Assembly: GCA_028692715.1 (NCBI GenBank)
Contig: JAQUWU010000040.1
Span: forward strand, 1-45,859
Source: Paludibacter sp.
GTDB lineage: Bacteria; Bacteroidota; Bacteroidia; Bacteroidales; Paludibacteraceae
Direction of reading: 5' to 3'
DNA length: 45,859 nt
The notes beneath the pieces were generated by a model. That model saw only the letters and a list, made by a program, of their open reading frames with translations. It did not search any database and was not told the origin of the DNA. Of the stretch, positions 1-45,859 are shown piece after piece (positions within the stretch are counted from its first letter, which is position 1; each line of letters starts with the position of its first letter). Both the position numbers and the translations under genes were made by a program.

Positions 1-2
1 CT

Positions 3-1532
3 CTGGCTATCAAATCTAATCTTAGCTGGACTGCTACCAGTTCCGAGACTTGGGGTACCGTAAGCCCATCGTCAGGTGAAGCCGGTACCCATCAGCTTGC
101 TATTGCAGTAACTGCGAATGCCTCAGGTGGTGAACGTGAAGCTGTCATTGCAATAAAAGCAGGATCACTTTCAAAAGAAGTAAAAATAAAACAAGCATTT
201 GAAAAACTTATCCTTACTAATAAAAGCTTCACATTAGATGCTGCCGGGGGTGATATTGTTGTAAACATAGAATCCTCTTCTACATACACTGTTACTCTGC
301 CAGGTTGGATTACAACTAAGTCTACATCTGCAGATAAAACAGTTCAGACTTTTACCGTAAATGAAAATCCAGCTATTTCGACACGTCAGGGGAACATTGT
401 TTATGTTTCAGGCTTATTGAAAGATAGCGTTGAAATTCAGCAGACCGGAAAAACGATTAGTATCCCAGACGATGCAACCGGCATGAGTAGTACGGCTATG
501 CAGCTGGCGGCAAAAATCAAAGTAGGTTTGAATATCGGAAATACCCTGGAGGCCACCGGAGGAGAAACTGGTTGGGGAAATCCTTTGATAACAAATGACC
601 TGATTAAAGCAATAAAACAGAGTGGATTTAATGCCATTCGTTTACCATGCGCCTGGGATCAATATGCAGACCAAAGCACTTTAATTATAAAATCCAGTTG
701 GTTGGCAAGGGTTAAACAAGTAGTACAATATTGTGTTGATAACGATATGTATGTTATTCTGAACATACACTGGGATGGTGGCTGGTTAGAAAACAATTGT
801 ACAGTCGACAAACAGGTAGCGGTCAATCTGAAACAAAAAGCCTATTGGGAGCAAATTGCTGTTGCGCTTCGTAATTTTGATGAACATGTGATTTTTGCCA
901 GTGCGAATGAACCGAATGTATCAACAGCAGCACAAATGACAGTCCTACTGTCCTATCATCAGACTTTTATCAATGCAGTTCGCTCTACAGGTGGTAAAAA
1001 TGCTTATCGGGTATTAGTAGTTCAAGGACCGTCAACCGATATAGCGAATACAAACAAACTAATGACGACATTGCCAATAGATAATGTACCAAATAGATTG
1101 ATGGCAGAAATACATTACTACACACCCTGGAATTTTTGTGGTATGACTGAAGATGCAACCTGGGGTAATATGTTCTATTACTGGGGTGCAGACTATCACT
1201 CTACTACCGATAAGGCTCATAATGCTACATGGGGAGAAGAATCCGATCTAAACAGTCTCTTTTTATTAATGAAGAACAAGTTTGTCGATAAAGGCATACC
1301 TGTTATATTGGGTGAATTTGGTGCCGTACGCCGTGATAATTTGACAGGTGATGCATTGAAACTTCATTTAGCGTCAAGGGCATATTTCTTTAAATACGTA
1401 TCAAAACAAGCAATTGCAAACGGATTAATGCCATTCTTCTGGGATACTGGTGGATTAATCAATAGAAATAACTATACAGTATCTGATCAGCAAGCATTGG
1501 ATGCCCTGATACAAGGAGCAAGCGGATTGTAA
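3..1532 (+). CDS. BACON-GH5 endoglucanase (5' partial, 3' end only)
   Basis: The reading frame is open from base 3, so the gene starts outside the window; the first ATG or TTG near 417 is not the real start. The visible 509 residues hold two BACON-type beta-sandwich modules (about residues 1-62 and 63-145; bases 3-440) and then a glycoside hydrolase family 5 catalytic domain. The catalytic domain opens with GLNIGNTLEA and a GWGNP motif, typical of the GH5_4-like endoglucanase, xyloglucanase and lichenase group. The acid/base is the Glu of ANEP (codon 909-911) and the nucleophile is the Glu of LGEFGA (codon 1314-1316); IHWDGGW and EIHYYTPW are also present. It likely cleaves beta-glucans at the cell surface or in the periplasm, with BACON modules as spacer or mucin/glycan-targeting parts. 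The subfamily is inferred. It converges on the GH2 gene and shares a bidirectional terminator with it. Confidence 0.9.
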   Translation: MAIKSNLSWTATSSETWGTVSPSSGEAGTHQLAIAVTANASGGEREAVIAIKAGSLSKEVKIKQAFEKLILTNKSFTLDAAGGDIVVNIESSSTYTVTLPGWITTKSTSADKTVQTFTVNENPAISTRQGNIVYVSGLLKDSVEIQQTGKTISIPDDATGMSSTAMQLAAKIKVGLNIGNTLEATGGETGWGNPLITNDLIKAIKQSGFNAIRLPCAWDQYADQSTLIIKSSWLARVKQVVQYCVDNDMYVILNIHWDGGWLENNCTVDKQVAVNLKQKAYWEQIAVALRNFDEHVIFASANEPNVSTAAQMTVLLSYHQTFINAVRSTGGKNAYRVLVVQGPSTDIANTNKLMTTLPIDNVPNRLMAEIHYYTPWNFCGMTEDATWGNMFYYWGADYHSTTDKAHNATWGEESDLNSLFLLMKNKFVDKGIPVILGEFGAVRRDNLTGDALKLHLASRAYFFKYVSKQAIANGLMPFFWDTGGLINRNNYTVSDQQALDALIQGASGL

Positions 1533-1584
1533 ATAAATTGAAGATTAGTTTTCTCAAGAATAGATGTTAGTTTTTTTTAGTGGG

Positions 1585-1625
1585 AATCTCCTGACTAATT
1601 AGTAATTAGTCAGGAGATTTTATTT
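1585..1625. terminator. Bidirectional intrinsic terminator between GH5 and GH2 genes
   Basis: A perfect 17-bp inverted repeat lies at 1585-1601 and 1603-1619, with CTCCTGACTAATTA as the strong part of the arm. It is flanked by an A/T-rich run on each side and sits between the two convergent stop codons at 1532 and 1666, so it can terminate both transcripts. Confidence 0.8.
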
Positions 1626-1665
1626 TTGCAGATTTTCTGCATTAGTTGAAATAAATTAATATCGC

Positions 1666-4167
1666 TTATTTACAGGTGATCTCAACTTGTTGGGTTGGCA
1701 ATCCTTCTACTGATGCTTTCAGGACAATGTTTCCTGCTTTCCCGTTATTTTGTACAATAGCAAGACATTTACCGTAAAACAAATGTCTATCAGGCTTCTT
1801 AAGCGATACATGATCGTTCTGATCACCATTGTCCGTTCCAGCAATAAACCCATTTCCATCAACACTAAATTTCACCAACTGATTGGCAATAGGTGAAGCA
1901 TTACCATCTTTATCCAACAATTCGACTGTTACAAATGACAGGTCTTGTCCATCAGCTTTTATGGTCATACGGTCAGCTGTCAGGCGAACGCTCATCGGTT
2001 GACCGACTGTTTTAATTTCTTTATTTAAGACTTCTTTCCCAGCTTTCCGGGAAACAGCCTTCAATGTTCCCGGAACATAAGGGACACGCCACATGACATG
2101 CATTGCATCACCCTGCTTGCTTCGTTTTCCAAGGGATACGCCGTTTAGATACAATTCCACTTCGTCAGCATGGTTGTAATACGCCCAAACATCGATTGTA
2201 TCGCCGACATTCCAGTTCCAATGAGGGAAAATGTGAAGCACATCTTTATTCGTCCATTCACTTTGATACAAATAATACACATCTTTAGGGAAGCCGGCTA
2301 AATCCACTATTCCAAAGAACGAACTACGTGACGGCCACCAATAAGGTGTCGGTTCACCCAGATAATCAAAACCTGTCCAGATAAATTGTCCGGCAATATG
2401 ATCGTATTTATCAACAATTCTCAAATTATTTTCGTGCGTTGAACCCCAGGGAGCACGGCTATTATCGTAAGCAGAACATTGATTTGTTGCATTGGTATAA
2501 GGTTTATCCCAACGTTTTGGAGCTATAATCACACTGTCTGAAGGATTAACGTAATAGCCACGCGTTTGAAGCGACGAAACCGATTCGGTAACAATAAAAG
2601 GAGTGGTCGGATAACGTTTGGTAATACCGGCAAATTCACTGTCATGATAATTAAATCCTATCAGATCCAATGCCCCCGACTGAAACAGGGGGTTATTATC
2701 ATCGGTTCCATTACAAGCTGCAGTGACCGGACGGGTAGGATCTACCGACTTTGTTATGTCAACCAAATGTCTGGTTAATATAGCATTTTTGCCTAAACGT
2801 CCGAGCTTTACATCTTCAGTTTCATTTACTTTTTTATTATTTAGCACGATATTTGCCTGTTGCAAATCTACATCAACTGCAGGAGTATCGCCCCATTGTT
2901 CTCCGACTTCATTGCCAATGCTCCAAATAAATACGGAAGGGTGATTCCTGTCTCGGGTAATCTGATCTTTCAAATCCCGTTCGTGCCATTTTTCAAAGTC
3001 GGATGCATAATCGTAAGTTGTTTTCTTTTTTAGCCACATATCAAAAGCTTCATCCATAACTACAAAACCCATACGATCACAAAGATCGAGCAATTCGGGA
3101 GCAGGAGGATTGTGAGATGTACGAATTCCGTTTACTCCCATTCCTTTCAGTATTTCCAATTGACGTTGAATGGCACGTTCGTTGACTGCTACTCCCAATG
3201 CACCCAAATCGTGATGATCGCACACGCCATTTATCTTTACAGGTTTACCATTCAGGAAAAATCCCTTGTTTACATCAAAAGTAAACGAGCGAATTCCGAC
3301 CGTAGTTTCGTATTCATCGGTTTGAATGCCAAAAATATTAAGCCTGGTAACTATTTTATATAAATACGGATCTTCTAAATTCCATAAATGTGGCATTTTT
3401 ACAACTAAATTTTGCAGGTATTTATTCGAACTTCCTGTATCCACCATCAATGCTCCCGTTATTGTTGATACCAGCTGATTATTCGCATCGTATAACGATT
3501 GTGCAACTCCAACCGATTGTGCAAATTTCATCGTATTTGTTACCGTTGTTTGAATGGATATAACAGCACTATCGCAGTTAATAAGTGGTGTGGTGACAAA
3601 AGTTCCCCATTTATCAACATAAACAGGATGAGTTATGACCAACCGAACATTCCTATAAATACCGGAACCGGAATACCAGCGTGAATTTGGTTGATTCAAG
3701 TTATCGACTTTTACGGCAATGACATTATTGGATCCGAATTTTAAAAACGGAGTTAGTTCATAGCCAAAAGATATATATCCATTTGGACGTTTCCCCAAAT
3801 AGTTTCCATTAATCCATACTTCACTATTACGATACACCCCATCGAACTCGATAAATATTTTTCTTTTTCTAAGCGATCTATCAACCATAAATGTTTTGCG
3901 ATACCAACCCAAACCTCCAGGAAGGGCACCTCCTCCAGCCGAAGCAGGAAAATCCTTTCCAAAATCGGATTCAATACTCCAGTCGTGTGGAAGATTCAAC
4001 ATTCTCCAGGAACTATCATCAAAAGTTTTTGCTGAAGCTTTCAACGTGCTATCGGCCAAAATAAATTTCCAGTCTTTGTTAAAGTCTTCGACTTCACGGG
4101 TATTCTTTGCGATCAGATTTGTACTAAAAAAAAGGAGGAGTACAACTGTAAATTTTATAATTTTCAT
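1666..4167 (-). CDS. Secreted glycoside hydrolase family 2 (beta-galactosidase-like)
   Basis: This is an 833-residue GH2 enzyme. A signal peptide (residues 1-20, ending LIA-K) sends it to the periplasm or surface. Domain order is GH2 sugar-binding jelly roll (about 27-190, with the LPHDW motif), immunoglobulin-like GH2 domain (about 200-310), TIM barrel (about 320-600), a DUF4982-like beta-sandwich (about 640-715) and a C-terminal Ig-like domain (about 730-833). The acid/base is E420 in SIGNEVGE and the nucleophile is E528 in VTESVSS. The DUF4982/Ig tail is usual in Bacteroidota exo-acting beta-galactosidases of polysaccharide-utilisation regions. Beta-galactosidase is the most likely activity; beta-glucuronidase or beta-mannosidase cannot be excluded from sequence. 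With the neighbouring GH5 it suggests breakdown of a plant beta-glucan such as galactosylated xyloglucan, which is inference. Confidence 0.93.
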   Translation of the reverse strand: MKIIKFTVVLLLFFSTNLIAKNTREVEDFNKDWKFILADSTLKASAKTFDDSSWRMLNLPHDWSIESDFGKDFPASAGGGALPGGLGWYRKTFMVDRSLRKRKIFIEFDGVYRNSEVWINGNYLGKRPNGYISFGYELTPFLKFGSNNVIAVKVDNLNQPNSRWYSGSGIYRNVRLVITHPVYVDKWGTFVTTPLINCDSAVISIQTTVTNTMKFAQSVGVAQSLYDANNQLVSTITGALMVDTGSSNKYLQNLVVKMPHLWNLEDPYLYKIVTRLNIFGIQTDEYETTVGIRSFTFDVNKGFFLNGKPVKINGVCDHHDLGALGVAVNERAIQRQLEILKGMGVNGIRTSHNPPAPELLDLCDRMGFVVMDEAFDMWLKKKTTYDYASDFEKWHERDLKDQITRDRNHPSVFIWSIGNEVGEQWGDTPAVDVDLQQANIVLNNKKVNETEDVKLGRLGKNAILTRHLVDITKSVDPTRPVTAACNGTDDNNPLFQSGALDLIGFNYHDSEFAGITKRYPTTPFIVTESVSSLQTRGYYVNPSDSVIIAPKRWDKPYTNATNQCSAYDNSRAPWGSTHENNLRIVDKYDHIAGQFIWTGFDYLGEPTPYWWPSRSSFFGIVDLAGFPKDVYYLYQSEWTNKDVLHIFPHWNWNVGDTIDVWAYYNHADEVELYLNGVSLGKRSKQGDAMHVMWRVPYVPGTLKAVSRKAGKEVLNKEIKTVGQPMSVRLTADRMTIKADGQDLSFVTVELLDKDGNASPIANQLVKFSVDGNGFIAGTDNGDQNDHVSLKKPDRHLFYGKCLAIVQNNGKAGNIVLKASVEGLPTQQVEITCK

Positions 4168-4207
4168 GGAATATAATTTATTGATTTATAATAAAGCAAC
4201 TTATATA

Positions 4208-4486
4208 AGTAAATGGAACAAATTAATGTATCATTTAGAAACATTAATAGAACGCTGATTTTAGCTGATTTATCGGAAAATAAAGGATAAAACAAAACGG
4301 ATTTTTCTTGCCTTCGGCAAGATGATTAAGGCGCAACTATCTGTAAATCATTCCGATTTATCGGAATTCAAATCCGTTTTTTCAAATCCACTCTATCAGT
4401 GAAAATTGCGCCTGTCTGTCGCAGGCAGGTTCTATTCTTAAATATTTTCATGCAAAATACGACATTATTTATTTTCAATTACTTAC
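4208..4486 (+). repeat. Structured intergenic element, copy 1 (inverted relative to copy 2)
   Basis: This stretch matches the reverse complement of 20127-20388 almost base for base. The core has terminal inverted repeats of the form AATAGAACGCTGATTTT (left end at 4246). Nested inside are arms AAAACGGATTT and AAATCCGTTTT, a palindrome ATTCCGATTTATCGGAAT and a hairpin CTTGCCTTCGGCAAG. The single strand could fold into a multi-branched structure. The similarity continues past the terminal repeats into both flanks, about 35-50 bases each side. No open frame is present, so it looks like a non-autonomous, MITE-like or REP-like element. In this copy the right terminal repeat is interrupted by an extra 19-base palindrome at 4411-4429. 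Confidence 0.8.
4411..4429. repeat. Short GC-rich palindrome inserted in repeat copy 1
   Basis: The 19-base near-palindrome CCTGTCTGTCGCAGGCAGG replaces two bases of the right terminal repeat of copy 1; copy 2 lacks it. A 19-base relative (16 of 19 identical in the opposite orientation) lies at 41198-41216. It is probably a small dispersed hairpin repeat of its own. Confidence 0.55.
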
Positions 4487-4921
4487 AATCTTTTCAATTT
4501 TGCTAAATCGAAGGAGAACATTTTTAATGAAATTGATCTTACAAAAATACTAAATTATTCTCCTAAATTGTTGACAATAAAAATAGAATCAGGAGCAAAA
4601 TGTTATTATTTAGGGTGTTGTTTGTAAATATAATTAGAATTATATTAATTCACCAATTCTTTATAACAAATAATATATGTTTGATTTAATTATTTTCAAA
4701 ATAAGTGTATTATTATGCATCTTTAAATATTTTATACAATTTATTTACAAAAACCTAAAAAAATGCATATTAATGGCTTAATTAAATAACATAGGAAACA
4801 TATATGTTAATTTTAAATACTTATTACCTGCTACAGAAGGATGATTTCTTTCAATAATAATGTATATTTATTACATTAGTACGAATTTTATACAGGAATA
4901 AAGAAATATTTCTCTAATTCC

Positions 4922-4952
4922 TTTCGTACTTAAAATATTTGTAGTACTTTTG
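4922..4952 (+). promoter_or_regulatory. pckA promoter (Bacteroidota type)
   Basis: The -7 element TACTTTTG at 4945-4952 matches TAnnTTTG. TTTC at 4922-4925, 19 bases upstream, is a one-mismatch match to the -33 TTTG. The predicted start of transcription is near 4958, giving a leader of about 65 bases. Confidence 0.65.
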
Positions 4953-4953
4953 T

Positions 4954-4968
4954 GCCTTCAAAGAAGGC
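4954..4968 (+). promoter_or_regulatory. Hairpin at the 5' end of the pckA leader
   Basis: GCCTTC-AAA-GAAGGC forms a perfect 6-bp stem with a 3-base loop at or just after the predicted transcription start. It may stabilise the mRNA 5' end; a regulatory role is only inferred. Confidence 0.45.
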
Positions 4969-5022
4969 AATTTTAGATTTAAATAGAAAATAATATAATA
5001 GAATCATTTAATTAATTGACAA

Positions 5023-6618
5023 ATGGCAAATTTAGATTTATCAGAGTATGGTATTAAAGGTAACTTCGAAGTAATTTACAATCCATCTTATGAAGTTCTT
5101 TTCAAAGATGAGATGGATCCAACAAACGAAGGTTTTGAAAAAGGAGTGTTAACTACAACAGGTGCTGTATCTGTTGACACGGGTGTTTTCACAGGACGTT
5201 CTCCAAAAGACAAATTTTTCGTGAAAGATGAAATCACTGAAAATAACATGTGGTGGGATGGCAAAATAAACAAACCAGTCAGCAAAGAAGCATATGCTGA
5301 TTGTAAGGGTTTAGTAAACAAACAACTTAGTTCTGCAAAGAAATTATATGTGGTTGATTGTTTTTGTGGGACTAATGCTGATACACGCATGAAAGTGCGT
5401 TTCATCATGGAAGTAGCATGGCAGGCTCACTTTGTGACTAATATGTTTATCCGTCCGTCACATTACGAATTAGCAAACTTTGGCACACCTGACTTTACTT
5501 TCTTAAACGGTTCGAAAACTGTCGATCCAAACTGGAAAGAACATGGTTTGCATTCCGAAGTATTCGTTCTTTTCAATTTAAGCGAAAAGATGGCTGTATG
5601 TGGTGGTACCTGGTATGGTGGTGAAATGAAAAAAGGTATTTTCTCCTTGATGAATTTTTATATGCCATTAAAAGAAATCGCTTCTATGCACTGTTCAGCC
5701 AATGTAGGTGAAGATGGTGATGTAGCAATCTTCTTCGGTCTTTCCGGAACAGGAAAAACTACTTTATCAGCTGATCCAAAACGTTTTCTTATTGGAGATG
5801 ATGAGCACGGATGGGATGCTCATGGAGTATTTAACTACGAAGGTGGTTGTTATGCTAAAGTTATCGATTTGGAAATGGATAAAGAACCTGATATCTGGAG
5901 AGCTATCCGTCGTGATTCTTTATTAGAAAACGTAACTGTGAAAGAAGATGGTACTCCTGATTTTACAGCAGCTGCTTCAAAAACAGAAAATACCCGTGTT
6001 TCTTATCCAATTTATTTTATCAATAAAATTGTTTCTCCTTCACGTGCAGGTCACGCTAAGAAAATTATTTACCTGTCGGCTGATGCATTTGGTGTATTGC
6101 CTCCGGTATCTATTTTGGACGAGAAATCAGCTCAATATCACTTCCTTTCAGGCTTTACTTCTAAATTAGCCGGAACTGAACGTGGAATTACTGAGCCTGT
6201 TCCATCATTCTCACCTGCATTTGGTGAAGCATTCCTTACTTTGCACCCAACAATGTATGCAAAAACACTTATTGGTAAAGCAAAAGAACACAATGCTAAA
6301 GTTTACCTTGTAAATACAGGATGGAACGGAACCGGAAAACGTATTTCGTTGAAAAACACACGTGCTATCATTGATGCAATTATCGATGGTTCAATTGAAA
6401 AAGCAGAAACAATCAAAGTTCCAATTTTGAACCTGATTGCGCCTAAGACATTGAACAATGTTGATACTGAAATTCTTGACCCACGTAGTACTTATGCTAA
6501 TGTAACTGAATGGGAAACCAAAGCAAAATCACTTGCTGCTAAATACATTGCTAACTTTGAACAATACTGTGACAACGACGATGCGAAAGCATTGGTTGCT
6601 TCAGGACCACAATTGTAA
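5023..6618 (+). CDS. pckA: Phosphoenolpyruvate carboxykinase (ATP)
   Basis: This 531-residue protein has the usual length of bacterial ATP-dependent PEP carboxykinase. It interconverts oxaloacetate plus ATP with PEP, CO2 and ADP in the cytoplasm. In fermentative Bacteroidota it typically runs in the CO2-fixing, ATP-forming direction towards succinate and propionate. The P-loop [11 protein letters not shown] begins at residue 239 (K245), followed by the [11 protein letters not shown] metal-binding segment; TGRSPKDKF near residue 60 is the N-terminal signature. ATG at 5023 follows a good promoter and leader. It stands alone, with a strong terminator just downstream. Confidence 0.97.
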
Positions 6619-6663
6619 GAAGACAATAGAACCAAGAGTCAAGACAAAAGACTTTAATATATA

Positions 6664-6705
6664 AAAACGAGCTGTTCGATGAATTTCGAACAGCTCGTTT
6701 TGTAT
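6664..6705 (+). terminator. Intrinsic terminator after pckA
   Basis: A 16-bp perfect stem (6664-6679 with 6686-6701, core CGAGCTGTTCGA) closes a 6-base loop and is followed by TTTTGTATTT. It lies about 45 bases after the pckA stop. Confidence 0.85.
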
Positions 6706-6765
6706 TTCCATTATTATATGTAATTTTGTCATGTTCAAAATAATCTTTGTTTAACGAAAAATAAT

Positions 6766-7107
6766 ATGTTTATCAGCAAAAATAATAAAGTCCATGCCTT
6801 CTTTGCCCTGTTCTTCTTGACAGTGCTAATGAGTACGATCCTTATTAAGCCGTTTCACATTTTTGTTGAACATCACCAATTACCGGATATAAAGCTGGCT
6901 AATACAGACCATACACTACTTTCTAATTCAGGAAATACCGATTGTCCCATTTGCGATTTTGAATTTTGTTCATTTATCTCCGCCGACAAAGTTGTAATAC
7001 AAAAAAATCCCGAAAGCTTTGTGGATAATATTATTTCACAAACAACCGATTGTCTCATACAGCAATCATCTCATAATTTTCTTCTTAGGGCACCTCCTGC
7101 TTTATAA
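6766..7107 (+). CDS. Small His/CPIC membrane protein upstream of TonB receptor
   Basis: This 113-residue protein has one N-terminal hydrophobic segment (about residues 10-29), then a histidine patch (FHIFVEHHQ), a CPICDFEFC motif near residue 60, and a C-terminal LLRAPPAL. No known family name is certain; it recalls short DUF2946-like metal-associated proteins. A paralogue with the same layout (HRHDH, CPIC, LLRSPP) lies at 17568-17903, and both sit immediately before a TonB-dependent receptor. The Cys/His content and the context suggest a periplasmic or membrane-anchored metal-binding accessory of the receptor, which is inference. It is separated from the receptor by 325 bases with a hairpin. 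Confidence 0.7.
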   Translation: MFISKNNKVHAFFALFFLTVLMSTILIKPFHIFVEHHQLPDIKLANTDHTLLSNSGNTDCPICDFEFCSFISADKVVIQKNPESFVDNIISQTTDCLIQQSSHNFLLRAPPAL

Positions 7108-7432
7108 TTCCTCAACTATTTCAATATATTTACTTTTTTCCTATTCTTTATTTTAAAAATTATGGAGTAGACAATGTTATAGCATTGTAAAACTGAAATA
7201 TCAAAATAGAGGAAGTTTAATCATTGATTTCATATTCTACTAAGAGATTTTTAAATGAAAAGGTTGGATTCTGTCCAAGAGTGATTTATCGTTTAACTGA
7301 ATATCCAACCCTTTTTAAAATAATTAATTTCATCATACGATTTACTACATAATACTTTAATTCAAGGATCTAAACTACATATTTCACTCTTAATTTTATT
7401 GTAATTTATTTCTAAAAATTCAATTTCTAAAA
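7108..7432. other. Gap between CPIC protein and TonB receptor
   Basis: No gene is seen in these 325 bases. The one structured item is a hairpin with arms GGTTGGAT (7262-7269) and ATCCAACC (7303-7310), a 33-base loop and a following CTTTTT. It could be a terminator or an attenuator controlling the receptor. No cobalamin or other known riboswitch was recognised. Confidence 0.5.
7262..7316 (+). terminator. Hairpin with T-run upstream of TonB receptor (possible attenuator)
   Basis: Perfect 8-bp arms GGTTGGAT and ATCCAACC, extended by weak A/T pairs, are followed by CTTTTT. The loop is long (33 bases), which is unusual for a simple terminator and leaves room for an alternative fold. Confidence 0.4.
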
Positions 7433-9853
7433 ATGAAAAAACTATATCTATTAATTCTTTCCATTGCTATGGTAAGCGGTTCAAGAGCCGAAACGGCAAC
7501 AACAATAACTATTTTGTCTGGAAAAATTACCAACACAAATGGGGAAGGTCTTATTGGTGTAAGTCTTTATTTCCCCGATTTGAAAACAGGAGCTATCACC
7601 AACATCGATGGTTTTTACAGAATTGATAATTTGCCGGTTAAAACCTTGCAAATTCAAGTAAGCATGTTGGGTTACAGAACACTAATGGAAAAAATAAACC
7701 TTACGACAACAAAAGCAAAGGATTTTATACTTAATGAGTCGATTACAGAAATTAATGAAGTAACTGTTACCGGACAAACTACTGCATCAAAAATTTCAAG
7801 AACACCCACCCCGATGAGTGTGCTGAATTTAACTGAAATGCAACATAATACATCCACCAATATCATCGATGCAATAAGCTCTCAGCCGGGTGTTTCACAA
7901 ATAACCACCGGAAGTGGTATTTCGAAACCAGTTATCAGAGGACTGGGATATAATCGTGTTGTAGTAGTAAACGATGGAATTCGTCAGGAAGGTCAACAAT
8001 GGGGCGATGAACATGGCATCGAAATTGATGAAAATGACGTGTACAAAGTGGAAATTATGAAAGGTCCTGCCAGTTTATTGTTTGGTTCGGATGCTATGGC
8101 CGGAGTTATCAGTTTTATCTCTGCGCCTATACTTCCTCAAAATACGATGAGATTAACAGCAATGGCAAATTATCAAACCAACAATGGATTAATGGCTTAT
8201 TCAGTTGATTTTGCAGGTCATAAAAAAACGTTTATCTGGGATTTTCGCTATAGTAACAAACAAGCACATGATTATCAGAACAGTCGTGATGGTTACGTTT
8301 TCAATTCAGGCTTTAGAGAAGATGCGGTTTCGGCTTTACTCGGCATAAGCAATTGGTGGGGTTATTCACATCTTACATTGAACAGCTATCATCTTACTCC
8401 CGGCATTGTGGAAGGAGAACGGGACAGTTTAACAGGACAGTTTATAAAACCCATTCTAACAACCAATGGAATAGCGAGCGATGCATTATTAGCTACTCAA
8501 AATGATTTTGTTTCCTATCAACATAAAATGCCTTATCAACAGGTTCATCATTATAAAGCCGTCTGGAATAATAATTTTTTTGTTGGTGATGGCAGTTTAA
8601 ACGCCACCATTGGTTATCAGCAAAACCGACGACAGGAATTTGCCGAAATTGAAACACCCAACGAATATGGACTTTATTTTCAATTGCATACCCTAAATTA
8701 TGATTTCCATTATCAAATACCTGAAATGAAAGGGTATAATCTTACTTTTGGCATAAATGGCATGTGCCAAAATTCCTTGAATAAAGGAAGTGAATTCTTA
8801 GTTCCCGAATATAATTTGTTTGATGTTGGGGGTTTTCTAATGGCAAAAAAGAACTTTGACAAATTGGATGTTAGTGGCGGAATTCGTTTTGACCATCGAA
8901 AACAAAACGGAGTTGCTCTCTATCTGAATGCCTTGGATGAAAAAGCCACTGCCGAAGACCCCTCTGCAACGGAGCGATTTGCAGCCTTTTCTGACAAGTT
9001 TAACGGCATTAGCGGAAGTATGGGTGCAACATATCAGATAAACGAAATATGGAATACGAAACTCAATTTGTCGCGGGGTTTCAGAGCTCCAAATATTAGC
9101 GAACTGGGTTCAAATGGTGTTCACGAAGGTTCGTTTCGTTACGAAATTGGAAATACAGAATTAAAGCCTGAAAATAGTCTTCAAATAGATTATGAGTTAG
9201 GATATAATGTGGAGCATATAAGTGCAAAGTTGAATTTATTTGCCAATAATATTTCCAATTTTATCTATTCGCATAAACTAAATGCCATAAATGGTGGCGA
9301 TTCTATTCAAAGCGATTTTCCTTGTTTTAAATTTGATTCGGGGAATGCTCAACTGCTGGGCGGTGAGTTGTATATCGACATACATCCACATCCCTGGGAT
9401 TGGTTGCATATTGAAAACAGTTTCTCGTATGTTCACTCAGTCCTACTGAATCAACCCGATTCTACCCACTTTCTCCCTTTTACACCTCCGACTAAATGGA
9501 TCTCAAATATGCGCATTGATTTACGTCGCAACGGGAACTATTTAAAAAACACTTATTTCTTCGTTGGTCTGGAACACCATTTCAAACAAAAAAATATTTA
9601 TTATGCCTTTAATACTGAAACTGTAACCGATGCTTATACACTTATAAATGGCGGTATTGGAACCGATGTTGTACTAAAAAAGCAAACATTGTTTTCACTT
9701 TATCTAAGTGGGACAAATCTTGCAGATATTGCTTACCAAAGTCATTTAAGTCGACTGAAATATGCTCCTAAAAATTATGCAACCAGTGAAACGGGTGTTT
9801 ATAATATGGGTAGAAATATTAGTCTGAAATTGATTGTTCCGGTGAATTTATAG
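7433..9853 (+). CDS. TonB-dependent outer-membrane receptor (metal-type)
   Basis: This is an 806-residue outer-membrane receptor. A signal peptide (about residues 1-19) is followed by a CarboxypepD_reg-like domain (about 27-110), a plug domain (about 120-235) and a 22-strand-type barrel ending in KLIVPVNL. The plug carries ISKPVIRGLGYNRV, then a GDEHGIEID segment and MKGPASLLFGSDAMAGV. Receptors with this GD-(D/E)HG-plug style include ZnuD-like zinc and related metal receptors. It imports its ligand with TonB/ExbBD energy. The ligand is inferred to be a metal ion or metal chelate from the plug and from the upstream CPIC/His protein. A second receptor with a similar plug lies at 15183-17414. 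A bidirectional terminator follows. Confidence 0.9.
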   Translation: MKKLYLLILSIAMVSGSRAETATTITILSGKITNTNGEGLIGVSLYFPDLKTGAITNIDGFYRIDNLPVKTLQIQVSMLGYRTLMEKINLTTTKAKDFILNESITEINEVTVTGQTTASKISRTPTPMSVLNLTEMQHNTSTNIIDAISSQPGVSQITTGSGISKPVIRGLGYNRVVVVNDGIRQEGQQWGDEHGIEIDENDVYKVEIMKGPASLLFGSDAMAGVISFISAPILPQNTMRLTAMANYQTNNGLMAYSVDFAGHKKTFIWDFRYSNKQAHDYQNSRDGYVFNSGFREDAVSALLGISNWWGYSHLTLNSYHLTPGIVEGERDSLTGQFIKPILTTNGIASDALLATQNDFVSYQHKMPYQQVHHYKAVWNNNFFVGDGSLNATIGYQQNRRQEFAEIETPNEYGLYFQLHTLNYDFHYQIPEMKGYNLTFGINGMCQNSLNKGSEFLVPEYNLFDVGGFLMAKKNFDKLDVSGGIRFDHRKQNGVALYLNALDEKATAEDPSATERFAAFSDKFNGISGSMGATYQINEIWNTKLNLSRGFRAPNISELGSNGVHEGSFRYEIGNTELKPENSLQIDYELGYNVEHISAKLNLFANNISNFIYSHKLNAINGGDSIQSDFPCFKFDSGNAQLLGGELYIDIHPHPWDWLHIENSFSYVHSVLLNQPDSTHFLPFTPPTKWISNMRIDLRRNGNYLKNTYFFVGLEHHFKQKNIYYAFNTETVTDAYTLINGGIGTDVVLKKQTLFSLYLSGTNLADIAYQSHLSRLKYAPKNYATSETGVYNMGRNISLKLIVPVNL

Positions 9854-9875
9854 TTGGGTTAATCTTCATTTATTG

Positions 9876-9913
9876 AAAAGGACCTCACTATAAATTTTAT
9901 AGTGAGGTCTTTT
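9876..9913. terminator. Bidirectional terminator between TonB receptor and CoADR gene
   Basis: A long stem with core GACCTCACTATAAA paired to TTTATAGTGAGGTC has A-run and T-run flanks on both strands. It lies between the convergent stops at 9853 and 9936. Confidence 0.85.
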
Positions 9914-9935
9914 GTTGATTGTCAATCGTTAGATA

Positions 9936-11630
9936 TTATTTCTCACACGCCCATGGCCAGGCTACAATTCCGCCTTCAAGCACTTTTACATTTGTATATC
10001 CGTTTGCCTGAAGAATCAGAGCTGCCTCGTACCCTCTTAATGATATTTTACACCAGGTAATTATTTCTGTGTTTTTGTCTTTTGGCATTTCGTCTAATCT
10101 TTTTCGAAGTTGCCCGAGTGGAATCAGTTTCTCGCCAATTCCCAAACGCATTTGTTCATATTCATCCGGATTGCGAACATCCAGCAATAACATATTGTCT
10201 TTTACTTTCAGTTTTTCTTTAAGGTCTTCAGCCGAAATTCCGGTATAGTAACCTTTCAATTTGTTTTGCATAATATGAGCAGTAGCAATACTATGATCGA
10301 TGGCTAAAGAGTAAGGAGGCGCATAGGGTAAATCTACTGTTGCCATATCATCCACTGTTAATTTACCTTTTATTGCCATTGCCCAAATAGCTATTTGTTT
10401 GCTAACGTCTCCGGGACCTATAACCTGAGCACCTAAAATTAACCCGGTAAGTTCATCAACAATTAATTTGGTTATCAGCAATTTACCATTCATAAATCCT
10501 GGTTTGTCCAGACTTGCATTAACAACGGTTTTGAGATTTAAGAAACCAAGTCTAATGGCATTACTCTCTGATAGTCCGGTAGATCCGACTCCATAATCAA
10601 ACACTTTGCAGATTCCTGTTTGAATAGTTCCCGGAAATTGCGATATATTTCCTAAAATTAAATTTTCACCTACAATTCGTCCTTGTAAATTAGCTAAATC
10701 GCCATAAGGTGCATGAACCGACAAGTCAGTAATAAGATTCGGAATTTCAACACAATCGCCCACAGCATAGATATCAGGATCAGACGTTTGCATAAACGAA
10801 TCTACAATAATTCCACCTGTTTTTCCGATTTTCAATCCTGCATCTACAGCCAACCTATTGTTTGGAACAACACCAATAGCAACTACAGCCAAATCGCAAG
10901 GGATTTCAGTACCATCCTGTAATTTTACCGATGTTAACTTTCCGTTTTCGCCTAAAAATGCCGCTACGCCATTTTGTAAAATTACATTTACTTTGGTCTG
11001 AACATATTTTTCGACCAAACGAGCCAAGTGTTTATCCAAAAATGTAAGCAATTGAGGCAAAAGTTCAATCAATGTAATTTCAATACCGGCTAGATGAAGG
11101 GCTTCAACAGTTTCGATACCAATTAAACCGCCACCAATTACAACAGCCTTTTTAATGATACCTTCATCGTGAACTTTACGTAAATAATCAGCATCTGTCA
11201 ACGATTGTAGTGAAGTAATACCGTCTAAATCAATTCCGGGAACAGGTGGTTTACGAGCTGTGGCACCCGTAGCAATAACGAGTTTATCGTAAGTTGCTCT
11301 TCCAACTTCGCCAGTCTTAATATCTCTGAATTCGATACGTTTGTTTTTCTTGTCAATAATAGTAACTTCAGTTTGTACTTTGGTAGTGATTTTTTTTGCA
11401 TTCCAAAAGAATTTTGAGTCACGCACTACCCCTGCCGGTGAGCACAAAAGTTGACTACGATCGTCAAAAAATCCTCCAACATAATACGGATAACCACACG
11501 AAGCCATAGAAAGATCAGAGGCTTTTTGATAAATTGTGATATCTGCATTTTCGTCCATCCTGCGAGCTTTCGAAGCTGCTTTGGGACCGGCTGCTGATCC
11601 ACCGATAACAATAATTTTTTTTGAAGCCAT
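9936..11630 (-). CDS. CoA-disulfide/persulfide reductase with C-terminal rhodanese domain
   Basis: This 564-residue cytoplasmic flavoprotein is a fusion of a pyridine nucleotide-disulfide oxidoreductase (about residues 1-450) and a rhodanese domain (about 460-560). The FAD site is IVIGGSAAGPKAA (7-19), the NAD(P)H site is VVIGGGLIGIE and the second FAD motif is IYAVGDC. The single active cysteine typical of CoA-disulfide reductases is C45 in SCGYPYY. The rhodanese cysteine is C527 in WCKISLRGYEA, close to the active loop of known CoADR-RHD proteins. Members reduce CoA disulfide, CoA persulfide or polysulfide with NAD(P)H. The precise substrate is not determinable. It lies 356 bases downstream of the Fe-S gene run on the same strand and may supply or detoxify sulfane sulfur. 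Confidence 0.93.
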   Translation of the reverse strand: MASKKIIVIGGSAAGPKAASKARRMDENADITIYQKASDLSMASCGYPYYVGGFFDDRSQLLCSPAGVVRDSKFFWNAKKITTKVQTEVTIIDKKNKRIEFRDIKTGEVGRATYDKLVIATGATARKPPVPGIDLDGITSLQSLTDADYLRKVHDEGIIKKAVVIGGGLIGIETVEALHLAGIEITLIELLPQLLTFLDKHLARLVEKYVQTKVNVILQNGVAAFLGENGKLTSVKLQDGTEIPCDLAVVAIGVVPNNRLAVDAGLKIGKTGGIIVDSFMQTSDPDIYAVGDCVEIPNLITDLSVHAPYGDLANLQGRIVGENLILGNISQFPGTIQTGICKVFDYGVGSTGLSESNAIRLGFLNLKTVVNASLDKPGFMNGKLLITKLIVDELTGLILGAQVIGPGDVSKQIAIWAMAIKGKLTVDDMATVDLPYAPPYSLAIDHSIATAHIMQNKLKGYYTGISAEDLKEKLKVKDNMLLLDVRNPDEYEQMRLGIGEKLIPLGQLRKRLDEMPKDKNTEIITWCKISLRGYEAALILQANGYTNVKVLEGGIVAWPWACEK

Positions 11631-11986
11631 AATTACACTATTTAGAATTGGTATTAGAGATTTAGTACTTTAAGTAAATGCGTAAGTTTAACTGAGAGTT
11701 TCTTGAATGTATTATTATTTTTAATGAATATTCGAAATATTACCGACAAAACAACTTTAGATATTTTCTTTTGTGAACTTCATATTGATTTCAGCACAAA
11801 AAACACTCAAAAACTTATAAAAAAATTGTAAGTTATATGATGTTTACCACCTTAAAAGGTAAAAATAGCAAGTCTGATTTCACAAAAACATTTGAATATT
11901 TTTGACCTCCTAAAATTTCGGGAGGTACTATATTCTCTTGTTTTGATGAAATAAAGTATAAATATAAAAAAAATATTTGATTTGAG
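11631..11986. other. Gap between CoADR gene and C_GCAxxG_C_C gene
   Basis: No gene is seen in these 356 AT-rich bases. A weak hairpin with arms ACCTCC and GGAGGT lies at about 11904-11925, without a proper T-run. It should contain the 3' end of the upstream transcript and a promoter for the CoADR gene, but no clear TAnnTTTG element was found. Confidence 0.5.
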
Positions 11987-12454
11987 TTAGAGTAAAAGTA
12001 ATTCTTTACCAATAATCTGAGCAGCTTTGTCTACGCAACGTGTACAAGGTCTTGACTTATAGTAGTTTTCGGTCCTATCGGCTGATTCCGGATTTTGAGG
12101 TACGTGCTTAATTTTTAGTAAATCGGCACAAATATAAGAACCCATTTCATATTTGAATTTATTGGCAACATCCTGAACTGCTTTGTAGTTTTTGTTCTTT
12201 GATGCTTTATCTTTTGTGTCGATAAACGGATATTTTAATCCTAACAACAGAAACATTCCCGAAACAGCACCGCACACTTCCCTTAATCGTCCCATTCCAC
12301 CGCCAAAAGAAGTTGCCAGTTTTGCTGACATTTCCTTATCCATTCCGTACATATCGGAAAAAGCCATAAAGACAGATTGTGAACAATTATATCCTTCTTC
12401 GAAAAACGCAACTGCCCTTGCCCTTCTTATTTCAATTTCTTCTTCAGCTGTCAT
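11987..12454 (-). CDS. C_GCAxxG_C_C family redox protein
   Basis: This 155-residue protein matches the C_GCAxxG_C_C family, also called split-soret cytochrome-like or putative redox-active proteins. C24 lies in GYNCSQSV, C61 in CGAVSG, a further Cys in YICADLL, and the closing pair is in RPCTRCV near residue 135. The conserved cysteines suggest metal or Fe-S binding, but the biochemical role of the family is not established. Its start overlaps the stop of the thioesterase gene by 4 bases (ATGA type), so the two are translationally coupled. It is the last member of the compact run that begins near 19644. Confidence 0.88.
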   Translation of the reverse strand: MTAEEEIEIRRARAVAFFEEGYNCSQSVFMAFSDMYGMDKEMSAKLATSFGGGMGRLREVCGAVSGMFLLLGLKYPFIDTKDKASKNKNYKAVQDVANKFKYEMGSYICADLLKIKHVPQNPESADRTENYYKSRPCTRCVDKAAQIIGKELLLL

Positions 12455-12876
12455 TTATCTATTATTTGAGTTGTTGTATGTTTTTGTATGGCTTCCAATA
12501 AAAAATCAGGAGCAGAACATGGTTTCCAGTTATCACGTCCAACGAATGCTATTTCAGTTTCAGCTTCATTAATTAACTGATTTTGTTCATTGTACATCTG
12601 ATAAGTAAACCACATACGAACACCTTTCATTGCTTTTAATCTGGTTTTCACTGTTAATAATTCATCGTAACGGGTTGTTTTGATAAATTTAAAGTTCATG
12701 GTAATTACCGGACACATTACACCCGATTGTTCGAGCGAATTGTACGAAACTCCGATACTACGAAACAACTCCCAACGAGCTGCTTCGTAATACTTTACAT
12801 AGTTGGCATGATGCATAGTTCCCATCTGATCGGTATCGGGATATGCCACCCTGAATTTATAGTCGTATGTAATCAT
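12451..12876 (-). CDS. Acyl-CoA thioesterase, 4HBT (YbgC/FadM-like)
   Basis: This 141-residue hot-dog-fold protein has the YPDTDQMGTMHHANYVKYYE segment of the 4-hydroxybenzoyl-CoA thioesterase family, including the catalytic Asp (of DTDQMG) and conserved His-Asn. It hydrolyses acyl-CoA thioesters in the cytoplasm; the chain-length preference is unknown. It overlaps the C_GCAxxG_C_C gene by 4 bases and follows the NifX-like gene after 57 bases. Its link to the Fe-S/metal theme is unclear and may be mere operon membership. Confidence 0.9.
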   Translation of the reverse strand: MITYDYKFRVAYPDTDQMGTMHHANYVKYYEAARWELFRSIGVSYNSLEQSGVMCPVITMNFKFIKTTRYDELLTVKTRLKAMKGVRMWFTYQMYNEQNQLINEAETEIAFVGRDNWKPCSAPDFLLEAIQKHTTTQIIDK

Positions 12877-12933
12877 TAATTTATTTACTATTTAAGTATT
12901 TACTATTTTAAATTGAATAACTTGGAAATTGCT

Positions 12934-13314
12934 TTAGTGATTACAAACGTGTTCATCAGCACCAGAGTTTGCATGAGCTGCACAACTTGAGCCGCCATCT
13001 TGAATATTCCCGGATAGGTATTCTTTTACGATTTCATCTATATCTCCTTTACAATTACGAATGACTTCGATATTTTGCGAAGCTAGTTTACTGATTGCTC
13101 CATCACCAATACCTCCAGCAAGCATTACACTTACACCCATTTCGGCTAAATCATAAGCGATATTCGATTTACAACCGCATCCCTGTGGTGATTGTAATGG
13201 TTGTTTTTCAAGAACTTCATTCTTTACGGAAATGTTATATATAGAGTAAAACTCGCAATGACCAAAGTGATCATCAATTCGGTTGTTTCCTTTTGTTGGA
13301 ACAGCAATTTTCAT
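12934..13314 (-). CDS. NifX/NifB-type dinitrogenase Fe-Mo cofactor family protein (1)
   Basis: This 126-residue protein has the NifX-like alpha/beta fold of the dinitrogenase iron-molybdenum cofactor family (about residues 1-100). It begins MKIAVPTKG and has the hallmark DHFGHCEFY. CGCKSNIAYDLAE and AGGIGDGAI follow, and the tail is rich in Cys and His (SSCAAHA, EHVCNH). Family members carry metal clusters; the ORP protein carries a Mo-Cu sulfide cluster. The Cys/His tail may be an extra ligand set. It is one of three NifX-like genes in this gene run and lies 24 bases downstream of the Mrp-type ATPase, a pairing usual for these proteins. Confidence 0.9.
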   Translation of the reverse strand: MKIAVPTKGNNRIDDHFGHCEFYSIYNISVKNEVLEKQPLQSPQGCGCKSNIAYDLAEMGVSVMLAGGIGDGAISKLASQNIEVIRNCKGDIDEIVKEYLSGNIQDGGSSCAAHANSGADEHVCNH

Positions 13315-13338
13315 TTGAATGGTTTTATTATTGATGTT

Positions 13339-14157
13339 TTACTTTATATATTTAAAAATCCGTGGTTGTGAAACAATTTTTTCGGTGAGTGTTGTAAATG
13401 CTTTTTCAATATTTGCGTCTGCAAAAATATCCTGTAATTTACCTTTATCACAGCTTTCGGCAATAGTTTCATTCATTGGAATTTGTGCTAATAATGGGAT
13501 ATCGAAAGTTTTAGAAAGAAATTCGGCACCCCCTTTTCCAAACAAAAAGTATTTTTCATCAGGATGAATAGTAGGACTAAACCAGGACATATTCTCAATA
13601 ACTCCAATAATAGGAAGACCTATTTTGTCATCCTGCAACATACCAATAGCTCGCTGAACATCGTCGTGTGCCATTTTTTGAGGCGTTGTTACAACAACTG
13701 CCCCTGCAATAACAAACTCCTGCATAAGTGTGATGTGAATATCGCCTGTTCCGGGAGGTGTGTCAACAATAAGATAATCCAACTCTTCCCAATCGGTGTC
13801 ATTCAACAATTGCTTTAACACATTGGTGACCATAGGTCCTCGCCAAACCACAGGTTGTGATTGTTCGAAAAAGAAACCAATACTCATCAATTTTATACCA
13901 AAGCGATTAAAGGGGACTAACATTGTTTTCCCGTTTTTCTCTACCGATTCGGGACGACCACTATCATTGAGATTAAATAATGTTGGGATGGAAGGACCAA
14001 AAATATCAGCATCAAGCAAACCAACTGAATGTCCATCGCGGGCAAGTGACAAAGCTAAACCTGCAGCTACAGTTGATTTTCCTACACCTCCTTTGCCGGA
14101 AACGACCATGATTATTTTTTTTACATTACTGAGTTTTGTTTTTTGTATTTGAGTCAT
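13339..14157 (-). CDS. Mrp/NBP35-type P-loop ATPase (Fe-S carrier)
   Basis: This 272-residue ATPase has the deviant Walker A motif SGKGGVGKSTVAAGLA (about residues 20-35), DADIFGPSIP, and the switch/Walker B region DTPPGTGDIHI. It belongs to the Mrp/ApbC/NBP35 family, which binds and transfers [4Fe-4S] clusters. It lacks the N-terminal DUF59 domain. The segment after IENMSWF reads SPTIHPDEKY, so the CxxC pair that bridges the cluster in many Mrp proteins is missing; this is also a common Bacteroidales variant. It lies 24 bases upstream of a NifX-like gene and 28 bases downstream of a PPOX-like gene. It likely loads or matures the NifX-like protein or other Fe-S targets, which is inference. 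Confidence 0.93.
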   Translation of the reverse strand: MTQIQKTKLSNVKKIIMVVSGKGGVGKSTVAAGLALSLARDGHSVGLLDADIFGPSIPTLFNLNDSGRPESVEKNGKTMLVPFNRFGIKLMSIGFFFEQSQPVVWRGPMVTNVLKQLLNDTDWEELDYLIVDTPPGTGDIHITLMQEFVIAGAVVVTTPQKMAHDDVQRAIGMLQDDKIGLPIIGVIENMSWFSPTIHPDEKYFLFGKGGAEFLSKTFDIPLLAQIPMNETIAESCDKGKLQDIFADANIEKAFTTLTEKIVSQPRIFKYIK

Positions 14158-14185
14158 AACAACAACTTTTAATTTGATTAGCTAT

Positions 14186-14563
14186 TTAAATAATTTTTTG
14201 TGCTCCTGCATAAACTTCTTGAATTTCAATAACAGCCACTCCATGGCCTGGCAAACGGGTAGAATTCCATTTTTTCATATCATCAAACAATTCTCCTTCA
14301 GTAAAATAACTTATCGTTCCTTTTATTTGATACGATTTATCCTCTGCCGTTAAGAAAAGGATAGACCCTGTACTTCCAGAACTTATATTCTCAAAAGTTT
14401 TACTGAAAAAATTATTTGCTACTAAAATTTTTTCGTCATTAAAGAGGGATACACAGGTTGCATAAATCGAATTTGGGTTTCCTTGTTTGTTAACTGTGCT
14501 AAAAACAATCGGCCCTTTCCTGGTTTTCCAGGCTTCGCTTACAATTTCGGGTAATTTGTTCAT
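14186..14563 (-). CDS. PPOX-like flavin-binding protein
   Basis: This 125-residue protein has the split-barrel fold of the pyridoxamine-5'-phosphate oxidase-like family. Features are a GPIVFSTVNKQGNPNSIY strand-turn near residue 20, NNFFSKTFENI, and a basic WNSTRLPG loop. Such proteins bind FMN, F420 or heme and act as small oxidoreductases. The substrate is unknown. Its place between the mini-ferredoxin and the Mrp ATPase suggests a redox role in the metal/Fe-S operon. The 85-base gap upstream holds a CCCCTAACCCC-type repeat. Confidence 0.8.
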   Translation of the reverse strand: MNKLPEIVSEAWKTRKGPIVFSTVNKQGNPNSIYATCVSLFNDEKILVANNFFSKTFENISSGSTGSILFLTAEDKSYQIKGTISYFTEGELFDDMKKWNSTRLPGHGVAVIEIQEVYAGAQKII

Positions 14564-14579
14564 TTTGTTGATTTTTTAT

Positions 14580-14600
14580 GACCCCTAACCCCTAAAGGGG
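14580..14600. repeat. CCCCTAACCCCTAAAGGGG-type dispersed repeat, single copy
   Basis: ACCCCTAACCCCTAAAGGGG lies between the mini-ferredoxin and PPOX genes. The same motif appears as inverted pairs at 35559-35643 and 37551-37690 and in a looser form near 25680. Only one arm is visible here. This motif is common between genes in Bacteroidota. Confidence 0.7.
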
Positions 14601-14648
14601 AGCAAAAGAGTCGGTTGTTTAACTAATTATGTATTTAATATCACTTTT

Positions 14649-14759
14649 TTATTGTTTAGTATTTAACTGTTTGATAGCTTCGGATGGACAAATCCGAACA
14701 CATTTCCTACAGTTTTTACATAAGTCTTCAAGATCTACGTAAATTTTTTCTGTTTTCAA
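14649..14759 (-). CDS. 36-residue single-cluster mini-ferredoxin
   Basis: On the minus strand a frame from TTG (14759-14757) to TAA (14651-14649) encodes 36 residues with a complete [4Fe-4S] signature, CKNCRKCVRICPSEAI (C-x2-C-x2-C-x3-CP), after a short acidic lead and before a QLNTKQ tail. Three in-frame TAA codons directly precede the TTG, so the protein cannot be longer upstream. It starts 16 bases after the VOC gene stop and fits the spacing of the operon. It could supply electrons or a cluster to the neighbouring MinD-ferredoxin, Mrp and PPOX proteins. It could also be the relic of a two-cluster ferredoxin. The non-ATG start is the main uncertainty. Confidence 0.55.
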   Translation of the reverse strand: MKTEKIYVDLEDLCKNCRKCVRICPSEAIKQLNTKQ

Positions 14760-14775
14760 GCTTTATTATTATCTC

Positions 14776-15156
14776 TTAAATCGATTGTTTTATCTCAAAA
14801 ATATTCTGATTTGAATCACTTAAAAATAAAGTTCCGGAGTTGGGTAAAATAGATGTTTTGTAGCCATTTTGGATTGCTTTTGCTGTTATTTCAGTCACCC
14901 TATGAGTTGAAAAGCAAACATGATTAAAGGTATTGATTTTCAGATTATCCTGATTATCCAGAATAAACAGTTCCAATTCCATTTCAGGGCATTCACCGGA
15001 GATTACCGTGGTGGCAGTTAGGATATTAAAGATATTAGCTGCATTTTCCTGAGTTAAAACAAAAGTTTTTTTGATTTTGAAATCAAAAATTTCCTCGTAA
15101 AAAGTTTTTACATCTTTTTCACAAACAGTTAATCCAATATGTTTTATATTATTCAT
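14776..15156 (-). CDS. VOC (glyoxalase/bleomycin-resistance) superfamily protein
   Basis: This 126-residue protein has two beta-alpha-beta-beta-beta halves of the vicinal oxygen chelate fold. The likely metal ligands are His of HIGLTV (N-terminal), Glu of MELELF, His of FNHVCF and Glu of IFEIKQ. It resembles methylmalonyl-CoA epimerase/lactoylglutathione lyase-like members in size, but the substrate cannot be told. It lies 26 bases downstream of the TonB receptor and 16 bases upstream of the mini-ferredoxin, so it is probably in the same operon. Confidence 0.85.
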   Translation of the reverse strand: MNNIKHIGLTVCEKDVKTFYEEIFDFKIKKTFVLTQENAANIFNILTATTVISGECPEMELELFILDNQDNLKINTFNHVCFSTHRVTEITAKAIQNGYKTSILPNSGTLFLSDSNQNIFEIKQSI

Positions 15157-15182
15157 AATGATTTTATATTAGTACACACTAA

Positions 15183-17414
15183 TTAGTTAATTCCAAAAGG
15201 CACTTTCAAGCTTAAACTTATGTTTCTACCCTCATTGAAATAGCCCAAAGGTTTCAGAGTTGATAAATGGTCGAAATATTGAGTATCAAAAATATTATTA
15301 CCCGAAAGTCCAATATTCATCAATTGATTGCTGAGTTTTATATCAGCATTAATTCCTACATTTACAAGCGTATATCCATCCGTTGCTGATTCATAAGGCG
15401 ATGGATGGTTTTGTTTTAATGCCGTAAGAGCGGATATTTTAAAATTCGGGTGTAATAAAAACCCAATCTTTTCCCGTTCGACCCATGTTTCGTAGCGGAA
15501 CTTATGGGCTGGAATAAAGGGTAGATAATTATCGTTTTCCTGTACTCCAATTACAGATGAATAAGTTCCCTGAACATGCCACCAAGGCATTGACTTAGGA
15601 TGAAAATGAATTCCTGCTTCCCCACCGTATAATTTAGCATTTGTTTGTGAAAAACGATAAATTGTCAAACCGGTTGATGTCAACTCAGTTGTAGGAGAAA
15701 TAAAAATATAATTATCAATCAGGTTGTAAAATCCAGCCAAATCGAATGATAAATACTCTCCATGAAAATGCATGCTTATGTCCGTTTCATAAGCATCTTC
15801 TGCTTGCAATTCTGCATTTCCAATTTCATATCGGTCGCCATGCATTCCGTTGGAAGTAAGTTCCGATAAATTTGGTGCACGATATGATTTTGCTAAATTA
15901 GCCCTGAGCATAAATTTTTCATTCAGGTTGTATGTCAATCCCACTGAAGCATTGGGACTAGAAAAATCAAGTGATAAGGGAGCATGATAACTCTCAGTAC
16001 CTAGAGTGCCCATTGCATAAGTTTCAGTTTTGTACATATCAAATCGAAGTCCTCCTTGCAATTTTAATTTTTCAAAGAACGTGTATTGTATCAAGCCAAA
16101 AACGCCAATATTATTTACATCAGCATCGGGTAGAAATTGAGCCGCACGATTGTTCTGGTTTCGATTTGTCTGGCTTTTCCCCTGAAAACCTACAATGTAA
16201 TCTGAACCCACTTTCGATGGCAAATATACTTTCGATTCGTAGGTAATTGTATTCAGGTTCATCTCAACAACCGGTATATCGAGCGTGGTTTGTAATTTAC
16301 GCAAAGCAACCTGATAAGCAACGTTAGTTTCCCATTTAAAATTTCCAAGATATAATTTATTCTGAGAAGAAATTAAATGATGATTCAAATCCTGATACCA
16401 AATATCATTGTCTCGACCTTGCTCTGTAATAAGCGGGATTACGGCAGGGACTGACATTCCTAATTTCTGTTTAAAATAATCGTATGATAGTTTAAACGTT
16501 CCAATTTGACCTGTATAACCTGTATTTGAGCTTACCGACCATTCGTTAAACCTTGAATTTGGAACAAAAGCACCACCACCTTGTCTGTAATCGGCATGAG
16601 TTTTATTACTGACTCTCAATCCGCCAAAATAATGTTGAGACGCTCCTTTTATACCCAAACTATTATTTAGTCCCAATGTGTTGGAATGTAATTGAGTTTG
16701 ATAATCACCAATAATTTCACCCGTTGGTGCTGTTTTTCCCTTGATAAAATTAATTACGCCACCAATGGCATCTGAGCCATAGAGTAACGATGCCGGTCCT
16801 TTTATTATTTCAACTTGGTCTACATCATTATCGTCAACGCCTAAGGGATGATTTTCGCTAAACTGATAATTTTCAATACGCACTCCATTGCACAACACCA
16901 AAATATCGTTCATTGAAAGTCCTCTGATAACGGGTTTAGAAACTCCTTGTCCTTTGGAAATCATATCTACTCCGGGAACTTGCATAAGCGATTCCATAAA
17001 ATTTGGCGTACCTGACTGTAAAATATCTTTACTTTTCAACACATCAATCTTTACGGCATTATCATGTTGCGAACTGATTAATCCACCGGTAATAACTACT
17101 TCCTGCGATTCTATCACTGATTCGGAAAGTGTTACATCTAATTGATTTAAAGAATTTTGAAAATCAGTAAGCTTTATTAAAGTGTTATATCCTATATACG
17201 AGAATTGTATTTTTATTTTTCCGGCCGGGAGGTTTTCAATACGATATTCTCCATTTTTATCTGAGACAGTTCCCCTGTTCAATTCCGGTAAAACAATGGT
17301 ACATCCTACTAAGGGACTACCGTTTGTAGATGTAACTTTGCCAGTTATTTGTATTTGTGCTGACAAGCTTATACCGATAAACATCAGTATAAGCAATAAT
17401 GTTATTTTTTTCAT
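15183..17414 (-). CDS. TonB-dependent outer-membrane receptor inside the ORP-like gene run
   Basis: This is a 743-residue receptor. It has a signal peptide (residues 1-19, ending SLSA-Q), a CarboxypepD_reg-like domain (about 22-105), a plug with VSKPVIRGLSMND, NHPLGVDDNDV and IIKGPASLLYGSDAIGGV, and a beta-barrel ending in LSLKVPFGIN. It is a paralogue of the 7433-9853 receptor and, like it, follows a CPIC/His small membrane protein (153 bases away). Its position between the paired MinD-ferredoxin ATPases and the Mrp/NifX genes suggests that it imports the metal or metal complex that these proteins handle. The ligand itself is unknown. Confidence 0.92.
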   Translation of the reverse strand: MKKITLLLILMFIGISLSAQIQITGKVTSTNGSPLVGCTIVLPELNRGTVSDKNGEYRIENLPAGKIKIQFSYIGYNTLIKLTDFQNSLNQLDVTLSESVIESQEVVITGGLISSQHDNAVKIDVLKSKDILQSGTPNFMESLMQVPGVDMISKGQGVSKPVIRGLSMNDILVLCNGVRIENYQFSENHPLGVDDNDVDQVEIIKGPASLLYGSDAIGGVINFIKGKTAPTGEIIGDYQTQLHSNTLGLNNSLGIKGASQHYFGGLRVSNKTHADYRQGGGAFVPNSRFNEWSVSSNTGYTGQIGTFKLSYDYFKQKLGMSVPAVIPLITEQGRDNDIWYQDLNHHLISSQNKLYLGNFKWETNVAYQVALRKLQTTLDIPVVEMNLNTITYESKVYLPSKVGSDYIVGFQGKSQTNRNQNNRAAQFLPDADVNNIGVFGLIQYTFFEKLKLQGGLRFDMYKTETYAMGTLGTESYHAPLSLDFSSPNASVGLTYNLNEKFMLRANLAKSYRAPNLSELTSNGMHGDRYEIGNAELQAEDAYETDISMHFHGEYLSFDLAGFYNLIDNYIFISPTTELTSTGLTIYRFSQTNAKLYGGEAGIHFHPKSMPWWHVQGTYSSVIGVQENDNYLPFIPAHKFRYETWVEREKIGFLLHPNFKISALTALKQNHPSPYESATDGYTLVNVGINADIKLSNQLMNIGLSGNNIFDTQYFDHLSTLKPLGYFNEGRNISLSLKVPFGIN

Positions 17415-17567
17415 CTTTATTTTGTTTTCTGTATGTTAAGTACTGGAAATAATATAATGTCTTATTACTATTAAGCGAATAAGTTGTTCATCTTATTTTT
17501 ATTAAATAGTAAATGGTACATTGTAAAATAGTAAATACTTAGTCTATTCCTGTATGTATTTTATTGA

Positions 17568-17903
17568 TTAAATTGTATTTAAAATCAATAGTACAGGAGG
17601 CGAACGCAACAAAAAACTGAGAAAAAAATATTTATTTACAACAACTTCATTAATAGCAAAAACAAGCTCTCCAAAACATTCTTTTAGGTACTCATGATAG
17701 AATTTATGCGTACTATTAAACTGAAAAAAATGAAATGCACAGATAGGACAAATCTTGTGGTAAACATCTAAATGGTTTTCGTCCTTAATGATTTTCGTAA
17801 TAGTAAAAACATGATCGTGCCTGTGAAATACTTTTACTGCCATAGGCATCAAAAATATCCAAAGAAGGACTAGAGAGATTATCTGTTTTTTTACGGAACT
17901 CAT
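17568..17903 (-). CDS. Small His/CPIC membrane protein, paralogue
   Basis: This 111-residue protein has an N-terminal hydrophobic segment (about 8-24), a histidine cluster VFHRHDHVF, a KICPICAFHFFQF motif near residue 51, and a C-terminal LLRSPPVLL stretch. The order of elements matches the 113-residue protein at 6766-7107, though overall identity is low. It starts 18 bases after the stop of the second MinD-ferredoxin gene and precedes the TonB receptor, so it is in the operon. A periplasmic metal-binding accessory is the likely role, by inference. Confidence 0.7.
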   Translation of the reverse strand: MSSVKKQIISLVLLWIFLMPMAVKVFHRHDHVFTITKIIKDENHLDVYHKICPICAFHFFQFNSTHKFYHEYLKECFGELVFAINEVVVNKYFFLSFLLRSPPVLLILNTI

Positions 17904-17921
17904 TCTTTACCTTTTGTTAAT

Positions 17922-18788
17922 TCAGCTATTAAGAGTAATCAGTTTATAACTCTCTTTTATTAGCTTTGCAACCTCGGAATTGGGTGCAAATTCAATTATA
18001 CTTTTACAATTGACCATCGCTTCAACAATTTGAGGATCGAAAGGAATTTTCCCAATTACAGAAACATTATTTTCAATACAGTATGATTCAATTGTGTCTG
18101 CCATTTCGGTATTTAAATCAAATTTATTGATGATAACACTTGTTTTAATTTTAAAATTAGAAGTCACTTCCATTGTGCGTTTCAAATCGTGTAATCCCGA
18201 TAGTGTTGGCTCGGTAACAATTACCACATAATCAACCCCTGTAATTGTTGAAATTACAGGACAGCCAATTCCAGGAGGGCCATCAATAATAATGGTTTGT
18301 AAATCGTTTTCTTTAGCAATATTTTTGGCTTTGTCACGCACAATATTTACTAACCTACCCGAGTTTTCTTCACCGGGTGAAAGTCTTCCGTAAACCATTT
18401 TCCCATTTCTAAAATCACCTGCAAACATACGACTTTTATCTTCATTCACCATAGTTATGGCAGAAACAGGACAAATACGTGAACACAACTGACAGCCATC
18501 GCAGGACGTTTCGAAAATTTCTACCTCTCCATTAATTTCAGAAATAGCATCAAACCGACAATAATTAATACATTCGCCACAATTGGTACATTTATCTTTA
18601 TCAATTACAGCCTTCTGACCCGAAATAAAAACCTCTTCTTCGGTATGCGTTGGATTAAATATAATATATAAATTAGCAGCATCTACATCACAATCAGCTA
18701 AAACCACTTTTTCGGATAATGTGGCGAAAGCAGCACTGATACTACTTTTTCCTGTTCCTCCTTTTCCACTAATTACAGCTATTTCCAT
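17922..18788 (-). CDS. MinD-type ATPase with inserted 2x[4Fe-4S] ferredoxin domain (B)
   Basis: This 288-residue P-loop ATPase has GKGGTGKSSISAAFA near the N-terminus (residues 9-23) and ADCDVDAANLYI. A ferredoxin domain is inserted after about residue 60, with two full cluster motifs, CTNCGECINYC and CDGCQLCSRICP. The DGPPGIGCPV switch region follows. This is the MinD-superfamily ATPase with inserted ferredoxin domain (COG1149-like). Such proteins occur in pairs next to NifX/ORP-type proteins in anaerobes. It overlaps the preceding paralogue by 20 bases, which suggests translational coupling and probably a heterodimer. It likely uses ATP to assemble or insert a metal or Fe-S cluster. Confidence 0.93.
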   Translation of the reverse strand: MEIAVISGKGGTGKSSISAAFATLSEKVVLADCDVDAANLYIIFNPTHTEEEVFISGQKAVIDKDKCTNCGECINYCRFDAISEINGEVEIFETSCDGCQLCSRICPVSAITMVNEDKSRMFAGDFRNGKMVYGRLSPGEENSGRLVNIVRDKAKNIAKENDLQTIIIDGPPGIGCPVISTITGVDYVVIVTEPTLSGLHDLKRTMEVTSNFKIKTSVIINKFDLNTEMADTIESYCIENNVSVIGKIPFDPQIVEAMVNCKSIIEFAPNSEVAKLIKESYKLITLNS

Positions 18789-19644
18789 ATACTTCTATTA
18801 TTTTGTTGTATAATTCATTGAACTTTATTTCCCATTCAGGATCGTTGCGTGAAAGTATTTCTCCCTTCGAATAGCAGGTTGCAATATTTTTATCAAATGG
18901 GATTTTCATCAATAAAGGAATATTTTCATTTTTCAAATAATCTGCCACCTCATCATTGCCAAGTCCATCCCTATTAATAATGACAGCACATGGTTTATTT
19001 AAACTTTTTAGCGTTTCAACGGACTGTTTTAAATCGCTCATACCAAAGGGTGTTGGTTCGGTAACCAGTACCACAAAATCGGACAAAGCAACGGTTTGAA
19101 TAAACGGACAAGATGTTCCAGGAGGTGAATCGAGTAAAACAATATCGGAATCTGCTGCTTTAATAGCACCTTTAATAACAGGAACGGCAGAATGAACGCC
19201 CACTTTCATTCGTGCTTCGATAAGACTCGTTTTTTCAGTAATTTTATATTGATTTACCTTGCCAAGCGATTCCACTTTTTCGGTAATGGCATCAAATTCA
19301 CAGGCCACAGAACACGCTCCACATCCGTGACATAAATCTTCTAAAACATTTATGATTTTTTCATTGGGCAAAAAGAAAATAGCATTGTAATTGCAATACT
19401 CATAACACTTTCCACATAAGGTGCATTTATCTTTATCAATAATGGGAACCAGCTGAGTGATATCAGTTGTTTTTTGATGTATTCCTTCGATAAACATCAG
19501 GTCATTTGGTTCTTCGGCATCGCAATCGACCAGCGTTACCAGGTTGTTCTTTTGTTGCAAGCTGAAAAAAAGGTTGGTAGAAACAAAGGTTTTTCCTGTC
19601 CCTCCTTTTCCGCTGGCAATTGCAATTTTAATTTTTTTCATCAA
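18769..19644 (-). CDS. MinD-type ATPase with inserted 2x[4Fe-4S] ferredoxin domain (A)
   Basis: This 291-residue partner of the next gene has the P-loop ASGKGGTGKTFVSTN (residues 9-23) and VDCDAEEPNDLMF. Two [4Fe-4S] motifs, CTLCGKCYEYC (about 76-86) and CHGCGACSVAC (about 105-115), are followed by DSPPGTSCPF. The first three Cys spacings are normal; the Pro after the fourth Cys is replaced by Asn or Glu. The role is as for its partner. The stretch upstream (19645-20410) has no intact gene but holds a ZIP transporter relic, so this gene may need its own promoter or depend on readthrough from the DUF89 gene. Confidence 0.93.
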   Translation of the reverse strand: MMKKIKIAIASGKGGTGKTFVSTNLFFSLQQKNNLVTLVDCDAEEPNDLMFIEGIHQKTTDITQLVPIIDKDKCTLCGKCYEYCNYNAIFFLPNEKIINVLEDLCHGCGACSVACEFDAITEKVESLGKVNQYKITEKTSLIEARMKVGVHSAVPVIKGAIKAADSDIVLLDSPPGTSCPFIQTVALSDFVVLVTEPTPFGMSDLKQSVETLKSLNKPCAVIINRDGLGNDEVADYLKNENIPLLMKIPFDKNIATCYSKGEILSRNDPEWEIKFNELYNKIIEVYGNSCN

Positions 19645-19721
19645 TTATATTTCATTTTTTTATGTAAATGATAAATAGACCCAAACAGATAAATAGAATC
19701 TGTAAAATGGATTCGTTTCGT

Positions 19722-19920
19722 TTACTCTGCATTTCCGGAATCAGTTAAAGCAATATAAAAGAAACCAACAGTTGAAAATGCCAGAGTGTAGGGAATTAAT
19801 GCTTTTACCTGAGATAGCCCACTTTTGAGTAGAATTCAAAAATCACCTAATTCCTGAGGTACTTCGTGAAAAACGATGGAAACACATACAAGTAAGATAA
19901 GTTGACATTTCCTGCAAATT
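19722..19920 (-). pseudogene. Decayed ZIP-family metal transporter
   Basis: Reading the minus strand from about 19914, the frame gives LLVCVSIVFHEVPQELGDF, then a TGA stop, then ILLKSGLSQVKAL, and then a hydrophobic FSTVGFFYIALTD segment ending at TAA (19724-19722). HE-(I/V)-PQE-(I/L)-GDF followed by ILL-x-SG is the signature metal-binding helix of ZIP transporters, and FIYIAL-x-D matches a later helix. The region between KAL and the last helix is shortened, and the N-terminal half is gone. It is therefore a relic with at least one stop and deletions. It lies in the same orientation inside the metal/Fe-S gene run, between the DUF89 and MinD genes, so the run once probably included an inner-membrane metal importer. 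Confidence 0.65.
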
Positions 19921-20126
19921 TTTATCATTAGCTAACAAAAGGATAGACAAACACAATACTACCAGCTATTAAAGCTATATTTGTAAAAAGAAGTGGTTAT
20001 GACATCAAAAATAAATAGCTAAATAATTAAGCACATAATTCACATAATAATAACATGCGAATTATGTGTTAAATACAACAGTAAAGAAAATTCATTTTCA
20101 AACAAATTTAATTACTTCTACAAAAA

Positions 20127-20388
20127 TAAGTAATTGAAAACAAATAATGTCGTATTTTGCATGAAAATATTTAAGAATAGAACGCTGATTTTCACTGATA
20201 GAGTGGATTTGAAAAAACGGATTTGAATTCCGATAAATCGGAATGATTTACAGATAGTTGCGTCTTAATCATCTTGCCGAAGGCAAGAAAAATCCGTTTT
20301 GTTTTATCCTTCATTTTCCGATAAATCAGCGAAAATCAGCGTTCTATTAATGTTTCTAAATGCTACATTAATTTGTTCCATTTACTTA
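20127..20388 (-). repeat. Structured intergenic element, copy 2
   Basis: This is the inverted partner of 4208-4486. Its terminal inverted repeats are clean: AATAGAACGCTGATTTTC at about 20178 and its complement GAAAATCAGCGTTCTATT at about 20331-20348. Inside are AAAACGGATTT/AAATCCGTTTT arms, the palindrome ATTCCGATAAATCGGAAT and the hairpin CTTGCCGAAGGCAAG. It carries no gene. It sits just downstream of the DUF89 gene stop, so it may also act as a transcription end. Confidence 0.8.
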
Positions 20389-20410
20389 AATTCAAACTGT
20401 TTCTATATAA

Positions 20411-21322
20411 CTAGATTTCTATTGATGTATTGTAAACCACAAAACTACCTTTTGGGACTTCCAATAATTCCGCAATAACATTACATTTTACCATTAATAA
20501 AAAGAATATTCTCGGATCATTTTCGTTAATTAATCCTTCCAGATTTCCCTGTCCTTTTGAGATAATTAAGTCCGCATTTTCGTAAGCATCCAAAAAAGCA
20601 GGGCTACTTTGACTCAACACTGTAGAAGGGGCATCAGAGCCATTCGAAATCAATTGGGCAACTTCATTCATACCAACTTCAAGGGCATCTTCCATGGTTG
20701 CATCATTCATCACCGCAGCTCCTCGCACAGCAAATGTCAGATTTTTATGATGAATTGTTTCAATAAAAAGCTTATCCAACACAATTTCGCCTGCATTATC
20801 GCCCAGATAAAGGATATTTTGCGCAGAAGAAATTCGCTTTTTAAGTTCTAAAGAATGGTCAATTGTAAATTTCGATGCCATTACCTTGTCAATGGTCTGA
20901 TGAACATCAAAATTTGCGCTTGGACCATAATCCATAATGTTACCGGCTATGGAAAGTCTTAAGGCACTATCAAAAGAATCGTTTGCCGAAAGAATTTTTG
21001 GTTTCCATTCGTCGTACAGAACTTTTGCCAACTGGTTACTTTGCGTCTTCTCATCCTTATACAGATCATCAGAATTCGTCAACCGACAAAATTCTTTATT
21101 TAGTTTTTGATGAATTTCAGGCATAGTCAACGCGGCACTTTGCCCCATTGTCAGATTATAAAATCCAAAAAATTCCTGCCGTTCTCTATAAGGTACATTA
21201 TTTATATTCAAAAGTCGCTCGAATGCTTCGAACTGACAAGCCATGCATCGTCCGTCTACTTCGTATCTCTTCTTCTTAATGCGCACATTCGTGATTCTCA
21301 TCGTGATTACAATAGTTGGCAC
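20411..21322 (-). CDS. DUF89 family protein (ARMT1-like damage-control phosphatase)
   Basis: This 303-residue protein belongs to the DUF89/ARMT1-like family. It has an N-terminal C-x2-C pair (GRCMACQFEAF), the LYLGDNAGEIVLDKL motif that carries the metal-binding Asp-Asn, and KGQGNLEGL near the C-terminus. Family members are metal-dependent phosphatases that remove damaged phosphometabolites; prokaryotic members with the Cys pair have no defined substrate. ATG at 21322 gives a 47-base overlap with the upstream NifX-like gene; the ATG at residue 8 (21301) gives 26 bases. Both keep the Cys pair, and the second seems as likely. The overlap suggests coupling with the NifX-like gene. This pairing recurs in anaerobes. 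Confidence 0.88.
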   Translation of the reverse strand: MPTIVITMRITNVRIKKKRYEVDGRCMACQFEAFERLLNINNVPYRERQEFFGFYNLTMGQSAALTMPEIHQKLNKEFCRLTNSDDLYKDEKTQSNQLAKVLYDEWKPKILSANDSFDSALRLSIAGNIMDYGPSANFDVHQTIDKVMASKFTIDHSLELKKRISSAQNILYLGDNAGEIVLDKLFIETIHHKNLTFAVRGAAVMNDATMEDALEVGMNEVAQLISNGSDAPSTVLSQSSPAFLDAYENADLIISKGQGNLEGLINENDPRIFFLLMVKCNVIAELLEVPKGSFVVYNTSIEI

Positions 21323-21638
21323 TTAGGGTTAATTTGTCGGCTAAAAAATCAACAACGAGTTCTTTTACTGCTTTCATTGGAGCACCAACGAAAGCATTGA
21401 TGTTTTGAGCATTAAACAGGTTAATTGCTTTTTGTCCCATTCCACCAGCAATTACATCGGTTACACCAAAAGTGGCAACAAACCGGGGATAAACACCTGG
21501 CTCATGAACTGGTGGAGTTACTTCTTTGATTTCTGTTACTTCATTATTTACAACCGTAACAATTGCAAAATATTGACAATGTCCAAAATGTGAACATAAA
21601 ACTCCGTTTTCCATCGGAATTGCGATACACTTATCCAT
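21276..21638 (-). CDS. NifX/NifB-type Fe-Mo cofactor family protein (2)
   Basis: This 120-residue NifX-like protein has the CSHFGHCQYFAIV hallmark (about residues 15-27), VIAGGMGQKAINLF, and a Cys/His tail NYCNHDENHECAH. It is likely a small carrier of a metal cluster. The His/Cys tail echoes that of the protein at 12934-13314, whereas the 101-residue paralogue at 22155-22460 lacks such a tail. It lies between DUF5320-like genes and the DUF89 gene and overlaps the latter. Confidence 0.9.
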   Translation of the reverse strand: MDKCIAIPMENGVLCSHFGHCQYFAIVTVVNNEVTEIKEVTPPVHEPGVYPRFVATFGVTDVIAGGMGQKAINLFNAQNINAFVGAPMKAVKELVVDFLADKLTLSANYCNHDENHECAH

Positions 21639-21674
21639 ATTTTTAAAAATCTATATTATTATTTTATTTGTTAA

Positions 21675-21914
21675 TTAATTATCTCCGTGACGAAAACGGC
21701 GTCCCATGCCCATTCCCAAACCACCTTGTCCGCGACCTAAGCCTTTTCCTCGACCTAATCCCCGTCCCTTTCCGTTTTCAGGGATGTTTTCGGTTGATTG
21801 TTCATCGTTTTCAATTTGATCATTTTTATTTTTTCCAAAGTTAGTGCATTTTCCCATCTTTCGACCACTCATAGCACCTTGTCCTTTTGGACCTTTTTGA
21901 TTTAAACCCGGCAT
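21675..21914 (-). CDS. DUF5320-like Gly/Arg-rich small protein (1)
   Basis: This 79-residue protein starts MPGLNQKGPKGQGAMSGRK with a KMGKC motif, and then has a low-complexity GRGLGRGKGLGRGQGG tail ending in RRFRHGDN. The N-terminal pattern MP-x(3)-GPxGxG-x(2)-(T/S)GR-x-(L/M)G-x-C is that of the DUF5320 family, always found near NifX-like and MinD-ferredoxin genes in anaerobes. Its function is unknown. The conserved Cys and the flexible basic tail suggest a scaffold or metal-binding peptide. It is preceded by a second member of the family only 24 bases upstream. Confidence 0.8.
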   Translation of the reverse strand: MPGLNQKGPKGQGAMSGRKMGKCTNFGKNKNDQIENDEQSTENIPENGKGRGLGRGKGLGRGQGGLGMGMGRRFRHGDN

Positions 21915-21938
21915 AATACCTCCTTTTTAAAATTGTAT

Positions 21939-22124
21939 TTATTGTTTTCCTCCTTTTAAGCGTTTCTTTTGACCATCCCCACCACCTTCTTTGCGGCGTT
22001 TTCCCATCCCGACTCCAAGGACTTTCATCTTTTCTTCGTCGGTAAGTTCTTTATTACAATTACCTAATTTACGCCCCGAAGCAGAACCTTTTCCTTCAGG
22101 ACCGGTACCATCTAATTTTGGCAT
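21939..22124 (-). CDS. DUF5320-like small protein (2)
   Basis: This 61-residue protein begins MPKLDGTGPEGKGSASGRK and has LGNC at about residue 20-23, the DUF5320 signature, followed by a Lys/Gly-rich tail. A clear purine-rich ribosome-binding stretch is not obvious. It lies between a NifX-like gene (30 bases upstream) and its paralogue. The function is unknown; the gene context is typical for the family. Confidence 0.8.
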   Translation of the reverse strand: MPKLDGTGPEGKGSASGRKLGNCNKELTDEEKMKVLGVGMGKRRKEGGGDGQKKRLKGGKQ

Positions 22125-22154
22125 AATATTATATTTATAATTGTTTAAATTTTA

Positions 22155-22460
22155 TTACAATGTCGAAATAATTTCGCTTATGGTTTTATCCTTTTCATTT
22201 ATCATTTCGATACTAAGACTATGTAGCAGAGAATGGATTTTGGTTCCAAAATCTCCGGCAAATATTTTTTTAACTCCTGTTTGCGCTACGAATTGTACTG
22301 CTTCAGGACCTGCACCTCCCGAAGAATCTTTTGCAGGATTTACTAGAAACTCCGTTTCTTTTGTATCGGTATTATAAATGGCAAAATAAGCGCAACGTCC
22401 GAATCGTGCATCGATTTTAGAATCCATTTGATTCCCTTCTGATGTAATGGCAATTTTCAT
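22155..22460 (-). CDS. NifX/NifB-type Fe-Mo cofactor family protein (3)
   Basis: This 101-residue protein is the shortest of the three NifX-like proteins. It begins MKIAITSEGNQMDSKIDARF with the hallmark RFGRCAYFAIYN, and contains GAGPEAVQFVAQTGVKKIFAGDFG. It has Arg where the other two have His in the FGHC motif, and no Cys/His tail, so its cluster ligands may differ. In ORP-type systems the ORP itself is a protein of about this size. It lies 105 bases downstream of the MBL gene. Confidence 0.9.
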   Translation of the reverse strand: MKIAITSEGNQMDSKIDARFGRCAYFAIYNTDTKETEFLVNPAKDSSGGAGPEAVQFVAQTGVKKIFAGDFGTKIHSLLHSLSIEMINEKDKTISEIISTL

Positions 22461-22565
22461 ATATTTATTATTTTTAATTGGAATTGTTTGTCAATATTCA
22501 ATTTTATGATTTCAAAAAAAACGTTTGCTGTGAAAAAATATTTTATTACCCGAAATATAAGAATA

Positions 22566-23402
22566 TTAGTTCAGTTCTATTGTTGTTACAAAGCCTGTAT
22601 AAAACCAGTGTATGGCAGAATCCAGCTTTTGTTTAATAAGTGAATAAGCCTTTTCACCGGTACAATGCCCCGTATAGAATTTTGTATCGGGGAATTCAGT
22701 AATTATCCTTTCTGCTATATCAGTAATTTCTTTTTCAGTTTCGTATTGATTGTCGATTCCATCCAACAAATGAAATCCTCCGATTAATACTTTTATAGGC
22801 TTGTTGATCGTAGTTTTCACTGAATCAAGAATATTTAATATCCCACAATGTGCACAGCCTGTATAAACAACTTGTTCGTTTTCACCAAAACTTATAATTA
22901 ATTCATGATTAAAGTCATCGGATAAAAGACCATTCCCATTTTCTTTTAATAAAGTCTTATTCGCTTTTGGCATGGGAAAATGGAAGGTTGTACAAGGAAA
23001 CACATGAATCTCATTTTCTAAAACAATTTCAGAATCTACAAAAATAAATCGCTCTTTATAAGCTGTAAAATCAATGTCTGAACTTATTTTTTTCATTCCA
23101 TTCCGTGAAGAATAAAAACGCTGAGAAAGTGCATTTTGAGAGATTATTATTTTGGCTTTTGTATTTAATTGAAGAAATGCATCTAATCCACCAATATGAT
23201 CGGAGTGACCGTGCGAAATAAAAACATAATCAATATCAGGTATATCAACCTCCACTTTTTCAGCATTCTCGATGAAATTGGAAGAAGCACCTGTATCGAG
23301 AAGACATTTATATTTTTCAGTTTCAATATAAATACATAAACCATGTTCTTTTTTAAGCTCTGGACTTAATATTCTATTATCGGACAATACCTTTATTCTC
23401 AT
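22566..23402 (-). CDS. MBL-fold metallohydrolase (dihydropterin-phosphate synthase-like)
   Basis: This 278-residue protein has the metallo-beta-lactamase fold, with the metal motif SHGHSDHIGG at residues 63-72, LDTGAS near 35-40, and later YTGCAHCGILNIL and YTGHCTGEKAY segments that provide further ligands. This subgroup resembles the methanogen MptE/dihydropterin aminobenzene phosphate synthase-like proteins and is often found beside DUF134 and NifX-like genes. A hydrolase role is clear from the motif; the substrate is unknown. It starts 5 bases after the DUF134 gene stop, so the two are co-transcribed. Confidence 0.88.
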   Translation of the reverse strand: MRIKVLSDNRILSPELKKEHGLCIYIETEKYKCLLDTGASSNFIENAEKVEVDIPDIDYVFISHGHSDHIGGLDAFLQLNTKAKIIISQNALSQRFYSSRNGMKKISSDIDFTAYKERFIFVDSEIVLENEIHVFPCTTFHFPMPKANKTLLKENGNGLLSDDFNHELIISFGENEQVVYTGCAHCGILNILDSVKTTINKPIKVLIGGFHLLDGIDNQYETEKEITDIAERIITEFPDTKFYTGHCTGEKAYSLIKQKLDSAIHWFYTGFVTTIELN

Positions 23403-23407
23403 GTTAT

Positions 23408-23815
23408 TTATTTATTGATTAATTGTAATTCTTCATCGTTACAGGTTTCACAATCTTTACATGGAAGATGATTTTCTGATCCGTCCACTAACTTATAGCA
23501 TCGTTTACACCTAAACCAAAGCCGGTCAAACTGTACGTTTCCTCCTTCAATCAAAATCATTTTTCCTTCCATTAGTGCCTTTGCAATTGTTTTACGCGCA
23601 TTTTCATAAATACGTGTTAAAGTTGGGCGTGACACATTCATTCTCTCAGATGCTTGTTCCTGATTTAATCCTTCATAATCAAGTAACCGAATAGCTTCGT
23701 ACTCGTCTATTTGAAGTTTGACTGATTCTAACGCATTCCTTTTTATACCAAAGGGTTTGAACCCAAGCATCAGCGGCGGAGAGTCTATTCTTCGTTCTTG
23801 TTTTGGACGAGGCAT
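23408..23815 (-). CDS. DUF134 family DNA-binding regulator
   Basis: This 135-residue protein begins MPRPKQERRI, the DUF134 signature, and has a sigma-70 region-4-like helix-turn-helix (about residues 45-85; LNQEQASERMNVSRPTLTRI). A Cys-rich tail (C-K-R-C and C-K-D-C-E-T-C, about residues 103-126) probably binds Zn or an Fe-S cluster. The family regulates or accompanies NifX/MinD-ferredoxin genes. It is the first gene of the minus-strand run and is preceded by a good promoter that overlaps a 14-base palindrome, so it may control its own operon in response to metal or redox state. That is inference. Confidence 0.88.
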   Translation of the reverse strand: MPRPKQERRIDSPPLMLGFKPFGIKRNALESVKLQIDEYEAIRLLDYEGLNQEQASERMNVSRPTLTRIYENARKTIAKALMEGKMILIEGGNVQFDRLWFRCKRCYKLVDGSENHLPCKDCETCNDEELQLINK

Positions 23816-23865
23816 ATCAGATTAATTATAGTTTTAGTTAACAGTTTTGATAACAAATTTCGGTG

Positions 23866-23897
23866 CAAAGATACAAATAGTTTTGAACATATGTTCA
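23866..23897 (-). promoter_or_regulatory. Promoter and palindromic operator upstream of DUF134 operon
   Basis: On the minus strand the -7 element TATCTTTG (23873-23866) matches TAnnTTTG. The perfect 14-bp palindrome TGAACATATGTTCA lies at 23884-23897 and overlaps the -33 position. The layout TGAAC-N4-GTTCA is the size and spacing of a CRP/FNR-type half-site pair. No other copy was found in the window. The predicted start of transcription is near 23860. Confidence 0.6.
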
Positions 23898-24013
23898 CTA
23901 CAAATCAGTTTTAACCAATAAAAAAAGAGAAATGACAAACATCTCTCTTTCTAATAAATTCTAAAAATGCACATACTCAGAAAAGCGATTTTAAAATCTA
24001 CCTGATGGCAAAC

Positions 24014-24171
24014 AAATGCGGATTTTCGCTGTCACAGTGGATTTGAATATTGCTTTCGACTATATGATTTTCAGTCATTTATACGTCATTATTCACCCTG
24101 AAAACGAGAAAAATTCTATTTTATATCCCTTATTTTTCCCTTAATCAGCGAAAACTACCGTACTATTAATT
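24014..24171 (-). repeat. Degenerate third copy of the structured element
   Basis: GCGGATTTTCGCTGTCACAG at about 24018 followed by TGGATTTGAA matches the left end of copy 2 with changes. CCCTTAATCAGCGAAAACTA followed by ...TACTATTAAT at about 24139-24170 matches its right end. The centre has diverged beyond recognition. It is probably an old insertion of the same element. Confidence 0.5.
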
Positions 24172-24232
24172 ACTATTATAATGGCATATAATATTCAATT
24201 TAAGTTCGAAACAAATAAATATTTAACCTAAT

Positions 24233-24409
24233 TTATTGCGAGAGTTTTTTTCTAGATATGCGTCCGTTTTTTTTCAAAGCCTGATCAAGTATATACAAAA
24301 TCTGTCCATTGGTGCTACGAAATTCATCTGCAGCCCATTTTTCAATGGCATTCATCGTATCGGTATCAATACGTAATACAAAACTTTTATTTTTTATTTC
24401 CTTTGCCAC
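24233..24409 (-). CDS. Arc-like small DNA-binding protein next to SPFH gene
   Basis: A 58-residue frame runs from GTG (24409-24407) to TAA (24235-24233). It reads MAKEIKNKSFVLRIDTDTMN at the start, then AIEKWAADEFRSTNGQILYI and a basic tail ending ISRKKLSQ. The beta-strand plus two helices fits the Arc/MetJ (ribbon-helix-helix) fold. Similar small proteins commonly sit directly downstream of SPFH/band-7 genes in Bacteroidota. The start is GTG, 11 bases after the SPFH stop; a 3-codon ATG-ATT-TAT-TAG mini-frame lies in between. It is probably a DNA-binding partner or regulator of the SPFH gene, which is inference. Confidence 0.8.
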   Translation of the reverse strand: MAKEIKNKSFVLRIDTDTMNAIEKWAADEFRSTNGQILYILDQALKKNGRISRKKLSQ

Positions 24410-24420
24410 TAATAAATCAT

Positions 24421-25389
24421 TTATTGATGAAGCGTACCCGCATTTACAATCGGTTGTGCGCCTTCTTCGCTACACAAAACGACTAACAGATTGCTTACCA
24501 TTGCTGCCTTTTTGTCTTCATCCAAATCAACAATATCTTCATCCGATAATTTTTTCAAAGCCATTTTTACCATACCAACTGCACCGTCTACGATTTTTTC
24601 GCGAGCAGAAATTATAGCATCTGCCTGCTGACGACGTAACATTACCGCAGCAATTTCAGGAGCATAAGCAAGGTAATTAATACGAGCTTCTACCACTTCG
24701 ATACCTGCAATGTATAAACGCTCGTTGATTTGTGTTTCAAGAATACCATTAACCTCTTCACCACCCGAGCGCAAGGTTAAATCATTTTCATCGGCCGTTC
24801 CAGAATGATCGTATGCATACAATCCAGCCACAAAACGCGATGCTGCATCTGCTTGAACTTTCACAAAATGTTCATATGCTTTCATTTTCTGACTTACATT
24901 ATCTACTTGTGTCGATCCAGCCACACTGATGGTCATTGATGCATTATCTACATCGAATGAGGCTTTGTAAGTATCAGCTACTCGCCAAACAACCACCAAG
25001 CCAATCATCACCGGATTTCCGTTTTTATCATTTACTTTTATCGGTTCCGCATCTAAGTTTCGAGCTCTTAAAGTAAGCTTTTTCTTTGCATAGAAAGGAT
25101 TAACCCAAAAAAATCCATTATCCTTCACCGTTCCTTCATATTTTCCAAAGAAAATCATAACACGTGCTTCATTTGGTTCAATTTGCATAAAACCGCCCCA
25201 CATTATTGATGAAGCAATAAATAATAAAACATCAGAAATGATAATAGTAGCAGTGAAAACAGCAGATAAATCTGCATTTACAGTCCATATAAAAAGACTA
25301 ACAATCCCAACTAAAAGGAGTAAATTAAAAATTAGCATAGGTATGCCCTGTAGTTTTACTCCACTAAAGACTTCTTCTTTTGTTTTCAT
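24421..25389 (-). CDS. SPFH/Band 7 domain membrane protein
   Basis: This 322-residue protein has two N-terminal membrane helices (about residues 16-37 and 42-66), then a band-7/SPFH domain (about 70-260; QIEPNEARVMIFFGKYEG, LTLRARNLDAEPIKVNDKNG) with a coiled-coil-like C-terminal part. SPFH proteins oligomerise and organise membrane microdomains or regulate membrane proteases. The specific role here is not known. It is followed by a small Arc-like gene that is probably co-transcribed. Confidence 0.92.
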   Translation of the reverse strand: MKTKEEVFSGVKLQGIPMLIFNLLLLVGIVSLFIWTVNADLSAVFTATIIISDVLLFIASSIMWGGFMQIEPNEARVMIFFGKYEGTVKDNGFFWVNPFYAKKKLTLRARNLDAEPIKVNDKNGNPVMIGLVVVWRVADTYKASFDVDNASMTISVAGSTQVDNVSQKMKAYEHFVKVQADAASRFVAGLYAYDHSGTADENDLTLRSGGEEVNGILETQINERLYIAGIEVVEARINYLAYAPEIAAVMLRRQQADAIISAREKIVDGAVGMVKMALKKLSDEDIVDLDEDKKAAMVSNLLVVLCSEEGAQPIVNAGTLHQ

Positions 25390-25505
25390 AATTTTATAAT
25401 TTATAATGATATCATATTAATATCACAAAGATTATTCTTTTTATTTCAATATCAATGTGTTCAATCAGACAATTAACTATATATAACACTTTGCCATAAC
25501 ATCAA

Positions 25506-25540
25506 AAAAACTTGCTTCTGAGGGAAACAAGTTTTTCTTA
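25506..25540. terminator. Terminator-like hairpin
   Basis: Arms AAAAACTTG (25506-25514) and CAAGTTTTT (25528-25536) pair around a 13-base loop, with A- and T-runs on both sides. It lies between the esterase and SPFH genes and may end the esterase transcript. Confidence 0.5.
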
Positions 25541-25676
25541 ATACATAGCAATTCTCTACTATTGTAAGATTTTAAATAACACTGAAGATGAAAATTATAT
25601 ACTATTATAAAACACAATTATTGTACATGACAAAAATCTAGAATTCATTACTATAATCTTGATATTCTCAACTTTA

Positions 25677-25895
25677 TAAAGGGGTTTCCACCCCTAAAAC
25701 CCCGACCTACTTTTTGTCTTAACACAAAAAGTAGGCAAAAAAGTCAAGACTGCGCCCACTTGTCTCGGAAAACTTTCGCTCAGTCGGCTAAAATCGTCCA
25801 AACTCGCTCCTTCTTCGCTCAAACAGGACTATTTTTTTAAGCCAACTTCACTTGTTTTTCGGATCACCGGACGAGGTCGTCCCCACGCTACGAAC
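25677..25895. repeat. GC-rich Bacteroidota-type intergenic repeat
   Basis: The block starts with AAAGGGGTTTCCACCCCTAAAACCCC, a form of the CCCC repeat, then the palindrome with arms CCTACTTTTTGT and ACAAAAAGTAGG, then a GC-richer segment (CTGCGCCCACTTGTCTCGG ... CGGACGAGGTCGTCCCCACG). The minus and plus strands give only short broken frames. Base composition is unlike the flanking AT-rich DNA. From memory, very similar blocks are scattered in other Bacteroidota genomes. Confidence 0.5.
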
Positions 25896-25966
25896 ATATA
25901 TGAAGCTCTATAATCAGATACATGGTCTCTATTACATTTTTTGTCATGTACTAAGAAACACAATAT

Positions 25967-26779
25967 TTATTTTTTAAAACAATTGTCGAAGTACAATAAC
26001 TGGTATTGAATAGAGTTTGCCCAATATTCCCAGCTATGATTTCCAGGTCTTTCAATATAATCATGAGCAATTTTAAGAGCTAACAATCTATTGTGCAAGC
26101 CTTTATTAATTTGATAGAAAAAATCAGACACGCCACAATCGATAATTAAATCAAGTTCGTTATTTTTTAAACTGTTTACCATATTCACTACTGAACGGTT
26201 TTCCCATTCTTTTGGATTGGTTTCCATATCTCCAATTCGTTTTGTAATATCATATTTTTGGGAGGAAGCTCTGAGATCTACTCCACCGCTCATACTCCCG
26301 GCATGCGCAAACAAATCTTTATTACGAATGGCAATATAAAGTGCTCCATGTCCACCCATACTATGTCCTGTAATAGCACGGGCTTTTCTGTCTTTAATTG
26401 TTGAATAGTGTGCATCAACAAAAGGCAATACATCTTTTGTAATATAGCTTTCATATTGAAAAGTAGAATCTATCGGACTATCGATATACCAACTACTGAA
26501 TCCACCATCCGGACATACAATTATCAATTGATGCTCAGTAGCAAGATTTTTAATAGATGGTACTGTATTTACCCATTTCGCATAATTATCGCTGTATCCG
26601 TGCAATAAATAAACAACAGGATACTCTTTTTTATTCGAATAATTTTCAGGGACAATAACAACTGCTTTTATATCCTTATTCATTTTTGTGGAATGAACAG
26701 TTATCGTATCAACCTGAACACGTGCAAAAAGAGAATATGAAACTAAAAGTAAAAAAATGAGATTAAAAAAACGCTTCAT
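25967..26779 (-). CDS. Secreted alpha/beta-hydrolase esterase (esterase D family)
   Basis: This 270-residue secreted protein has a signal peptide (residues 1-19, ending SLFA-R) and an alpha/beta-hydrolase fold of the PF00756 (esterase D/mycolyltransferase/feruloyl esterase-like) family. LLHGYSDNY carries the oxyanion region, the nucleophile is S140 in TGHSMGGHGAL, the acid is probably Asp of CGVSDFF, and the base is His of PGNHSWEYW. An in-frame ATG at 26836 would add 19 residues but falls inside the promoter (26834-26841), so ATG at 26779 is the start. It likely removes acyl groups from carbohydrates such as acetyl or feruloyl esters; the substrate is unproven. Confidence 0.92.
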   Translation of the reverse strand: MKRFFNLIFLLLVSYSLFARVQVDTITVHSTKMNKDIKAVVIVPENYSNKKEYPVVYLLHGYSDNYAKWVNTVPSIKNLATEHQLIIVCPDGGFSSWYIDSPIDSTFQYESYITKDVLPFVDAHYSTIKDRKARAITGHSMGGHGALYIAIRNKDLFAHAGSMSGGVDLRASSQKYDITKRIGDMETNPKEWENRSVVNMVNSLKNNELDLIIDCGVSDFFYQINKGLHNRLLALKIAHDYIERPGNHSWEYWANSIQYQLLYFDNCFKK

Positions 26780-26833
26780 AATAACATAACTTTTAAATGT
26801 AAAATATATATATTTTGAAAACAAGAATAAGCA

Positions 26834-26841
26834 CAAAATTA
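26834..26841 (-). promoter_or_regulatory. -7 element of the esterase gene
   Basis: TAATTTTG on the minus strand matches TAnnTTTG, about 55 bases upstream of the ATG at 26779. No good -33 TTTG is seen at the right distance. It decides the start choice because the upstream in-frame ATG (26836) lies within it. Confidence 0.5.
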
Positions 26842-26978
26842 ATACTTTTTTCTAACGATTTTCTTATCTCATACGTTTTTATTTTTTTACTTACGGTATG
26901 AAATCAGTTATACCAGAGAAAATTTACACTTATAGTTGATTGAAGTAATCAAATCGTATAGTTCTGCTGAATTACTGT

Positions 26979-27515
26979 TTATAATGCATTTATATTAACT
27001 TGTTCCAAAAGTCTCTTGGCTTGAGTCATATCAAGTTCTTTGGCTTTAGTCCTTTGGGCAAATTTATATGGAATATATTTTACTATCTGAACCATACAAA
27101 ATGTTTTATCGGCTGAATAAGCAATTTGTAATTTGGTACTGTAACTTGACGAGCTATGTAAATTGGCTAAATTTTCGAATTTTCCCGATTCAATAATCCT
27201 TGATAGCTCCTGAAAATCTTTTTTGTCAAAATATTTTTCAAAAAAATAGATTTTAGTTCCTGAGCCGATGTGTTTAAAGTAAGATTTATCTACTATCCCG
27301 GATAGAAATCCCCAAAAAATAAATGCAATACTAATGAGTATAAATATTGAAGAAATGTAGGTTTTATGAATCTGAGACAAATGAGAAGTATATTCAAAAA
27401 TAGATATTCCTGCAACGACAAGTAAATAAGCAGCAATAGGTAATTGAATATGTTTTTTTACGATAGACCGATCCATGGTCTTAAAAATTTGATAAATGGA
27501 TGGATTATTTTCCAT
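26979..27515 (-). CDS. Two-helix membrane protein, tandem paralogue A
   Basis: This 178-residue protein starts MENNPSIYQIFKTMDRSIVK, with two membrane helices (about residues 27-48 and 53-75) and a soluble C-terminal domain of about 100 residues. The same layout is found in the 177-residue protein at 27596-28129 (MENLESIEQVLDKMDISTIK start, IFWGFLS against LFIWGILS at the second helix). No known family was recognised. The tandem pair points to a recent or maintained duplication. The orientation and 80-base gap suggest co-transcription. Confidence 0.75.
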   Translation of the reverse strand: MENNPSIYQIFKTMDRSIVKKHIQLPIAAYLLVVAGISIFEYTSHLSQIHKTYISSIFILISIAFIFWGFLSGIVDKSYFKHIGSGTKIYFFEKYFDKKDFQELSRIIESGKFENLANLHSSSSYSTKLQIAYSADKTFCMVQIVKYIPYKFAQRTKAKELDMTQAKRLLEQVNINAL

Positions 27516-27595
27516 AATGAGTCGTTTTAAAGAAGGTGTCCGAATAAGTTCTAAACTTCAAGGTCTTTTACTTTTTCAGACACCTCTAATTAAGT

Positions 27596-28129
27596 TTAAT
27601 GATTCATTTTGATATATTCTAAAAAGTTTTTCGCATCATCATCTTTATGAATCTGAACAGTAGTGATATTTACAAATTCTAAAGAAACGAAAGAAATGAC
27701 TTGAGAAAAACAAATTGAACCATCTTTTGATGTCATATACCGTAATTTAAGACCATCGTGATTGGACTGTTTTAGGCTTTTAAGTTCTTCGTAATTGCGA
27801 CTATTCATGATTCTCACTAATTTATCGCGTTCTTTTACGTCAATCAGAACTTCTTCAGTTTTAAGTTTTTGTTTTGTTTGTGTATTGAAATAATATTTTT
27901 TACGAAACAAAAAACTTAAAATTCCCCAAATAAACAATCCAAAAGCAATCATGAAAAACATGGGTGGAAATACACTCTTGCTATCAAATTTTAAAAGAAA
28001 ATTGAGTTGAAGAAAAGCAAAGCCGGCGATTAATATTAAAATTGATTCTACAGGAGATTTAACCTGTTTTTTTATAGTAGAAATGTCCATTTTATCAAGG
28101 ACTTGTTCGATTGATTCTAAATTTTCCAT
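27596..28129 (-). CDS. Two-helix membrane protein, tandem paralogue B
   Basis: This 177-residue paralogue of the downstream protein has two membrane helices (about residues 28-46 and 53-75) and a C-terminal cytoplasmic-like domain with alternating charged residues. The C-terminal motif ICFSQVISFVSLEF aligns with FCMVQIVKYIPYKF of the partner. The family is unknown and no catalytic motif is seen. It may form a hetero-oligomer with the partner. Confidence 0.75.
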   Translation of the reverse strand: MENLESIEQVLDKMDISTIKKQVKSPVESILILIAGFAFLQLNFLLKFDSKSVFPPMFFMIAFGLFIWGILSFLFRKKYYFNTQTKQKLKTEEVLIDVKERDKLVRIMNSRNYEELKSLKQSNHDGLKLRYMTSKDGSICFSQVISFVSLEFVNITTVQIHKDDDAKNFLEYIKMNH

Positions 28130-28250
28130 TTTGATGTAATTAATTAGATTGCAAACACCAATTAGGCGTTTACAATATTGAAATTGTAAAAAATAAGAAA
28201 TATTTTTAAAGGGAGTTATTTTCGTCTGAAACAGACGAAGAAATGGAAAA

Positions 28251-28652
28251 TCAAATCAGTAATTTCCGTAAATGGAAAAGATAATAGCCGCTTTCCTGTA
28301 TTAAAGCGCGATGGGATGAATAGAAAAAAGAAGTTGAAATAAACTGTTGGTGGGTTAATTTCGCTGAACGTATAATTCTAAACAAAAAACCGTGAGCATT
28401 TTGAAGCGAAACAACTGTTTCTGAACCAACTTCAATCTTTACAATTTCATTAGCTACAGATCCATTTGGCAATTCTGCAGTGGATAAATAAAACTGATCA
28501 GAGCTGTGAATAGCATTAATTCCGGACTTTTCTTTTGAAAAATTCGGGGTTGAATAGGTATTAATTGTTGCGAATACAACAAAAAGTGACAAACAAACTA
28601 AACTGTATGATATTAAGCGTTTCACGTTGCAAATGTACAGTGTTTTAAACAA
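28251..28652 (-). CDS. Small secreted or membrane-anchored hypothetical protein
   Basis: Up to 133 residues, with one hydrophobic N-terminal segment (about residues 13-32, LISYSLVCLSLFVVFATI) that is a signal peptide or anchor. The C-terminal half is polar, with a FYSSHRALIQESGYYLF segment. No family was recognised. The start is uncertain: ATG at 28652 lies upstream of a perfect -7 element TACATTTG (28637-28630). If that element is used, only the GTG at 28625 (residue 10) remains, which would make the mRNA nearly leaderless. It is divergent from ppnP. Confidence 0.5.
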   Translation of the reverse strand: MFKTLYICNVKRLISYSLVCLSLFVVFATINTYSTPNFSKEKSGINAIHSSDQFYLSTAELPNGSVANEIVKIEVGSETVVSLQNAHGFLFRIIRSAKLTHQQFISTSFFYSSHRALIQESGYYLFHLRKLLI

Positions 28653-28695
28653 TAATATTCTTCTGAAGAGAAATATTTTTTTATTCTAAATGATA

Positions 28696-28727
28696 TTTGT
28701 TTTTCAATGGAAATACAATTACTTTTG
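28696..28727 (+). promoter_or_regulatory. ppnP promoter
   Basis: TTTG at 28696-28699 is separated by 20 bases from TACTTTTG at 28720-28727, an almost ideal Bacteroidota promoter. The start of transcription would be near 28733, leaving a 50-base leader. Confidence 0.75.
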
Positions 28728-28783
28728 CGGAAATAAATGCTTCCGAAATAATAAATAAATATCAAACAATAAATCAATAGCTT

Positions 28784-29065
28784 ATGTTTAAAACAAATCA
28801 ATATTTCGATGGAAAAGTAATATCTATCGGATTAGAATCAGTAGAAGGAAAGGCTACAGTTGGAGTTATGGCAGCTGGTGAATATGAATTCGGTACAGGT
28901 TCAATAGAAATTATGACCGTAATTTCCGGTCAACTTACCATTCAGCAACCTGGTGAAACAGATTGGAAAACCTATAAAAAATTCGAAAGTTTTGTAGTAG
29001 CTAAAGATGTAAAATTCAAAGTGAAATGTACTGAAGATACTCCGTATTTGTGTTTGTATAAATAA
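28784..29065 (+). CDS. ppnP: Pyrimidine/purine nucleoside phosphorylase
   Basis: This 93-residue cupin-fold protein is of the PpnP (YaiE, DUF1255) family, at its usual length. It phosphorolyses several purine and pyrimidine nucleosides to free base and ribose-1-phosphate in the cytoplasm. Seen are the FDGKVISIGLE start, the GTVGVM-like turn (KATVGVMAAGEYEFGTG), LTIQQPGETDWK and a C-terminal DTPYLCLYK. It has its own promoter and terminator, so it is a single-gene unit. Confidence 0.92.
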   Translation: MFKTNQYFDGKVISIGLESVEGKATVGVMAAGEYEFGTGSIEIMTVISGQLTIQQPGETDWKTYKKFESFVVAKDVKFKVKCTEDTPYLCLYK

Positions 29066-29098
29066 TCTTCACTTTCTCCCTGATGAGTAAGAGTTTTT

Positions 29099-29134
29099 AA
29101 AAAGCTTGTTCTGCGACCTGGGACAAGCTTTTTT
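29099..29134 (+). terminator. Intrinsic terminator after ppnP
   Basis: Arms AAAAAGCTTGT (29099-29109) and ACAAGCTTTTT (29123-29133) form an 11-bp stem followed by a T-run. Confidence 0.85.
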
Positions 29135-29255
29135 AGTGTATCAACGATAATTCTGTTGAATATTATTTAACTGTAGCCCACATTATAGAAAGAATCAAAA
29201 TAATAAATTGTATGTAAATACACGTAAAATTTTATTTACCTAAAATTTTAAATCT

Positions 29256-29440
29256 TTATATTACAAAATTGTCGTTTTCATCTTCAATTGTAAGAACATG
29301 TGTTCCTACAGTAGGCGAAACTTAAATTTTATGACTTTCTTTTTAATACAAACGGAAATTTGTTCCACATCCAACGTGGCTATTCAAATAATGCAGTTGG
29401 ATTCAGATATTTGTACCATTTGCGTGGGTAGCAGTGTAAA
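29256..29440 (-). pseudogene. Remnant of a pbpC-like (penicillin-binding protein 1C) 3' end
   Basis: One frame of the minus strand reads TATHANGTNI, stop, IQLHYLNSHVGCGTNF, a stop, and then VSPTVGTHVLTIEDENDNFV before a final TAA (29258-29256). The C-terminal domain of PBP1C ends with an HA-x-G-T-x-I-YWHLD-x-x-Y-x-G-x-T pattern, followed by P-x-x-GxHxLTxVDExGN. The order and spacing agree, with three internal stops. The rest of the gene is missing. It is the decayed tail of a lost peptidoglycan glycosyltransferase/transpeptidase gene. The call rests on a short match. Confidence 0.45.
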
Positions 29441-29443
29441 TTT

Positions 29444-30367
29444 TTACCAATAAGTTATTTCCCGAGACTCTTGTGAAGACAACCCCCAATCTTCTGTACC
29501 AATAGATTTAAAATCAGTCATTTTTGTTATCCAGTTATGATATGAATCATATGTATAAGTATACCGATAATTTCCTAAAGAATTCGAAAGAGTAGCTAAA
29601 TCCATATTTGAATTATAGCTGTATTTATCTTTGTCAATTTGGATATACGAATCTTGTATATTTCTTTGTACCATAGAGTCGAGCATAAGATATTGATCAT
29701 TTGTTTTGAAATAATACTTACATTCATTAGAACATGTTGTATTTTTATATGTTTTGGTATATGTTTTAAATTTACCATAAGTGTCAAATGTAAAATCAGT
29801 ATATACAGTTCCATTAGAAAGAGTAATGCTCTCCGGAAAATTACCCACATATTCAACTAAAGTTGTATCATTATAACTACCGTTCATTTCGATTATTTTT
29901 ATATTTTTCCCATTATCCTGATATACAGTTTGTGTTAAACCATTCATTATCTTTTTAAGATTAGGAACTAAGGCATCAATAAGCAATGAATTTTTATTTT
30001 GAACAACATATTTTCCGGTATTTTGGTATTGAAAAGTTTTGGTTATAACATCTTCAGTTCCTCCTGTAGTTATTCTGACAATACTTAGAAGTCTACCATT
30101 TAATTCATAATTATACACTTCGTTTATTGACAAAGCACCATCTGTGTATGCCGAAAAGATTACAAATCCGGTGCTATTAAAATCATACACCTGATTCCCA
30201 TTGCCAACAGTCCAGGTAACCCTTTTTACATTATCTTTTAATTGAAGTCTATTAAGTGTATTCGAGTTCCAATAAACAGAGGGATCTCCAATAGTGTAAG
30301 GATCGCAGGAAGTGATTATAGCCGATACTATTAAAATGAGAAAGCAGTAAAATTTAATATTTTTCAT
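29444..30367 (-). CDS. Lipoprotein of unknown function
   Basis: This 307-residue lipoprotein has a signal peptide with lipobox ITSC (Cys about residue 21). The rest is beta-rich, with repeated Y-x-Y-N and TFDTYGKFKTYTKTY-like strands that recall RHS/YD-type or DUF4595-like repeat proteins of Bacteroidota. It is probably anchored at the outer membrane; the function is unknown. An in-frame ATG at 30403 would add 12 residues, but it lies inside a TATATTTG -7 element (30408-30401). ATG at 30367 gives a normal signal peptide. Confidence 0.75.
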   Translation of the reverse strand: MKNIKFYCFLILIVSAIITSCDPYTIGDPSVYWNSNTLNRLQLKDNVKRVTWTVGNGNQVYDFNSTGFVIFSAYTDGALSINEVYNYELNGRLLSIVRITTGGTEDVITKTFQYQNTGKYVVQNKNSLLIDALVPNLKKIMNGLTQTVYQDNGKNIKIIEMNGSYNDTTLVEYVGNFPESITLSNGTVYTDFTFDTYGKFKTYTKTYKNTTCSNECKYYFKTNDQYLMLDSMVQRNIQDSYIQIDKDKYSYNSNMDLATLSNSLGNYRYTYTYDSYHNWITKMTDFKSIGTEDWGLSSQESREITYW

Positions 30368-30400
30368 AGGTATAAATTTATAAATATAAACATTATGAAA

Positions 30401-30408
30401 CAAATATA
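30401..30408 (-). promoter_or_regulatory. -7 element of the lipoprotein gene
   Basis: TATATTTG on the minus strand matches TAnnTTTG; a second TATATTTG lies 19 bases further upstream. It places the start of transcription near 30395 and rules out the ATG at 30403 as translation start. Confidence 0.5.
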
Positions 30409-30438
30409 CATATTATTTACAAATATACAGACTTCCTC

Positions 30439-30472
30439 AAAAAAAAGTCCATTCGTTTGAACAGACTTTTTT
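30439..30472 (-). terminator. Terminator after trpS
   Basis: A-run arm AAAAAAAAGTC (30439-30449) and GACTTTTTT (30464-30472) pair around a 14-base loop. It lies downstream of the trpS stop and upstream of the lipoprotein gene. Confidence 0.65.
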
Positions 30473-30582
30473 ATTAATAAATTAGCGGTAAAAATGTTTA
30501 AAACCGATAATTACCAAAACCTTACGAATCTTTAAACACTTACATTTGCATAGATACTCTATTGGGAGTTAGCTAAGCTTTC

Positions 30583-31668
30583 TTAAATCATCATATTCAT
30601 AGCTTCACGAACTTCAGCCAAAGTTTCAATTGCAGTTTGTCTTGCCTGTTTAATTCCATCTTGCAAAATACTCCTAACATAAGATTCGTCCTTTTCCAGT
30701 TGAATGCGTTTGATTCTTATTTCTTTAAAATAGCTATTTAGTGCATCTGCTGTTATTTGTTTTAATTTACCCGAGCCAAGATCGCCAATACCATTCGCAA
30801 TTTCATCGGGACTTTTTCCCAAACAAAGAGAGGATAATCTAAGTAAGTTTGAAACCTCCGGTCTGTTAATAGGATCAAAGCTAATATGTCTTTCTGAGTC
30901 GGTTTTTGCCGATTTAATCAATTTATAGGTTTCATCTTCAGTAGCTTTTATCATTATGCTATTATTCCTGCTCTTGCTCATTTTTTGATTTCCGTCAAGT
31001 CCAAGAATCATAGGAGATTCGCTTAACAATCCCATCGGCTCAGGAAATACATTCGCATTAAACTTCGTATTAAACCGTTTCGCAATTGTTCTTGTCAATT
31101 CAATATGTGGCAACTGGTCTTTTCCAACAGGTACAACATTACTTTTACAAAAAAGAATATCTGCAGCCTGATGCACAGGATAGGTATACATTCCTGCATT
31201 GATAATTTCTTTTCCTGAAGCTAAAATTTCCTCTTTCACAGTTGGGTTCTTATTTAATTCCGACAAGGATACAAGTGATAAAAATGGAACCAATAATTGA
31301 TTTAATTCTGGAATATGACTGTGCGGAAAAATGTAGGTTTTATGTTGCTTTGGATCTAAACCACAAGCTAAATAATCTAATGTTAGCTCATAAACATACT
31401 TTGAAATATCTTTGAAAACATCACGGTCGGTTAATACCTGATAGTCCGCAATTAAAATATAAGTTTCTACACCAATATTTTGCAATTTTACGCGATTAAG
31501 AATTGAACCAAAATAATGTCCAATATGTAAATTCCCTGTTGGTCTGTCTCCTGTAAGAACTCGATACTTCGTAGGGTTTTTATATAAATCCGCTTCTAAT
31601 AATTTGCTTTTTTGTACCGCTTTATCAAATGATGCATTACTTATTTCATCTATATTTACCATTGTCAT
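30583..31668 (-). CDS. trpS: Tryptophan--tRNA ligase
   Basis: This 361-residue class I aminoacyl-tRNA synthetase charges tRNA-Trp. The HIGH motif is HIGH at residues 48-51 (PTGNLHIGHYFGS) and the KMSKS motif is in GNQKMSKSRNN near residue 230; AGMYTYPVHQAADIL is the substrate-pocket helix. GDRPTG-LHIGH and HSHIPELNQL fit bacterial TrpRS. ATG at 31668 or the third codon (31662) are both possible starts. It is a single-gene unit with a terminator. Confidence 0.95.
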   Translation of the reverse strand: MTMVNIDEISNASFDKAVQKSKLLEADLYKNPTKYRVLTGDRPTGNLHIGHYFGSILNRVKLQNIGVETYILIADYQVLTDRDVFKDISKYVYELTLDYLACGLDPKQHKTYIFPHSHIPELNQLLVPFLSLVSLSELNKNPTVKEEILASGKEIINAGMYTYPVHQAADILFCKSNVVPVGKDQLPHIELTRTIAKRFNTKFNANVFPEPMGLLSESPMILGLDGNQKMSKSRNNSIMIKATEDETYKLIKSAKTDSERHISFDPINRPEVSNLLRLSSLCLGKSPDEIANGIGDLGSGKLKQITADALNSYFKEIRIKRIQLEKDESYVRSILQDGIKQARQTAIETLAEVREAMNMMI

Positions 31669-31839
31669 TGTTTAATTTTAAAAAATGTTTTTTTAAGAAT
31701 AGTTTACCTGCTATTTAGTTTATTTCTCTCTGTTTTATACAACATCTATTGTAGATATCATTAAAATATTAGTTTCCAGATTAATTCATTCAACATTAAT
31801 GCTTTTCCTCAACAGAGACCTCCTTTTTTGGCTTTGGCA

Positions 31840-32295
31840 TCACTCTATCGGCACCGATCTTCTGATTCGTTGATCGAGGGAAGTCAAAGTTTCTGTTGTA
31901 GCTACCCCGGGAATTTCCTGAATGCGTGAATTAAGCAATTCCATTAAATGTTCATCATTCTTTGCATAAAGTTTTATCAGAATTGTATAATTTCCCAGCG
32001 TATATTGTGATTCTACAATTTCAGGAATTTTTTCTAACTCATGAACCACTTCTTTGTACATTGAACCACGTTCTAATGTAATTCCTATGTAAACACACAT
32101 TTGGAATCCGAGCATTTTAGGATTTACCGTATAACCGGAACCTGTAATTACATTAATATCTATCAAACGTTGGACACGCTGGTGTATCGCAGCACGTGAA
32201 ACTCCACATTCTTCAGCTACATCTTTAAAAGGCATACGTGCATTTTGTGTGATAATCCGTAAAATTTTACGGTCCAGTTGATCTATTTTTTCCAT
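31840..32295 (-). CDS. Lrp/AsnC family transcriptional regulator
   Basis: This 151-residue regulator has an N-terminal winged helix-turn-helix (about residues 5-60; LDRKILRIITQNARMPFKDV, then GVSRAAIHQRVQRL) and a C-terminal RAM ligand-binding domain (about 70-145). It senses an amino acid or small metabolite and controls amino-acid metabolism; the target is unknown. The stop after RSVPIE may be due to a one-base shift: the next frame continues MPKPKKEVSVEEKH to a TAA at 31798-31796, a tail of the sort other Bacteroidales members have. Confidence 0.92.
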   Translation of the reverse strand: MEKIDQLDRKILRIITQNARMPFKDVAEECGVSRAAIHQRVQRLIDINVITGSGYTVNPKMLGFQMCVYIGITLERGSMYKEVVHELEKIPEIVESQYTLGNYTILIKLYAKNDEHLMELLNSRIQEIPGVATTETLTSLDQRIRRSVPIE

Positions 32296-32384
32296 GATTT
32301 AAATCGTATTAAATTTTAATTAGTATATAAAAATCACAATTAGTTTTTTTGTTAAACCAATTGATGTTTTTGTCATTTAGACAG

Positions 32385-32392
32385 CAAAATTA
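32385..32392 (-). promoter_or_regulatory. -7 element of the Lrp/AsnC gene
   Basis: TAATTTTG on the minus strand matches TAnnTTTG, about 90 bases upstream of the ATG; the -33 element is weak. Lrp-type genes are usually autoregulated, and the AT-rich leader would suit this. Confidence 0.45.
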
Positions 32393-32485
32393 TATAAAAG
32401 AAATGATATTATGAAAATTAAATGTACAATTAATGTACAATGAAAGAAATTTGCTAAGTTTATGACAATAATACCTTTCTATTTG

Positions 32486-32523
32486 GAAAAAAATAAACAG
32501 CCGTTGTAAAACTACAACGGCTG
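32486..32523 (-). terminator. Terminator after the FKBP gene run
   Basis: A perfect 11-bp stem CAGCCGTTGTA/TACAACGGCTG (32498-32508 with 32513-32523) has a 4-base loop, followed on the minus strand by TTTATTTTTTT. It ends the FKBP transcript about 70 bases past the last stop. Confidence 0.85.
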
Positions 32524-32593
32524 AAAATTTAATTAAATTTATTTTATCGAAAATTTGAATTACAGCAATTGATTAATTGTCTGTAAGTTCAAA

Positions 32594-33457
32594 TTATTTC
32601 TCAATAGAAAGTAATGTTACTTCAAAAATAAGCATAGAGAATGGTTTGATAGCTCCACGGTCTGCTTCGCCATAAGCCAATTCCTGAGGAACATATACTT
32701 TGTATTTTGAACCTACAGGCATCAATTGAAGCACTTCTGTCCAACCTTTGATGACTCCGTTTACAGGGAACTCAGCAGGTTGTTTGCGATCAACAGAGCT
32801 ATCAAAAACAGTTCCATCAATCAAAGTACCGTGATAATCCACTTTTACTTTGTCAGTTGCAGTTGGAATCGGACCAGTTCCTTTTTTGATAATTTCATAT
32901 TGCAAACCACTTGCTGTAGTAATTACACCTGGTTTCTTAGCATTTTCGGCAAGAAACATTTCACCGGCTTTTTTATTACTTCCATATTGAGCTTCCATTT
33001 TTTTTGCCTGAAGAGCTTGCATAGTTGTTTGTAAGTAAGTTTGAGCTTCAGCAGCAGTCATTTGAACAGTAGATCCTTTTAAACCGTTAACCAACCCTTG
33101 TTTAATAATTTCAATATCAACTTTTAAAGTTGAATCGCCCATTAAACCAGATTTTTGTTGATCTTTCAAAGAGCTACCAATTTTACTCCCTAAATCAACC
33201 ATTTCGGTATTATCTTTTTCAATTTCACCTTTCATTCCTTCTTTGAATCCTTCTAACAATGATTTAATTGCTTTATCGGTAGAATCACCTTTAAGGTAAT
33301 AGTTTTTAATTCCATCACCATTGGCTACACCAAATGCATAATTCAAACTATCAATTTGAGAGGATAATGTTGGCAATTTTGTCTTATTATTTTCGCACGA
33401 AGAAAACGCAAATACGGCTACAATTGCTACCGCGATAAATATATTCAGTTTTTTCAT
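32594..33457 (-). CDS. FKBP-type peptidyl-prolyl isomerase lipoprotein
   Basis: This 287-residue lipoprotein has lipobox FSSC with C21, an N-terminal FKBP_N dimerisation domain (about 28-165), and an FKBP catalytic domain (about 185-287). The catalytic domain has [38 protein letters not shown] and [10 protein letters not shown]. It catalyses cis/trans proline isomerisation and chaperones proteins in the periplasm, anchored in a membrane. It is the last of four tandem FKBP-like genes and is 30 bases from its truncated paralogue. Confidence 0.93.
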
Positions 33458-33487
33458 TTTTTTGTTTATTAATATGTTATTGAATTA

Positions 33488-34033
33488 TTATTTAGCTGCT
33501 GGTTGATTTTCTTCAGGAACCGGGGTAGCTTCTGGAGATTGAGATTGAGCTGGAGCAGGTGCAGGTGCTTGACTTCCCATTTTTTTAGCCTGAATTTCTG
33601 ACATTACTTTTTGGATATATGCTTGAGCATCCTGAGCATTCATACCTTCCTTATAACCATTCAAAGCATTTACTAATCCTTGTCTAACAAGTTTTTCGTT
33701 GAAAGCCAACGTAGAATCACCCATTAAGCCTTTTGCTTTTTGTTGTTTGAATGAATTTCCAATTTCAAGACCTAATTTGTACATTTCGTCTTTGTCACCA
33801 CCTTGTTTGTAGGCTTTGTCCAACGCTTTTAACAATGCAATAATCGGTTTGTCGGTTGAATCTGTTTTCAAATAGTAGCTTTTAATACCATCGCCGTTTG
33901 CTAAACCAAGAGTATAATTTAAACTATCGTTTTGAGTTTTTAGCTCAACAGTCTTTGCTTCGTATTTATTGCACGAAGTAAGCAAAAATATGGCAACAAT
34001 AGCCACCATTGATAAAATTGATTGTTTTTTCAT
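33488..34033 (-). CDS. FKBP_N-only lipoprotein lacking the isomerase domain
   Basis: This 181-residue lipoprotein has lipobox LTSC with C21 and an FKBP_N-like domain (about 28-160; YTLGLANGDGIKSYYLKTDS, close to the same part of the downstream paralogue). Where the FKBP catalytic domain should start it has a Pro/Ala/Gln-rich tail (APAPAPAQSQSPEATPVPEE) and stops. It therefore cannot be an isomerase. It could heterodimerise with its neighbours through the FKBP_N helices and modulate them. The loss of the domain is seen; the role is inferred. Confidence 0.85.
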   Translation of the reverse strand: MKKQSILSMVAIVAIFLLTSCNKYEAKTVELKTQNDSLNYTLGLANGDGIKSYYLKTDSTDKPIIALLKALDKAYKQGGDKDEMYKLGLEIGNSFKQQKAKGLMGDSTLAFNEKLVRQGLVNALNGYKEGMNAQDAQAYIQKVMSEIQAKKMGSQAPAPAPAQSQSPEATPVPEENQPAAK

Positions 34034-34083
34034 TTTGATTTATATTTTATAAATTTTCTATTAATTCCAATTTGATGATTTAA

Positions 34084-34869
34084 TTACTTTTTTTTCAAAT
34101 TCAACGGTTTTACTTCCTGTAAAGCGGGAATTTCTTTTGTTGTTTTAATATTCAACAGTTCAACTTCAAAAATCAAGGTTGCAAAAGGAGGAATTACTCC
34201 ACCAGCACCTTTTTCGCCGTAACCGAGTTGAAAAGGCACGAAGAATTTATATTTTGACCCAACTGACATTAGCTGAACACCTTCGGTCCAACCCGGAATA
34301 ACCTGATTCAAGGGGAAAGTTATGGGTTCACCACGGTCAACCGAACTATCGAATTTTGTTCCGTCCAATAAAAAACCCTCGTAATGCACTTCTACACTAT
34401 CGGTTGCTTTTGGCTTTGGACCTTCGGCAGGAACAAGAATTTGATATTGCAATCCACTGTCTGTTGTTTTTACACCATCTTTTGACATGTTATTGGTAAG
34501 GAATTGTTGTCCTTCCAATTTTTTGGAATCCTGATCTTTTGTTTGAGCAGCTGTAATAAAGTTTTTAAAATACTCGGTTGCAAATTCAGTTGTCATTAAC
34601 GCAGAATCTCCTTTCATGGCAGTTGTAAAGCCTTTAACTACTAAATCGACATTGGATTTTCCTCCGGGAATTCCAGCCAGATTTTTTGCAAAATCGGTTC
34701 CAACATTTAAACCCAATGCATAACTCATTGAGTCAACATCGCTATTAAAAACCTTTTCTACAGTCATCTGTGTTTTGGTTTTCTTAAATTTTTTATCTTT
34801 TTTTGCTTTAGCATCTGCCGAAGCAAAAACCAAAATAATCGCTGCAAGAATTAATACTGCTTTTTTCAT
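34084..34869 (-). CDS. FKBP-type peptidyl-prolyl isomerase, secreted
   Basis: This 261-residue protein has a signal peptide (residues 1-19, ending ASADA) and a Lys-rich start of the mature chain (KAKKDKKFKKTKTQ). FKBP_N (about 40-130) and FKBP (about 150-250; VHYEGFLLDGTKFDSSVDRG, LGYGEKGAGGVIPPFATLIF) domains follow. It is a periplasmic folding catalyst without a lipobox, unlike the two next genes. It sits 50 bases upstream of the truncated lipoprotein. Confidence 0.93.
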   Translation of the reverse strand: MKKAVLILAAIILVFASADAKAKKDKKFKKTKTQMTVEKVFNSDVDSMSYALGLNVGTDFAKNLAGIPGGKSNVDLVVKGFTTAMKGDSALMTTEFATEYFKNFITAAQTKDQDSKKLEGQQFLTNNMSKDGVKTTDSGLQYQILVPAEGPKPKATDSVEVHYEGFLLDGTKFDSSVDRGEPITFPLNQVIPGWTEGVQLMSVGSKYKFFVPFQLGYGEKGAGGVIPPFATLIFEVELLNIKTTKEIPALQEVKPLNLKKK

Positions 34870-34960
34870 TTCTAAATTATTTATATTTCAATTTTAGTTA
34901 ACTATTAGAACTGTATACATATATTTTAAACCCTTCCCATTGAAGATGGATGGAATGTGA

Positions 34961-35545
34961 TTACACAATGTCCAACAATTCTACTTCAAAAATCAAAGTA
35001 GAATGAGGTGCAATTGCCTGACCGGCACCCTGAGCGCCATAAGCCAAATCAGAAGGAATAAATAATTTCCATTTTGATCCTACAGGCATTAATTGTAATG
35101 CTTCTACCCAACCACTTATTACTTGAGTCACACCAAATGTTGCAGGCTCGCCTCTATTAACCGAACTATCGAAAACAGTTCCGTTTAGTAATTGTCCGTG
35201 ATAATGTACTTTTACTGTGTCGGCAGCCGAAGGAGTCACACCTTCACCTTTTGTTATTATCTCATATTGTAATCCGCTTGCCAATGTTAGTACTTCGGGG
35301 CGTTTAGCATTTTCAGCTAAGAATTCCTTTCCTTCGCTTTGTGCCTGCTCTCCAACTTTAGCAGCTAAAGTCTGAAAAAAATCATTAATTACTGTCTGAG
35401 CCTCTTCATAAGCCATTTCAGGTTTGTTCTGTTCCAACACATCCTGTATACCCTGCGCTAATTTTGCATAATTCAATGCTTCAACACCACTGCTTAGCAG
35501 ATTATTTCCCAAACTCAAACCTAATGCGTAACTTACTTTTTCCAT
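34961..35545 (-). CDS. FKBP-type peptidyl-prolyl isomerase, cytoplasmic (FklB-like)
   Basis: This 194-residue FKBP has no signal peptide. FKBP_N (about 1-85) is followed by FKBP (about 95-194; [40 protein letters not shown]). It is probably the cytoplasmic member of the set. It is the first gene of the four-gene run; its promoter -7 element is at 35676-35669 and its leader contains a CCCC-type inverted repeat (35559-35643). Confidence 0.93.
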   Translation of the reverse strand: MEKVSYALGLSLGNNLLSSGVEALNYAKLAQGIQDVLEQNKPEMAYEEAQTVINDFFQTLAAKVGEQAQSEGKEFLAENAKRPEVLTLASGLQYEIITKGEGVTPSAADTVKVHYHGQLLNGTVFDSSVNRGEPATFGVTQVISGWVEALQLMPVGSKWKLFIPSDLAYGAQGAGQAIAPHSTLIFEVELLDIV

Positions 35546-35558
35546 ATTATAAAAACTT

Positions 35559-35643
35559 TCCCCTAACCCCTATAGGGGGATTAAAATGTTATTATTTAAT
35601 TCTCATAACAACTAATCATGTTCCCCTTTAGAGGTTAGGGGTG
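35559..35643. repeat. CCCCTAACCCC inverted-pair element in FKBP leader
   Basis: Left arm CCCCTAACCCCTATAGGGGG (about 35560-35579) and right arm TTCCCCTTTAGAGGTTAGGGG (about 35621-35641) are inverted copies about 40 bases apart, forming a MITE-like unit of about 85 bases. It lies between the -7 element and the start codon of the FKBP run. Confidence 0.75.
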
Positions 35644-35668
35644 AATTAGTGGATATAAAAAAACGCTG

Positions 35669-35676
35669 CAAAGATA
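35669..35676 (-). promoter_or_regulatory. -7 element of the FKBP gene run
   Basis: TATCTTTG on the minus strand matches TAnnTTTG. Transcription would start near 35663, so the leader is about 118 bases and includes the whole CCCC inverted-pair element. Confidence 0.55.
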
Positions 35677-35714
35677 GCTGATTTGTTGGATAATAACACG
35701 TTAATATTTCAAAA

Positions 35715-37499
35715 TTATATAGATGAAATTACAATAGGAAGTTTTATTTGCTTTCTTTCTCCGGTTGAAGGGTTAAACATTTCAAAATAAAGGACATAAA
35801 TCCCTACATTTACATTTTTACCACTATCGGTGATACCATTCCAAGTAAAGAATCCTTCGGTTGACAGTAAACCATTGGTTACCAACGTATAAACCTTGTT
35901 TCCATTGGGGGTCAATATCAATAAATTAGCTACATATCCGGGCGAATCGGTGCTATAATGAATAAAACAGATATCATTCGTACCATCATTGTCGGGACTG
36001 AAGGCTTCAGGATCAATCCAAACGTTTTTTTCGGTATTTATTTCAGAATTTAACTCCCTGAATTGTGAGTTTTTGTATCCGGGTGTCCCATAGTTTACTT
36101 CGGAAGCTGCCGAATGCCACGATTCAGCACTTTGAGTTGGTAATAATGGATTGATTTTTTCGAGGGCAACGCCTTTCTGATTTTTCACTAACACATTGTG
36201 CCATTTCACATTATACATCAATTCATCAAAAATAGTATCCTTTCCTGCATTACACAAGACAACAGTTGCACTTTCATTATTCAATGTCGACCAACTTGTA
36301 GAAATAATATTGCTTTCCGCTGGAACCTGATGATAGTTTCTTACCGAATCGACATTTTCACACACGGCGATATATTGGTGGGGAAAAAGCAATGTTTCAA
36401 GAGGAATTTTGTTGCCCGTATTCAGACTACCATCTGTTTTGCGGGTAGTAAATATTAATCCTGATACATCCAGCACTTTATCTGACGTATTATAAATTTC
36501 TAAATATTCAAGTGAGTTTAATGGATTTTCAAACATTATCTCATTGATTATCAAATCTCCATATTCAGTAACTTCAACAATTCCAATACTGCGTAGGGTT
36601 TCTAAAAGGATATTTCCAGCCAAATCTTTCAATCCAGAGACCTCAATATTGTAAGCTTTACCCTTTTCAAATTCATGGTTAAATACCAGAATAACAGACA
36701 TATTATCGTCTGATACATTTTGCGAAGTAGGACTACCTATCTCTTTATCGACGCTAAGCGCAAAATTGGAAAAATCCATTTTTTCGGAAAAATCAAGTTT
36801 CAGCTTATCAGGAGGCAGTATTTCCAAGCCAGTCCATTGCGGAGCTTCATAATCTGTTGCTTTATTGCCAGTTACCGATATATCATCAAAGTAATAAGCA
36901 GAACCGGTAGTGGAAGTATTGGAAAATAATAATCCAAAATATTTACTTTCCTGAACTATATTATTCTGAACTGTCCCTTCCAATAAAAAATCTAATTCTG
37001 TTGACAATTTGCTGTATAACTTCATATTACCATCAGTATCACGAGTAACTTTTATCCGTAATTCTACCGGATTTCCATCAGTTCGTTTATCAGCCCCATC
37101 TATTATTTTAGTCTTTTTAGTTCCTTCCTGAACAAATAAGGACACTTCATCATTTGTTCCGCCTATCTGCACATAATATCCATTGCAGCCTTCCGAAATA
37201 TCATTTCTGTCAGAAACTATATAAATAGAAGAATAATTGGAAGAGGAAGTAGTATAATTTATTTTCACCCAACATTCCCATTCAGCATCAACAAATGCTT
37301 CGGAAGCTGTAAATAAAAAGGATGTAGACGTACTGCCGGCATTGGATTGTAGTTGAAGTGAACTATTTACAATAAAGTTAGCTGTTGTTCCACTCCAAAA
37401 AGGATTATTTATAAAGTTTCCATCCAAAAAACTTTCATTCACCTGCCCAAAACAAAAAAAAGGCAGAATTATTATTAAAAACAAACCTAAATTCTTCAT
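35715..37499 (-). CDS. Secreted lamin-tail-domain protein with gliding/T9SS-like C-terminus
   Basis: This 594-residue secreted protein has a signal peptide (about residues 1-19, ending CFG-Q), a concanavalin-like N-terminal region (about 20-210; a lectin/laminin G-like sandwich), an Ig-like region (about 215-310), a lamin-tail domain (about 315-450; DLIINEIMFENP, LEYLEIYNTSD), and a C-terminal module with EAFSPDNDGTNDICFI and GFFTWNGITDSG. This C-terminal module is of the FlgD/CHU_C type that directs export by the type IX system or cell-surface attachment. It is probably surface-bound; the ligand is unknown. ATG at 37508 would add three residues; ATG at 37499 gives the better signal peptide. 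It is divergent from asd. Confidence 0.85.
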   Translation of the reverse strand: MKNLGLFLIIILPFFCFGQVNESFLDGNFINNPFWSGTTANFIVNSSLQLQSNAGSTSTSFLFTASEAFVDAEWECWVKINYTTSSSNYSSIYIVSDRNDISEGCNGYYVQIGGTNDEVSLFVQEGTKKTKIIDGADKRTDGNPVELRIKVTRDTDGNMKLYSKLSTELDFLLEGTVQNNIVQESKYFGLLFSNTSTTGSAYYFDDISVTGNKATDYEAPQWTGLEILPPDKLKLDFSEKMDFSNFALSVDKEIGSPTSQNVSDDNMSVILVFNHEFEKGKAYNIEVSGLKDLAGNILLETLRSIGIVEVTEYGDLIINEIMFENPLNSLEYLEIYNTSDKVLDVSGLIFTTRKTDGSLNTGNKIPLETLLFPHQYIAVCENVDSVRNYHQVPAESNIISTSWSTLNNESATVVLCNAGKDTIFDELMYNVKWHNVLVKNQKGVALEKINPLLPTQSAESWHSAASEVNYGTPGYKNSQFRELNSEINTEKNVWIDPEAFSPDNDGTNDICFIHYSTDSPGYVANLLILTPNGNKVYTLVTNGLLSTEGFFTWNGITDSGKNVNVGIYVLYFEMFNPSTGERKQIKLPIVISSI

Positions 37500-37527
37500 A
37501 ATGTGCATAAATTATATATAAAAGAAT

Positions 37528-37535
37528 TACTTTTG
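37528..37535 (+). promoter_or_regulatory. Possible -7 element for asd
   Basis: TACTTTTG matches TAnnTTTG on the plus strand. There is no good -33 TTTG 19 bases upstream. If used, the asd leader is about 170 bases and contains the CCCC inverted-pair element. Confidence 0.4.
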
Positions 37536-37550
37536 CAGTCCGATAATACT

Positions 37551-37690
37551 ACCCCTAACCCCTAAAGGGGAATATATTGGTTAGTATTATTCTATTAAAG
37601 CACAAATATAAAAATATTTCGTGTAATGATTAACAAAAAAGAACAAATTTTTCTAATTTCTCCGTTCTCCCCTTTAGGGGGTCGGGGGTA
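37551..37690. repeat. CCCCTAACCCC inverted-pair element upstream of asd
   Basis: ACCCCTAACCCCTAAAGGGG (37551-37570) and its inverted partner CTCCCCTTTAGGGGGTCGGG (about 37668-37687) enclose about 97 AT-rich bases. It is the same repeat type as 35559-35643, again between a possible promoter and a start codon. Confidence 0.75.
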
Positions 37691-37713
37691 ATATTATATT
37701 AAATTTTAATCCA

Positions 37714-38724
37714 ATGAGAGTAGCAATTGTAGGCACTAGTGGTGCTGTGGGCCAGGAATTTTTGCGTGTGTTGGCCGAACGCAATTTCCCATTGACAGAA
37801 CTGAGCCTTTTTGGTTCGTCGCGCAGTGCGGGGAGTGTATATGAGTTCAAAGGTGAGAAGTACACCGTAAAAGAGCTGAAACATGGCGACGACTTTAAAG
37901 GAATCGACATAGTTTTCACCTCAGCAGGTGCCAGTATTTCCAAAGAATTTGCCGGAGATATTACAAAATTCGGTGCGGTAATGATTGATAACTCATCTGC
38001 TTTCAGAATGGACACAGATATTCCGTTGGTAGTGCCCGAAGTAAATGCTACGGATGCTAAAAATCGTCCACGTGGGATTATTGCCAATCCAAACTGTACC
38101 ACCATTCAGATGGTAGTAGCGCTGAAAGCCATTGAAAATCTGTCACATATTAAACGTGTACATGTTTCAACCTATCAAGCCGCATCGGGTGCAGGAGCAG
38201 CCGCAATGGACGAACTTGAACTTCAATATAGACAAGTACTTGCGGGCGAAGAGCCCACAGTGAGTAAGTTTGCATACCAATTAGCATACAACCTTATCCC
38301 TCAAGTAGATGTGTTTACCGACAATGGTTACACCAAAGAGGAAATGAAAATGTATCACGAGACCCGTAAAATCATGCATTCAGACATTGAGGTGAGTGCA
38401 ATGTGTGTTCGCGTTCCTGCTTTACGTGCTCATTCTGAAAGTATTTGGCTGGAAACTGAAAAACCGATAAGTGTGGAAGAAGCCCGTGCTGCTTTCGAAG
38501 TTGCTCCGGGCATAGTAATAATAGACAATCCTGCTGAAAAGAAATACCCAATGCCTTTGTTCCTATCAGGCAAAGATCCGGTACACGTAGGACGTCTGCG
38601 CAAAGATATTTCAAATCCAAACGGACTTACTTTCTGGAGCGTAAGCGATCAGATTAAAAAAGGTGCTGCGCTGAATGCCGTTCAGATTGCAGAATACCTG
38701 ATTGCCGAAGGCGATATTAAATAA
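37714..38724 (+). CDS. asd: Aspartate-semialdehyde dehydrogenase
   Basis: This 336-residue enzyme has the usual length. It reduces aspartyl phosphate to aspartate semialdehyde with NADPH for lysine, methionine and threonine synthesis and diaminopimelate. The NADP site is [11 protein letters not shown] (residues 6-16), the active Cys is C128 in NPNCTTIQ, and the conserved acid-amide and His region is [11 protein letters not shown] and [12 protein letters not shown]. The start ATG is the first in frame. A short terminator follows. Confidence 0.96.
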
Positions 38725-38752
38725 GAAATCTCTCGCAAAGGCACTAAAATAC

Positions 38753-38786
38753 AAAACCCTGATCAGAAATAGACCGGGGTTTTTAT
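38753..38786 (+). terminator. Terminator after asd
   Basis: Arms AAAACCC (38753-38759) and GGGTTTT (38777-38783) are followed by TATATTA. It lies about 30 bases after the asd stop. Confidence 0.6.
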
Positions 38787-38885
38787 ATTAATAATACGAC
38801 GCAGTTAAAGTATTAAAGGGAATAAGCACTTTAATTCTAAATTAAAAGAAACCTTTTTATCTTTAGAAAAAATAAAACTCAAACT

Positions 38886-40256
38886 ATGGCAAAAAATAAT
38901 CAGAAAAAACACATTCAACTCTTGAGTCCGGAAAATTATATCCGTCAAAAATCACGCAATTTACCTATCTACTTATGCCGTATAAACAGCGATTGGGAAT
39001 TCACAAGACTGGCAAGTATACTTGTTGCCCGTAGTCATAGCAATGGAAACATAAGCTTCAGCTTTTATTTAGTGGACTTAGGATGTTTGGGCGTGAAAGA
39101 TTCCATGTATTATTTTAACATGCCAATTGGTGAATTTAATGATTATATTGATGAATTTGAAGAAAAATTGCCTTGCGAAACAATACCCTACGAATTAGCT
39201 CATAATATAATCTTTGCCGGATTGGAATTTGCTGAGGAATATGGTTTTAAACCCTGCAAAGAGTTTACAACCGTTACAAAATATATGCTTGAAGAAGATA
39301 CCGATGATATTGAATTAATTGAGATAGAAGTAGGTGATGATGAACAGCCATTGTATATAAATAATGGTTACGAAAATCCGGCTAAGGCAAATCTAATTGT
39401 CAATCAGCTGAAGAAAACGGCCGGTGAAGGCAATTATACCTATATCGACAACGTAAATTATTATGATGAAGAATTGGATGACGAAATGTGGGATGACGAA
39501 GATGATTTATCTAATGTGAGTTTAGAGGATTTAAAAACTGAGTTTATACAGTTCTTATCAAAAGGGATGAATAAACTATCAAAAGCTGAGACTTTGAGAA
39601 TGATTCAGGTGACAGATGAAATATATAATCAATTGTGCGATGAAGATGAAATAATAGATCATTTAGATAGTTGGTTAAATGAAGTTGATTGGGAATTAGA
39701 TGAAAATTTAAATCATGAAGTATTAGGGGTCAGCAAAAATTTTGTTATAACAAATAAACTATATTCAACAATTATCGATGTTTTAAAACAAATTGATGAA
39801 AAACCTAAAAAAGCAGATAAGGGAATAGATGAATTAGAAAAACTAATTGGGAATACACATTTTATAGCATATCTCCGATTAGAAGTGATAAAGCAACTTT
39901 CTCCTACTGAGTTATCAGGCAAATTAATGGATTATAGCAAAAAGTTTCCTACCAGTTCCTTGTTGAAATTGATGGTAAATTTAGAAAACTATTTCTTTTC
40001 AGATGAGCTAGTAAAAACAGTTCCATCTGCTGAAATTATTTTTGAAGATAGGGAATCGGTAACTGAATTTGAAATGTTTAGGTTATGGAGTGATAGACTC
40101 CTAATGTTAGGAAAATCGAAAAACTTAGCGATGCTTGAAGCATTCAGTTGTTTTCTCGAACAAGTAGATATAGAAGAAGAAAAAATAGAGTTTTTAAAAC
40201 TTTCAACAAATATAATACGTATAAAGACCTTAGAAGAGTATTTAAAAAATAGTTAA
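38886..40256 (+). CDS. Conserved hypothetical protein with acidic linker
   Basis: This 456-residue protein is probably cytoplasmic, with no signal peptide or membrane helix. The N-terminal half (about 1-175) has the pattern YLCRINSDWEFTRLASILVA and YLVDLGCLGVKD. A very acidic linker follows (about 195-215; DEELDDEMWDDEDD), and the C-terminal half is a helical repeat-like region with Leu spacing. It resembles conserved hypothetical proteins of Bacteroidota for which no function is known. It stands alone, 160 bases after asd. Confidence 0.75.
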   Translation: MAKNNQKKHIQLLSPENYIRQKSRNLPIYLCRINSDWEFTRLASILVARSHSNGNISFSFYLVDLGCLGVKDSMYYFNMPIGEFNDYIDEFEEKLPCETIPYELAHNIIFAGLEFAEEYGFKPCKEFTTVTKYMLEEDTDDIELIEIEVGDDEQPLYINNGYENPAKANLIVNQLKKTAGEGNYTYIDNVNYYDEELDDEMWDDEDDLSNVSLEDLKTEFIQFLSKGMNKLSKAETLRMIQVTDEIYNQLCDEDEIIDHLDSWLNEVDWELDENLNHEVLGVSKNFVITNKLYSTIIDVLKQIDEKPKKADKGIDELEKLIGNTHFIAYLRLEVIKQLSPTELSGKLMDYSKKFPTSSLLKLMVNLENYFFSDELVKTVPSAEIIFEDRESVTEFEMFRLWSDRLLMLGKSKNLAMLEAFSCFLEQVDIEEEKIEFLKLSTNIIRIKTLEEYLKNS

Positions 40257-40376
40257 TCGTTTGATATTGTGTTCTATGATAAAGTTGTAAGGTAAATATA
40301 ATTTCTAAAGCAGCAGTTCTATTTTACCATTTCCCGTTGGACTTGACTTACTGCTGGCAGGGAGAGCTGGGGTGGT

Positions 40377-40742
40377 TTATATCGCAGCCGTTACCTTTTC
40401 AGAAACCACCATATAGTAGCGGGCAAAATTCTCGTCTTTCATATACTCAATCAGCTCTTTTTGCCACTTTTCAGCCTCTTTCGAAAGATTCATCAGTTTC
40501 CGATTATTTTCTTTATCCTCGGGCTTTACTTTTTGTATTTTAGCCATTTCCTTGAATTCGTCGAGCCATTTTTCATGCATATCCATAAACTTGCGCTGTT
40601 CTGGAGTCAAAGGGAATTCTTCTTTCTTATTCATAATAATTTCAGTTGTACCGTTAATCCCTGTTGTTGCCAAAGCCGTCGATGAAATGCTTAATCCAAG
40701 TTTTTTTAAAAAATTTATTCGGTCGTTATCGAATACTTCCAT
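40377..40742 (-). CDS. Small protein with degenerate Tat-like signal
   Basis: This 121-residue protein begins with DRINFLKKLGLSISSTALA, which looks like a twin-arginine signal (RR-x-FLK) with the second Arg replaced by Ile. After it comes a charged helical domain with TPEQRKFMDMHEKWLDEFKE and KEAEKWQKELIEYMKDENFA. The function is unknown. The arginine loss means that export by Tat is doubtful; Sec export or a cytosolic location are other options. The stop lies close to a GC-rich stretch at 40330-40376. Confidence 0.65.
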   Translation of the reverse strand: MEVFDNDRINFLKKLGLSISSTALATTGINGTTEIIMNKKEEFPLTPEQRKFMDMHEKWLDEFKEMAKIQKVKPEDKENNRKLMNLSKEAEKWQKELIEYMKDENFARYYMVVSEKVTAAI

Positions 40743-40921
40743 GTTTTTTGATTTTGAAATGTATTTCCCTATAACTTATTAAGTGGGTTGTTTGTTCAAA
40801 GGGATATAAGTAAATATTTTCACAAAAAATAATTTCTCCAGAATACGAAATACACCTTTCATCAACAGTACTAGTTCAAATGTATTGATAGAAATAATAT
40901 CTACTGTTCTTGGATTATTAA

Positions 40922-40950
40922 AAATCCGATTGTACATGCCCGCCGGATTT
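40922..40950 (-). terminator. Terminator of the small GldL-like gene
   Basis: Arms AAATCCG (40922-40928) and CGGATTT (40944-40950) form a stem 8 bases after the stop of the 58-residue gene. On the minus strand a TTTTTAATAA run follows. Confidence 0.6.
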
Positions 40951-40958
40951 ACTAACTA

Positions 40959-41135
40959 TTATTCCGTTTTATCGTACTTATATTTAGCAAATGCGGGTAT
41001 AAATATAAGCGCAAAACCAATCAGACCAAAATATAATAAAATTGTTGCACCCGATAAATGCATTATTTTAAATAAAACAGACAACACTGTAATTGAACTA
41101 AATAATGCTCCTGAAATATAGACCAGTTTTTTCAT
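40959..41135 (-). CDS. 58-residue small membrane protein, GldL-like
   Basis: ATG at 41135 to TAA at 40959 gives 58 residues. Two membrane helices are likely (about residues 4-22 and 29-48). The stretch LFKIMHLSGATILLYFGLIG resembles the conserved GAxFKIMHxPGA-type helix turn of GldL, a motor component of the gliding/type IX machine. Similar small proteins occur widely in Bacteroidota. It is much shorter than GldL and lacks its cytoplasmic part. A clean terminator at the stop supports a real gene. An open frame on the other strand here (40885-41121) is its shadow. Confidence 0.7.
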   Translation of the reverse strand: MKKLVYISGALFSSITVLSVLFKIMHLSGATILLYFGLIGFALIFIPAFAKYKYDKTE

Positions 41136-41197
41136 AGTTTTTATTCAAAGGTAGTTTAAATAATCTATAGTTGAGTCCACTCTGAAAAAAAGTAAAA

Positions 41198-41216
41198 CCT
41201 GCCTTCTGCAGACAGG
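41198..41216. repeat. Short GC-rich palindrome, second copy
   Basis: CCTGCCTTCTGCAGACAGG differs at 3 of 19 positions from the reverse complement of 4411-4429. On its right is GTGCAAACAACGCAAATT, then CACATAAATTTCGTG and GCATAATTTGTGTTC, a stretch with partial direct repeats of the kind seen in Bacteroidota intergenic elements. Confidence 0.5.
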
Positions 41217-41308
41217 TGCAAACAACGCAAATTATTTTTCTTTTATTTTTTGATATCTTGGCACATAAATTTCGTGTTTATTTGCATAATTTGTGTTCAA
41301 TAACACCC

Positions 41309-41911
41309 TTATACCGATATCCTAAAAAACAATTTTACTTCACGTCCATCGATCTCCGACTTTGTCCTGTCAATTTCAAAGCGCATATTTTTTTTCAGAA
41401 AATCATACATTTTCAGGCGTTCGAAAAGGCTATAATACTCAAATTCATCGGCAGTTTTCCTTTGCTTGAAAATTTTCGTAAAATCCCGCTCTCCTTTGCT
41501 AAAATGCTTCGATGCTATATCTGAATAAACCAATAATTCTATAAAATCCTGTACTTTATCGCCTTCGTACAAAGCCAGATGTTGTTTGGTGAGGGATGTA
41601 AATGGTTGGTTTCGTACAATATAATCCATTGGCGATTTCACCCTTCCTGTCAGGACTTCGAGGGCAATGTCTCCCAACAAAGCCGGAAAAGTACCGTCCA
41701 CTAAGGTTAGATTTTGCTGTTGAAAAGGATTATCAAAGCCCACAAAATCTAATTGATACTTCGCCCGTAAATCCTCAACATCTTTTACACTACAACCATC
41801 ACTTATCCGGTAACAGATTTTGTAAGTAGCAAAAATTAAATCCTTCAATTTGATAAACTCCCGTTTATCGGCTTCAAAAGCACGCTGGATATTGGGGTTG
41901 TAAAAAGACAT
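41309..41911 (-). CDS. HpaII-type restriction endonuclease-like protein (C-terminal half only)
   Basis: This 200-residue protein resembles the C-terminal half of HpaII-family type II restriction endonucleases (PF09561). LDFVGFDNPFQQQNLTLVDG corresponds to the family's F-x-x-NL-x-(L/M)-(I/V)-D-(S/T)-x-(F/M)-P-x-(I/L)-(L/A) pattern. The YEGDKVQDFI and C-terminal FEIDR...LFFRISV elements match the end of that family (R..., KLNLQIRF). The N-terminal nuclease half is not present, so activity is doubtful. No adjacent methyltransferase is seen. A decayed paralogue lies at 42790-43253. Family assignment is from remembered patterns and needs a profile search. Confidence 0.45.
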   Translation of the reverse strand: MSFYNPNIQRAFEADKREFIKLKDLIFATYKICYRISDGCSVKDVEDLRAKYQLDFVGFDNPFQQQNLTLVDGTFPALLGDIALEVLTGRVKSPMDYIVRNQPFTSLTKQHLALYEGDKVQDFIELLVYSDIASKHFSKGERDFTKIFKQRKTADEFEYYSLFERLKMYDFLKKNMRFEIDRTKSEIDGREVKLFFRISV

Positions 41912-41996
41912 TTTAATAAAATTTTAAATCAAATAATTTTTAAGGATAATTGCTTTAAACAGGTATTTAATACTCACAGACTCCTACAACATTAAT

Positions 41997-42569
41997 TTAT
42001 TTTTGTTTTTTTCTGACTTCTATTCTGGCTTGGACCATTCTTTCTCTTAACCCTCCTTCATTTAGAAACTCTTTTTCCAATGTTTTCATTTGCTGGGCTA
42101 GTAAATACGAAGTTACATTTACCAAACTCAACAACACATTGGCCGATACTTCAGGGTCGGGACTTTCAATTCCTTTACGGTAAGTTTCGTAGTTAGCATT
42201 AGGCGTTTTGTGTTTTTGTGTTAGCGCTGCATAAAATGGATGTTTTTTATCCCAAAATGTCAAATGACGAGTGCGAATATAATCTTCGTAATCCTTTTTA
42301 AGCTCTTCGAGTGATGCTCTAGCTACATTGGTAAGTTTTATTTCGGTTTCTTTCGATGTACCCGAAGCCATACTTGCCTCAACAATATTTTGCTTGTCCG
42401 AGCGAGCAGACTGTATCATTTGGTCGATAGTACGGTCATATTTATTCAGGTATTTATGAGCAAAATAATATGTGCCATCATAAATAATCTCCGACTTCTG
42501 ATAAGTAATCAAACGTTCGTATCCTCCGTGTTTGGGTATAAACCCATCTTCGTTATACTGCTTATCCAT
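41997..42569 (-). CDS. Four-helix-bundle protein with suffix domain
   Basis: This 190-residue protein has an N-terminal YERLITYQKSEIIYDGTYYF region and a TIDQMIQSARSDKQNIVEAS segment of the 23S-rRNA-intervening-sequence/four-helix-bundle family. It continues with the suffix-domain pattern SGTSKETEIKLTNVARASLE and ELKKDYEDYIRTR. It is probably an independent helical bundle of unknown function, common as single genes in Bacteroidota. It sits between the two HpaII-like genes in the accessory region. Confidence 0.85.
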   Translation of the reverse strand: MDKQYNEDGFIPKHGGYERLITYQKSEIIYDGTYYFAHKYLNKYDRTIDQMIQSARSDKQNIVEASMASGTSKETEIKLTNVARASLEELKKDYEDYIRTRHLTFWDKKHPFYAALTQKHKTPNANYETYRKGIESPDPEVSANVLLSLVNVTSYLLAQQMKTLEKEFLNEGGLRERMVQARIEVRKKQK

Positions 42570-42789
42570 AGTTTGTTGTATTTATTATTCCTATTTTTCG
42601 GGTGACTTTCACGACTATCACGGCTCCGGGGCATTGTCGCGATGGTCAACATAGTCGTCAAATGTTTAACGATTACTTTCTAATACTCATTAGCTCTGTC
42701 AATGAAACCACCAAAGGATGAGGCGATTGTCTTCGACTTTTAAAATTAGCTATTTTTTTCAAAAAGAATTCTAATCACAGAACTTTGAT
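42570..42789. other. Short gap with GC-rich segment
   Basis: A GC-rich stretch at about 42600-42660 holds reverse-complementary GACTATC/GATGGTC pieces and CACGACTATCACGGCTCCGG. It resembles a short dispersed repeat. No gene is seen. Confidence 0.4.
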
Positions 42790-43253
42790 TTAAACTAAAA
42801 TGCTCAATTGCAATTGGAGTTCTTTTTTATCAGTAGAAAACCAATTAAATTCTGAAATTTCAAGTTTTAAATTGCTTTTCATCAAATTCAATAAATATTT
42901 TCTATTATAAAATGTAAAATACTCTAATTCTGCATTATCCTATCATGAATTATTTTAGGAAATTCAATCCGTTCTTTTGAATTTATATAATCAGCAAGTG
43001 ATTTAGTCTTTTTCAATATAACCAATAATGCCAAATCTGCTAAAATCATCGGGAAAATAGTATCTACAAACATAAGGTTCAGTTGCTGAGTTCGATTTTT
43101 AAATTGTTGAAACAAAAGTTGCTCTTTAAATTTAAAGTCTTGCAAATTATTAACTTTAAATCCATCATTTACATGGTAAATTATTTGATAATCAGAAAAT
43201 TTTATGTTTTTTAGATTAATAAATTCTTGACTTTGCTGGATTGAAACTGACAA
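42790..43253 (-). pseudogene. Decayed paralogue of the HpaII-like gene
   Basis: The first frame (109 residues, 43253-42924) aligns with the 41309-41911 protein: YHVNDGFKVNNLQDFKFKEQ and QQLNLMFVDTIFPMILADLA. After DRIMQN it stops, but the next frame continues NAELEYFTFYNRKYLLNLMK to ...LQLQLSILV and a TAA at 42792-42790. This matches DEFEYYSLFERLKMYDFLKK in the paralogue. So one base is missing near 42935. In addition about 40 residues between DYINSK and ER are absent compared with the paralogue. It is a frameshifted and internally deleted copy. Confidence 0.7.
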
Positions 43254-43272
43254 AGGTGAAAGTAAAGGAATA

Positions 43273-43983
43273 TTAAATTTCTTTTAAACCTATTTTTTTT
43301 AGATATTCGAAAGTGCTATTGTAAAATTCTGGTTGACGAGTATGGTCTTCATCATTTCCTTCCGGAACAACAATCACCATTCCTTGTCTAGCACGTGTTA
43401 ATAAAACTCTATATGCATTTTTCAAATATAATTTTCGTTCTTCCTTTTTAATATTTTGCCATTTGCTACCTACAAATGAATATGTTTTCCATTCGTTTTC
43501 GGAATATCTAAAGTCACCATCCCATGTAACACAAGCCCAATCTAACTCAAGTCCTTGTACTTGAAATTCCGTTGCAACATCTTCAAGAAAATAAGATGAG
43601 CGCACATCATCTTTTTCACCTAAAAACCAATGTACAGGATCAGTCTCTACTCGTACATCGATTGCTAAAGGTTTTAAACGATACGCTTGTGAGGAAACAA
43701 CAATACCATAACGTTCAGAGCCACGTGCTTTCTCTTTCAACCATTTTTTGGCTGCTTCAATATTTCGACTAATCACAATTGGATAATTGTCTGATATATT
43801 TTTTAAGGTCTCACTTGCATTTATAAGATCTAAATCTAATACTTGTTTAATAAAAAGAGAGACATTTTCAGCTCTATATGAACGCATAGAAACAGATAGA
43901 TGTAAATTTTGATTATACGTCGTTTTGCATTCTTTTTCAATTTCTGCAATTGCATCAAATGCATTGTATTCACTATCAGTCAA
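43273..43983 (-). pseudogene. DUF2075 nuclease-helicase, C-terminal part after frameshift
   Basis: This 236-residue frame is the C-terminal part of the protein that starts at 45248. It reads directly on from the expected [20 protein letters not shown] and has [11 protein letters not shown]-like ([19 protein letters not shown]) and [20 protein letters not shown], the motor's final helicase motifs. A TTG codon in the middle of the domain (43983) is the formal start but is not a real start. The full protein would be about 658 residues. Confidence 0.75.
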
Positions 43984-45248
43984 ATTAGGTGATATAAAAA
44001 CCTCCCACGCAGGAAAAGAATTTTTAATTGCATAAAGCCACTCAGAAATACCGGCTTACCTGTATTAATTTCCTGACCACCACCAACTAAACAAACAATT
44101 ACAGCCCAATCTTTATGTCTATCCAAACACGATATCAGATATTCAGGCTCTGAATATTTAAAATCTGGTTGGTTTTTTTTGCGATGCATAAAGTTCACAG
44201 TTTGCTCTTTATTCCAAGCACGCTGAGCTTCATCAAAAATAGCAACATGGTCATATGGCGCTTTTGAGTCAACTAAATATGCATCTCTATAATGGTGAAT
44301 TATCTGAATAAATGCTTTTACTCCTTCGCGTGCTTTGCTTTTGGTTATTTTTTCACCTAATTCTTTTGCTCGAAAAACGGTATCTCTTGTTAATGCCTCT
44401 TGGAGGATTGCAACCAAAGGACCATTTCCCGACAAAAAAATGCTGTGTGTATCTTTTTCTTTATCTAAATGTTTAGTGGCAATATCTAATCCAACCAATG
44501 TTTTTCCTGCTCCTGGAACACCTGTTACGAAACAAATGATTTTTTTATTCTCATCTTGAGCACGTTCAATTATTGCAGAAACAGTTTTTGTAGTTGTTGT
44601 TAAGTTTACAGCATCTGCATCGCTTCTTGTTATTTCATTGACAGTATGATTCATATACATAGTTACAGCAGCCTCAATAATGGTAGGTGTTGGAGAGTAA
44701 CTCCCTTTTATAAATTCATCTCCTTCAATTGTGATATTACCTTTTTGATAACTTATACAAGATTTTACTATTTCAGATAAATTTGTTTTGTTTGCTTTTA
44801 ACGGTTTAATTAAATTGTCTTCATGGGATGTTTCAATAAATTGAAATTGAACATCTTTAGCTTCAGTTGCAATTAAAATTGGAATTAACAATGCAGTGTG
44901 ACTTGGTTTGTGGAAGTTTTTTAAATCAAGTGCATAATCCCAAACTTGATCATAATTTGAGCTTAAATAATCTTTTTCACCGACTTTAAATTCAATTACA
45001 AAAACAATATTTTGTATAATCAAAATACAATCAACCCGTTTTCCCATCCTTGGAATGGAAAATTCAAAATAAATCATACCATTTTGACCAAGTAAACTTT
45101 CTTTCAAAATATCAATTTGAAGTTTCCATGATTTATTTTGGTTATTATTAGAGTCAAATTGATTTGAGATAGTTATCTCTCCAATAATTTCATTTGTAGT
45201 TTTCGAAATGAAATTTTCAATCGAATCACCATAATAGTAGTTTAGCAT
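43980..45248 (-). pseudogene. DUF2075 nuclease-helicase, N-terminal part (frameshifted)
   Basis: This 422-residue frame has a restriction-endonuclease-like N-terminal domain (about 1-150; RVDCILIIQNIVFVIEFKVG with the D...ExK catalytic pattern) and then a DUF2075 helicase domain (PF09848, Schlafen group 3-like). Walker A is VTGVPGAGKTLVGLD and Walker B is VAIFDEAQRAW. After CLVGGGQEINTG the frame loses a base between 44057 and 44058: the next frame reads [20 protein letters not shown] and ISPNL into the 43273-43983 frame. The last 30 or so residues here are therefore out of frame. Such proteins are often found near restriction and defence genes. Either the gene is broken or the sequence has an error. 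Confidence 0.8.
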
Positions 45249-45267
45249 AAAATAAGATTAATTTTCA

Positions 45268-45275
45268 CAAAACTA
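45268..45275 (-). promoter_or_regulatory. -7 element of the DUF2075 gene
   Basis: TAGTTTTG on the minus strand matches TAnnTTTG, 19 bases upstream of the ATG; the -33 element is not clear. Confidence 0.4.
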
Positions 45276-45390
45276 CAATATCATTTTCACATTTCCTACA
45301 TTATAAAAGATATATCAAAATTAATACATTAATTTTCATATATCAAAGACTATAAGTCACATATTGTTAATACTTTCATTTTCTTATTAA

Positions 45391-45437
45391 CAAAAAAACT
45401 CCTTCCCGCGCTAAAACGGAAAGGAGTAATTTTTTCC
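45391..45437. terminator. Terminator-like hairpin
   Basis: Arms ACTCCTT (45398-45404) and AAGGAGT (45421-45427) enclose a GC-rich loop, with an A-run before and AATTTTTT after. It may end transcription from a gene beyond the window or from the plus strand. Confidence 0.6.
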
Positions 45438-45859
45438 CATCTCTAAAATTCCAATTTCTTTTTCCTTTGGAGAACCAACGGTCAGCGTAGCTAAAGTCCC
45501 AAAAGTGCATAGAGGTATGGGAGAGCTGTTATGGGGGTGAGGTGTTTATTTCCACAAAAAAGGGGGAAATTCTATTCAAAAAGCTCCTCTTACTGTTTGG
45601 TTTGGATTATAATTTATAAATTTGTGATTTTAAACTAAATAACACAATTATCTGAAACAAGCTTGAACATGGTTGACTTTGCCACTTGGCTTGCCAAAAA
45701 AGTAGATGAAAATCTGACATTCAAGTTTTATATAACTCAACTTTCGCAAGCATTTAACTTATTGATAAATATTGATATATCTAAATTTATATATTGATAA
45801 TGAGCTGGTTATAAAATTCTATTTCATCGAATAAATATTGCATATAGTTTCTTGTGATC

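Follow-up and report, generated by a model that had tools for sequence, protein, structure and literature searches.

The question raised by this locus is whether a TonB-dependent receptor lying inside a cluster of NifX-family proteins and MinD-type ATPases works with that cluster or is a passenger in it. NifX/MinD clusters of the ORP type occur widely among anaerobes. The window (the whole stretch of Paludibacter sp. DNA that was analysed, 45,859 nucleotides) carries such a cluster, and the genes named in the original prediction are all present on the minus strand. Reading from a DUF134 (UPF0251) HTH regulator whose C-terminus carries a cysteine cluster (23408–23815), it comprises an MBL-fold metallohydrolase (22566–23402), NifX-family protein C (FGRC motif; 22155–22460), two DUF5320 proteins (a, 21939–22124; b, with a Gly/Arg-rich tail, 21675–21914), NifX-family protein B (FGHC; 21276–21638), a protein with a DUF89/ARMT1-like phosphatase domain (20411–21322) and the adjacent MinD-type ATPases MinD1 (18769–19644) and MinD2 (17922–18788), which show the ORP-type feature of two [4Fe-4S] Fer4 motifs each. 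Between the MinD pair and an Mrp/NBP35-type ATPase (13339–14157; 272 aa, a single cysteine and no CXXC) sit the CPIC/His protein (17568–17903) and a ZnuD-like receptor (15183–17414), together with a VOC/glyoxalase-type protein (14776–15156; 20.1 bits, slightly below the Pfam cut-off of 20.6), a short ferredoxin (14649–14759) and a PNPOx-family flavin protein (14186–14563). NifX-family protein A (FGHC; 12934–13314), a 4HBT thioesterase (12451–12876) and a C_GCAxxG_C_C protein (11987–12454) complete the series. All three NifX-family proteins scored above the Pfam cut-off for PF02579; the Mrp protein is not an MrpORP fusion (Mrp domain plus NifX domain, with CXXC), NifX A being a separate gene. 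A CoA-disulfide-reductase/rhodanese fusion on the same strand (9936–11630) has relatives in some related clusters (e.g., L181) and may be the last member. The predicted “mini-ferredoxin” gene is present but is probably a truncated remnant: its product (36 aa, TTG start, one cluster motif) aligns with the C-terminal end of a ferredoxin from the sister genome that is 138 aa long and has two clusters.

Among the best 80 of the 538 named matches of the MinD2 search, 79 loci had both MinD types, 71 a NifX-family gene and 63 a DUF134 gene, and 62 combined all of these, with many contigs ending nearby (duplicate contigs L052, L053, L054, L061, L062 and L119 were dropped from MinD counts). Because the gene set recurs across these loci, the NifX/MinD-ferredoxin/Mrp cluster exceeds chance; it is real, and is a Bacteroidales version of the ORP-type cluster. 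Within the 0.77-kb gap at 19645–20410 lie a repeat element and the remains of a ZIP metal transporter gene (19655–19990, minus strand), decayed by stops, frame changes and deletions; an intact ZIP gene was present in 11 of 85 nonduplicate MinD loci. With the window's ZIP importer decayed, the cluster shows no evident way for metal to pass from the periplasm into the cytoplasm.

How regularly the receptor accompanies such genes depends on the side from which the comparison is made. Besides the window, a single one of the 85 nonduplicate MinD loci carried the receptor; the other 84 were without one, with at least 3 kb of downstream sequence available in 63 of the 85 and less than 3 kb in 22. Of the 79 neighbourhoods of the receptor family, taken from 79 of 80 genomes (G032 was left out), 13, spread over 11 GTDB families, had NifX, MinD-ferredoxin or DUF134 genes no farther than 8 kb from the receptor; the 66 loci without such a link include some on short contigs. 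Receptor counts may be low, as 5 or 2 candidates were scored per genome. The linked arrangements differ, and 12 changes were needed to place them on the receptor tree (L238 omitted as too short; L181 retained though partial). One linked locus is a compact DUF134-NifX-NifX-CPIC-receptor operon; at another, the receptor gene overlaps that of a NifX-family protein carrying a loop rich in His. In 8 of 80 genomes DUF134 and the receptor were no more than 8 kb apart, where random placement would give 0.40 (computed from gene places with rounded genome sizes). The control gene PEPCK lay within 8 kb of DUF134 in 1 of 67 genomes (70 places), a modest contrast with the receptor (Fisher P = 0.04; P = 0.07 without the window). 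Two further receptors were considered as controls: a second receptor in the window was too rare (4 of 80 genomes), and another receptor from the same genome had five close orthologues including its own copy, all from the GTDB family of the window and none sharing a contig with DUF134, which were too few to weigh. Viewed from the receptor side, the link to the cluster is no accident. The original prediction was to fall if the receptor and CPIC genes were not linked to MinD/NifX genes in relatives, a test that it passes, the pair being recurrently linked to NifX/MinD/DUF134 genes as counted from the receptor; the comparison it called for around the MinD pair itself gave a rare association.

A palindrome upstream of the regulator provides a second line of evidence. 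With up to one mismatch, TGAACNNNNGTTCA preceded 54 of 68 tested DUF134 genes (control, 0 of 68; shuffled controls for the palindrome preserved single-base composition only). Hits below 60 bits, hits below 40 aa, regions below 200 bp and L175 (a copy of L047) were omitted from these box counts. In the window, the proposed DUF134 operator TGAACATATGTTCA (23884–23897) lies 69 bp ahead of the DUF134 start and 10 bp ahead of TATCTTTG (23866–23873), which we take to be a Bacteroidota -7 type promoter element. A phylum-wide draw returned the palindrome before 2 of 29 DUF134 genes, both of family f133, with 25 of the 29 coming from one GTDB family (f135) that is without it; in the same draw TGAGC-N4-GCTCA, a symmetric variant, stands ahead of two DUF134 genes of other Bacteroidota. 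The window alone, with one site at up to one mismatch against 1.92 expected, is not above chance, and the genome as a whole is not enriched (8 sites; control, 6). The palindrome before DUF134 genes is a new, conserved operator-like site; we found no description of a DUF134 operator in the literature searched, mostly outside subscription journals, and PMC10434189 mentions DUF134 once. The palindrome also precedes some linked receptors, with two boxes between DUF134 and the CPIC-receptor pair in L197 and one ahead of the receptor in L204. In the window, the cluster's receptor lacks a box of its own and stands 6.5 kb away from the operator candidate, with the 0.77-kb gap, its repeat and its dead gene in between, so that co-transcription of the receptor with the cluster is uncertain. 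As a separate matter, a shared dyad considered as a general receptor/CPIC promoter site was rejected: the best dyads occurred in 4 of 32 upstream regions, and the maximum of 20 shuffles was also 4.

The closest solved relative of the receptor is ZnuD (PDB 4rdr), the receptor it best resembles. ZnuD zinc ligands His-100 and His-499 align with receptor H189 and H525, invariant in 29 of 29 sequences; at the position of Asp-99 (receptor 188), 16 of the 29 have H and 13 have N, and Glu-340 falls beyond the aligned stretches. The NCBIfam ZnuD model NF038289 nevertheless scored below its cut-off (126.3 versus 950 bits). Fold comparison (VIA Z) gave 36.0 for ZnuD, 34.4 for the haem receptor ChuA, 34.3 for BtuB and 33.6 for OprC, scores that lie too close together to decide the cargo. 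The CPIC protein, with a hydrophobic N-terminal segment, HxH and CxxC motifs and a C-terminal LLRSPP, had no match in Pfam or NCBIfam; four other members had none in Pfam, and one of the four had none in NCBIfam either. CPIC represents an unnamed partner family of the receptor.

Three other explanations deserve weighing. The CPIC-receptor cassette might be an independent uptake unit inserted by chance, merely borrowing the cluster promoter. It is the pair that is conserved: CPIC precedes the receptor in 45 of the 72 loci that offer 400 bp or more of room. Most receptors are unlinked, as counted above. A second CPIC-receptor pair lies just outside the cluster (6766–9853, plus strand), and the sister-genome counterpart of its receptor is on a separate contig. 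Because the cluster's own pair has diverged less than its flanks, it reads as a younger, movable cassette. Yet chance poorly explains why such receptors keep company with one rare gene set across 11 families, and neither the boxes in L197 and L204 nor the NifX-CPIC-receptor operon of L223 suits a hitch-hiker; we regard simple hitch-hiking as rather unlikely.

The receptor's cargo might instead be haem or a chelated metal, not a free ion, with the cluster serving oxidative or iron stress. The haem receptor model TIGR01785 is the best NCBIfam match, although below its cut-off (164.1 versus 316.85 bits), the histidine of the plug has an aligned counterpart in the haem receptor PhuR as well, and peroxiredoxin, cytochrome bd or OsmC genes occur in some linked loci. 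The receptor's aligned histidines presumably occupy the same places as His86 and His420 of ShuA. According to the accessible text of PMC8977872, ShuA requires both for haem. Sequence similarity is nonetheless higher to ZnuD (116.6 versus 79.1 bits), and the neighbourhood speaks of metal ions (ZIP in related clusters, the His/Cys motifs of CPIC, the His-rich NifX protein), making this alternative improbable. The cargo may be a metal ion, with Zn2+ favoured, bearing in mind that haem receptors use similar histidines; there was no pointer to a molybdenum complex, the closest solved relative being a zinc receptor. The palindrome, for its part, might be a LexA/SOS site, as its central GAACATATGTTC also forms the core of the LexA consensus described for Firmicutes (PMC2248561). 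It stands before DUF134 itself, however, varies symmetrically in other Bacteroidota and was found in 0 of 24 recA promoters (those readable of 30 loci, from genomes of the same set), for which reason we rejected the LexA reading as very improbable.

Our preferred reading is that an ORP-type metal/iron-sulfur cluster under DUF134 took in a cassette of CPIC and a ZnuD-like receptor. DUF134, probably an autoregulated repressor heading the cluster, would bind TGAAC-N4-GTTCA over its own promoter and sense metal or Fe-S status via its cysteine cluster. On its release, the operon would make the NifX-family carriers, the two MinD-ferredoxin ATPases and Mrp, which would assemble or repair metal-sulfur clusters. 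The receptor, if made jointly, would carry a metal ion (possibly Zn2+) across the outer membrane, and CPIC would take it on the periplasmic side. Placement of the imported metal in the NifX carriers by the ATPases, as suggested originally, would be a further, predicted step. We consider this joint mechanism about evenly balanced between right and wrong. The fuller version, with DUF134 as a metal- or Fe-S-sensing repressor, TGAAC-N4-GTTCA marking a Bacteroidales regulon, the NifX carriers fed by receptor and periplasmic CPIC, and several captures of the cassette, is offered more tentatively. If true, one regulated route would link the capture of metal at the outer membrane with the assembly of metal-sulfur clusters. 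DUF134, a regulator so far uncharacterised, and the CPIC family, as yet without a name, would gain a first testable role. The operator-like site and the repeated receptor pairing offer handles on which metal, signal and genes are involved, and similar pairings in distant relatives, some of them behind the same palindrome, hint at joint operation of metal uptake and the assembly of cofactors.

Known systems resemble parts of this arrangement. ZnuD of Neisseria is a zinc receptor with two of its four zinc ligands aligned to invariant histidines here (accessible part of PMC4557270), whereas the window receptor is about 20% identical, scores far below the NCBI ZnuD cut-off, and has a CarboxypepD_reg-like N-terminal domain and a CPIC partner. 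OprC, similar in fold, is a metal-ion TonB-dependent receptor working without a metallophore, with copper ligands C143, M147, H323 and M325 (as far as PMC8610252 is accessible); the window receptor's family, in contrast, has no invariant cysteine. The thioferrate storage protein IssA pairs a NifX-family domain holding iron-sulfur material with a Gly-rich cationic tail, and the accessible account mentions neither ATPases nor a receptor alongside (PMC5524996); in the window, the Gly/Arg-rich tail belongs instead to a separate DUF5320 protein. In the literature searched, mostly outside subscription journals, we found no description of a TonB receptor within a NifX/MinD cluster. The Desulfovibrio ORP complex genes with MrpORP likewise bring together, in one cluster, a pair of proteins that have two [4Fe-4S] motifs, an Mrp ATPase and proteins of the NifX family, and sigma-54 control is described there (PMC6345978). 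The window differs in having DUF134 with its palindrome, in keeping an Mrp without CXXC apart from the NifX domain, and in adding DUF5320, DUF89, the receptor and CPIC.

The NifX/MinD-ferredoxin cluster joined to a TonB-dependent receptor, as described in the original prediction, was confirmed in the window, which is one contig of a 4.85-Mb assembly; all genes then named were recovered on the minus strand, with two details altered. The cluster (11987-23815, minus strand) runs in the order DUF134, MBL, NifX C, DUF5320 a, DUF5320 b, NifX B, DUF89, MinD1 and MinD2, followed by CPIC (17568-17903), the receptor (15183-17414), VOC, a short ferredoxin, PNPOx, Mrp and NifX A, and then by thioesterase, C_GCAxxG_C_C and, as a possible last member, CoA-disulfide reductase (9936-11630). 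The cluster is partly eroded, because a ZIP transporter gene in the 0.77-kb DUF89-MinD1 gap has decayed (recognizable at 19655-19990, E = 9e-17, and disrupted by stop codons, frame changes and deletions) and the mini-ferredoxin matches the tail of a 138-aa ferredoxin in the sister genome, Paludibacter sp. UBA5753. In the sister a radical-SAM gene separates PNPOx from Mrp; it was absent from that position in the window. A repeat element of ~260 bp with ends resembling inverted repeats occurs at 4203-4461 and 20151-20420 (91% identity over 259 columns), one copy separating DUF89 from the decayed ZIP gene, with shorter partial matches around 24015-24170. Directly beside the cluster, on the plus strand (6766-9853), lies another CPIC-type protein together with another receptor; this receptor has 34% identity to the first and is on a different contig in the sister.

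A scan with MinD2, comprising the best 80 of 538 loci from named genomes and regions around 11 matches in further relatives, yielded 85 MinD loci once six duplicates were removed; the best 80 came from Paludibacter and other Bacteroidales, nearly all as MAGs. Within this selected set, both MinD types, a NifX-family gene and DUF134 occurred together in 64 loci (many of the others end at contig edges), most commonly as DUF134-(MBL)-NifX-DUF5320-NifX-(DUF89)-MinD-MinD; this core is ordinary for the order. An intact ZIP gene was present in 11 of the same 85 loci, typically immediately 5′ of MinD1. CPIC and the receptor followed MinD2 in only one of the 85 (at least 3 kb of sequence after MinD2 was available in 63), namely the locus of the sister genome, which reads MinD2, CPIC, receptor, VOC, ferredoxin, PNPOx, radical SAM, Mrp.

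Orthologues of the receptor (E up to 1e-120) were found in 8 of 200 sampled genomes of the family and 73 of 393 of the order (own genome in both counts), 80 genomes altogether. Among the 79 neighborhoods examined, 13 (three from the window's own family, the rest from ten further GTDB families, one each) had a NifX-family, MinD-ferredoxin or DUF134 gene within 8 kb of the receptor. The linked loci varied in arrangement: DUF134-NifX-NifX-CPIC-receptor (L223); a DUF134-to-Mrp run, then the receptor (L224); the receptor, then DUF5320-zinc ribbon-MinD-MinD-x-NifX (L258); receptor-Mrp-OsmC-DUF134 (L204); and MinD-MinD-radical SAM-Mrp-CoA reductase-CPIC-receptor (L181). The receptor side was divergent from DUF134 in L186 and L197 and from the NifX/MinD core in L187; in L210 (8933-15584) cydAB (cytochrome bd), CPIC and receptor form one run divergent from DUF134, with a perfect copy of the palindrome TGAACATATGTTCA in between. 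In L205 the core lies 5 kb upstream, with two other genes intervening, and in L257 the receptor stop codon lies in a 4-nt overlap with a PF02579 protein (2355-2690; 44 bits) that has a histidine-rich loop, HTHNHDHSHNHSQEEHKHSHSE. Separately, a DUF134/NifX/MinD run in L225 (345-10337) ends in a peroxiredoxin and a TonB receptor of another kind, only distantly related to the window receptor's family (97 bits).

DUF134 lay within 8 kb of the receptor in 8 of 80 genomes vs. 0.40 expected under random placement, and within 8 kb of the control gene PEPCK in 1 of 67 (Fisher P = 0.04; 0.07 without the window). In the window PEPCK (5023-6618) and DUF134 are 17 kb apart; in a congener (G018:C244) the distance from PEPCK to a DUF134 gene is 5 kb. 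When the 13 linked loci are mapped on a 78-row receptor tree, 12 changes are needed, equal to random labels; therefore, the linkage was gained or lost repeatedly and does not go back to a single inherited accident. The first interpretation, a joint receptor-NifX/MinD system, is partly supported: coupling recurs, sometimes with an operator-like site common to both, but the majority of each family is uncoupled, and transfer of imported metal to the NifX carriers would be a further, hypothetical step.

The CPIC-receptor pair shares a history younger than that of the surrounding genes. Between window and sister, the receptor is 90% identical (dS 0.76) and CPIC 76% (dS 0.68), while flanking dS was 1.14 for PNPOx, 1.61 for NifX A, 1.78 for MinD1 and 2.64 for MBL, and saturated for MinD2, DUF134, VOC, Mrp and thioesterase; nucleotide identity runs from ~70% in MinD to 81-90% across CPIC and receptor and 65% in VOC. 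After the sister, the nearest tree rows include other GTDB families, and four other receptor rows of the window's family fall in a distant region. Where at least 400 bp of sequence was available (72 loci), CPIC directly preceded the receptor in 45. Its N-terminus is hydrophobic, H27, H29, C52, F57, R100, P102 and P103 are invariant (20 aligned sequences), and it matched no Pfam or NCBIfam family.

The palindrome TGAACATATGTTCA lies 69 bp upstream of DUF134 in the window (23884-23897), with a TATCTTTG element 10 bp beyond it on the DUF134 side. Within the window alone it is not beyond chance, and its support is comparative: 55 perfect sites occurred in 1.78 Mb of non-duplicate related loci vs. 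0 to 2 in five single-base shuffles, and 47 of them lay no farther than 350 bp from the start of a cluster-type gene (DUF134 in 37). In the interval from -200 to +40 bp around the start, a perfect site was present at 32 of 68 DUF134 genes, and 54 of the 68 had a site with no more than one mismatch; a reversed control pattern was found at none. Perfect sites were also recorded at MBL (2/23), NifX C (4/64), peroxiredoxin (1/20) and receptor genes (1/36). The simplest reading would be that DUF134 binds its own promoter. In its core the palindrome is similar to the LexA box of Firmicutes (PMC2248561), yet none of 24 readable recA promoters carried it, and a LexA site was rejected. Among receptor loci, a site lies 32 bp upstream of the L204 receptor, two lie between DUF134 and CPIC in L197, and L186, L205 and L258 have receptor-associated sites with one mismatch. 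The own genome holds 8 perfect sites, two of which precede its two DUF134 genes, vs. 6 for the control pattern. The second of these loci, DUF134-NifX-DUF5320 (L227, G000:C13:20000-39000), has a perfect site before DUF134 and is situated near Mrp, peptide deformylase, a Fur-family gene and a ferritin-like gene. In a phylum-wide draw, the palindrome occurred at 2 of 29 DUF134 genes and TGAGCATATGCTCA at two; the family supplying 25 of the 29 was without the palindrome.

A profile search against solved structures placed the zinc receptor ZnuD first (E = 7.7e-33) and the haem receptor PhuR second, and Foldseek with VIA-align, using a model of mean pLDDT 75.7, also ranked ZnuD first, with haem, B12 and copper receptors close behind. 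H189 and H525, both invariant (29/29), are the aligned counterparts of ZnuD ligands His-100 and His-499; the Asp-99 position is H or N in the receptor family, and Glu-340 falls outside the aligned region. Haem as cargo would fit the plug histidine, which aligns in PhuR too, and the two histidines described for haem use in ShuA (PMC8977872). A divalent metal ion is the cargo we favor, with zinc as the first candidate, on the strength of the similarity to ZnuD, the ZIP gene of related clusters, the CPIC His/Cys motifs and the His-rich NifX protein.

The cluster would work in the manner of the Desulfovibrio ORP genes, where MrpORP is described as an in vitro donor of Fe-S clusters to the ORP proteins (PMC6345978). 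It differs in detail: Mrp is unfused and without CXXC, unlike MrpORP, and the regulation looks different. Alternatively, by analogy with IssA, whose NifX-family domain is described as holding thioferrate (PMC5524996), the NifX proteins and the Gly/Arg-rich DUF5320 protein could have a thioferrate-holding role.
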